Part shown: piece after piece, positions 1 through 37,084 of the stretch
How positions within the stretch are numbered: position 1 is the stretch's first letter
Layout: every line of letters starts with the position of its first letter
Assembly (NCBI GenBank): GCA_002791545.1
Contig: PFXG01000062.1
Span: 1-37,084 of the forward strand
Origin: Zetaproteobacteria bacterium CG_4_9_14_3_um_filter_49_83
GTDB taxonomy: Bacteria; Pseudomonadota; Zetaproteobacteria; Mariprofundales; Mariprofundaceae
DNA: 37,084 nucleotides
Reading direction: 5' to 3'
Notes under the pieces: generated by a model
Database searches by the model: none
The model's input: the letters and a program-made list of their open reading frames with translations, nothing else
What the model was told of the DNA's origin: nothing
Translations under genes and position numbers: made by a program

Positions 1-1449
1 GATTAGGGAGATGAGCTTACATTTTAGATGATTTGGCGAGAGGGAGGGTATTTGAGTGCGTGAATTCTTTTTCTCCGCGATAGCGGGTTCGTCCAACGAC
101 TCATACAACACGTTGATATCGCGGATCGGCCTGAACTGCACGCGCTGCCCTTTCGCCATCACGCCGGAAATCTCTGGCGCCAGCGGTTCGATCTTCAATC
201 CGTCCACAGCAATAATGCTGTGCCCACCTTGCATCAACTGATGCGCCAGCGTGAAACCAGCCGGGCCAAGACCGGCGATAAGCACCTTGTAACCCGATGG
301 CTGCTGCGGCAAAGGCCTGACCAGATTCAGCGGATTCCAGCGCGTCAGCAGGCTGTACACCTCGAAACCCCACGGCAGATGTAAGACCTCTTTGAGTATA
401 CGCGATTCCACTTCAGGAATATTGACCGCTTGCTGCTTCTGATAAATACAGGCCTTCATACAATCGTTACAAATGCGATGACCGGTCGCTGCGAGCAGTG
501 GATTGTTGACGCAGGCCACAGCCAGCGCGCCGAGCAGATGTCCATCGGCAGCCAGCAGATTGAGCTCGGATATTTTCTCTTCCAGCGGACAACCGGCTTG
601 CTGCACACCAAAGCCGGTCTGTTTGAACTGCGCTTGCTCCTTATCTTTCAGGCCGATGGAGCAGGAGTCCCGCCCCTGATGGTGGCACCAGACGCAATAG
701 TGCGCCTGTTCAAGTGCACCGCTCAGATCACATCCACCATCGGTGAGCTTAAAACCCTCACGATGACGCAGCGATGCACGGGGGCCCTGCAATGCTTCTG
801 CGCCGGAAACCTGCACCCGCTCAAGCGGTACCAGCTGCATCGGATCAACCGGCACAGGCAAATGAAACAGCACTCCGCCTGCATATTGCTGGCGTCCGCT
901 CTGGCTGTGCACTGCCCATTCGGCAAAATCAGCAGCCAGCGCCAACATCTCGGCATGGACCTGACTGTCTGCCAACCAATCCATTACATGGCGGGCAAAC
1001 GCCATCTCACTGAATGGCTCGCCAAACATGGTGGTAAGCCTGTCGACAACAGACTGTGCCGCCTCATCGCTGATGGTCTGCACACCGACCTTCTTGGCCA
1101 CACGCTGCACAAACTTTTTCTTACATGAATACAGTGGATTCAGCGCCGCAGCACGTGCCGACAATGCATACAAATGTTCGTCGATACCAAACAACTCACC
1201 GATAAAGGTTTCGACATGCGGAGCCAGCTCGATCAACAATTCCGATTCCCTGTTTTTATCCAGTGCGGCCGGATTGGCACGCGCCGCTATCAATCGCTGG
1301 CAAAGCGATGCATCCGCAGATGCCAGAGAATCGGTGAAAATTCTATCGAGTTGAAGCAGTCCTTCGTAGCAATACAGGTCGGTAAATACCAGAGCATATT
1401 TCAGTGCCAGTTTGTTTGCATCGTTATGGTCAGGATTTATCTTGCTCAT
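1..1449 (-). CDS. Iron-sulphur / FAD pyridine-nucleotide oxidoreductase, 3'-partial
   Basis: This is an open frame of 483 codons that starts at ATG 1447-1449 after a GGGAGA ribosome site and runs off the left edge without a stop. Residues 1-240 are helical and unfamiliar to me. A cysteine-rich section follows, with C252-x2-C255, C263, C287 and C327-x2-C330-x3-C334, spaced like ligands for one or two [4Fe-4S] clusters. Residues 387-420 form a dinucleotide-binding fold (G393-x-G395-P-A-G398, then an acidic end at VDG). The arrangement recalls GltD-like and related disulphide-oxidoreductase proteins in which an Fe-S section feeds an FAD/NAD module. It follows recJ by 22 bases and is probably co-transcribed with it. 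The last ~25 residues (bases 1-75) no longer look like this family, so the real gene may be broken or rearranged there. Substrate unknown. Confidence 0.8.
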   Translation of the reverse strand, partial: MSKINPDHNDANKLALKYALVFTDLYCYEGLLQLDRIFTDSLASADASLCQRLIAARANPAALDKNRESELLIELAPHVETFIGELFGIDEHLYALSARAAALNPLYSCKKKFVQRVAKKVGVQTISDEAAQSVVDRLTTMFGEPFSEMAFARHVMDWLADSQVHAEMLALAADFAEWAVHSQSGRQQYAGGVLFHLPVPVDPMQLVPLERVQVSGAEALQGPRASLRHREGFKLTDGGCDLSGALEQAHYCVWCHHQGRDSCSIGLKDKEQAQFKQTGFGVQQAGCPLEEKISELNLLAADGHLLGALAVACVNNPLLAATGHRICNDCMKACIYQKQQAVNIPEVESRILKEVLHLPWGFEVYSLLTRWNPLNLVRPLPQQPSGYKVLIAGLGPAGFTLAHQLMQGGHSIIAVDGLKIEPLAPEISGVMAKGQRVQFRPIRDINVLYESLDEPAIAEKKNSRTQIPSLSPNHLKCKLISLI

Positions 1450-1471
1450 CGTCTGTCTCCCTACCGCACCC

Positions 1472-3157
1472 TTACTGGTCTACTATAGCATCCTTCACCA
1501 CAAACTGAACCGCGCCATGACCACGCCACGTGTCCTGCTGCAACAGGCCGATCAATGAAACAAGCTGTCCGGCCTGTATGCAATCATCCAGCGCCTTTGC
1601 ACCAAACACAATCGCATCCATATGGCGAACCCCGTCGCTGATTTTTAAGCGAACCACGCCCCCCTTCAGCTCACGCCGATCTATAATACGCACCTGTCGA
1701 ATCAACCATTGGCAAGGCGGATTGGCCCGGCCAATCGGCTCAAATCGTTCAAGCCTCTCCGCCAGCCCGGCATGCATCGCCCCCAACCCGAGGATACCAT
1801 CAACCTCCTGAATCAGTGCATCACCTACCGATTTGGCCTGCTCTTCGACTGCTTCACCAAAAGCGCTGACAAACGCATCCCACGCCCCTGTACAAACCGT
1901 GCCGCCTCCAGCGCCGGCATGCCCGCCAAAACCTTCCAGGTGTGCTGAGCATTGCTGCAAAAGATCACCCACATGGAATCCCGGCCGACCACGCAATGAG
2001 ACGCGAATCTGCTCATCCGGGGTGATAAAACCAACCGCCGCCGGACGGTGGTGCTGCCGCGACAAACGCCCCGCCGCCAGCCCCACCACACCCGCATGCC
2101 ACGCTGCATCGTAAACAGCCAGAATATGAGAACCATTCAATTTAGCTTCAGCTTGCTTGAACACATCAGCCTCGATCTGACGCCGATGCGTGTTGGCCTG
2201 ATCCAGCTCCAGTGCCAGTGACAATGCTTCATGTTCATCATCGGTGCTGAGCATCTGCATAGCGGCATCGCCGTGCTGCATCCGCCCCGCCGCATTGATG
2301 CGCGGCGCCAGATAAAAGCCGATGGTTTCAGCATCCACCATCTTGTTGACGCGTGCTATCTGCATCAGGGCTTTAACACCCACCGATGGCTGCTGGTTGA
2401 TTTGTTTTAATCCGTGATAGACCAGAATACGATTGACCCCGACCAGATCCATAACATCGGCCACCGTGGCAATCGCCACGCGATCCAGCAGCGACTTCAA
2501 ATCAAATGACGGCTGCATACCTGCCTCGCGTAAGCATCGCCAAACCGCCATCAACAAAAAAAATGCCACGCCGGTACCGCAAAGTTGTCGCTCAGCAAAA
2601 CCGCAATCAACTCTGGCCGGATTCAACAAGGCAAATGCCTCGGGCAGGGTGTGATCCGGCAGATGATGATCAGACACAATCAGATCGAAACCATTGGCCC
2701 TGGCCTCGGCACACGCTTCGAAACAGGTCGTGCCGGTATCGACGCTGATACCCAGTGTAATTCCTCTGGCTATAGCTTCACGCACCGGCTCAATACCAAT
2801 GCCATGACCATCGTCAGCGCGATGCGGAATACTTGACGATACTCTGGCTCCCGCCCCCCGCAATGCCTGCAACAGAATCGCCGTGCCATTGACGCCATCA
2901 GCATCAAAATCGCCAAAGATATGTATTGCCTCATCGGACAGAATGGCCTTTGCCACCCGCTCGGCGGCCTTAGGCATATCCTGCATTTCGCCCGGATCGG
3001 GAAGATCGGACAGGCGCGGTGAAAAAAACGGATCGGCCTCACTTAGCCCGCGCCCTTGCAGAAGCTTTGTCCAGGCTGTCAGCGGATCATCGGCCTGTAA
3101 TGGCTGATACTTCCAGCTCAACCTTAATCCACGCGCTGTTCGTTGTTCAGGCAGCAT
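1472..3157 (-). CDS. recJ: Single-stranded-DNA-specific exonuclease RecJ
   Basis: RecJ degrades single-stranded DNA 5' to 3' in recombination and mismatch or base-excision repair in the cytoplasm. The 561 residues match the usual length of about 560-580. The DHH-phosphoesterase metal motifs are present: DFDADG at 83-88, D140 in SVDTGTT, and DHH at 163-165, followed by DVMDLVG near 234-240 and FYLAPRINAAGRM near 281-293. The DHHA1 glycine-rich motif GFGGHAGAGGG lies at 409-419, and a C-terminal OB-like region follows. The ATG overlaps the end of the upstream COG4255-type gene by 11 bases, which suggests translational coupling. I see no lesions. The pairing with a COG4255-type gene is, as I recall, common in betaproteobacteria. 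Confidence 0.95.
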   Translation of the reverse strand: MLPEQRTARGLRLSWKYQPLQADDPLTAWTKLLQGRGLSEADPFFSPRLSDLPDPGEMQDMPKAAERVAKAILSDEAIHIFGDFDADGVNGTAILLQALRGAGARVSSSIPHRADDGHGIGIEPVREAIARGITLGISVDTGTTCFEACAEARANGFDLIVSDHHLPDHTLPEAFALLNPARVDCGFAERQLCGTGVAFFLLMAVWRCLREAGMQPSFDLKSLLDRVAIATVADVMDLVGVNRILVYHGLKQINQQPSVGVKALMQIARVNKMVDAETIGFYLAPRINAAGRMQHGDAAMQMLSTDDEHEALSLALELDQANTHRRQIEADVFKQAEAKLNGSHILAVYDAAWHAGVVGLAAGRLSRQHHRPAAVGFITPDEQIRVSLRGRPGFHVGDLLQQCSAHLEGFGGHAGAGGGTVCTGAWDAFVSAFGEAVEEQAKSVGDALIQEVDGILGLGAMHAGLAERLERFEPIGRANPPCQWLIRQVRIIDRRELKGGVVRLKISDGVRHMDAIVFGAKALDDCIQAGQLVSLIGLLQQDTWRGHGAVQFVVKDAIVDQ

Positions 3158-4061
3158 GCCAACCCCTTAGCAGCGACAATAATTGCACTTCATCTTTCAT
3201 TGATTTAGCTGTCCATTTTGTTTTACCCCAGGAAGGCAGCAGCCCACGCGTCAGCAACACCGCCACCCCGTCACCAGCCAGAATCACGCGTTTAGGTATT
3301 GCGTTATTACGATTAGCTAAGGTATGCCAGCGTTCCGCTTCCGTGATCATCAAACGAGCATCCTTAGCATCTGCAAGAGACTGCAAAGCCGGATTCCGCG
3401 TCGCCAACGGGCAAGTTTGAGGTGCATTCGATGACGCCGTTGGGCATGCGCAGCCACCCCATAGCCAGATGCCTGTTACATCAGCTTCCCTGCGCTGGCG
3501 ACGCGCTGGCAGAGGCTGTTGATGTAACAACATCTGTATTTCCGAAAGCAGCCGGTTCAATCGGCCACCGTCTGCACCGGCATGGTGATGTGCCGGTAGT
3601 TTCCCGCCGGAAATCTGAGCAAAACCCTGCGGGTTTACCTGCCAGATATCTTGACTGGCCAGCAGCAAAGCAGCACCGACATGTAACAACTGCATACCCT
3701 CCTCCTGCAACCACGGATTAAGCAAACCACACAAGCTTTCGACATCTTCAGCCGTCCAGGGAAATTCTCCTTCCGCCATCACATACACCGAATCGCGCAT
3801 CAGGCGGGCATGATAGGGCGTCACCACCCACAGCTGCTTATATGATTCATCCACAACAGACAGGCGGGCTGCAATCAATGCCGCAGGGGCAAAATCAAGA
3901 AGTGCGGCGTACCAGTCGAGTGGTGATTTTGCTGTGCATTGAAACCAATCCTTTGATCTGGCCGTCAATTCTTTTTCCCATAAAAAAACATCAGGATGAA
4001 GCGAAACCTCATCCTGATGTTGAATCAGAGCCTGACTGACTATCAGCGTGTCGATACTCAC
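3147..4061 (-). CDS. COG4255-type conserved protein (phosphoglycerate-mutase-like annotation)
   Basis: This 304-residue soluble protein is of unproven function. The section at 161-180 (AGADGGRLNRLLSEIQMLLH) and the nearby IWLWGG at 198-203 are the signature I know from proteins filed under COG4255, often annotated as regulatory proteins or cofactor-independent phosphoglycerate mutase relatives. I see no signal peptide or membrane segment. A histidine cluster (HHH, 158-160) precedes the signature and CAC follows it, but I cannot assign catalytic residues. It sits 6 bases after thrC and overlaps recJ by 11 bases, so it belongs to the alaC-hom-thrC-recJ transcription unit. The family call is reasonable; any enzymatic activity is not shown by the sequence. 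Confidence 0.75.
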   Translation of the reverse strand: MSIDTLIVSQALIQHQDEVSLHPDVFLWEKELTARSKDWFQCTAKSPLDWYAALLDFAPAALIAARLSVVDESYKQLWVVTPYHARLMRDSVYVMAEGEFPWTAEDVESLCGLLNPWLQEEGMQLLHVGAALLLASQDIWQVNPQGFAQISGGKLPAHHHAGADGGRLNRLLSEIQMLLHQQPLPARRQRREADVTGIWLWGGCACPTASSNAPQTCPLATRNPALQSLADAKDARLMITEAERWHTLANRNNAIPKRVILAGDGVAVLLTRGLLPSWGKTKWTAKSMKDEVQLLSLLRGWHAA

Positions 4062-4067
4062 CCGTGT

Positions 4068-5126
4068 TTATGAATCCAGCACCTTGCGCACAGCATCCTC
4101 AGTAGCATCGATGGTCACCGGTGCTGCAACACCCTTCATCGCAGTGTCCGGATCTTTCAGGCCATTGCCGGTCAAGGTACAAACAATGGTTGCTCCCGGT
4201 TGAAAATAACCGGCCTTATTCAGCTTGATTACGCCTGCCACGGATGCCGCTGAAGCAGGTTCACAGAACACACCTTCCATACATGCCAGCATGTTGTAGG
4301 CCTCAAGAATCTCTTCATCCGTCACTGCTTCGATACAACCACCGGACTCGTCGCGGGCCGCTTCGGCCTGCTTCCATGATGCCGGTTTACCGATACGAAT
4401 CGCCGTGGCAATAGTTTCCGGATTTTCAATCGGATGACCCATCACAATCGGTGCAGAACCAGCGGCCTGAAAACCAATCATTTTCGGCAGGCTCTTACTG
4501 ATCCGTTTATCGAAATATTCTTTATAACCCATCCAGTACGCCGTGATATTGCCTGCATTACCAACGGGTAAGGCGTGATAGTCAGGGGCAAACCCAAGTT
4601 CATCGATAATTTCGAACGATGCCGTTTTCTGCCCCTGAATGCGGTACGGATTCACCGAGTTAACCAGTGAAATAGAACCATCGGCAGAAATCTCGCGCAC
4701 CAGTTCAAGTGCATCGTCAAAGTTCCCACGAATCTGTATCACCTTGGCACCGTAACGCATGCCCTGTGACATTTTACCCAGCGCGATTTTCCCATCAGGT
4801 ATCAGCACATAAGCTTCCATACCGCAATTGGCCGCATACGCTGCGGCTGAGGCAGAAGTATTGCCGGTCGAAGCACAGATAATCTTGCGACTGCCGGAAT
4901 TGTACGCCTGTGTCACAGCCATGGTCATGCCACGATCTTTGAACGAACCGGTTGGATTCAAGCCTTCAAATTTGAGAAAAATATTCAGCTCGGGGTTAAT
5001 GGCATTACGCAAATTCATCGATTCGTGTAATGGTGTGTCTCCCTCATACAGGGTGATCACCGCATCATCTTTGCCGATAGGCAAGAAGGCGCGGTAGCGG
5101 TTAATAATTCCTTCGTAACGAGGCAT
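4068..5126 (-). CDS. thrC: Threonine synthase
   Basis: Converts O-phosphohomoserine to threonine with pyridoxal phosphate, the last step of threonine synthesis. It is 352 residues, the short form of the family. The PLP lysine is K63 in TGSFKDRGM. The glycine-rich phosphate-binding loop PVGNAGNIT lies near 187-195, and TGNGLKDP near the C-terminus is typical. The opening [13 protein letters not shown] is characteristic of this short ThrC group. It follows hom by 11 bases and so shares a transcript with the enzyme two steps earlier in the pathway. No homoserine kinase (thrB) lies in the window, so that step is encoded elsewhere. No defects seen. Confidence 0.96.
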
Positions 5127-5137
5127 AATCTTCTTCC

Positions 5138-6460
5138 TTATGCGACTGCCGATTCTTTACGCAAAATCAGCACATCTTCTTCAACAGCATCAAGGCTGGT
5201 AATACGACTGATAGCAGCCTGCAAATTTCCTTCGGTGGTTTCGTGAGTCATCATCATGATCGGCACATGGTTGCTGACATGGCGTTCCTTCTGCACCAAA
5301 GCCTCCAGACTGATACGATGATCGGCCAGAATTGAGGTTACAGCAGCAATCACGCCCGGTTGATCCTTCACCATCAGACGGATGTAGTACTCACACACCG
5401 TGTCAGCCATCGGCATCGTGGCAATCTCACGCCGTGAGGATTCTACAAACCCCATGGGCGGTGCCAGATGCGCGATACCATCGGGGAAGCCGCTGGTGAT
5501 ATCCATGATATCGGCAACAACGGCCGAAGCGGTAGGACGCTCGCCGGCTCCGCGACCGAAATACATCGTGTGCTCAACAAAATCACCGGATATCTGAACA
5601 GCATTATACGAATCGGACACTTGTGCAATCTGTGAGGTAAGTGGCACCAGCGTTGGATGCACACGCATCTCGATCTGTTCCTGATCGTCGGCAAAATGAG
5701 GCTTGGCGATACCCAACAGTTTAATCCTGTAGCCCATTTCATGGGTAGAAGCGATATCGGTTGCCGTAATCCTGCTGATTCCCTCGGTGTACACCTCATC
5801 AAACTTGATCTTCGAGCCAAAAGCCATGGCTGCCAGAATAGAAAGCTTATGCGCCGTATCAATACCCTCGACATCAAAGGTCGGATCGGCCTCGGCATAT
5901 CCGAGCTGCTGCGCCTCTTTGAGTACATCAGCGTAATCTGCACCGGCATTTTCCATCTTGGTAAGAATGAAATTACACGTGCCATTCAAAATACCATATA
6001 CCGATTCGATAGCATTAGCAGCCAGTCCTTCGCGCAAGGCTTTCATGCAGGGAATACCGCCACCAACGGCCGCTTCAAAGCCTATCTGTAAGCCCTTCGA
6101 TGCCGCCAGTGGGAACAGTTCCTCACCATGCTTGGCGATCAGGGCTTTGTTGGCCGTCACCACATGTTTTCCATGCTCCAGCGCCTGAACCACAAAGCTG
6201 CGTGCCGGTTCATAACCACCGATCAGTTCAACCACCAGATCAATATCATCGGCCGTGACAATATCCTGCGCATCATCGGTTAAGCGAACACCTGAAAAAT
6301 CCAGACCTCGATCTCGTTCAAGTTCCCGGTCAGCCGCTGCCACAAGGCGCACAGTTTTGCCTAATCTGCGCGACATTAAATCCTGCTGCTCAATCAGAAT
6401 ACGCGCGACACCGGTTCCAATCGTACCCAGTCCCAATAAACCTACTCGAATTTCAGTCAT
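5138..6460 (-). CDS. hom: Homoserine dehydrogenase
   Basis: Reduces aspartate semialdehyde to homoserine with NAD(P)H, at the branch to threonine and methionine. It is 440 residues, as expected for the monofunctional enzyme with a regulatory tail. The nucleotide-binding loop GLGTIGTG lies at 10-17. The central catalytic part includes [14 protein letters not shown] and the [13 protein letters not shown] segment. A C-terminal ACT domain begins near residue 350 ([17 protein letters not shown]), which in this family gives feedback inhibition by threonine. The gene lies 15 bases after alaC and 11 before thrC. There is no aspartokinase fusion. Confidence 0.96.
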
Positions 6461-6475
6461 GTTCTGTTAACTCCT

Positions 6476-7654
6476 TCAGGCACCGGCATTTAAAAACTGG
6501 CGAATGCCGCGCAGTGCCTGACGCGTTCTGTGTTCATTTTCGATCAGCGCAATACGTACATAGTGATCGCCGTAATCACCAAAGCCGATACCCGGCGATA
6601 CCGCAACGCCAGCCTCTTTAAGCATCAACTTGGAAAATTCAAGTGAACCCAGTTTTTTGAATTCATCCGGAATTTCAGCCCAGACAAACATCGTTGCTTT
6701 GGGTGATTCCGCCATCCATCCGATGTTATGCAAGCCTGAAATCAGTGTATCGCGTCTGGCCTGATACATCAGGCGAATCTCTTCAACGCAATCCTGCGGA
6801 CCATTGAGTGCCGCACATGATGCAATTTGCAGTGGCTGGAATGTACCGTAATCGAGATAAGACTTAATTTTTGCCAGCGCTCCGACAATTTCCCTGTTGC
6901 CCACCATGAAGCCCATACGCCATCCCGGCATATTGTAGCTTTTGGACAAAGAATAAAATTCAACAGCAACTTCTTTTGCACCGGGCACCTGCAAAATGGA
7001 CGGACATTTATAACCATCGAAAGTAATTTCGGCATAAGCAATATCGGAAATAACGATCAGATTATTCTCGCGAGCAAAATCGACCACTTTAACGTAGAAG
7101 TCGAGATCAACAACCTCAGCCGTCGGATTCGATGGAAAGTTAACCACCAGAATCTTCGGCTTGGGCCAGGAATCTTTTACTGCCTTTTGAACTTCTTCAA
7201 AATAGTCGAAGCCGGGACCCATCGGCACATGACGGATATCCGCACCAGCGAGAATAAATCCATAGGGATGAATCGGATAAGCCGGGTTCGGCGTCAGAAT
7301 AAGGTCACCCGGTGAAGTGATGGCCACGGCCAGATGTGCCAGACCTTCCTTGGAGCCTATCGTCGCAATTGCCTCAGTCTCAGGATCGAGATCGACATCG
7401 AATTTACGCTTATACCAGCCGCAAATCGCTTTACGAAGACCCGGTATGCCACGGGAAACCGAGTATCGATGGTTCCGACCATCCTGCGCCGCTTCGCATA
7501 GCTTATCGATAATATGCTGCGGCGTTGGTTGATCGGGGTTACCCATACCCAGATCGATGATGTCTTCACCGGCATGGCGAAGCTCCATCTTTAGCTGATT
7601 GACTACAGCAAATACATAGGGTGGAAGACGTTTAATTTTTTCAAATTCGCGCAT
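6476..7654 (-). CDS. alaC: Alanine aminotransferase, AlaC type (class I/II PLP aminotransferase)
   Basis: A 392-residue fold-type I aminotransferase expected to interconvert pyruvate/glutamate and alanine/2-oxoglutarate. The PLP lysine is K238 in [21 protein letters not shown] near 172-178 is the usual substrate and cofactor loop, and a C-terminal arginine occurs in YVRIAL. The start [15 protein letters not shown] and the GNPDQPTP segment are typical of the AlaC group rather than of LL-diaminopimelate aminotransferases. It is the first gene of the run that continues through hom, thrC and recJ, as often seen in proteobacteria. Upstream is a 116-base gap up to the terminator at 7771-7800. I could not single out a promoter there. 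The substrate call rests on overall similarity and could be off. Confidence 0.9.
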
Positions 7655-7770
7655 GGATTGTATTCAGCAACCTCATAGATTCAGATATCATTGCATAACA
7701 AAAAACACATTCTCAAACATGCTCTCTGCCTACGCTGCAAAAGCTACACGCTTTGTTTAAACGAGCCACA

Positions 7771-7800
7771 AAAAAAGGCCTGCAAATGCAGGCCTTTTTT
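7771..7800 (-). terminator. Rho-independent terminator after petC
   Basis: A perfect inverted repeat (GGCCTGC, loop of four, GCAGGCC at 7777-7794) is flanked by six A's on one side and six T's on the other. It lies 23 bases past the petC stop and therefore ends the bc1 transcript. Because the A and T runs are symmetric it could work from either strand, which also insulates alaC from read-through. Confidence 0.9.
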
Positions 7801-7822
7801 CAACTTACTGAAAGTCACTCAA

Positions 7823-8515
7823 TCAATGCTTGACGTCTTTCCACACTTCAACTTTCAAACGCCACAAGACAAGTGTCAGCAGAATCAGAAAACCAACCAC
7901 CCATTTACCGATAGCCTGACGTTCATTCTGATGCGGATCACTGATGAATGCCAAAAACGCTGCCACGTCAGCTGCATCCTGCTCCAACTGCTTGGTGTCA
8001 GCTTCATCATGACCCAACCATGAAAATGGGTCAGGCATAGCAATTCGCTTACCCGGGAAATATTCATTGAAATTTCCATCAGGAACTTTTCCGGAGTCAT
8101 CGTGCTCAAAACCGGTCATCAGGGAATACACATAGCTTGCACCACCACGACGACCGTTCACAATCAACGAAAGATCAGGCGGAACCTTACCATAAGACAC
8201 TTTTGCATCTTCCGGTGTCAATTCAGTGATCAGGCCTGCTGTCAGCGGGTTGGAACCACGCAGTTCATCCACCTGTTCACGTGTAATACCGATTTCCGGA
8301 TAATCCATCAGCCCTTTATAGGTAACATATTTAGCCGAGTGACACCCCATGCATACATCAGTAAACACGGTCAAACCACGACGAATCTGCTCCTGGTCTG
8401 TCAGATCAATCTCGGCATGCTTCAGAGCAGGGCCATGTTCTTCGTTAGCTGAAGCGAAGCCAGGCATAGCCAAGGCCAGAAACATACCTGCAGCGATTAA
8501 TGAATACTTTTTCAT
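7823..8515 (-). CDS. petC: Cytochrome c1, bc1 complex
   Basis: The haem-c subunit of the cytochrome bc1 complex, passing electrons from the Rieske protein to soluble cytochrome c in the periplasm. I start it at ATG 8513-8515, preceded by GGAGGGG inside the end of petB, because this gives a clean Sec signal peptide (residues 1 to about 23, ending in ASA). The longer frame upstream is implausible as protein. The haem site CMGCH is at 55-59, and M160 in RIAMPDPF is the expected sixth ligand. A single membrane anchor spans about 203-220, followed by a short basic and acidic tail. At 230 residues it is compact but normal for proteobacteria. It starts one base after the petB stop and is the last gene of petABC. 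Confidence 0.95.
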   Translation of the reverse strand: MKKYSLIAAGMFLALAMPGFASANEEHGPALKHAEIDLTDQEQIRRGLTVFTDVCMGCHSAKYVTYKGLMDYPEIGITREQVDELRGSNPLTAGLITELTPEDAKVSYGKVPPDLSLIVNGRRGGASYVYSLMTGFEHDDSGKVPDGNFNEYFPGKRIAMPDPFSWLGHDEADTKQLEQDAADVAAFLAFISDPHQNERQAIGKWVVGFLILLTLVLWRLKVEVWKDVKH

Positions 8516-8516
8516 A

Positions 8517-9734
8517 TCAAATCCCCTCCGGTTCTGGCTTCGTTTTTTCCACCATCGGCAAGAAAGGCAACAGCAGGAAAAATGCAAAGTAATACGCTGT
8601 TGCAATCTGTCCAACCAGCTTCAATGTTTCCGAAGGCGCTGAGTGTCCACAGTAACCCAGCACGATCACATCCACGAAGAACATCACAACCATCAGACGG
8701 AACATTGGACGATACCTTCCCGAACGAACTTTTGAACGATCCAGGAATGGTAACACGAACAAAATTGCCAGTGATCCACCCATGGCTATCACACCCAGCA
8801 ATTTACTTTCAAATGAACGCAAAATGGTATACCAGGGTGTCAGATACCAGACGGGTGCAATATGTGCCGGCGTCTGCAGATTATTGGCTGGCACATAGTT
8901 ATCCACCTCAATAAAATAACCAGCCATCTGAGGATTAAAGAATACCACGTAGCAATAAATGGTCAGGAATACACCAACACCGAATGCATCTTTAATCGTA
9001 TAATACGGGTGGAAGTTGATCTTTTGATCATCACTATGTACATCAATTCCCTCAGGGTTATTTGAATGAACCACATGCAAAGCATGAACATGGCCACCAA
9101 CAATCGCCGCCAACAGCAGTGGGAACAGATAATGCAGTGAAAAGAAACGGTTCAGCGTTGGGTCACCAACGGCAAAACCACCGCGCAACAATTGTTGCAG
9201 ATACTCACCGATAATTGGTAACGCTCCGAACAGTTCGGTAATTACAGTCGCGCCCCAGAATGACATCTGACCCCATGGCAGAAGATAACCAAAGAACGCA
9301 GAGCCCTGCATAATCAGCAGAATGACCACGCCGATAATCCACAGCAATTCACGTGGTTCTTTATATGAACCGTAGTATAAACCGCGGCCAATATGCATAT
9401 ACACAACGACAAAGAATGCCGAAGCGCCGACAGCATGCATATAACGAATCAGCCAGCCAAAGTTCACATCACGCATGATGCGTTCAACTGAATCAAAAGC
9501 GACTGTATATCCACCATACGTCAAAGCAGCTGATGGTTTGTAGTACATAGCCAGAAAAATACCCGTGACAATTTGCAAAACCAGAACCAGCAAAGCCAGT
9601 GAACCGAAGTTCCACATATAGTTCAGATTCTTAGGTACAGGATATTCAGTCAACTGCGACTTGATGATATCCGCAGCTCCGGTGCGGCGATCAACCCAGG
9701 CAAACAGCTTTGTTTGCATAATTGTATCTAACAT
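8517..9734 (-). CDS. petB: Cytochrome b, bc1 complex
   Basis: The membrane subunit that holds two b haems and both quinone sites. It is 405 residues, unsplit, with eight or so hydrophobic helices. The haem ligands appear as the classical pairs H100/H114 and H201/H215. The Qo motif at 294-297 is PVWY instead of the mitochondrial PEWY. PVWY has been reported as the usual form in beta- and gammaproteobacteria, so it is a lineage marker here and not a defect. The start lies 15 bases after petA, with a very strong ribosome site (GGGGGGAG). A second ATG at codon 6 is possible. Confidence 0.97.
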
Positions 9735-9749
9735 AATCGTTCTCCCCCC

Positions 9750-10346
9750 TTACCCGATCACGACTTTAGTGTCTGAAGTGTACTTATATGGCATCAAGTG
9801 AAGATTATGTGGTGCCGGAGAGCCATTGATTACACGCGCAGACAAATCATACAATGAGCCATGGCATGGGCAATGCCAGCCACCCGGCCAGTCTTCAGGA
9901 ACAGCTGTACCCCACTCCTTTCTTCCTGCACTCGGCTTATATAACGGAATACAGCCCAGATGCGTACAACTGGCTACAGCAATGAAGTATTCAGGTTTAA
10001 TCGAACGATACTTGCGATTCTCTGCAGTCATCCACTCAGCCGACACCTCTTCAATGGCCTCTGAATTCGGATCTTTCAGCATATCGTCATGACCATCCAA
10101 CTGCGCAAGCAGCTCAGGCGTACGGTTACTCACAAAAACAGGTTTACCCTGCCATTGAATCACGACCAATTGGCCTTCCTCAACTGTTGCCACGTCAAAT
10201 TCTGTCTTCGCTGCTGCCAGTGTATCTGCAGCAGGAAACATACTACCAATAAATGGCACAGCCGCTGCACCAGCAGCCACAGCACCCAAGCCACCGGCAG
10301 CGATGTACAGAAAATTTCGCCGGGACTGATCAGCTTGATCTGTCAT
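9750..10346 (-). CDS. petA: Rieske iron-sulphur protein, bc1 complex
   Basis: A 198-residue [2Fe-2S] subunit that takes an electron from quinol at the Qo site. The N-terminus carries a Tat-like signal-anchor (SRRNFLYIAAGG, helix about 11-35), as is usual for proteobacterial Rieske proteins. The cluster motifs are C127-T-H129-L-G-C132 and C159-P-C161-H162, giving two Cys and two His ligands plus the C132-C161 disulphide. It is the first gene of petABC. The ribosome site is GAGGGAGGG, about 5 bases before ATG. The 118-base gap behind rpe is A/T-rich and could hold the operon's own promoter. Confidence 0.97.
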   Translation of the reverse strand: MTDQADQSRRNFLYIAAGGLGAVAAGAAAVPFIGSMFPAADTLAAAKTEFDVATVEEGQLVVIQWQGKPVFVSNRTPELLAQLDGHDDMLKDPNSEAIEEVSAEWMTAENRKYRSIKPEYFIAVASCTHLGCIPLYKPSAGRKEWGTAVPEDWPGGWHCPCHGSLYDLSARVINGSPAPHNLHLMPYKYTSDTKVVIG

Positions 10347-10464
10347 AATACCCTCCCTCTGAATAATAAAAAATAATTATGAAAATTAATTCACAAATTT
10401 TTCATACGCCGCATAGCTAACAGCCGATGCCAATAACGTCAACTTGCCAGCGAATGAAAAAACC

Positions 10465-11133
10465 TTATGCGTTTTGTGCCAACTGACGCAACTCGGCAAT
10501 GGCGGCTGCATAATCCGGTGTGTTGTACACAGCAGAGCCTGCCACAATGGCATCTGCACCAGCGCCTGCAACTTCTGCGATGGTTGCTTTATTCACGCCA
10601 CCATCCACTTCCAGCCATGCATCACAACCCGCATCGTCGAGCATCTTGCGAGCCTGACGAATTTTTGGTGTTACCGCATGAATATAGGATTGCCCGCCGT
10701 AACCCGGATTCACACTCATCAACAGCACCAGATCAACACAGTGAAGTACATTCTCAATGGTAGAAACAGGCGTAGCCGGATTCAAACTAACGCCAGCTTT
10801 CTTACCCAAAGATCGAATCAACTGCAATGTCCGCTCAAGGTGCGTACAAGCTTCCTGATGCACAGTGATGATGTCAGCACCAGCTTTAGCAAACGCTTCA
10901 ACCTGAGTGTCCGGATGATTAACCATCAGGTGAACATCGATAATTTTATCTGAATGCGAACGGATTGCCTTGCAAACGTTATCGCCAATGGTAATTGGCG
11001 GAACAAATGAACCATCCATGACATCAAAATGAATCCAGTCGCACCCACCTTCATCAATGGCACGAATCTCTGCACCCAGATCAGCAAAATCTGCCGATAA
11101 AATTGATGGTGCAATCACAATATCTTTTTTCAT
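10465..11133 (-). CDS. rpe: Ribulose-phosphate 3-epimerase
   Basis: Interconverts ribulose 5-phosphate and xylulose 5-phosphate in the pentose-phosphate pathway, and in the Calvin cycle if the host is autotrophic. It is 222 residues, a TIM barrel of normal length. Motifs seen are APSILSADF (9-17), HFDVMDGSFVPP with its metal-binding His and Asp, HLMV near 72-75, and the phosphate-binding NPGYGGQSYI. The ribosome site GGAGG lies about 9 bases before ATG. It sits 118 bases ahead of petA and 37 after the DUF1573/dihaem gene. The neighbourhood does not by itself show which pathway uses it. Confidence 0.96.
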   Translation of the reverse strand: MKKDIVIAPSILSADFADLGAEIRAIDEGGCDWIHFDVMDGSFVPPITIGDNVCKAIRSHSDKIIDVHLMVNHPDTQVEAFAKAGADIITVHQEACTHLERTLQLIRSLGKKAGVSLNPATPVSTIENVLHCVDLVLLMSVNPGYGGQSYIHAVTPKIRQARKMLDDAGCDAWLEVDGGVNKATIAEVAGAGADAIVAGSAVYNTPDYAAAIAELRQLAQNA

Positions 11134-11170
11134 GAAATGTAGCCTCCGTTAAAGTTAGCGATTTATAGCC

Positions 11171-11899
11171 TTATTCACCCTTATCGTCCAGCGATATCAA
11201 CCAATCTACCAATGATTTCAATTGCTTTTCATCCAACGGGCCACCTTTATCCTGAGCGAATCCGGGCATATGCTGACTACCTGTTCCCTGGGCAATCAAA
11301 GAAGATAAAACTTCCGCATCCCTGATATCAGTCAGGGCCGGTGCATAAGCTCCTTCAGCGGCAATACCGTGACACATCGCACACACGGCTTGGTATATCT
11401 CCCTGCCCTGCGATTTATGCAAAGCCGGAGTAACATGGCAGGCAGCGCACTTGCCATCAAAAATACTGCGCTCTGACTGATTCATATGTTTATTTTCCAG
11501 CACCCGGATATTAATCCACGCCGTGATAGTTCGGCCATATTGATCTTTGATAGAAACTGATTTTCTGACCTGCCCTAATTTCCCGAAGGTATCCACATCA
11601 ACCTTAAGCTGCGTAAAAGCCCCGGCATCCAGCACTCTTATACCCGGCTCTGCCGTTGTACATCCGCAGGGCGCAACGATATCAGCGAGATTTAAAAACA
11701 TATCACTGTTATTTCGCACCAGAAATACGGCAGATGCGTGCTTACCTTCCATCACCTCACCCAAATCCACTTCAGCCGGATCAAACACCAAGCCTCCGGC
11801 CAGATCGGATGAGTGTGACTTTTCTTTTTCCGGAGGCTGCCCCTGACTGCAAGAAACAAACAAAACGACCGATAACATCATGACAAACACACGCATCAT
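11171..11899 (-). CDS. DUF1573 / dihaem cytochrome c lipoprotein
   Basis: A 242-residue exported protein. The N-terminus is a lipoprotein signal with lipobox LFVSC, giving C17 as the lipidated cysteine. Residues about 35-135 match the DUF1573 pattern (an Ig-like fold), including its PCGCT motif at C78/C80. The C-terminal 100 residues carry two haem-c sites, C151-A-A-C154-H155 and C173-A-M-C176-H177, and a likely axial methionine M211 in HMPGF. I chose ATG 11897-11899, which overlaps the sdhE stop as ATGA; the longer frame opens with TTG. Its position between succinate dehydrogenase and bc1 genes suggests a periplasmic electron carrier or redox sensor, but the role is inferred. The first CAACH could bind haem or serve another purpose. 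Confidence 0.85.
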   Translation of the reverse strand: MMRVFVMMLSVVLFVSCSQGQPPEKEKSHSSDLAGGLVFDPAEVDLGEVMEGKHASAVFLVRNNSDMFLNLADIVAPCGCTTAEPGIRVLDAGAFTQLKVDVDTFGKLGQVRKSVSIKDQYGRTITAWINIRVLENKHMNQSERSIFDGKCAACHVTPALHKSQGREIYQAVCAMCHGIAAEGAYAPALTDIRDAEVLSSLIAQGTGSQHMPGFAQDKGGPLDEKQLKSLVDWLISLDDKGE

Positions 11900-12120
11900 C
11901 GCATCACACCCAGACAAGGCCTTAAAACATCCGGAACATCCTTTTCACCGTGCATCATTGCCAACAATTCCGGCAAATCCAATGCCAGCAATTCCAAAAC
12001 AGCCTGTCTGATTTCATAGCCACACAAATCGACCGCAAGCAGCGGCTCCAGCCAGGCTTCAATTTCCAGCATACCCTGCCTTTTTAATCTGAATTGTAAT
12101 TGTCGAATCTGATTTTCCAT
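11896..12120 (-). CDS. sdhE: SdhE-like FAD assembly factor for succinate dehydrogenase
   Basis: SdhE (YgfY/Sdh5, DUF339) helps attach FAD covalently to SdhA. This short soluble protein of 74 residues has the expected small helical layout: a basic N-terminus (QLQFRLKRQGMLEIEAWLEPLL) that corresponds to the family's RRGMLELD segment, then LLALDLPELLAMMHGEK, comparable to the LxxxDxxLLxW part. The conserved RGxxE-type motif is altered here (RQGMLE), so it is a divergent member. Its position right behind sdhB is strong support. I prefer ATG 12118-12120; the upstream GTG at 12174 would add an unlikely cysteine-rich leader. No good ribosome site is seen for either start. Confidence 0.78.
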   Translation of the reverse strand: MENQIRQLQFRLKRQGMLEIEAWLEPLLAVDLCGYEIRQAVLELLALDLPELLAMMHGEKDVPDVLRPCLGVMR

Positions 12121-12190
12121 ACGGTAAGCGTAACATGCAGCAAACGATGAACAAGCCCTGAGCCACAACGTCACATTATATTTGTGCCAT

Positions 12191-12232
12191 GGTTGTCGCT
12201 TCAGGATTGTCGCTTCAGGATTGTCGTTTCAA
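12191..12232. repeat. Three tandem 14-base repeats over the sdhB stop
   Basis: Three head-to-tail copies of gattgtcgcttcag lie here: the first differs at one base, the second is exact, and the third has two C-to-T/G-to-A type changes at its end. On the coding strand they spell the last codons of sdhB, its TGA and about 24 bases beyond. The unit is not a multiple of three. A slip within it would change the last residues of SdhB or move its stop. Confidence 0.85.
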
Positions 12233-12925
12233 CATTGAACGCTTGATGTGATTAATTGCGGCCGTGGGATTCAACTGTTTAGGACAGGCTTCCATACAAT
12301 TCATAATCTGATGACAACGATAAAGGCGGAAAGCATCTTCCAACTGGTCAAATCGCTCACCCGTGGCCTCATCTCTGGAATCAACAATCCAGCGATTAGC
12401 CTGCAATAATGCCGCCGGTCCAAGAAAGCGGTCGCCATTCCACCACCATGAAGGACATGATGTTGTACAACATCCACATAAAATACATTCGTACTGCCCA
12501 TCCAGCTTAGCTCTATCCTGTGGCGCTTGCAGGCGTTCATGCTCCGGCACTGGCGTGGATGTTTGCATCCACGGCTTAATCTGACGGTACTGATCAAAAA
12601 AATGATCCATATCAACAACCAGATCGCGAATCACCAGCATACTCGGTAATGGCCGCACATGAATCGGTTGTTTCAAGCCAGCGATTTCAGTAATACATGC
12701 AAGACCATTAACACCATTGATATTTAATCCATCCGATCCACATACACCTTCACCGCATGACCTGCGATATGTCAGCGTGCCATCGATATGCCATTTAATA
12801 TAATTCAAAGCATCTAGCAGCTTCATACCCGGCTTGGTTACCGGCACTTCAAAAGCTTGCATAAAAGGCTTATCGCCTGCTTCAGGGTCAAAACGAAATA
12901 CTGATAAGCGAATCATCTTGTCCAT
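12215..12925 (-). CDS. sdhB: Succinate dehydrogenase iron-sulphur subunit
   Basis: The electron-transfer subunit of succinate dehydrogenase, 236 residues. The [2Fe-2S] ligands are C57, C62, D65 and C77, with the aspartate in third place as in the Escherichia coli enzyme. The [4Fe-4S] and [3Fe-4S] sites are in ECILCGCCTTSCPSWWW and CHQIMNCMEACPKQLNP. I use ATG 12923-12925, whose A overlaps the sdhA stop (TGATG); a TTG one codon earlier is the alternative. The stop lies inside a 14-base triple repeat, so the C-terminal KRQS may be recently altered. The protein sits at the inner face of the cytoplasmic membrane with SdhACD. Confidence 0.96.
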   Translation of the reverse strand: MDKMIRLSVFRFDPEAGDKPFMQAFEVPVTKPGMKLLDALNYIKWHIDGTLTYRRSCGEGVCGSDGLNINGVNGLACITEIAGLKQPIHVRPLPSMLVIRDLVVDMDHFFDQYRQIKPWMQTSTPVPEHERLQAPQDRAKLDGQYECILCGCCTTSCPSWWWNGDRFLGPAALLQANRWIVDSRDEATGERFDQLEDAFRLYRCHQIMNCMEACPKQLNPTAAINHIKRSMLKRQS

Positions 12926-14727
12926 CAATAGACTCTCTTTCTGGGCGGAAACGATTCCACGCTCATCGGTTTTGTCCTGACCGGCTTGTAGTCCAGCCTA
13001 ACCTCATCATCCAATATACTGGCCAGCGTGTGCTTCATCCAGTGAACATCATCCCGATCAGGATAATCATCTCTGGCGTGAGCACCACGTGATTCCTGCC
13101 TGGCCAGAGCTCCGGCCGCAGTGACGCGCGATAACGCCATTAAATTCTCCAGCTCCAGTGCTTCAACCAGTTCAGTGTTAAAAACCCGATTGGAATCACT
13201 GATCGACATATCTTTCAATTCTCCGGCCAACGCCTCAATACGCGCAACACCGTCAGCCATCACAGCTTCGTTGCGATAAACACTGAAATGCTCCTGCATG
13301 ATCGTTTGCATACGATTGCGAATATCTGAGACACGAAAAGCCTGATCGTTATTTTTATGCGCAGGCAAAAGTTTTTCCACACGATCCACGCCGCGCTGCC
13401 AGCAATCCGCAGCCAGCGTAGGGTGATAATTACGTTGTTCCAGATACTCCAGAACCCGCTTCCCGCAAGCATAGCCAAACACGATAATTTCAAGCAGAGA
13501 ATTGCCGCCCAATCGGTTAGCACCATGCACAGATACACAAGCCGCCTCGCCCACCGCATACAGTCCGGGCATCACCACCTCATCACCCTGCTCGGCGCGA
13601 TACACCACTTCGCCAAAACGATTTGTCGGAATGCCACCCATGGTATAATGCATGGTGGGCTGCACCGGAATGGGTTCTCTGGTGCAGTCGACACCGGCAA
13701 AACGAAATGCCAACTCATGGATATTCGGCAATTTCGACAGAATCAATGCTTCGCCCAGATGATCAAGCTTAAGCAATGCGTGATCCTTATTCGGGCCACA
13801 GCCTCTGCCTTCGCGGATTTCCAGAGCAATCGCCCGCGACACCACATCCCGACTGGCCAGATCTTTGGCTGTAGGAGCATAGCGCTCCATAAAACGCTCA
13901 CCCTCGCTATTAAGCAAATAACCGCCTTCGCCGCGCACGCCTTCGGTAATCAGCGGTCCGACATCGGCAATACCAGTCGGATGAAACTGGAAAAACTCCA
14001 TATCCTCCATGGGCAGACCAGCAGCCAGCGTTAATGCCCCGCCATCGCCCGTACAAATATGAGCGTTGGTGGTCACTTTAAAAACCCTTCCAGCCCCACC
14101 CGTTGCTAAAATCACCGCTTTTGCCTGAAACAGATGATATTTACCCTTGGCAATATCCCATGCCATCAATCCCTGACAGCCTTCATTATCGGTGATCAGA
14201 TCAAGTGCAAAAAACTCCTGATAGAACAGCGTTCCCGCCTTCAGATTCTGCTGATACAGGGTATGCAAGATAGCATGACCGGTCCGATCTGCTGCTGCAC
14301 ATGTTCGGGAAGCTTGCCCACCTGCTCCGAAATCCAGCGACTGCCCGCCAAAAGGGCGCTGATAGATCGTACCATTGTCCTGCCTGGAAAAAGGCACACC
14401 GAAATGCTCCAGCTCCCGAATCAGTCGCGGCGCAGCTCTACACATATATTCTATGGCATCCTGATCACCCAGATAATCCGAGCCCTTGACCGTGTCATAC
14501 ATATGCCAGTGCCAATGATCTGCATTAACATTACCCAAGGCCGCATTGATGCCACCCTGAGCCGCCACAGTATGTGAACGCGTTGCCAGCACCTTGGTTA
14601 CGACGGCCACACGGTAACCCGCATCAGCCAACTGAAGGGCGCAACGCATGCCAGCCCCACCGGAGCCGACAATCAGCACATCATGGTAATGATGCTCTAC
14701 TCGATCCGTAGAAAGATATGTCGACAT
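12925..14727 (-). CDS. sdhA: Succinate dehydrogenase flavoprotein subunit
   Basis: Oxidises succinate to fumarate and holds covalent FAD. It is 600 residues when started at ATG 14725-14727, which overlaps the sdhD stop as TAATG; a GTG three codons earlier is less likely. The nucleotide-binding loop GSGGAG is at 21-26. H52 in [12 protein letters not shown] is the expected covalent FAD attachment site, matching H45 of E. coli. The substrate-binding [13 protein letters not shown] is present in the second half. The C-terminal [11 protein letters not shown] is the usual ending. An SdhE-like factor encoded 0.8 kb downstream fits the need for flavinylation. Confidence 0.97.
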
Positions 14728-15080
14728 TAGGCCCACCCCCAGATCAAAGCCAGCCAGGCAATACCAAAAACAGCCAGCAAACTGGTAATCAGAAACATCA
14801 AACTGACACGAATTCCGGTAATATGCAGATAGTCTTCGATAACCACCTTGATACCCAGATAGGCGTGCAACAATAGCGCCATCAACAACAAACTGTGCAG
14901 AACCCTTACCCAGGGCATTTGCACAATTCTGAGTACATCACTCTGCTGCCAGACGCCAGCATAAACCATACCCAATACATAAAAAGCACAGGGTAACAAA
15001 AACATCAACAATACAGCCGAAGCTCGCTGCCAATACCACTCACCAACACCATGATGACTGACGCCCTGATCATGTTTCAT
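14727..15080 (-). CDS. sdhD: Succinate dehydrogenase membrane anchor SdhD
   Basis: A 117-residue membrane subunit with three hydrophobic helices (about 18-40, 57-80 and 90-114). I start it at ATG 15078-15080, which overlaps the sdhC stop in an ATGA arrangement; the longer open frame upstream is the out-of-frame shadow of sdhC. The second helix carries [23 protein letters not shown], where a histidine serves as a haem b ligand in this family and the Asp-Tyr pair lies near the quinone site. SdhD proteins vary greatly, so the call leans on position and topology. Confidence 0.93.
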
Positions 15081-15457
15081 AGCAGCGCCACCGCCGCTCC
15101 TGCAGCCATCAACAGCGTGACGGCCAACACCATGCGGGCAGAGAGCCTCATCGCATAGCGCGATTCCCCATACCCGGCATCCAGCAATAAAAAACGAATC
15201 CCATTGAGGAAATGATAAACAAATGATGCAAATCCCAGCCACAGCAGTACGCGACCATACAGCGAATGCATCAGCGACAAGCTGAGATCAAACTGCTCGG
15301 GCGCACCAGTCATAAGACTCAGCAAAATAAAATAAAATACCATGAACACAATCAAAAATAAGCCGCTGGCACGATGCGCCAGACTGGCGACCATGGTCAG
15401 ATGCCATCTGTATACAGATAACCTTGGCGACAGAGGTTGTTGTCGGTTTGATATCAT
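15077..15457 (-). CDS. sdhC: Succinate dehydrogenase cytochrome b556 subunit SdhC
   Basis: A 126-residue membrane subunit with three helices (about 30-50, 68-90 and 104-126). The family motif HRASG at 28-32 and the haem-ligand region YHFLNGIRFLLLDAG are plain. PLSPRLSVYRWHLTM is the usual lead-in. The native ribosome site directly before its ATG is weak. A five-codon leader ORF with a strong AAAGGAG site overlaps the ATG by ATGA, so ribosomes may arrive by coupling (see the leader entry). It is the first of sdhCDAB-sdhE. Confidence 0.95.
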   Translation of the reverse strand: MISNRQQPLSPRLSVYRWHLTMVASLAHRASGLFLIVFMVFYFILLSLMTGAPEQFDLSLSLMHSLYGRVLLWLGFASFVYHFLNGIRFLLLDAGYGESRYAMRLSARMVLAVTLLMAAGAAVALL

Positions 15458-15471
15458 TCCGAGGTTTCCAT
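15454..15471 (-). promoter_or_regulatory. Five-codon leader ORF overlapping the sdhC start
   Basis: On the minus strand a strong ribosome site (AAAGGAG) at about 15484-15490 is followed, 11 bases on, by ATG and the codons for METSE and then TGA. The TGA shares bases with the sdhC ATG (ATGA). A TTG directly before the ATG is spaced better from the ribosome site and would add one codon. The arrangement looks like translational coupling: ribosomes load at the strong site, finish the peptide and restart on sdhC. The reading is direct; the regulatory role is inferred. Confidence 0.5.
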
Positions 15472-15499
15472 CAAGATACTTACTCCTTTACAGACTGCT

Positions 15500-17104
15500 T
15501 CATAGCAAGCTTTCTGACGCTAAAGCCAACCTGATGCCAGCAATCTGATCGACAAGTTGTCCTGCTCGATACCAATCCCCGGTATCACCAGCCTGACCAT
15601 GCAGCGCCACAGCAGCGATCACTGCATCTCTGACTACAGCATTATCCAAAGCAGTTGACGAATCAACCCCTTCAGATGCATCAGCATGCCTGCAACAGCG
15701 AGCCAGACTTGCCGCAATCACACCCACCAGCACATCACCACTACCTGCTGTCGCCAGTCGGGCCGTGCCAAACGGATTAAGTACAACACATCCATCCGGT
15801 GAAGCAATCAGTGAATAATGGCCTTTTAACACCACCCATCCATGCAATAGTTGTGACAATTTCAAAGCAGCTTTTTTACGATCTTTTTGAATTTCCTGTG
15901 CACTCACCCCGAGCAGACGAGCAGCTTCGCCCGGATGAGGCGTCAGCACAGTAATACCCCTTCTTGCCAGCACCGCTTTTTGCAACGCCATATCAGCAGC
16001 CACCATATTCAGGGCATCCGCATCGAGCACCAGAGGCTGGGGTAAGGCAATAAGTTCAACCAATTCAGACTGACGCATTTTTCCCCAACCCGGACCGGCA
16101 ACCAGCACATCAGCACGCCAGTGTGTATCGCGATGAATTTGCTGACTGACGGGATGCACCATAGCCTCCAAACTCGACGAGGCCACAACCGGCCATACAT
16201 CATCCGGACATACCACGCTGACCAGCCCGGCTCCGGCAGCCAGCGCGCCATGTGCTGTTAATATCGGCGCACCCGTAAAACCAACTGAGCCGCCAAAAAC
16301 CCAGACATGACCAAAATCATTTTTATGCGCATCGATTGATCTTGGAGGAAATCCCTGGCGAACCACATCCCGATGCGAAACAAAAGCACATTCATCGCCA
16401 TCGCCCGACTCGGCCATGGCATGCAGCATCGTCTGTTGAGTGATACCGATTGAAGCCGGTTCAAGCAGCGTTCCACTCATCTTAGCACCGGCCTGTTTCC
16501 AGTGTCCCCACTTATAAGCAGCAATCGGCAGTGTGAAATCAGCCCGCACAGCACATCCCTGCATCTCTCCCGTATCGGCGCTGATACCGCTTGCAATATC
16601 CACCGCCAAAACTGTCCGGCCCGAGCCATTGATACAGGCAATTGCATCGGCCATGTGGCCCTCAACCTGCCGGGCCAGACCGGTGCCAAAAATAGCATCC
16701 ACGACCACCACGCTACGCGGCAACCAGCGCTGCAACTCCAACAAGCATTCCGACGTTACAGCCTGCCTTATCTTTACTCCTTCCTGCTCAGCCAGTTTAG
16801 CGTGCTTTGCGGCATCACCGCGATATTCAGACAGAGGAATCAAAGGAATCAGCGTAACAGGAATATTTTTTTGTCTCAGAACTCGCGCTGCGGCAAAACC
16901 ATCACCACCATTATTACCCGGCCCGGCGATGATAACCACCCTGCCGGAATCAGGTGCGTAACATGTTGCAGCACGGGCAACGGCTGCACCAGCACGCGCC
17001 ATTAATTCAAAGCCGCTAAGCTGACCAACATCTGTAGTGCGCTGATCACAACTCTGCATTTGACGAGCTGTTAGTAATGGTCTGTATATTTTTAGTCGAT
17101 TCAT
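15500..17104 (-). CDS. nnr: Bifunctional NAD(P)HX epimerase / dehydratase
   Basis: Repairs hydrated NADH and NADPH: the N-terminal domain epimerises R- and S-NAD(P)HX, and the C-terminal domain dehydrates S-NAD(P)HX using ADP. It is 534 residues, the normal length for the fused form. The epimerase half has GPGNNGGDGFAAARVL at 61-76 and VDIASGISADTG. The dehydratase half has AGPGWGKM, TPHPGEAARLLG, LKGHYSLIA and TAGSGDVLVGVIA, the last corresponding to the family's GTGD catalytic loop with Ser in place of Thr. A strong GGGAGGAAT site precedes ATG. It ends 28 bases before the sdhC leader ORF, so it may feed into the sdh transcript. Confidence 0.95.
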   Translation of the reverse strand: MNRLKIYRPLLTARQMQSCDQRTTDVGQLSGFELMARAGAAVARAATCYAPDSGRVVIIAGPGNNGGDGFAAARVLRQKNIPVTLIPLIPLSEYRGDAAKHAKLAEQEGVKIRQAVTSECLLELQRWLPRSVVVVDAIFGTGLARQVEGHMADAIACINGSGRTVLAVDIASGISADTGEMQGCAVRADFTLPIAAYKWGHWKQAGAKMSGTLLEPASIGITQQTMLHAMAESGDGDECAFVSHRDVVRQGFPPRSIDAHKNDFGHVWVFGGSVGFTGAPILTAHGALAAGAGLVSVVCPDDVWPVVASSSLEAMVHPVSQQIHRDTHWRADVLVAGPGWGKMRQSELVELIALPQPLVLDADALNMVAADMALQKAVLARRGITVLTPHPGEAARLLGVSAQEIQKDRKKAALKLSQLLHGWVVLKGHYSLIASPDGCVVLNPFGTARLATAGSGDVLVGVIAASLARCCRHADASEGVDSSTALDNAVVRDAVIAAVALHGQAGDTGDWYRAGQLVDQIAGIRLALASESLL

Positions 17105-17143
17105 TATTCCTCCCCTAGAACAATGTTTCAGAAACTTATCCTG

Positions 17144-17854
17144 TTATTCACCGGACGTCACCCAATGCGGTATCCATCTGTAAGCATCGCGCATCTGCTG
17201 CCGATGCAAAGTGCAATCTGCATCCATCTTTGCTACACAGGCCCAAAATTGCGGCGAATGATTCGGATGTTGCAAATGCGCCAGTTCATGCAGCATCACA
17301 TGATGCACCAATGCTTGCGGCAGCAACAGCAATTTAGCATTAAGCTGAACATGTCCGGCTCCGGAACAACTACCCCAGCGGCGCTTTTGCATCCGGACGC
17401 CGATCCTGCGCACAAAAAATCCATACTCTTCCGCCAACACTTCCAGCATCTTCGGCAACACCTGCTTAGCGCGTTGCTTGAGCCAGCACTGAAGTGCATC
17501 ATGAACAAGCGCAGTTTCCTGTATATTGCCACGCAAACACAAACTCTGGCCTTGCTGAAAACATTGGACACCATGAAACGAAGTAGCCTGATAACTTACA
17601 TCAAACACATCGCCACAACATTCCAAAGTTATTTTTTCTGGTAATATTTGATCCGTATCGGCAAGCACTGAATTCTGTGAAAAACGTTGTCGTACTTGCT
17701 CTACCCACCCGCGCTTCTCAATGAAAAATGTCTGAGCATACGCCTGTGGCACACCACGCGGCAGCACAATCTCAACAGCGCCATTTGGCCGGACGATAAT
17801 TCTTGGCCTGCGTGCCCGCTGTGAGATTCGCACCTCGTACGCTGACAACGCCAT
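17144..17854 (-). CDS. YgjP-like zinc metallohydrolase (DUF45 / SprT-like)
   Basis: A 236-residue soluble protein of the YgjP/DUF45 family of putative metal-dependent hydrolases. The zinc motif H189-E-L-A-H193 with a third ligand H199 (PNHSPQFW) is intact. The KRRWGSCSGAGHVQLN segment upstream is the family's second signature. The N-terminal strand-rich half (RISQRARRPRIIVRPNGAVEIVLP) is also typical. I start it at ATG 17852-17854; the frame extends 38 codons further but would overlap the SDR gene ahead of it. It follows that gene by 14 bases. Substrate and role are not established for the family. Confidence 0.88.
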   Translation of the reverse strand: MALSAYEVRISQRARRPRIIVRPNGAVEIVLPRGVPQAYAQTFFIEKRGWVEQVRQRFSQNSVLADTDQILPEKITLECCGDVFDVSYQATSFHGVQCFQQGQSLCLRGNIQETALVHDALQCWLKQRAKQVLPKMLEVLAEEYGFFVRRIGVRMQKRRWGSCSGAGHVQLNAKLLLLPQALVHHVMLHELAHLQHPNHSPQFWACVAKMDADCTLHRQQMRDAYRWIPHWVTSGE

Positions 17855-17868
17855 TCCCGAGGCAGATT

Positions 17869-18636
17869 TCACGGTTTCAAATATCTGGCCATGACATTCA
17901 GGGCAAGACTGCGCGGTACGGCCTTTTGCAACAGCCAAAGCAAGCGGTGCCGGATACCCGGCACACAATAACCACCGCCATTCTTCAGCGTTTCCAGGGC
18001 CGCTGACACAACCGTTTGCGCTGTCGATCTGAAGCGGCCACCTTTACCCGTCGGCGCACCGGATATTTTACGAAAGCCAGTCGGAGAAGGGCCGGGCGCC
18101 AGTGTCACCACCCGAATTTTACCTTTTAACTCAGCCCGTAATGCTTCACTCCAGTAAGTCAAGCCGGCTTTAGCCGCAGCATAAGTACTCATATAAGGTA
18201 AGGGTGACTCACCCGCCAATGAAGATACATTGATAATAAAGCCATGATGCCGAATCAACTGCGGAATCAAGGCATGTGTTATAGCAACCGGTGCCAATAA
18301 ATCTGTTCGTATCACATCCAGTTGAGGCACTGATTCACTGCGCTCAAAACCACCCCAAAGCCCGAATCCGGCATTATTAATCAGCCCCACCAGATGCTGC
18401 TCTTGTTTAACCTCTTCAATAAGGTCTTCCATGAATTTTCGACTGGAAAGCTCTGCCATGATGAGCTTATGATCCTGAGGTCGTTTCAAAACATTTAACG
18501 TCATCTGTAAACGCGCCCGGTCTCGCCCGTGCAATAGTAAACGATATCCCAACTGCTCCAACTGCACGGCAAACTCTATACCAAAACCACCTGAAGCCCC
18601 GGTGAGGAGCACGGTATCTTTTCTCAAAGTACTCAT
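17869..18636 (-). CDS. Short-chain dehydrogenase/reductase
   Basis: A 255-residue classical SDR of unknown substrate. The cofactor loop TGASGGFG is at 12-19, NNAG at 87-90, the catalytic serine at 138/139 (INVSSL) and Y152-x3-K156 (TYAAAKAG). An HGRDR segment after the second strand (36-40) suggests preference for NADP(H). The C-terminal 60 residues are basic and hydrophobic (LLWLLQKAVPRSLALNVMARYLK), like the membrane-associated YqjQ/DltE-type SDRs. It starts one base after the next gene's end (hisK at 18638) and is probably co-transcribed with it. A substrate cannot be named. Confidence 0.9.
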   Translation of the reverse strand: MSTLRKDTVLLTGASGGFGIEFAVQLEQLGYRLLLHGRDRARLQMTLNVLKRPQDHKLIMAELSSRKFMEDLIEEVKQEQHLVGLINNAGFGLWGGFERSESVPQLDVIRTDLLAPVAITHALIPQLIRHHGFIINVSSLAGESPLPYMSTYAAAKAGLTYWSEALRAELKGKIRVVTLAPGPSPTGFRKISGAPTGKGGRFRSTAQTVVSAALETLKNGGGYCVPGIRHRLLWLLQKAVPRSLALNVMARYLKP

Positions 18637-18637
18637 A

Positions 18638-19471
18638 TTATGAAACAGCTTGAATCAGCACATCACGGCGTTGCCGTTGCTGAAATGCCACCACGGATTG
18701 CACACCTGCCTGAACCAGCATGGTCAGGCACTCATCCATACCATGCCCAACCTCGCCCGGTGCATGGGCATCAGAACCAAAAGCAAACGGAATACCGAGC
18801 TTTGCAGCTTTGTGCACTATTCTTGCTTGCGGATAAATCTCACCTACCGGCTTTCTCAATCCGGCCGAACTGATTTCCAGCGCGGCTCCGGAAGCCAAAA
18901 CTGATTCAAGCATGGCATTCTCTGCCATTTCAACCCGAATACTTCCTTCGGGTGGGCGTTGGCCAAATTTCTTAATCAAGTCCGGGTGTCCGATAACATC
19001 AAACATACCACTGAGCGCTGACTGGCCCACCAACTCAAAGTAGTCACAGTAAGCCTGCTCAACATCCATATCTTTCCATCGGGCCAGCTCATCAGGATTA
19101 TCAAAGGCCCAGTCACCGATATAATGTACCGAACCGATCACATAATCCCATGCATAAGCCTGAATCATACCCGACACGGCATTCTCAGTGCCGGGGTGAA
19201 AATCCGCCTCTATACCGATTCGTACATCAAGCCTGCCTGCCAGAGTATCTCTGGCATTTTCCACCTCAGCCAGATAATCAGGCAATTCATTATTCGCCAT
19301 CCGCCATGCTGCATCAAAGCCGCCCGGCATCGGCGAATGATCAGACATGCCGATTTCTTTCAATCCGACGTTCAAGGCAGCCTGGCAATAATCCATGACA
19401 TTGCCCGTGGCATGATTGCAGCGTGGTGTGTGCATGTGATAATCGGGTACAGATTCAAATCGCATGGGCAT
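18638..19471 (-). CDS. hisK: Histidinol-phosphatase, PHP family (HisK type)
   Basis: A PHP-domain phosphoesterase, expected to remove phosphate from histidinol phosphate in histidine synthesis. The metal-binding motifs run in order: YHMHTPRCNHATG (His pair), MSDHSPM, GIEADFHPG, GSVHYIG, VIGHPDLIKKFG and FGSDAHAPGEVG. About 277 residues is usual for HisK. No clear ribosome site marks the start: I use ATG 19469-19471, while ATG 19463-19465 (MRFESVP) or GTG 19481-19483 are possible. No other his gene is present, and some PHP relatives act on other phosphates, so the substrate is probable rather than certain. Confidence 0.85.
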   Translation of the reverse strand: MPMRFESVPDYHMHTPRCNHATGNVMDYCQAALNVGLKEIGMSDHSPMPGGFDAAWRMANNELPDYLAEVENARDTLAGRLDVRIGIEADFHPGTENAVSGMIQAYAWDYVIGSVHYIGDWAFDNPDELARWKDMDVEQAYCDYFELVGQSALSGMFDVIGHPDLIKKFGQRPPEGSIRVEMAENAMLESVLASGAALEISSAGLRKPVGEIYPQARIVHKAAKLGIPFAFGSDAHAPGEVGHGMDECLTMLVQAGVQSVVAFQQRQRRDVLIQAVS

Positions 19472-19694
19472 AGCATAGCACACTGTTTTTTTTGCGTCAG
19501 CCCACTATTCATATGGATATATCTGAACCAGCAACTCAGGCGAAACGACTCTGTTTCTTACTTCGCACAGCTTGTTGAAAACGTTTCTTCCTACTGAATA
19601 GATGGTAGCATTCTGATTATATTTACTCATTTCACTTTCTTAACTAAGCTTGCTCTAAATCCACCTACTAATCATGGTTATACTGGAGTTCATT

Positions 19695-20147
19695 ATGAAA
19701 CCAAAAAATGCACAGATAGCAATTCTGGGCTCAATTTGTCTCGCATTACTTATTGCACAGTCCGCTATGGCTGAAAATCAAAAAATTGCAGCACCTTCAG
19801 CGATTGAGTCTGGCAACGCGACAAGCGGAGAAGAATCATCTCCAGCGCTTGCATCCGGTGATGTGAAAAATGGTGAACACTTATTTTCAACGATTTGCGC
19901 CCATTGTCATCAGGCAAGCGCAAACGAAAGCAATACCGGTGCTCCGGGCTTAAAAGACGTACTTACCAGACATGATGAAGCATGGATTAACCGATGGATA
20001 GAATCTCCGGAAACTTTGATTGAAACAGATCATAAAGCCATGAAACTCGTAAAATCAAGCCGTTTCGGATTAACCATGCCCACCCTTCCGGCGATGCAGG
20101 AAGAGCAAAACAGACGGGACATCATCGAATATTTAAGAACTCTTTAA
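19695..20147 (+). CDS. Small class I cytochrome c, exported
   Basis: The one convincing plus-strand gene in the window. It is 150 residues from ATG 19695, chosen because GGAG lies 6 bases before it. The signal peptide runs to about residue 26 (LIAQSAMA). A 30-residue serine/glutamate-rich linker follows, then a single cytochrome c domain with haem site C68-A-H-C71-H72 and likely axial M128 in LTMPTLP. The ending DIIEYLRTL is the usual last helix. It may serve as a soluble electron carrier between the bc1 complex and a terminal oxidase, but its partners are not encoded next to it. It is monocistronic, with the glmS terminator facing it. Confidence 0.92.
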   Translation: MKPKNAQIAILGSICLALLIAQSAMAENQKIAAPSAIESGNATSGEESSPALASGDVKNGEHLFSTICAHCHQASANESNTGAPGLKDVLTRHDEAWINRWIESPETLIETDHKAMKLVKSSRFGLTMPTLPAMQEEQNRRDIIEYLRTL

Positions 20148-20187
20148 CCCGGACCATTCGTGAATAATCTGGAACCAGAATAAAAAA

Positions 20188-20209
20188 GATGCCAGAAATT
20201 ACTGGCATC
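20188..20209 (-). terminator. Rho-independent terminator after glmS
   Basis: A perfect 8-base stem (GATGCCAG / CTGGCATC) with a 6-base loop. On the minus strand it is followed by TTTTTT and lies 22 bases past the glmS stop. The other side is only moderately T-rich (actttatta), so it may also stop the cytochrome c transcript, with less force. Confidence 0.85.
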
Positions 20210-20230
20210 AACTTTATTATGCAGAAACGA

Positions 20231-22054
20231 TTATTCTACAGTTACGGACTTTGCCAGATTTCTTGGTCGATCAACGTCAGTCCCACGCAAAACGGCGACA
20301 TGATAAGCCAATAATTGCAGAGCCACAGAAAAAACAACCGGTCGCATTAATTTCGGCACTGTTCCTATATTTAGCACGGTCGTGTACTCATCTTCTTCAA
20401 GGTGATCATGATCCGTCAACACAAGCAGCCTTCCACCTCTAGCTCTGACTTCGGATAAATTCGACTGGACCTTATCTAACAAATCATCATCCGGCATCAC
20501 TGCAATCACCGGCATATCTTCATCCACAAGAGCCAAAGGCCCATGTTTGAGCTCTCCGGCCGCATAAGCCTCTGCATGAATATATGAAATTTCTTTCAAC
20601 TTCAGCGCAGCCTCCATCGCGACCGGATAACCGGGACCACGACCAAGGAATAATGCGTGATGTTTATGCACCAGTGTTTGCGCCAAAATACTAATCCGCC
20701 CATCCAAAGCCAGCACCTGCGAAACTGCCGAAGGCAATTGTTTAAGTTGATTCACAACATTTTCTTCGAAATCTGAAGTCAGTTCAAAGCGACGCCCCAA
20801 ACTTACCGCCAACATTGCCAGCACAACCAATTGAGTCGTAAATGCCTTGGTAGAAGCAACTCCGACTTCCGGACCAGCACGCGTCAAAAGTGACACATCA
20901 GCTCCCCGAACCATTGAACTTTCCGGCACATTGCATATAGCCATGGAATGAACATACCCCATTGACTTTGCCTCATTTAATACAGCCAGTGTATCCGCAG
21001 TTTCTCCCGACTGCGATATTACGACTAACAACGTGCCATCTGAGACTACCGGTTTTCGATAACGAAGCTCGCTGGCAATATCCACTTCACATGGAATTCT
21101 TGCCCATTGCTCAAACCAGTATTTGGCCGTTAACCCGGCATGGTAACTGGTGCCACAAGCAACAATCTGAACTCTCTTGGTCAGTTCAATTATTTTAGTC
21201 CCGGAAGCGCCAAGAAGCATCGGATCCAATACTTTGATGTTGCTCAAACGCCCTTCCAGTGCTTCACCGATCACAACGGGTTGCTCAAAAATTTCCTTGA
21301 GCATAAAATGACGATATTCGCCCCGTGTCGTACAACCAACCTCGAGTGTACTTTCCTTCACTTCCCTATCAACCTTCTGCCCTTCAGCATTAACAATCTC
21401 GATTGAATGCGTTGAAATACGAGCCACATCACCGTCTTCCAGATAAATAAAACGAGAAGTAACAGGCAGCAGTGCCAAAACGTCGGATGCGATAAAATTT
21501 TCACCAACACCAAGACCGATCACCAAAGGGCTACCATGTCTCGCTACCACAACTGAGTCTGATTCTGTCGTTCTCATAACAGCCAGTGCATACGAGCCTT
21601 GCAACTTCTGAATTCCCTTTTGAACCAAATCGAATAAATCTCCATCACATTGGCCGGATAAATCATTCAACAGATGAACTATGACCTCAGAATCAGTTTC
21701 TGACTCAAAGTGGTGCTGACTCTGATCCCGCTTCAAAAGTTGATGATTTTCAATAATACCATTGTGAACCAGCACAAAATCACCACAAGCATGTGGATGC
21801 GCATTATTAACGGAAGGCACTCCATGCGTTGCCCACCGGGTATGCCCGATACCCATAGGCGATTCGCAAGAACCTTTAGCGAGCTCCTCTTCCAAAGCAA
21901 CCAGTTTCCCCTTGGCTCTGACACGTCGAACTTCACCTTTCTCAATTATGGCGATGCCAGCAGAGTCATAGCCACGGTATTCCAGCGCTTTCAACCCCTC
22001 AATTAAAATAGGGACTACATTTCTTTGTGCTATAGCACCGATTATCCCACACAT
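20231..22054 (-). CDS. glmS: Glutamine-fructose-6-phosphate aminotransferase (isomerizing)
   Basis: Makes glucosamine 6-phosphate, the entry to amino-sugar synthesis for peptidoglycan, lipopolysaccharide and surface polysaccharides. It is 607 residues, full length. The N-terminal glutaminase begins MCGIIGA with the nucleophile Cys2, and carries YRGYDSAG and GHTRWATHG. Two SIS isomerase domains follow (CGTSYHAGL, SQSGETADT, FLGRGPGYPVAMEAALKLKE). The C-terminal RPRNLAKSVTVE is the typical ending. It follows a WecA-family gene by 24 bases without a terminator, so it is probably the last gene of the polysaccharide transcript. No glmS ribozyme is evident in the 24-base gap. Confidence 0.97.
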   Translation of the reverse strand: MCGIIGAIAQRNVVPILIEGLKALEYRGYDSAGIAIIEKGEVRRVRAKGKLVALEEELAKGSCESPMGIGHTRWATHGVPSVNNAHPHACGDFVLVHNGIIENHQLLKRDQSQHHFESETDSEVIVHLLNDLSGQCDGDLFDLVQKGIQKLQGSYALAVMRTTESDSVVVARHGSPLVIGLGVGENFIASDVLALLPVTSRFIYLEDGDVARISTHSIEIVNAEGQKVDREVKESTLEVGCTTRGEYRHFMLKEIFEQPVVIGEALEGRLSNIKVLDPMLLGASGTKIIELTKRVQIVACGTSYHAGLTAKYWFEQWARIPCEVDIASELRYRKPVVSDGTLLVVISQSGETADTLAVLNEAKSMGYVHSMAICNVPESSMVRGADVSLLTRAGPEVGVASTKAFTTQLVVLAMLAVSLGRRFELTSDFEENVVNQLKQLPSAVSQVLALDGRISILAQTLVHKHHALFLGRGPGYPVAMEAALKLKEISYIHAEAYAAGELKHGPLALVDEDMPVIAVMPDDDLLDKVQSNLSEVRARGGRLLVLTDHDHLEEDEYTTVLNIGTVPKLMRPVVFSVALQLLAYHVAVLRGTDVDRPRNLAKSVTVE

Positions 22055-22078
22055 AATATACGCTCCATCATAAGAGTA

Positions 22079-23131
22079 TCAGCCCAGAAGTTGGTATTCT
22101 CTTGCTTGTCGAACAATTCTTCGCGCTAACACAAAGTACAGCACTATAAATGGCACAAAAAACCATAACCTGAGTTCACCGGGACTTTGCACCATCCACA
22201 CTGCGGCAAAACCCTGAATGATTGCCATTAAGCCGTAAAGCAATGTCACACGAGCATGTGTTAGTCCCATCCGAACCAGCAGTTGGTATAAATGCGTTCG
22301 ATGAGCTTGCGTAACATTTTCCCCTGCCATAGCCCGCCGACTCAACGTAAATGTCGTATCGAAGATGAAATGGAACAACAACATTGGAATCACAAGAAAT
22401 GTTGTGTGCGACACATCATAACGAGCTGCAATAATCGCCATACAGGCAAACACAAAGCCTAAAAATGCGCTTCCGGTATCTCCCATAAAAATTTTTGCTG
22501 GAGACCAGTTCCAAAAGAGAAACCCGGCCGCGCCAGCCAAAATCGTATAACTCAGAATATAGACAAAATAACTACCCAGATGAAAACTTATCCAGGCAAA
22601 GAAAGAGCAAGCAATAATCGCAGTTAATGCAGCCATGCCATCCACACCATCCATAAAGTTGTATGCATTGGTTAGCCCCAGCAACCATACAAATGTAATC
22701 GCATAACCAACCCAGCCCAATACAACATTTCCCACTAAAGGTAAGGCCAATTGATCCAACACAATACCTGTAACAAGAACTACGACTATCGCCACAAGGT
22801 GAGTAATTAATTTAATTTTGAATGTATATGCCTTAAGATCATCATAAAATGAAATCAGTGCTATCAACATGGCAGAAAGCAAGAAACCCCAAAAATATTC
22901 CTGATGAATCTGAGCCTTATCTGCAAGCATAAAAATCACCATGATGCCGATAATAAACGTCACCACAATAGCCACACCGCCAGCCCTTGGGGTAGGCATT
23001 TTATGTGAGGAACGAGCATTCGGAATATCCATAATCACCACCCGATATAACATCCACCAGGTAATAAGCCATGAAATAAAAGTAAGACCACAAGCAAAAA
23101 AAAGATGAACAACAAAAGCTGCCAGAGTCAT
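22079..23131 (-). CDS. WecA/WbpL-family undecaprenyl-phosphate sugar-1-phosphate transferase
   Basis: A 350-residue membrane enzyme of glycosyltransferase family 4 (PNPT), with about ten helices. It is expected to move a sugar-1-phosphate from a UDP-sugar to undecaprenyl phosphate, the first step of lipid-linked glycan assembly. Motifs seen are RSSHKMPTPRAGG, D97-D98 in FYDDLK, NAYNFMDGVDG at 155-165, FMGDTGSAFLG and the cytoplasmic AHRTHLYQ. The short HRTHLYQ form is closer to WbpL-type enzymes than to MraY. It lies directly after a WbpM/CapD-type dehydratase, which could supply its sugar. The exact sugar cannot be read from sequence. Confidence 0.92.
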   Translation of the reverse strand: MTLAAFVVHLFFACGLTFISWLITWWMLYRVVIMDIPNARSSHKMPTPRAGGVAIVVTFIIGIMVIFMLADKAQIHQEYFWGFLLSAMLIALISFYDDLKAYTFKIKLITHLVAIVVVLVTGIVLDQLALPLVGNVVLGWVGYAITFVWLLGLTNAYNFMDGVDGMAALTAIIACSFFAWISFHLGSYFVYILSYTILAGAAGFLFWNWSPAKIFMGDTGSAFLGFVFACMAIIAARYDVSHTTFLVIPMLLFHFIFDTTFTLSRRAMAGENVTQAHRTHLYQLLVRMGLTHARVTLLYGLMAIIQGFAAVWMVQSPGELRLWFFVPFIVLYFVLARRIVRQAREYQLLG

Positions 23132-23178
23132 AAAAACACTAGCCTTATCTTGATGACTGCAAATCTCATATGATCATC

Positions 23179-25092
23179 TCACTTATCCAGAAGCGGCACA
23201 TAAGGATAAGTTAAATCTTTAATATCGCATTGCGGCTTGTAACCAACTTCTGACCGGAGAAGTATTTTCCGGATAGTATCAACATTAAATTCTCTGCATG
23301 CCTGATCCAACTGATCCAAAATTTCCTCTAGCTCATGCATTGGCAGCATTTCTTCGTCAGCAGTCATGATTAACGGATGTTTACTGCCAATCACGTTATC
23401 TCCTATCAGAAGCTCTTCATAAAGCTTCTCTCCCGGACGCAAGCCGGTAAATTTTATTTCAATATCACCTTCTGGATTAGCTTCATCTTTTACACTCAAG
23501 CCACTGAGATGAATCATTTTTTTCGCCAGGTCATCAATCTTAACTGGCTCCCCCATATCCAGAACAAATACATCACCACCTTTAGCCATTGCGCCAGCCT
23601 GAATCACCAACTGCGCCGCTTCCGGTATCGTCATAAAGTAGCGTGTGATCTCCGGATGTGTGACCGTAACGGGCCCACCATCTTTAATTTGCTTCTGGAA
23701 CAGGGGAATAACCGAACCGGAAGAGCCTAAAACGTTGCCAAAGCGCACCATACAAAAACATGTGGAATCTGTTTCCTGAGCCATAGCTTGAAGTACCAAC
23801 TCGGCCAAGCGTTTAGATGCCCCCATCACATTGGTAGGCCGAACCGCCTTATCTGTAGAAATCAAAACAAACCGTTCAACGGTGGAATCTACTGCTGCTC
23901 TTGCTGCATGATAAGTTCCAAAAACATTATTCTGTATGCCTTCTATCGGATTGAACTCAACCAGCGGCACATGTTTGTAAGCAGCTGCATGATAAAGCGT
24001 CTGGATGCCAAACACATCACACACCTGCTTCATACGACGATGATCAACCACTGAACCAAGTATCGGAACAAGTTCAATCTCCAAATCTGAATCAAAGATT
24101 TTAGTAGAAAGCTCCTGTTCGATCTTATACAAAGAAAACTCACTTCGTTCAAAAAGCACCAGACGCGATGGCTTCAGCTTTAAAGCCTGTCGGCATAATT
24201 CAGCACCAATGGATCCACCAGCCCCGGTAACCATCACGTTCTTTCCACAAACATTTTCTTCAAGCAGCGCCGCGTCGGGAGAAACGGAACTTCGCCCCAA
24301 CAGATCTTCGACTTTCACATCCCTAACATCACTGATTTGCACCTTACCATGCGCAATTTCAGACACGCTGGGCAGTATTCGAACCTGTACCGGGTAAGAC
24401 TCTAACCTGTCAACCAGAATGCGTTTACGCCCCTGATCTAATGAAGGAATAGCCAGCAAAACCTGACGGATATCATAACCCTGAATTAAGGAGTCCATAT
24501 CCTCAACCCGATAGACGTGCAACCCGGCCACTTCGCGGCCCACTTTATTAACATCATCATCGATGAAAGCCACAGGAAAAAAATCTAGTGAATGCCTGAA
24601 AATATCGAGTAATTGCACGCCTGCTTCACCAGCACCGTAAATAACAACATTAGTGGATCGCCCTTTCCGAACGTTTGGTGACAATACCCAACGCAACCAT
24701 AGTCGCCCCCCTCCGACAAACACATTCAAAGCCAACCAGAAGATAATAATGGATGAACGCGGAACGCCGTAAGGGTTAACAAAAAGAAGTAATACTCCAA
24801 AAAAAACTGTCGCCAATGATACGGACAAAAAAACCGTCCAAAGTGCTTTTATTTCAATGTAATGGATAACTGCGCGGTACATCCCCATTTTAGCAAACGA
24901 TAAAATAACAATGGCTGGTGCGGCAAAGAATATCCACACACGTTCCAAATCAGGGACGTAAACTTCTCCCAGCCGCAATGAAATCGATGCCCATAACATT
25001 ACTACCACCACGACGGTGTCGATAGCCATCATAACGCCTGATTTTCTAGCAGTAGTTAAATGCAAAATTTGTTTTAGCAGAAAGGGCACCAA
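23179..25092 (-). CDS. WbpM/CapD-type nucleotide-sugar dehydratase
   Basis: A membrane-anchored UDP-sugar 4,6- or 5,6-dehydratase of 637 residues. About four N-terminal helices (residues 20-125) lead to a first nucleotide-binding domain (YGAGEAG, 152-158) and then the catalytic SDR domain with TGAGGSIG at 289-296. The active-site set is STDK at 412-415 with M423-x3-K427: Met replaces the usual Tyr, as in WbpM and other large members of the family. In such enzymes the product is a 4-keto-6-deoxy sugar, often leading to QuiNAc, FucNAc or diaminosugars. The start is uncertain (TTG at 25092 or GTG at 25089); both follow GAAGGA closely. It lies 4 bases after the upstream WecA-family gene. Confidence 0.93.
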   Translation of the reverse strand: MVPFLLKQILHLTTARKSGVMMAIDTVVVVVMLWASISLRLGEVYVPDLERVWIFFAAPAIVILSFAKMGMYRAVIHYIEIKALWTVFLSVSLATVFFGVLLLFVNPYGVPRSSIIIFWLALNVFVGGGRLWLRWVLSPNVRKGRSTNVVIYGAGEAGVQLLDIFRHSLDFFPVAFIDDDVNKVGREVAGLHVYRVEDMDSLIQGYDIRQVLLAIPSLDQGRKRILVDRLESYPVQVRILPSVSEIAHGKVQISDVRDVKVEDLLGRSSVSPDAALLEENVCGKNVMVTGAGGSIGAELCRQALKLKPSRLVLFERSEFSLYKIEQELSTKIFDSDLEIELVPILGSVVDHRRMKQVCDVFGIQTLYHAAAYKHVPLVEFNPIEGIQNNVFGTYHAARAAVDSTVERFVLISTDKAVRPTNVMGASKRLAELVLQAMAQETDSTCFCMVRFGNVLGSSGSVIPLFQKQIKDGGPVTVTHPEITRYFMTIPEAAQLVIQAGAMAKGGDVFVLDMGEPVKIDDLAKKMIHLSGLSVKDEANPEGDIEIKFTGLRPGEKLYEELLIGDNVIGSKHPLIMTADEEMLPMHELEEILDQLDQACREFNVDTIRKILLRSEVGYKPQCDIKDLTYPYVPLLDK

Positions 25093-25096
25093 TCCT

Positions 25097-26758
25097 TCAG
25101 CCTAACAATCCACGACTGGTCAATATTATCAAGAGCCCGGAAAAACATAACATTAATACGGTATTCCTGTGCGGTTGCCTTCTAATAATAATTTTCAAAG
25201 CAAAAAGCCAAACAAATGACTCAACGGCCACGGACAGATACAAACCCAGAAACTCAACAGGAATCATTTCCACTTGCTCAGCCAGCCAAGGCAGAATAGC
25301 AACCATTGTGATGACCATAATTTCGAAACCAGATGTCAAAAAGATGCGCCCATGCCTTTTGAAAGCAAGTTTAAAAATAACCCACAGCAGTAATAACAAA
25401 GTTCCATATTTAAGATAATCCGGAACCCAGCCATGAGCAGAAACATTTAATGCCAAGAACAAAACAAAACAAAGTAAATAAAAAATACCATGGCACCAAC
25501 CCGTTCGCTCCGCACTGGATCCCCACGGATAAAGCATCAAACAAAAGATGACAACAAGCACTGTTGAACCTAATAACTTTCCAGAGGGGGGATCGACAAG
25601 TAGAACCAAAGGCACAAAAAAAAGTGGTATAAGCCAGGTCACAACCGGAATCGATTTCCCACTCAATTCGGTTAACTTGCTGTAAATTCCTTTCCCGTCA
25701 TCTTTTCCCTGACGAGGCTCCCATTTAACTGTGACCTTCAAACCAGCACGCTGTTGCGCAACAATCATCCCATACACCAGACTCAGACCTGTAAGCCCCA
25801 GCAACAACTGGGCCCAATCCGGTTGCAGGCGAAACTCAACGGAAAAAATACCCATAGCAATCATAACAGCATATAAAACGCCAACGACGCCTGGGTGCGG
25901 GATCCCAATATTCAAAAGGCGGTGATGTAAATGCGTTTTATCCGGAAGAAACGGACTCTCCCCATGCGCTATGCGCCTACCCATCACTAAAAGGGTATCC
26001 ATGATGGGTACCGCCAATATTAAAGCCATGCTAACTGGAGATACAGGTCTGATGATTGTATCTCCAGACTGAACTAACAACACGGCAAGTGCGGCCAGCA
26101 GGAATCCAAGCGACAAACTACCTGAATCACCCATAAATATTTTTGCTGGATGATGATTATGGAAGAGAAATCCAATCAAGGCAAAAAATAACGTAATGGT
26201 AATTAGAAAACAATCCTCGTAGCCGGCCTTGAATGCAAAAAAACCAAAGAACAATAATGCAATCGTAGCCAATCCCGAAGCCAAACCATCCAGGCCATCC
26301 GAAAGATTAAGGGCATTTATCACCCCAACCATAGCTACAATGGTCAATGGTATTGCCAGCCATCCTGTTTCAATGACACCAAACCCAAAAATATTTCCCA
26401 AATTGGTAAGCGAAGCTCCTGAAATCCAAACAAAAAGAGAAACACCAATAATTTCACCGATAAATTTTAGCTTAGGACTGATTTGCCAAACATCGTCAGC
26501 CAAGCCCGTTAAGAATACTACGATCAAACCAGCCAGAACACCTTGAATTGCCGGAGTGATTTCAACGAACCACGTAAGCGTTATCAACAACGATCCAACG
26601 ATAGACAGTCCACCCAACCGGGGCATTGCTTTACTATGAACCTTACGCGAATCTGGCCTATCCACAGCACCAACCAGAAATGATAATTTGATTGCTAAAG
26701 GCATAAGTAAAAGCGAAACCATACTGGAGAAAATCCCCACAACCATCAAATCATTCAC
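25097..26758 (-). CDS. WecA/MraY-family transferase with long C-terminal membrane extension
   Basis: A 553-residue membrane protein. Residues 1 to about 330 are a complete PNPT-family transferase: RPDSRKVHSKAMPRLGG, LADDVWQ, NALNLSDGLDGLA, FMGDSGSLSLG and the DKTHLHHRL loop. Family members are normally about 320-380 residues. Here a basic linker (KVTVKWEPRQGKDDGKG) is followed by about 190 more residues with five or six extra hydrophobic helices that I do not recognise. It starts with GTG behind AGGAAGGAG. A second enzyme of the same family lies two genes downstream, so this one may begin a different glycan or recognise a different acceptor. Confidence 0.88.
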   Translation of the reverse strand: MNDLMVVGIFSSMVSLLLMPLAIKLSFLVGAVDRPDSRKVHSKAMPRLGGLSIVGSLLITLTWFVEITPAIQGVLAGLIVVFLTGLADDVWQISPKLKFIGEIIGVSLFVWISGASLTNLGNIFGFGVIETGWLAIPLTIVAMVGVINALNLSDGLDGLASGLATIALLFFGFFAFKAGYEDCFLITITLFFALIGFLFHNHHPAKIFMGDSGSLSLGFLLAALAVLLVQSGDTIIRPVSPVSMALILAVPIMDTLLVMGRRIAHGESPFLPDKTHLHHRLLNIGIPHPGVVGVLYAVMIAMGIFSVEFRLQPDWAQLLLGLTGLSLVYGMIVAQQRAGLKVTVKWEPRQGKDDGKGIYSKLTELSGKSIPVVTWLIPLFFVPLVLLVDPPSGKLLGSTVLVVIFCLMLYPWGSSAERTGWCHGIFYLLCFVLFLALNVSAHGWVPDYLKYGTLLLLLWVIFKLAFKRHGRIFLTSGFEIMVITMVAILPWLAEQVEMIPVEFLGLYLSVAVESFVWLFALKIIIRRQPHRNTVLMLCFSGLLIILTSRGLLG

Positions 26759-27179
26759 TTGGATTTCTCCTTCCTCATATCATAAATAATACTACAACTC
26801 TACATCACCACAAACATTCTTCAAAATATACCATCCATATCTGTAACTGAACTTTAAGTAATCATGAAGTAATAGCATGCTTCTAACTCACAAAATTCCA
26901 CCGACAGCTAATCGAGAGCTCAACATTCTATAGCCACAACTATACCCTGGCGAGATTTAGACATTACGCGATAGACTAAAAAGATTCACTTAACCATCCG
27001 TTTGAATCACTGAACACAGACATTATAACTTTCCTGCCAGAAAACACTTACCAGGGAGTTCTCACCCATAAGCGCATTCATTCACTTAACATGATTAGAA
27101 ACCTTAAGCAGAAGTCCAGATTAAGACGCTCAATAGAACACTCATTAAACAAAATAATGCAATGATGAAATCAATGTAG
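26759..27179. other. 421-base intergenic gap inside the polysaccharide locus
   Basis: No plausible ORF, RNA gene or strong hairpin is seen here. The stretch is A/T-rich and carries the ribosome site of the 553-residue transferase at its left end. An 11-base direct repeat (attcacttaac) occurs at 26984-26994 and 27080-27090. It separates the dehydratase/transferase group from the glycosyltransferase group and is the natural place for a promoter. I see no JUMPstart/ops element. Confidence 0.6.
26786..26813 (-). promoter_or_regulatory. Weak sigma70-like promoter candidate
   Basis: On the minus strand, TTGTGG (26808-26813) and TATTAT (26786-26791) are separated by 16 bases and lie 28 bases ahead of the GTG start of the 553-residue transferase. 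The match is partial in an A/T-rich region, so chance is a real possibility. Confidence 0.3.
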
Positions 27180-28277
27180 TCAGACTCGATTGAGTTGAAG
27201 AAGTTTAAAATATTGTTCCGCCACAATTGCCCAGGTGTAGCGCCGCATGGCTATCTCCTTCATTGCAGCCCCTACAATTTCTTTCTCAGCCATATTCGGC
27301 GTGCGCAGCAATTCCTGCAACGCATACATAGAATCGAAATAAATAGCCCGATCTTCCGTTGTTGCCCTGTTGAAACTACAATCAAAAGCGATAACAGGCC
27401 GCCCGAAGTGCATGGCCTCCACCAGAGATGGATTAGTTCCGCCTGCCGAGTGACCGTGCACATAAATACTTGCGTGGGATCTTAGCGTTTTAAGTTTCCC
27501 GATATCGTAAATAGGATCCAGCAAATGCAAATGCCCTAAATCCTGATATTGTACTTGCAAGCTTCTGCCATAATCACTGCCTTTCCAGTTACCAACCATC
27601 ACCAGCGGCCACCTACTCTGACTTGCAAAGGCTTCCACAATCAGATGCACATTATTTTCGGGCTCAATACGGCAAACCGAAAAAGCATATTCCTCAGGCA
27701 ACGGATAACCATCAACAGGCACAGCATCCATATTTACCGCATGATCGCCACCATAGGCAATGACATGACTATCAACACCATAGGTTTGTTTTATATAATC
27801 AGCAATCGCCGCATTATCGGCAATCACTTCATGCGAAAAGCGAACAGCCAGCTTTTCTGAAAAACGCAAAAACCATTTCGCAAATGGGCTCCACTTATCT
27901 CTGCGCCACTCAATGCCATCAATGTTACTGATAACCTTTGCCCTTGAAATCAGCCGCACCAGAGGCAAAGCAATGGCTCCTGAAACCCCAAGTTGCAGTA
28001 TCACATCGGCACGATGCCACATCGCGGACAATAAACCCCAAATATCATAAGGAATGCTTTGCGCACCATTGGCATGCAGCGCAACATACTTGAGCTTGGC
28101 CGACATATAGTTTTCTTGCCGTTGAGAGTAACTTTTACTACTGCAGTAAACCGTCAGATCATCGGGCAATGAGCGCTCATCGTGATAACGAACCAGATTT
28201 TCAACCAGTGTTTCAAACCCACCATAATTTGCAGGAACACCCACGGTCCCCAAAATTGCAACTTTTTTATTTTTCAT
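27180..28277 (-). CDS. DUF1972-type glycosyltransferase (rhamnosyltransferase-like)
   Basis: A 365-residue GT-B fold glycosyltransferase. The N-terminus KVAILGTVGVPANYGGFETLVENL is the signature of the DUF1972 group, which includes rhamnosyltransferases of capsule and S-layer glycans. The central HVIAYGGDHA and the C-terminal EAMHFGRPVIAFDC match the group-1 (GT4) nucleotide-sugar site. It has no membrane segment and is expected at the cytoplasmic face. The ATG overlaps the upstream GH20-like gene by 11 bases. It is the last gene before the 421-base gap. Donor sugar unknown; rhamnose is a guess from the family. Confidence 0.9.
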   Translation of the reverse strand: MKNKKVAILGTVGVPANYGGFETLVENLVRYHDERSLPDDLTVYCSSKSYSQRQENYMSAKLKYVALHANGAQSIPYDIWGLLSAMWHRADVILQLGVSGAIALPLVRLISRAKVISNIDGIEWRRDKWSPFAKWFLRFSEKLAVRFSHEVIADNAAIADYIKQTYGVDSHVIAYGGDHAVNMDAVPVDGYPLPEEYAFSVCRIEPENNVHLIVEAFASQSRWPLVMVGNWKGSDYGRSLQVQYQDLGHLHLLDPIYDIGKLKTLRSHASIYVHGHSAGGTNPSLVEAMHFGRPVIAFDCSFNRATTEDRAIYFDSMYALQELLRTPNMAEKEIVGAAMKEIAMRRYTWAIVAEQYFKLLQLNRV

Positions 28278-29316
28278 CTGGGAAGTCTCTTAAAAATGTT
28301 TCACCGGAGAATTGAATGATTCGGTTAACCTTATCCCATTCTTTTCTCTGCACAAAATACCAAGTCGTAGCCATCATACCAATGGCCCCATGACGTTTTG
28401 CATAGTGACTAAAATTTGTAATTGTTTTCTCTTTTATAAATGTCGAACCGACCACTCTGAAGCCCTCATCATGAAAAACCTTCAATGAAGGAAAGTCACG
28501 CTGTTCATCTCCATAGTGCCAGTCACAAATAACGATATCCTTTGGCAACTTATGACGCAAAATGCCACCATAACCAGGTGCGATTTCGCCATGCAAATCT
28601 CTCGCCATCATATGAGGAAACTCCTCATCGGATATCAGCATATCCCCCCACATCCATGTTTCAACATGACGCTTTTTTAAAAAATCATGCACTTTAAGAA
28701 CATCATCGAGGAATAACTCAGCCGGAAAAACTTCTTCACCTTTACCTAAACCAATTCGCCTATCTTTTTTATAAAAAGTAGTGGCAGGAAGAATCCACCC
28801 AGCAACCTCATCATGTCCAATATGAATGGCCTTCGGGTGAAAAATATCAATCACCTCTTGAAGAACGGCGAAAACTTTGACATAAGTCTGCTCATTACGA
28901 GGATCATAAATCCCCTTACTATACATAAGCTCGGGGTAGTTATTTTGAAAAAATTTTTGCTGATGAGTCAAAAGTGCCAACTGGGGAATAACCTCCATCC
29001 CCAAAGAATTCGCCAAATTTGACCATTCAATCAACTGGGATTTCGTCCAGGCATCTCTCTGAGCTTTCCAGGGAGCGTGCTTTAAGCGAACTCCATCACT
29101 TAAGGTAAGCTGGATAGTATTGAAGCCTGAACTATGAGCCTGAACAAGCATTTTTTTAGCCGAATCAAAGTCCACATTCCTCAATACAAAGTGGAAAATT
29201 CGATATATTTTGTTTATTCCCCCTCCTGTTGATGTAGATGCAGCATCAACAGAAGGAACATAAAAGAAACAAAACATCAGTAGAAGAACCGTTCGGGCAA
29301 CTACATAGTTTATCAT
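28267..29316 (-). CDS. Exported GH20-like (beta-hexosaminidase fold) protein
   Basis: A 349-residue protein with a Sec signal peptide (helix about 8-22, cleavage near VDAAS). The rest reads as a TIM barrel similar to glycoside hydrolase family 20: VLRNVDFDSAKKMLVQAHSSGFNTIQLTLSDG near the start, and H165-I-G-H-D169-E170, the position of the catalytic Asp-Glu pair of GH20. It is shorter than typical GH20 enzymes and lacks their N-terminal domain. It overlaps the sulfotransferase gene ahead of it by ATGA and the glycosyltransferase after it by 11 bases, so it is a built-in part of the operon. It may trim or turn over an N-acetylhexosamine-containing polymer in the periplasm. Activity is inferred from the motif. 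Confidence 0.8.
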   Translation of the reverse strand: MINYVVARTVLLLMFCFFYVPSVDAASTSTGGGINKIYRIFHFVLRNVDFDSAKKMLVQAHSSGFNTIQLTLSDGVRLKHAPWKAQRDAWTKSQLIEWSNLANSLGMEVIPQLALLTHQQKFFQNNYPELMYSKGIYDPRNEQTYVKVFAVLQEVIDIFHPKAIHIGHDEVAGWILPATTFYKKDRRIGLGKGEEVFPAELFLDDVLKVHDFLKKRHVETWMWGDMLISDEEFPHMMARDLHGEIAPGYGGILRHKLPKDIVICDWHYGDEQRDFPSLKVFHDEGFRVVGSTFIKEKTITNFSHYAKRHGAIGMMATTWYFVQRKEWDKVNRIIQFSGETFLRDFPDEK

Positions 29317-30308
29317 CTGTATCCGAGTTCCTTCATGGTCTGAATAAATGGTTCCTTGATGAACTCATGAAGTTCAAAGGGTTTGACTGATTTTGCTGCA
29401 CTCAAAGTATGCGCTCCAAAATTGAGATAAGTTTGATCAAATTCAAAATTGGCAAAGGAAACTATATCCGTCAGAATTTTCCGTGGATGACAACACAAAT
29501 CTTCATAGTCAACCCTCAACACATCCTTCGGGTACTCTTTTATCAGCTTCATTCCCTCTCTCATAGTAACTATCCACTCTACCGCCGCCATATCCGTTTG
29601 ATTGAGCCATTTGCGCATGTCTTCAGCATGCAAAGCCAGATCATTGTATTCAGGGACAATTTCGTCTAGCAACAAATTCCACTTACGCTTATCTCTCCCC
29701 CACCAATCATGAACTTCTGAATTATTGGATTCCCCCAGACGGGATGACCAAGCATCAATAGAGTGACAAGTATCCCAGCCATTACGCACTAAGAAAATAA
29801 ATTTCGCATCTGGAAAAATTTCGCGCACGAAAGGCACTCGGAAAATGAGCTCAGGATATTTGTCTACCAATCGGGGGGAAAAGACAGTGGCAAGATATGC
29901 CCCAAAGAGCTTATGTGCATTTTTCTTCACCTCATCATTCGCATCAGCAGCAGCAAGCCTGTAGTGGGCAGCCCCACGACTATAGCTACCAATCACATCT
30001 TCTTCCGGGAAAATCGCATGCCACATAGCCTTGGGCTCATTAAGAAACCCTACTTCTCTGTGCATCGAAAGCACTACGCCTAAAATCGTAGTGCCGCTGC
30101 GACCGGTACCTAAGATAGAAATTGGCGTTTGGACCTTCTTTAATTGAGGAAGCTTTTTTTCTAGTGCGAAATGCGCAAAAAGAAACGGGTTAATCCACTG
30201 CCCACGAGTCGTCAAAGGGCGACCTTCAAACAGTGCATAACTAGCCAAGCGAGACACTAGCTTGCTTGGCCTAGTTTTAATATATCGAAAGTCTACCTGT
30301 GCTACCAT
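29313..30308 (-). CDS. Sulfotransferase family protein (first of a pair)
   Basis: A 331-residue cytoplasmic sulfotransferase, expected to pass sulphate from PAPS to a sugar hydroxyl. The 5'-phosphosulphate loop is ILGTGRSGTTILG (67-74 core), and the 3'-phosphate site is in FIFLVRNGWDTCHS with R175. The C-terminal part (VDYEDLCCHPRKILTDIVSFANF) is the usual end of the family. It starts 8 bases after the second sulfotransferase gene and overlaps the GH20-like gene by four bases. Some members of this superfamily act on other substrates, but the setting among glycosyltransferases favours a polysaccharide. Confidence 0.88.
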   Translation of the reverse strand: MVAQVDFRYIKTRPSKLVSRLASYALFEGRPLTTRGQWINPFLFAHFALEKKLPQLKKVQTPISILGTGRSGTTILGVVLSMHREVGFLNEPKAMWHAIFPEEDVIGSYSRGAAHYRLAAADANDEVKKNAHKLFGAYLATVFSPRLVDKYPELIFRVPFVREIFPDAKFIFLVRNGWDTCHSIDAWSSRLGESNNSEVHDWWGRDKRKWNLLLDEIVPEYNDLALHAEDMRKWLNQTDMAAVEWIVTMREGMKLIKEYPKDVLRVDYEDLCCHPRKILTDIVSFANFEFDQTYLNFGAHTLSAAKSVKPFELHEFIKEPFIQTMKELGYR

Positions 30309-30316
30309 TTCACAAC

Positions 30317-31345
30317 CTATTTCCCCAAATTAAACCGACGCTTAAGCGTGTCACTCAAGTTCTTTGTTCTTCCTAAATTCATGAGAAGAGCCATACCCCC
30401 CTTAAGTATTAGCATTGCCATAACTCCCATATACTTAAGATTGGGCTTCTTAATATACTCTACATCATACCCAAGCCTTCGCATTTCAGCTCCAGCGACT
30501 TGTTGACATATATATATTTCCACCCGGGAAAGCGCGCCTTTTTTCCATGCTTGGAATCGACTAACGTCTATTCCCTTTTGATCTGGCTTATCCTGCCCAG
30601 TCGATGATCCAATTTGTGGTATACTTAACATCTCAACCTCAAATGGAACATCAATATATTCGCATAAATGTCTTACAGTCTTTTCAGGCATTTGAACCAG
30701 ATCTTCAAACTTAATAGATAAAAACCGCTCGTGACCGTCAAGTTGTCTTGCTGCACGAACAGAGGACAACCACAGACGACTAATTATCCAGGGATGATAA
30801 TTTCCCCAAGCTCGAATAGCTTCTTTGAAAGGAATATTTTTTGCACCCAAGAACCTACGACGCCATTTATTTTTTTGCGAAAGCAAAACATCCCGAGGAT
30901 CTCGTGCCATATTTACAACTATCGCATCCGGAAAAATCTCTAAAATTTCCTTTGCAAAGAAGAGGTATCTAGGTGTTTGTTCGCACGGAATGCTTTTCCC
31001 GTGCTGTTTCGCCTCGTAGTGCAAAAACTGCTCATAACAGGCAATGGCATTTTTTGTCTTAACGGCACGATCTATTTCCTGAGCCACATGTCGATATTTT
31101 CTTGGGATAACCTTAGAAAAGAAACCGCTCCTAGAAGAAGTTAGCAATCTTTCCAGTAACGCGAAGCGCCGCTCTTCATCCCAGACAGGCTTATCCAGCG
31201 TATCTCGCGCACTAATCTGGTGCTCGAAAAAATGTAACTCTTCGAAGGTATGTACTTGTGAATTTTGACCCAAAATACGCCCCAGCATTGTGGTTCCACT
31301 TCGGCTATTACCAACAATAAATATCAACTTATTCAATGAACTCAT
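30317..31345 (-). CDS. Sulfotransferase family protein (second of a pair)
   Basis: A 342-residue sulfotransferase, distinct in sequence from its neighbour. The PAPS 5' loop is FIVGNSRSGTTMLG (12-19 core). The 3' site is VVNMARDPRDVLLS with R148 and R151. HLCEYIDVPFE and FEDLVQMPEKTVRHLC match the family's C-terminal half. A hydrophobic stretch near residues 308-325 (MGVMAMLILKGGMALLMNL) could hold it at the membrane. Two non-identical sulfotransferases side by side suggest two different sulphation positions, or different acceptors, and not a recent duplication. Confidence 0.88.
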   Translation of the reverse strand: MSSLNKLIFIVGNSRSGTTMLGRILGQNSQVHTFEELHFFEHQISARDTLDKPVWDEERRFALLERLLTSSRSGFFSKVIPRKYRHVAQEIDRAVKTKNAIACYEQFLHYEAKQHGKSIPCEQTPRYLFFAKEILEIFPDAIVVNMARDPRDVLLSQKNKWRRRFLGAKNIPFKEAIRAWGNYHPWIISRLWLSSVRAARQLDGHERFLSIKFEDLVQMPEKTVRHLCEYIDVPFEVEMLSIPQIGSSTGQDKPDQKGIDVSRFQAWKKGALSRVEIYICQQVAGAEMRRLGYDVEYIKKPNLKYMGVMAMLILKGGMALLMNLGRTKNLSDTLKRRFNLGK

Positions 31346-31397
31346 GTAAGCACAACCTTTTGAAAGGACATTACCCTAATAACCAATAAACACACCA

Positions 31398-32309
31398 TCA
31401 AGCGCCTTCAAGCCATGACCAAGAAACATCTAGACCTTCTCCAAAACACGTTAGTGGTCGCCAGTTAAATGCAGCTTCCGATTTCTTAATATTCAGCACA
31501 ACTTCAGGCACATCGTAAGCACGACCAACTTTAAAGGTTGGCTCGATTGAAACATTAGCTGCTTGAATCACCGCATCAAAAACCTGCCGCACAGATTGCC
31601 CCTCACCAGCGCCAGCATTAAATATTCCTGTTTCAGCACTATTTCCAGCACAGACGCAAAGTTCAGCCAGGTCTTTTACGTAAATATAATCACGCACCAC
31701 ACTGCCATCGCCCCAAATCTCGATATCCTGCCCTGCCTTGATTTTACCCATAAAGGTGCCAATGACACCCTGCACACCGGCATGCCCTTGTCTTTCACCG
31801 TATGGGTTTGATGCTCGAAGAATAACCGCATCAATGCCGTATAAGGCTTGATACATTTGCAGATAATTTTCTATCGCAACCTTGACCACGCCATATGAGC
31901 AAATCGGTCTTAGTGGGTGCGTTTCAGGAATCGGGGAAACCTCTGGCACACCGTAAACCGTTCCCCCAGAGGACAGATAAATAATGCGTCGCACGCCTGA
32001 ATCCCGCATAAGATTCAGTAAACGTACTGTGCCTTTCAGATTGCTTTCAATGTCGTATATAGGATCTTTGTTGGATGTGCTCGGCACGGTGGTACTAATC
32101 AAATGATACACCACATCAATATCTTCAAGTGCCTCGCTTAATGCGGGTGTGTCATCGAAAGCAGACAAACGATAGTCGACTTTTTGCAAAGGCGACCTGA
32201 ATTTTTCAGGGGCACGGTCAAACACGCGAACACTATGACCCTCAGCCAACAAGGCATCCACCACATGTGATCCGATAAAACCATTACCTCCCAGTACCAA
32301 AGCTTTCAC
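31398..32309 (-). CDS. NAD-dependent sugar epimerase/dehydratase (GalE-like SDR)
   Basis: A 303-residue extended SDR acting on a nucleotide sugar. The cofactor loop GGNGFIG is at 7-13, DRAP follows strand two, SSGGTVYG lies at 113-120, and the catalytic pair is Y139-x3-K143. RASNPYGERQ and IWGDGSVVRDYIYVKDLAEL are typical of UDP-glucose/GlcNAc 4-epimerases and their relatives. It overlaps the upstream glycosyltransferase gene by four bases (ATGA) and is 52 bases ahead of the sulfotransferases. It probably supplies a sugar donor for this cluster. Which one cannot be told. Confidence 0.92.
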   Translation of the reverse strand: MKALVLGGNGFIGSHVVDALLAEGHSVRVFDRAPEKFRSPLQKVDYRLSAFDDTPALSEALEDIDVVYHLISTTVPSTSNKDPIYDIESNLKGTVRLLNLMRDSGVRRIIYLSSGGTVYGVPEVSPIPETHPLRPICSYGVVKVAIENYLQMYQALYGIDAVILRASNPYGERQGHAGVQGVIGTFMGKIKAGQDIEIWGDGSVVRDYIYVKDLAELCVCAGNSAETGIFNAGAGEGQSVRQVFDAVIQAANVSIEPTFKVGRAYDVPEVVLNIKKSEAAFNWRPLTCFGEGLDVSWSWLEGA

Positions 32310-33523
32310 GACAGCACCTCGGTATAAATCTCTTTCAGCGTTCGGTATAAGTTTTCATCATTAAATTCCCTATCGGAGAATTCTTTGGCTCGTTTACCAA
32401 TAGCTTCTACTCGCGCTGGCTCCATCCAGAGTTCGCGAACGGCTTCTGCAAGAGCAGCAGAATCTGTTGCTTCATAAATCAACCCCCGCTCACCATGTTG
32501 AACCAATTCAGTTATTCCGCCTCGATTAGACCCTATAACTGGCTTTCCAAAAGCAAATGATTGGTTGATTACATACGGAAAATTCTCATGCCAAATTGAA
32601 GGAACCACAACAAACGAACAGGCTTTTAGCTCTGCATCCATCTCATTCCCCCACTTAGACCCAGTAAATACGACATTGTTACACCCTAAATCTTTTGCCA
32701 GCTGTTTCAACTTTCCAAAATCAGGGCCATCACCAACAATTCGAAACGGAACTTCTGGGAGTTTCGATGCTGCTTGCATAAGAATATCTACTCCCTTTTC
32801 ATCTATCAATCGGCCAAAAAACAGCACTGAGCCACCAGTGTTATAGGTTGCAGTATATTTTGTACTATCAAATGGGTTGCGCAATTTACGCCATCGGAAT
32901 GTACCTTTTCCCCAAAACTCTTCGGTTTTATGGGCCATAAATTCACTTGAAAACAAGAACGTGTGAATATTCTTTCGATAGATATTCATCATATTATGTG
33001 CATAGGCCTCTATACTGCTGGCAGCACTATAGGTTAGAGAGTCATGGCAACAGCGGTTCACTATTGCCTTGTAAAAGTGACCGCCTTTACATTCTTCACA
33101 AATCTTGCCGTGATGATAAAGCTTATAACTGGGGCAAATATGCTTGTAATCATTACAACTCATAACTACAGGCACCTCTGCTTCACGAGCAGCATCCAGA
33201 ATAGAAGGTGTAAGTTTGACATAAATAGCAAAAGCATGGATAAGATCAGGTTTAAAATCAGCAATAAGTTTAGCCATAGCTTGTTTTGCACGTAATGAAT
33301 AAACCATGGAAGGGAATGTTTTTATTTTACTAAAAAGACCAGAATTTTGATAATCGGCAGCTTTAGGAAAGTAATCAGACCAAGGCGCATTCAGATTATC
33401 CTCATGACATGAGAAATAAGCAACTTCATGCCCTTGCTGCTCAAGAACACGGCCCACCTCATGATAAAAAACCTCAGCTCCTCCTGTAATAGAATAAGCA
33501 TTGTGAGTAAGAAGTATTTTCAC
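32306..33523 (-). CDS. Glycosyltransferase family 4
   Basis: A 405-residue GT-B glycosyltransferase. The N-terminal acceptor domain begins KILLTHNAYSITGGAEVFYHEVGRVL. A cysteine-rich insertion at about 127-160 (CNDYKHICPSYKLYHHGKICEECKGG) is seen in a subgroup of GT4 enzymes and might bind a metal. The C-terminal donor domain has VLFFGRLIDEKGVDIL, GDGPDFGKL and VPSIWHENFPYVINQSFAFGKPVIG with the E-x7-E type motif. It lies 3 bases after the GT2 gene. Sugar specificity is unknown. Confidence 0.92.
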   Translation of the reverse strand: MKILLTHNAYSITGGAEVFYHEVGRVLEQQGHEVAYFSCHEDNLNAPWSDYFPKAADYQNSGLFSKIKTFPSMVYSLRAKQAMAKLIADFKPDLIHAFAIYVKLTPSILDAAREAEVPVVMSCNDYKHICPSYKLYHHGKICEECKGGHFYKAIVNRCCHDSLTYSAASSIEAYAHNMMNIYRKNIHTFLFSSEFMAHKTEEFWGKGTFRWRKLRNPFDSTKYTATYNTGGSVLFFGRLIDEKGVDILMQAASKLPEVPFRIVGDGPDFGKLKQLAKDLGCNNVVFTGSKWGNEMDAELKACSFVVVPSIWHENFPYVINQSFAFGKPVIGSNRGGITELVQHGERGLIYEATDSAALAEAVRELWMEPARVEAIGKRAKEFSDREFNDENLYRTLKEIYTEVLS

Positions 33524-33526
33524 TTT

Positions 33527-34471
33527 CTATAATCTGCTTAGTTTTTTCTGTTTATGGAATCTAACCAAGCCTCTCCACATCGCCCGAAATGCATCTATTC
33601 TTCTATTAAGAACATAACTCACTGACCACTTAGACCATCGAATCAGCAAGCTTATTTGTCCCTGTATCCTTTCCACAAAGGTTGCATGAAGAGACAAGTT
33701 GAGAAGTGAACCATAAACCAGATGCTCCAGGAAGAAAGTTAGCCTAGGATTTGTTATGCTGTGGGTGAAAAAATGTTTACCCTCATCCCCTCTTAAGCTT
33801 GAATGAGCTTTATGTAGCAGCAAGCTACTCGGAACATAAGATATTTTATAACCCGCTTTGATAATCCTTGCACTTAAATCTACATCTTCACAATAAATAA
33901 AAAACCTTTCATCAAAACCTTTAGTTTTTTCTAATGCTTCCCTGCGCAAAAACATGGCACAACCAGAAATAAAGGTAACATCCAAATTATCCATGCAGTC
34001 ATCAAATGTCTTGTTAATCATTGGCGATCTCGCACCACCCTTCTTCCAGTTAAGATAACCTCCTCCATACCACACAATATCCGGATAATCCAAACTCATG
34101 ATTCGCGGAGAGCATGCACCAACTTCAATATGACTTTCCATATACTGCGTTAAAATAGAAATTGAGTTCTGTCTTAAAATAGTATCATTATTGAGAACAT
34201 AGACATACTTACAGACAGTATTCTCCAAGGCCCAATTAATGCCAAGGTTATTCCCTCCTCCAAAACCTAGGTTTTCTTCACTCTGAATCACATGAATATT
34301 AGGATAGATTTCCTTTGCAACATCCACATCTACTCTATTTCCAATAGCTGAACCATTATCCACCAGAACAACAAATGGTAAGGTGTCCGACTCTCGCAAG
34401 CTATGCAAGCAAGCTAGGGTATCATCTAATCCGTTATAATTTATTAGTACTGTAACCACATCACATCGCAT
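33527..34471 (-). CDS. Glycosyltransferase family 2 (WbbL-like)
   Basis: A 314-residue GT-A glycosyltransferase. The opening VVTVLINYNGLDDTLACLHSL, LVDNGS, NLGFGGGNNLGINWAL and the YVLNNDTIL divalent-metal motif match the WbbL/rhamnosyltransferase subgroup of GT2. FDERFFIYCEDVDLSARI in the middle is the family's ED-rich acceptor motif. The C-terminal 60 residues carry a basic amphipathic segment likely to touch the membrane. It overlaps the Wzy-like gene by 11 bases. Rhamnose as donor is plausible but unproven. Confidence 0.93.
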   Translation of the reverse strand: MRCDVVTVLINYNGLDDTLACLHSLRESDTLPFVVLVDNGSAIGNRVDVDVAKEIYPNIHVIQSEENLGFGGGNNLGINWALENTVCKYVYVLNNDTILRQNSISILTQYMESHIEVGACSPRIMSLDYPDIVWYGGGYLNWKKGGARSPMINKTFDDCMDNLDVTFISGCAMFLRREALEKTKGFDERFFIYCEDVDLSARIIKAGYKISYVPSSLLLHKAHSSLRGDEGKHFFTHSITNPRLTFFLEHLVYGSLLNLSLHATFVERIQGQISLLIRWSKWSVSYVLNRRIDAFRAMWRGLVRFHKQKKLSRL

Positions 34472-35750
34472 GTTTTATCCTCTTCTGCAAATCCATAAGG
34501 CTAATCATAACCATCGTAATCCCAAGTAAAACATACATTATAGAATACACTTCTGTAATTGATACTATTAACTCAAAAATAAACACCATAACAAACGAGA
34601 TGATTAAATATTGAAAAATGGACTGCCAAGCGCGATGCCCAGCGTCAGAAGAATAGGCTTTTTTCAACAACCTAATCATCCGCTTTTGAAGGAACAGTAA
34701 CAAAATCAGACCTACCAGACCTTTTTCCAGCGCAACTGTTAAATAATAGTTATCTATAGCATTAAGATAAGGGATTTGCTCTGCCCCCTGGTGAATACCA
34801 TAACCATACAGTGGCGAGGAAAAAACAGCTGGTATCCCGTACATTAACTGAAGCAATCTAGCATAGCTGCTTCCTTCCGCTCCCCCCGTTCCAAGTAGTA
34901 TATCAATAAGAATCCTGTCCAACTCCAAAATAATACCTAAAATTAAAGTTGCACATATTACCAACGATACTAAAAGAACCCGCTGAGCACGAATAACTTG
35001 TCCAGATTGCAGCCACAGAATCCAGACTAAAGATAGAACTAAAAGCCCTAAACCAGCGCGGGAACCTGTAAACCACATACATATAGGGATAAGCACAATC
35101 TGAGATGCAGCTAAATTTCTATACAATCTCTTTTTAACCTGTCGAACAACATAAAAACAGATTGGATATAAAAGAACCATAAACTCTGCAAATGATAAAG
35201 GGTTACTAAATGTCGAGGTTACTCTGTATCTGCCATCTCGAACCTTTCCTTCTAAAATTTGTTCAGCTGTCTTAGAAGCGGCATCAACGTACTGAGCAAA
35301 AAAAGACCCATTCATTGCAACTTCAAGCAAAGCAATCGCTTCCGCAATGAAGAGCGATATCATAACAACCACTGAAAAAATAACCACATGCCTGAGTGAC
35401 CTTATATAACTCACTGCAAATAACATAAACACGGGGAAATAAAGTATTTGAAGGATTGCAGCACTCAGCGAAACGGACTTGTTGGCAGAGCCAAGAATTG
35501 CAGCAACAATCCCTTGCAAAAAAAATGCTGTTATAAGCAAAATAAGCACCTTGTTTTGCTTATAAATAATCCGAATATGCCTTTGTAAATTTCCAAACAG
35601 GAAAAAACTTATAGACCAGATAATCAGTAAACACAATAATACTATCCTAATAGGGTTAACTCCTATAGGGCCAACTACTATTACAACATAAGATGGCCAG
35701 ATAATGCTTAACATAATAAGTAGCAAAAACAAATTACGCCCGATAGTCAT
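34461..35750 (-). CDS. Wzy-like O-antigen polymerase/ligase family membrane protein
   Basis: A 429-residue integral membrane protein with ten or more hydrophobic helices. It has the large periplasmic loop and the WFTGSRAGLGLLVLSLVW segment seen in O-antigen polymerases and ligases (Wzy_C type). The RVTSTFSNPLSFAEFM motif before it is also typical. It is the first gene of the cluster as seen here and starts with ATG behind GGAGTGAG. The decayed IS256 element ends only about 40 bases upstream, so the original promoter or upstream genes may have been lost or displaced. Polymerase and ligase cannot be told apart from sequence alone. Confidence 0.85.
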   Translation of the reverse strand: MTIGRNLFLLLIMLSIIWPSYVVIVVGPIGVNPIRIVLLCLLIIWSISFFLFGNLQRHIRIIYKQNKVLILLITAFFLQGIVAAILGSANKSVSLSAAILQILYFPVFMLFAVSYIRSLRHVVIFSVVVMISLFIAEAIALLEVAMNGSFFAQYVDAASKTAEQILEGKVRDGRYRVTSTFSNPLSFAEFMVLLYPICFYVVRQVKKRLYRNLAASQIVLIPICMWFTGSRAGLGLLVLSLVWILWLQSGQVIRAQRVLLVSLVICATLILGIILELDRILIDILLGTGGAEGSSYARLLQLMYGIPAVFSSPLYGYGIHQGAEQIPYLNAIDNYYLTVALEKGLVGLILLLFLQKRMIRLLKKAYSSDAGHRAWQSIFQYLIISFVMVFIFELIVSITEVYSIMYVLLGITMVMISLMDLQKRIKHAM

Positions 35751-35789
35751 TTCTCACTCCATCCTCTAGTATTATGGGGATACCTACCT

Positions 35790-35826
35790 CGATAAAGCCC
35801 CAAAGCTGCTGTAAATTCACTTTCCA
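35790..35826 (-). repeat. Probable right inverted-repeat end of the IS256-type element
   Basis: Past the transposase stop the minus strand reads gtgaatttacagcagctt and then gggctttatc. This resembles the terminal repeats of IS256-family elements (an aatttacac-type core near the tip). The partner end would lie beyond the right edge or has been replaced by the octamer array, so the boundary is approximate. Confidence 0.45.
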
Positions 35827-35841
35827 CTAGGTTCGGTGTTC

Positions 35842-36962
35842 TCATTTGATGCTCCGCACCTTTTCATCAGCCTTTTGCGTCTGTGTCGCCTTCCATTCAA
35901 AATATTCCTGCATATCGAAATATTTTCTTCCCGTACTCCATGTTTCATGCTATTCAGCCAGCAACGCACCGATTAGGCGCATGGCTGAGGCCTCATTGGG
36001 GAAGATGCGAATTACCCTTTCACGCCCGCGAATCTCTTCATTTAGCCTCTCCTGCATATTGGCTGTGGCTAGTCGTTTGCGATATTTTTCTGGCAGGGGG
36101 TCATCACCGCCAGCGCATCTTCAAGTCCATTCTCTAGGATATCAAGAGCTTTGTCCGCCTTGCCTTCAAGTTCCCCAGCAAGTTGCCTGAAGCGTGCCCG
36201 TGCCTCAGTCCTGCCCTCAGCACCAAAGACTCTCTTCATGCCCACAGCCAGAATGCCACGATAGCGATTGCTGGATGACCCCTCCAACACATTACGTATC
36301 AGGTGAGCCTGACACCGTTGCCATGTTGCACCCTGAAAGTGCCGAGCAGCGGCTTTCTTTAGTCCTTTGTGATCATCAGAGACCGCTAAATCCACGCCCT
36401 TCAATCCACGTTACTTCAACCAGCCAAACAGTGCGGCCCAAGTGGACTTCGTTTCTGAGTTCCCAACCATCATGCCGAGAATCACACGGTTGCCATCTTC
36501 GTTGATACCAGAGGCGATGAGTCCACTCATCGGCACAACCCGACCATCCGTGAGAACCTTGATTACCAGTGCATCCACAATCAGAAAGGGAAACAGGCGG
36601 TCATCCAACCGGCGTTCATTCCACGCTGCAACTCGGACATCCAGATTGGTGCAAAGGCGACTCACCGCTGATTTGGAAAAGCTTTCCCCACACAGCTCTT
36701 CAGTAACCTTCTCAACCCGGCGCGTACTCACTCCCTGCATTACCATCTCCATCATCGCCAACACCAACGCTTGCTCTGACCGCTGATAAGGACTGAAAAG
36801 GTCGGTGCTAAACTCTCCACCGCGGCTCTGTGGAACACGAAGCACCAATTTCCCAATGCGCGCATAAATCGATCGTGTCCGGTAGCCGTTACGATAACCC
36901 TTGCGATCGCTGCTACGCTCATAGTGCCCAGCCGTCAAATGCTCACTCATCTGTGCATCCAA
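35842..36962 (-). pseudogene. Decayed IS256/Mutator-family transposase
   Basis: The whole reading can be followed from the AQMSEHL region, through YRNGYRTRSIY, the VDALVIKV / catalytic-domain section, GVDLAVSDDHKGL and HFQGATWQRCQAHLIRN, to ERLNEEIRGRERVIRIFPN and a final VRSIK. It is broken in several places. TAG at 36966-36968 interrupts the N-terminus (VVN-stop-VLDAQM). TAA at 36411-36413 replaces a codon in WLK-stop-RGLKGVDL with the frame unchanged. A change in a run of five C's (36096-36100) shifts the frame after DALAVMT. TAG at 35950-35952 interrupts LLAE-stop-HETW. It is certainly non-functional as a single protein. It lies next to the polysaccharide locus, a usual landing site for IS elements. 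Confidence 0.93.
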
Positions 36963-36988
36963 TACCTAGTTCACAACTGCTTCGACCA

Positions 36989-37084
36989 AACCCTTCAACC
37001 CTTCAACCCTTCAACCCTTCAACCCTTCAACCCTTCAACCCTTCAACCCTTCAACCCTTCAACCCTTCAACCCTTCAACCCTTC
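36989..37084. repeat. Tandem array of 12 perfect 8-base repeats
   Basis: The unit aacccttc occurs exactly 12 times and runs to the window edge, so the full length is unknown. On the minus strand (gaagggtt) it carries TGA in every third unit of each frame. On the plus strand it is open in all frames. The last unit lies in frame with the transposase remnant (codons for K-G-L-V-E-A), so the array appears to have grown from transposase coding sequence. A collapsed or misassembled repeat at a contig end is also possible. Confidence 0.9.

Follow-up and report, generated by a model that had tools for sequence, protein, structure and literature searches.

Until recently, the literature presented sulfated polysaccharides among bacteria as essentially confined to cyanobacteria (PMC8205485; PMC13390465 says the same), and sulfated capsules are now known from Vibrio and Cobetia as well (PMC11641403, PMC11766843). 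Several of these systems resemble the locus analyzed here in part. The xss cluster of Synechocystis makes synechan, a Wzx/Wzy-type sulfated exopolysaccharide, and encodes two sulfotransferases of distinct subfamilies, but it is cyanobacterial and the term “glycoside hydrolase” is absent from the text searched (PMC8205485). The wps-1 cluster of Actinoplanes missouriensis is also of the Wzx/Wzy type and combines two sulfotransferases of different kinds with a glycoside hydrolase; normal sporangium formation reportedly depends on both sulfotransferases (PMC13390465). However, the hydrolase belongs to GH26 rather than GH20, the cluster comes from a single Gram-positive organism, and no sulfotransferase-hydrolase pair conserved across phyla is reported in the passages searched. 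The capsules of the marine proteobacteria Vibrio KMM 8419 and Cobetia marina KMM 1449 have been chemically shown to be sulfated, and their clusters contain sulfotransferase genes, but these rely on an ABC-transporter route, carry PAPS genes within the cluster, and are described with no mention of a glycoside hydrolase (PMC11641403, PMC11766843). A polymer-cutting enzyme that is exported or periplasmic and whose gene lies with those that make the polymer it cuts is familiar from PelA, PslG, PgaB, and AlgL, although these belong to other enzyme families and involve no sulfation.

We found that each element of the locus is already known from synechan and wps-1. The initial annotation, which called it an undescribed system, therefore went too far, as both a two-sulfotransferase Wzx/Wzy cluster and a cluster joining two sulfotransferases to a GH26 enzyme have been published. 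We found no published polysaccharide synthesis operon that pairs a GH20 enzyme with a sulfotransferase in the open-access literature searched.

A polysaccharide operon in a zetaproteobacterial genome

The stretch analyzed (hereafter the window) comprises 37,084 nucleotides of contig PFXG01000062.1 (C68) from the 2.68 Mb, 99% complete genome of Zetaproteobacteria bacterium CG_4_9_14_3_um_filter_49_83, of the family Mariprofundaceae. A polysaccharide operon runs on the minus strand from 35750 to 20231, with a GC content of about 0.42-0.43 compared with 0.50 in the left part of the window. It begins with a Wzy-type polymerase/O-antigen ligase family protein (34461..35750, PF04932), a GT2 glycosyltransferase (33527..34471, PF00535), a GT4 glycosyltransferase (32306..33523, PF00534) that is syntenic in the orthologous loci L004, L009, L012, L015, and L053, and an NAD-dependent sugar epimerase/dehydratase (31398..32309, PF01370). 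The sulfotransferases ST1 (30317..31345) and ST2 (29313..30308) and a GH20-family protein (28267..29316) follow, and then a Cps2T-like GT4 glycosyltransferase with a DUF1972 domain (27180..28277), whose counterparts immediately follow GH20 in many relatives. Next is a 553-aa WecA/MraY-type polyprenyl-phosphate sugar-1-phosphate transferase with a long C-terminal membrane region (25097..26758, PF00953), which is the probable initiator of the repeat unit and has homologues near GH20 in several loci. The operon closes with a WbpM-like UDP-HexNAc 4,6-dehydratase (23179..25092, PF02719, E 4.8e-127), adjacent to but outside the conserved core discussed below, a second WecA/WbpL-like HexNAc-1-phosphate transferase (22079..23131, PF00953 and TIGR02380 similarity), and GlmS (20231..22054, TIGR01135), which supplies glucosamine-6-phosphate and is also a housekeeping gene.

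ST1, ST2, and GH20 lie on the minus strand where the initial annotation had placed them. Its description of genes that overlap or nearly abut between sugar-transfer genes was borne out: ST1 and ST2 are separated by 8 bp, ST2 and GH20 overlap by 4 bp, and GH20 overlaps the DUF1972 GT4 gene by 11 bp, with glycosyltransferases, the epimerase, Wzy, and two WecA-like transferases around them. Past the window, the contig (L023) encodes two more sulfotransferase-family proteins (one below the Pfam cut-off), a GT2, a GT61, and a Polysacc_synt_3 flippase (Wzx, about 41687-43192), which together with the PF00953, PF04932, and glycosyltransferase genes of the window makes up the gene set of a Wzx/Wzy cluster. 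Outer-membrane exporter or co-polymerase genes were found neither in the window nor on this contig.

The GH20 protein and the two sulfotransferases

The initial annotation had proposed two different sulfotransferases and a GH20-like protein with a signal peptide and an intact HxGxDE motif, and the domain searches agree on all three. The short-form, 349-aa GH20 protein matches PF00728 (E 2.3e-7, 30.9 bits, cut-off 22.3) and GH20 chains in the PDB (E down to 8.6e-21), and a profile built from 15 of its homologues retrieved 55 PDB sequences, nearly all of them labelled GH20 or hexosaminidase. Alignment places the catalytic motif at H165-I-G-H-D-E170 and the oxazoline-stabilising tyrosine at Y268 within CDWHY, and the signatures HIGHDE, TWMWGDM, and CDWHY are shared with homologues. 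On this basis the protein is a putative enzyme of the beta-N-acetylhexosaminidase family with an intact catalytic Asp-Glu pair and tyrosine. Its N-terminus, MINYVVARTVLLLMFCFFYVPSVDA followed by AS, is a plausible signal peptide as judged by eye, and a signal-peptide-like hydrophobic stretch occurs at the N-terminus of all 28 homologues checked, 24 of which keep HxGxDE. The polarising Asp, intact in the window, is replaced by Glu in L004 and by Ser in L026, which suggests that some members may depart from the standard mechanism. The family falls into two length classes, one of ~350 aa (the window, several Proteobacteria, and most Nitrospira) and a longer one of ~440-480 aa, extended at the N-terminus by an additional region (anammox, Delta, Desulfocapsa, and others). 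The window protein is the only GH20 copy in its genome.

The AlphaFold2 model of the protein (pLDDT 84) was matched by Foldseek to a Treponema denticola entry (9fym, TM 0.65, 23% identity), then to Niako3494 (8bal), and then to streptococcal and other GH20 enzymes, so that the best match to the predicted structure carries a lacto-N-biosidase label. Sequence and fold agree on 9fym, 9fyl, and 8bal as the nearest solved structures; 9fym and 8bal share HxGxDE and the CDWxY segment with the window protein but are only about 20-25% identical to it. We know of no polysaccharide-synthesis setting for the 9fym and 8bal enzymes, and a search of the open-access literature on 9fyl, 9fym, and 8bal returned nothing relevant.

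As 6-sulfo-beta-GlcNAcases belong to GH20 (PMC11659886) and the gene adjoins sulfotransferase genes, the enzyme could instead take off a terminal 6-sulfo-GlcNAc placed by ST1 or ST2, thereby editing the sulfation pattern. The N-R pair that binds the 6-sulfate in Bt4394 and human HexA (PMC11659886) is absent, however: Tyr268 is followed by Y-G-D in the window and by Y-x-D (CDWHYxD) in most members. Sulfate-binding motifs other than N-R are also known (PMC11659886), and the substitution is a weak argument against a specific 6-sulfo-GlcNAcase. The nearest solved relatives, a lacto-N-biosidase entry and Niako3494, are likewise not known sulfoglycosidases, and we regard this function as improbable.

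Both sulfotransferases score above the Pfam cut-off, the 342-aa ST1 with E 2.5e-30 to PF13469 and 8e-13 to PF00685, and the 331-aa ST2 with 2.6e-22 and 1.5e-8, respectively. The Sulfotransfer_3 motifs GxxRSGTT and RxxxDxxxS are present in both, as GNSRSGTT and RDPRDVLLS in ST1 and as GTGRSGTT and RNGWDTCHS in ST2, and in ST2 the N-terminal residues preceding the Pfam domain form a further block of strong conservation. By inspection, neither protein has a signal peptide, and with both PAPS motifs in place ST1 and ST2 would be expected to sulfate the lipid-linked repeat unit while it is in the cytoplasm. The genome encodes an APS kinase (E 4.7e-67), indicating that PAPS can be made. It is also conceivable that ST1 and ST2 sulfate a target other than a polysaccharide, such as a lipid or a protein, as protein-tyrosine sulfotransferases and the sulfotransferase domain of CurM are the solved structures closest to ST2. 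These matches of ST2 and of its predicted fold are weak, however (TM about 0.5, 15-20% identity), and every genome found to carry ST2 has it within a glycosyltransferase operon, which makes a non-polysaccharide target very unlikely.

A conserved ST2-GH20 neighbourhood

The initial annotation had proposed looking in other genomes for the trio of two sulfotransferases and GH20, accompanied by WbpM, and counted a lack of conservation against its reading. By this measure the trio fails, as hexapeptide acyltransferases take the place of ST1 in L004, L009, L010, and L053, while the ST2-GH20 pair was retained. As for WbpM, the 10-kb flanks of the GH20 loci contained a single weak match (L007, 1.9e-9), which we discarded as a Bac_transf-type protein because of its similarity to L068. 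The conserved core is therefore smaller than proposed and consists of ST2, GH20, and the DUF1972 GT4. Counting the window, there are eight loci in which an ST2 orthologue stands beside GH20; they come from several proteobacterial classes and from a single planctomycete of the anammox order, and the orthologues are 48-63% identical to the ST2 of the window. In the window, L004, L009, L012, L015, and L053, the ST2 gene lies directly 5' of GH20 and overlaps it by 1-26 bp; one glycosyltransferase gene separates the two in L010, and L052 has two GH20 copies with ST2 between them, 10 bp from the preceding copy and 779 bp from the following one. The DUF1972 GT4 follows GH20 directly, with overlap, in the window, L009, L010, L012, L013, and L053. 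Recurring as it does in seven further loci, the ST2-GH20 neighbourhood is more than chance. Mean pairwise identity is highest for ST2 (0.58), followed by GT4 (0.53) and GH20 (0.43). We do not interpret the correlation between ST2 and GH20 identities (Spearman 0.63) as coevolution, since the data points lack independence and common descent accounts for it. The anammox-order loci L011, L013, L051, and L052 have between one and three sulfotransferases near GH20 that belong to another group (STc2).

A placement test gave a similar picture. Of the 12 genomes with both GH20 and a sulfotransferase (excluding one Nitrospira genome that lacks any sulfotransferase and a duplicate record), 10 carry a sulfotransferase gene no more than 10 kb away from GH20, compared with 0.47 expected from genome-wide PF13469 matches, an expectation that assumes uniform placement, so that any general enrichment of sulfotransferases in polysaccharide loci stays within the observed excess. 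A few GH20 positions in this test were taken from locus coordinates and are accurate to ~1 kb, and in two genomes (G413 and G416) all PF13469 matches fall within the GH20 locus. The repeated gene order across classes is the stronger evidence.

GH20 itself is rare and patchy. We found it in 3 of 150 relatives, in 4 of 397 genomes of a phylum sample (one of the four divergent), in 4 of 62 genomes of Jettenia's order, and in 2/399, 8/198, 3/297, and 2/300 genomes of further samples, of which the 2/399 and 2/300 samples overlap (same order) and are not independent counts. The members in G304, G1015, G1206, and G1210 are divergent, those of G1015 and G1206 being about 1000 aa long. A phage origin was set aside because there were no relatives among viral contigs, and plasmid spread because ST2 had no matches and GH20 a single partial one.

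Eight GH20 loci of the Nitrospira group have no sulfotransferase nearby and are surrounded by housekeeping genes (YchF, a K+ transporter, DnaJ-type), showing that the family can act outside polysaccharide operons. As the window GH20 is sister to these copies in the GH20 tree (support 99/96), linkage to a sulfotransferase must have been lost or gained within the family. The Nitrospira copies, the occurrence in so few relatives, and the low GC content (0.42 against 0.50) could all be accounted for if GH20 served nutrient scavenging and had been brought to its present, incidental position by horizontal transfer. Yet an incidental position is hard to square with a gene order that repeats, with overlapping genes, across proteobacterial classes, and the genome has no other GH20; we give this scenario very little weight.

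The ST2 operon can also persist without GH20, as seen in a MAG of the same family (G028, 67% complete) that has an ST2 orthologue. There, the two GT4 genes that flank GH20 elsewhere stand 26 bp apart with no GH20 between them, and a few genes upstream is an exported-type PF11790 protein (22.5 bits, cut-off 21) with the clan-A-like motifs FGNE and VTEWN. A Bac_transf-type initiating transferase lies beside the operon on the opposite strand, and no WecA-type transferase was found on the stretch examined. This single case suggests that the hydrolase slot can be filled by different families.

Proposed product and significance

With a probability of roughly 55%, we believe that the locus makes a sulfated, HexNAc-containing Wzx/Wzy polysaccharide that would be trimmed in the periplasm by GH20; the product, the sugar cut, the location, and the trimming role are all inferred. 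HexNAc is a probable constituent of the repeat, given that HexNAc-1-phosphate is the substrate of WecA-type transferases and that GH20 enzymes act on beta-HexNAc bonds. In the proposed scheme, a WecA-like transferase would place HexNAc-1-P on undecaprenyl phosphate, and GT4 and GT2 enzymes would lengthen the repeat unit. The conserved ST2 and the strain-specific ST1, in whose place relatives have acyltransferases, would then add sulfate from PAPS in the cytoplasm. After flipping by the Wzx encoded beyond the window, the unit would be polymerised by Wzy and exported. GH20, secreted to the periplasm via its putative signal peptide, would cut beta-HexNAc linkages of the same polymer and thereby set its length or release part of it in soluble form, in the way PelA acts on Pel, for which a trimming or release role has been shown (PMC9894940).

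The main rival to trimming is clearance of the kind described for AlgL, which removes alginate from the periplasm (PMC8829089). Here, the polymer would be made and sulfated in the same way, and GH20 would only degrade polymer stranded in the periplasm rather than shape the exported product. A swappable safety enzyme would be expected to go missing at times, as GH20 has from the G028 operon. The overlaps among the ST2, GH20, and glycosyltransferase genes fit clearance and size control equally, and sequence cannot separate the two. We consider clearance unlikely, if the most credible of the alternatives.

The initial annotation had likewise suggested a sulfated hexosamine polysaccharide edited in the periplasm, which is still the best reading of the predicted functions and gains support from the conserved synteny, although the trio and the claim of an undescribed system did not hold. 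Exporter-type genes flank orthologous loci (Wzz/tyrosine-kinase and Poly_export in L012, SLBB/Poly_export in L015, and YjbH in L004), and judging from these neighbours an EPS or capsule is the more likely product than the O-antigen with which the locus had been compared. A link to the zetaproteobacterial stalk was also considered and dropped, as the paper on the stalk gene cluster mentions neither sulfotransferase nor sulfate.

Sulfated GAG-like matter has been reported in granular sludges, where its enzymes and producers are unsettled (PMC10483923). It is speculative, and in our view doubtful, that horizontal transfer has spread ST2-GH20-GT4 as a module for making a common class of sulfated GAG-like polymer with a built-in trimming enzyme, and that this module, or the STc2 version of it found in anammox genomes, is a genetic source of such material in anammox and other granular sludges. 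The ST2-GH20 module may nonetheless serve as a candidate for this unexplained matter. The matched sulfotransferase and hydrolase also offer a pair for enzymology, and the association of a highly conserved sulfotransferase with one exported-type hydrolase across proteobacterial classes and anammox-order planctomycetes would give genome searches a marker for one class of sulfated polymer.

GH20 neighbourhoods and sequence variants

Among the loci compared, those of the Nitrospira group (L005, L006, L008, L054 and L056-L059) place the GH20 gene in stable housekeeping surroundings composed of YchF, a K+ transporter and DnaJ, with an epimerase nearby and no sulfotransferase in the GH20 neighbourhood. 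In the anammox-order loci L011, L013 and L052, three sulfotransferases of the STc2 group, which is distinct from ST2, are found close to GH20, and L013 and L052 each carry two GH20 copies. The polarising Asp of the catalytic HxGxDE motif is replaced by Glu in one GH20 protein (HIGHEE; L004 9989-11056) and by Ser in another (HIGHSE; L026 9959-11407), and these substitutions suggest that catalysis is altered in both. Two glycosyltransferase-rich loci encode proteins of ~1000 aa with a divergent GH20 domain (L060 8772-11708 and L062 8414-11410).

The hydrolase of the G028 operon

The ST2 operon of G028, a MAG of the same family, lacks GH20 and instead encodes an exported-type PF11790 glycoside hydrolase (L068 5909-7384), and it is possible that the one has been swapped for the other.

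Right end of the window and operon continuation

Between Wzy and the continuation of the operon lies a Mutator-family transposase on the minus strand, broken into two pieces (36069-36962). It is adjoined by a perfect 8-bp tandem repeat, AACCCTTC, whose 12 copies (36989-37084) reach the window end. Elsewhere in the window, a DUF1573 domain is fused to a cytochrome c domain (11171-11917).

Past the window, the operon runs on (L023 436-1371, 3896-4798 and 4788-6293; contig C68 about 37335-43192). Its content there comprises GT2, GT61, a Wzx flippase and two further sulfotransferase-family genes, the second of which scores below the Pfam cut-off; the polysaccharide locus therefore has up to four sulfotransferases.
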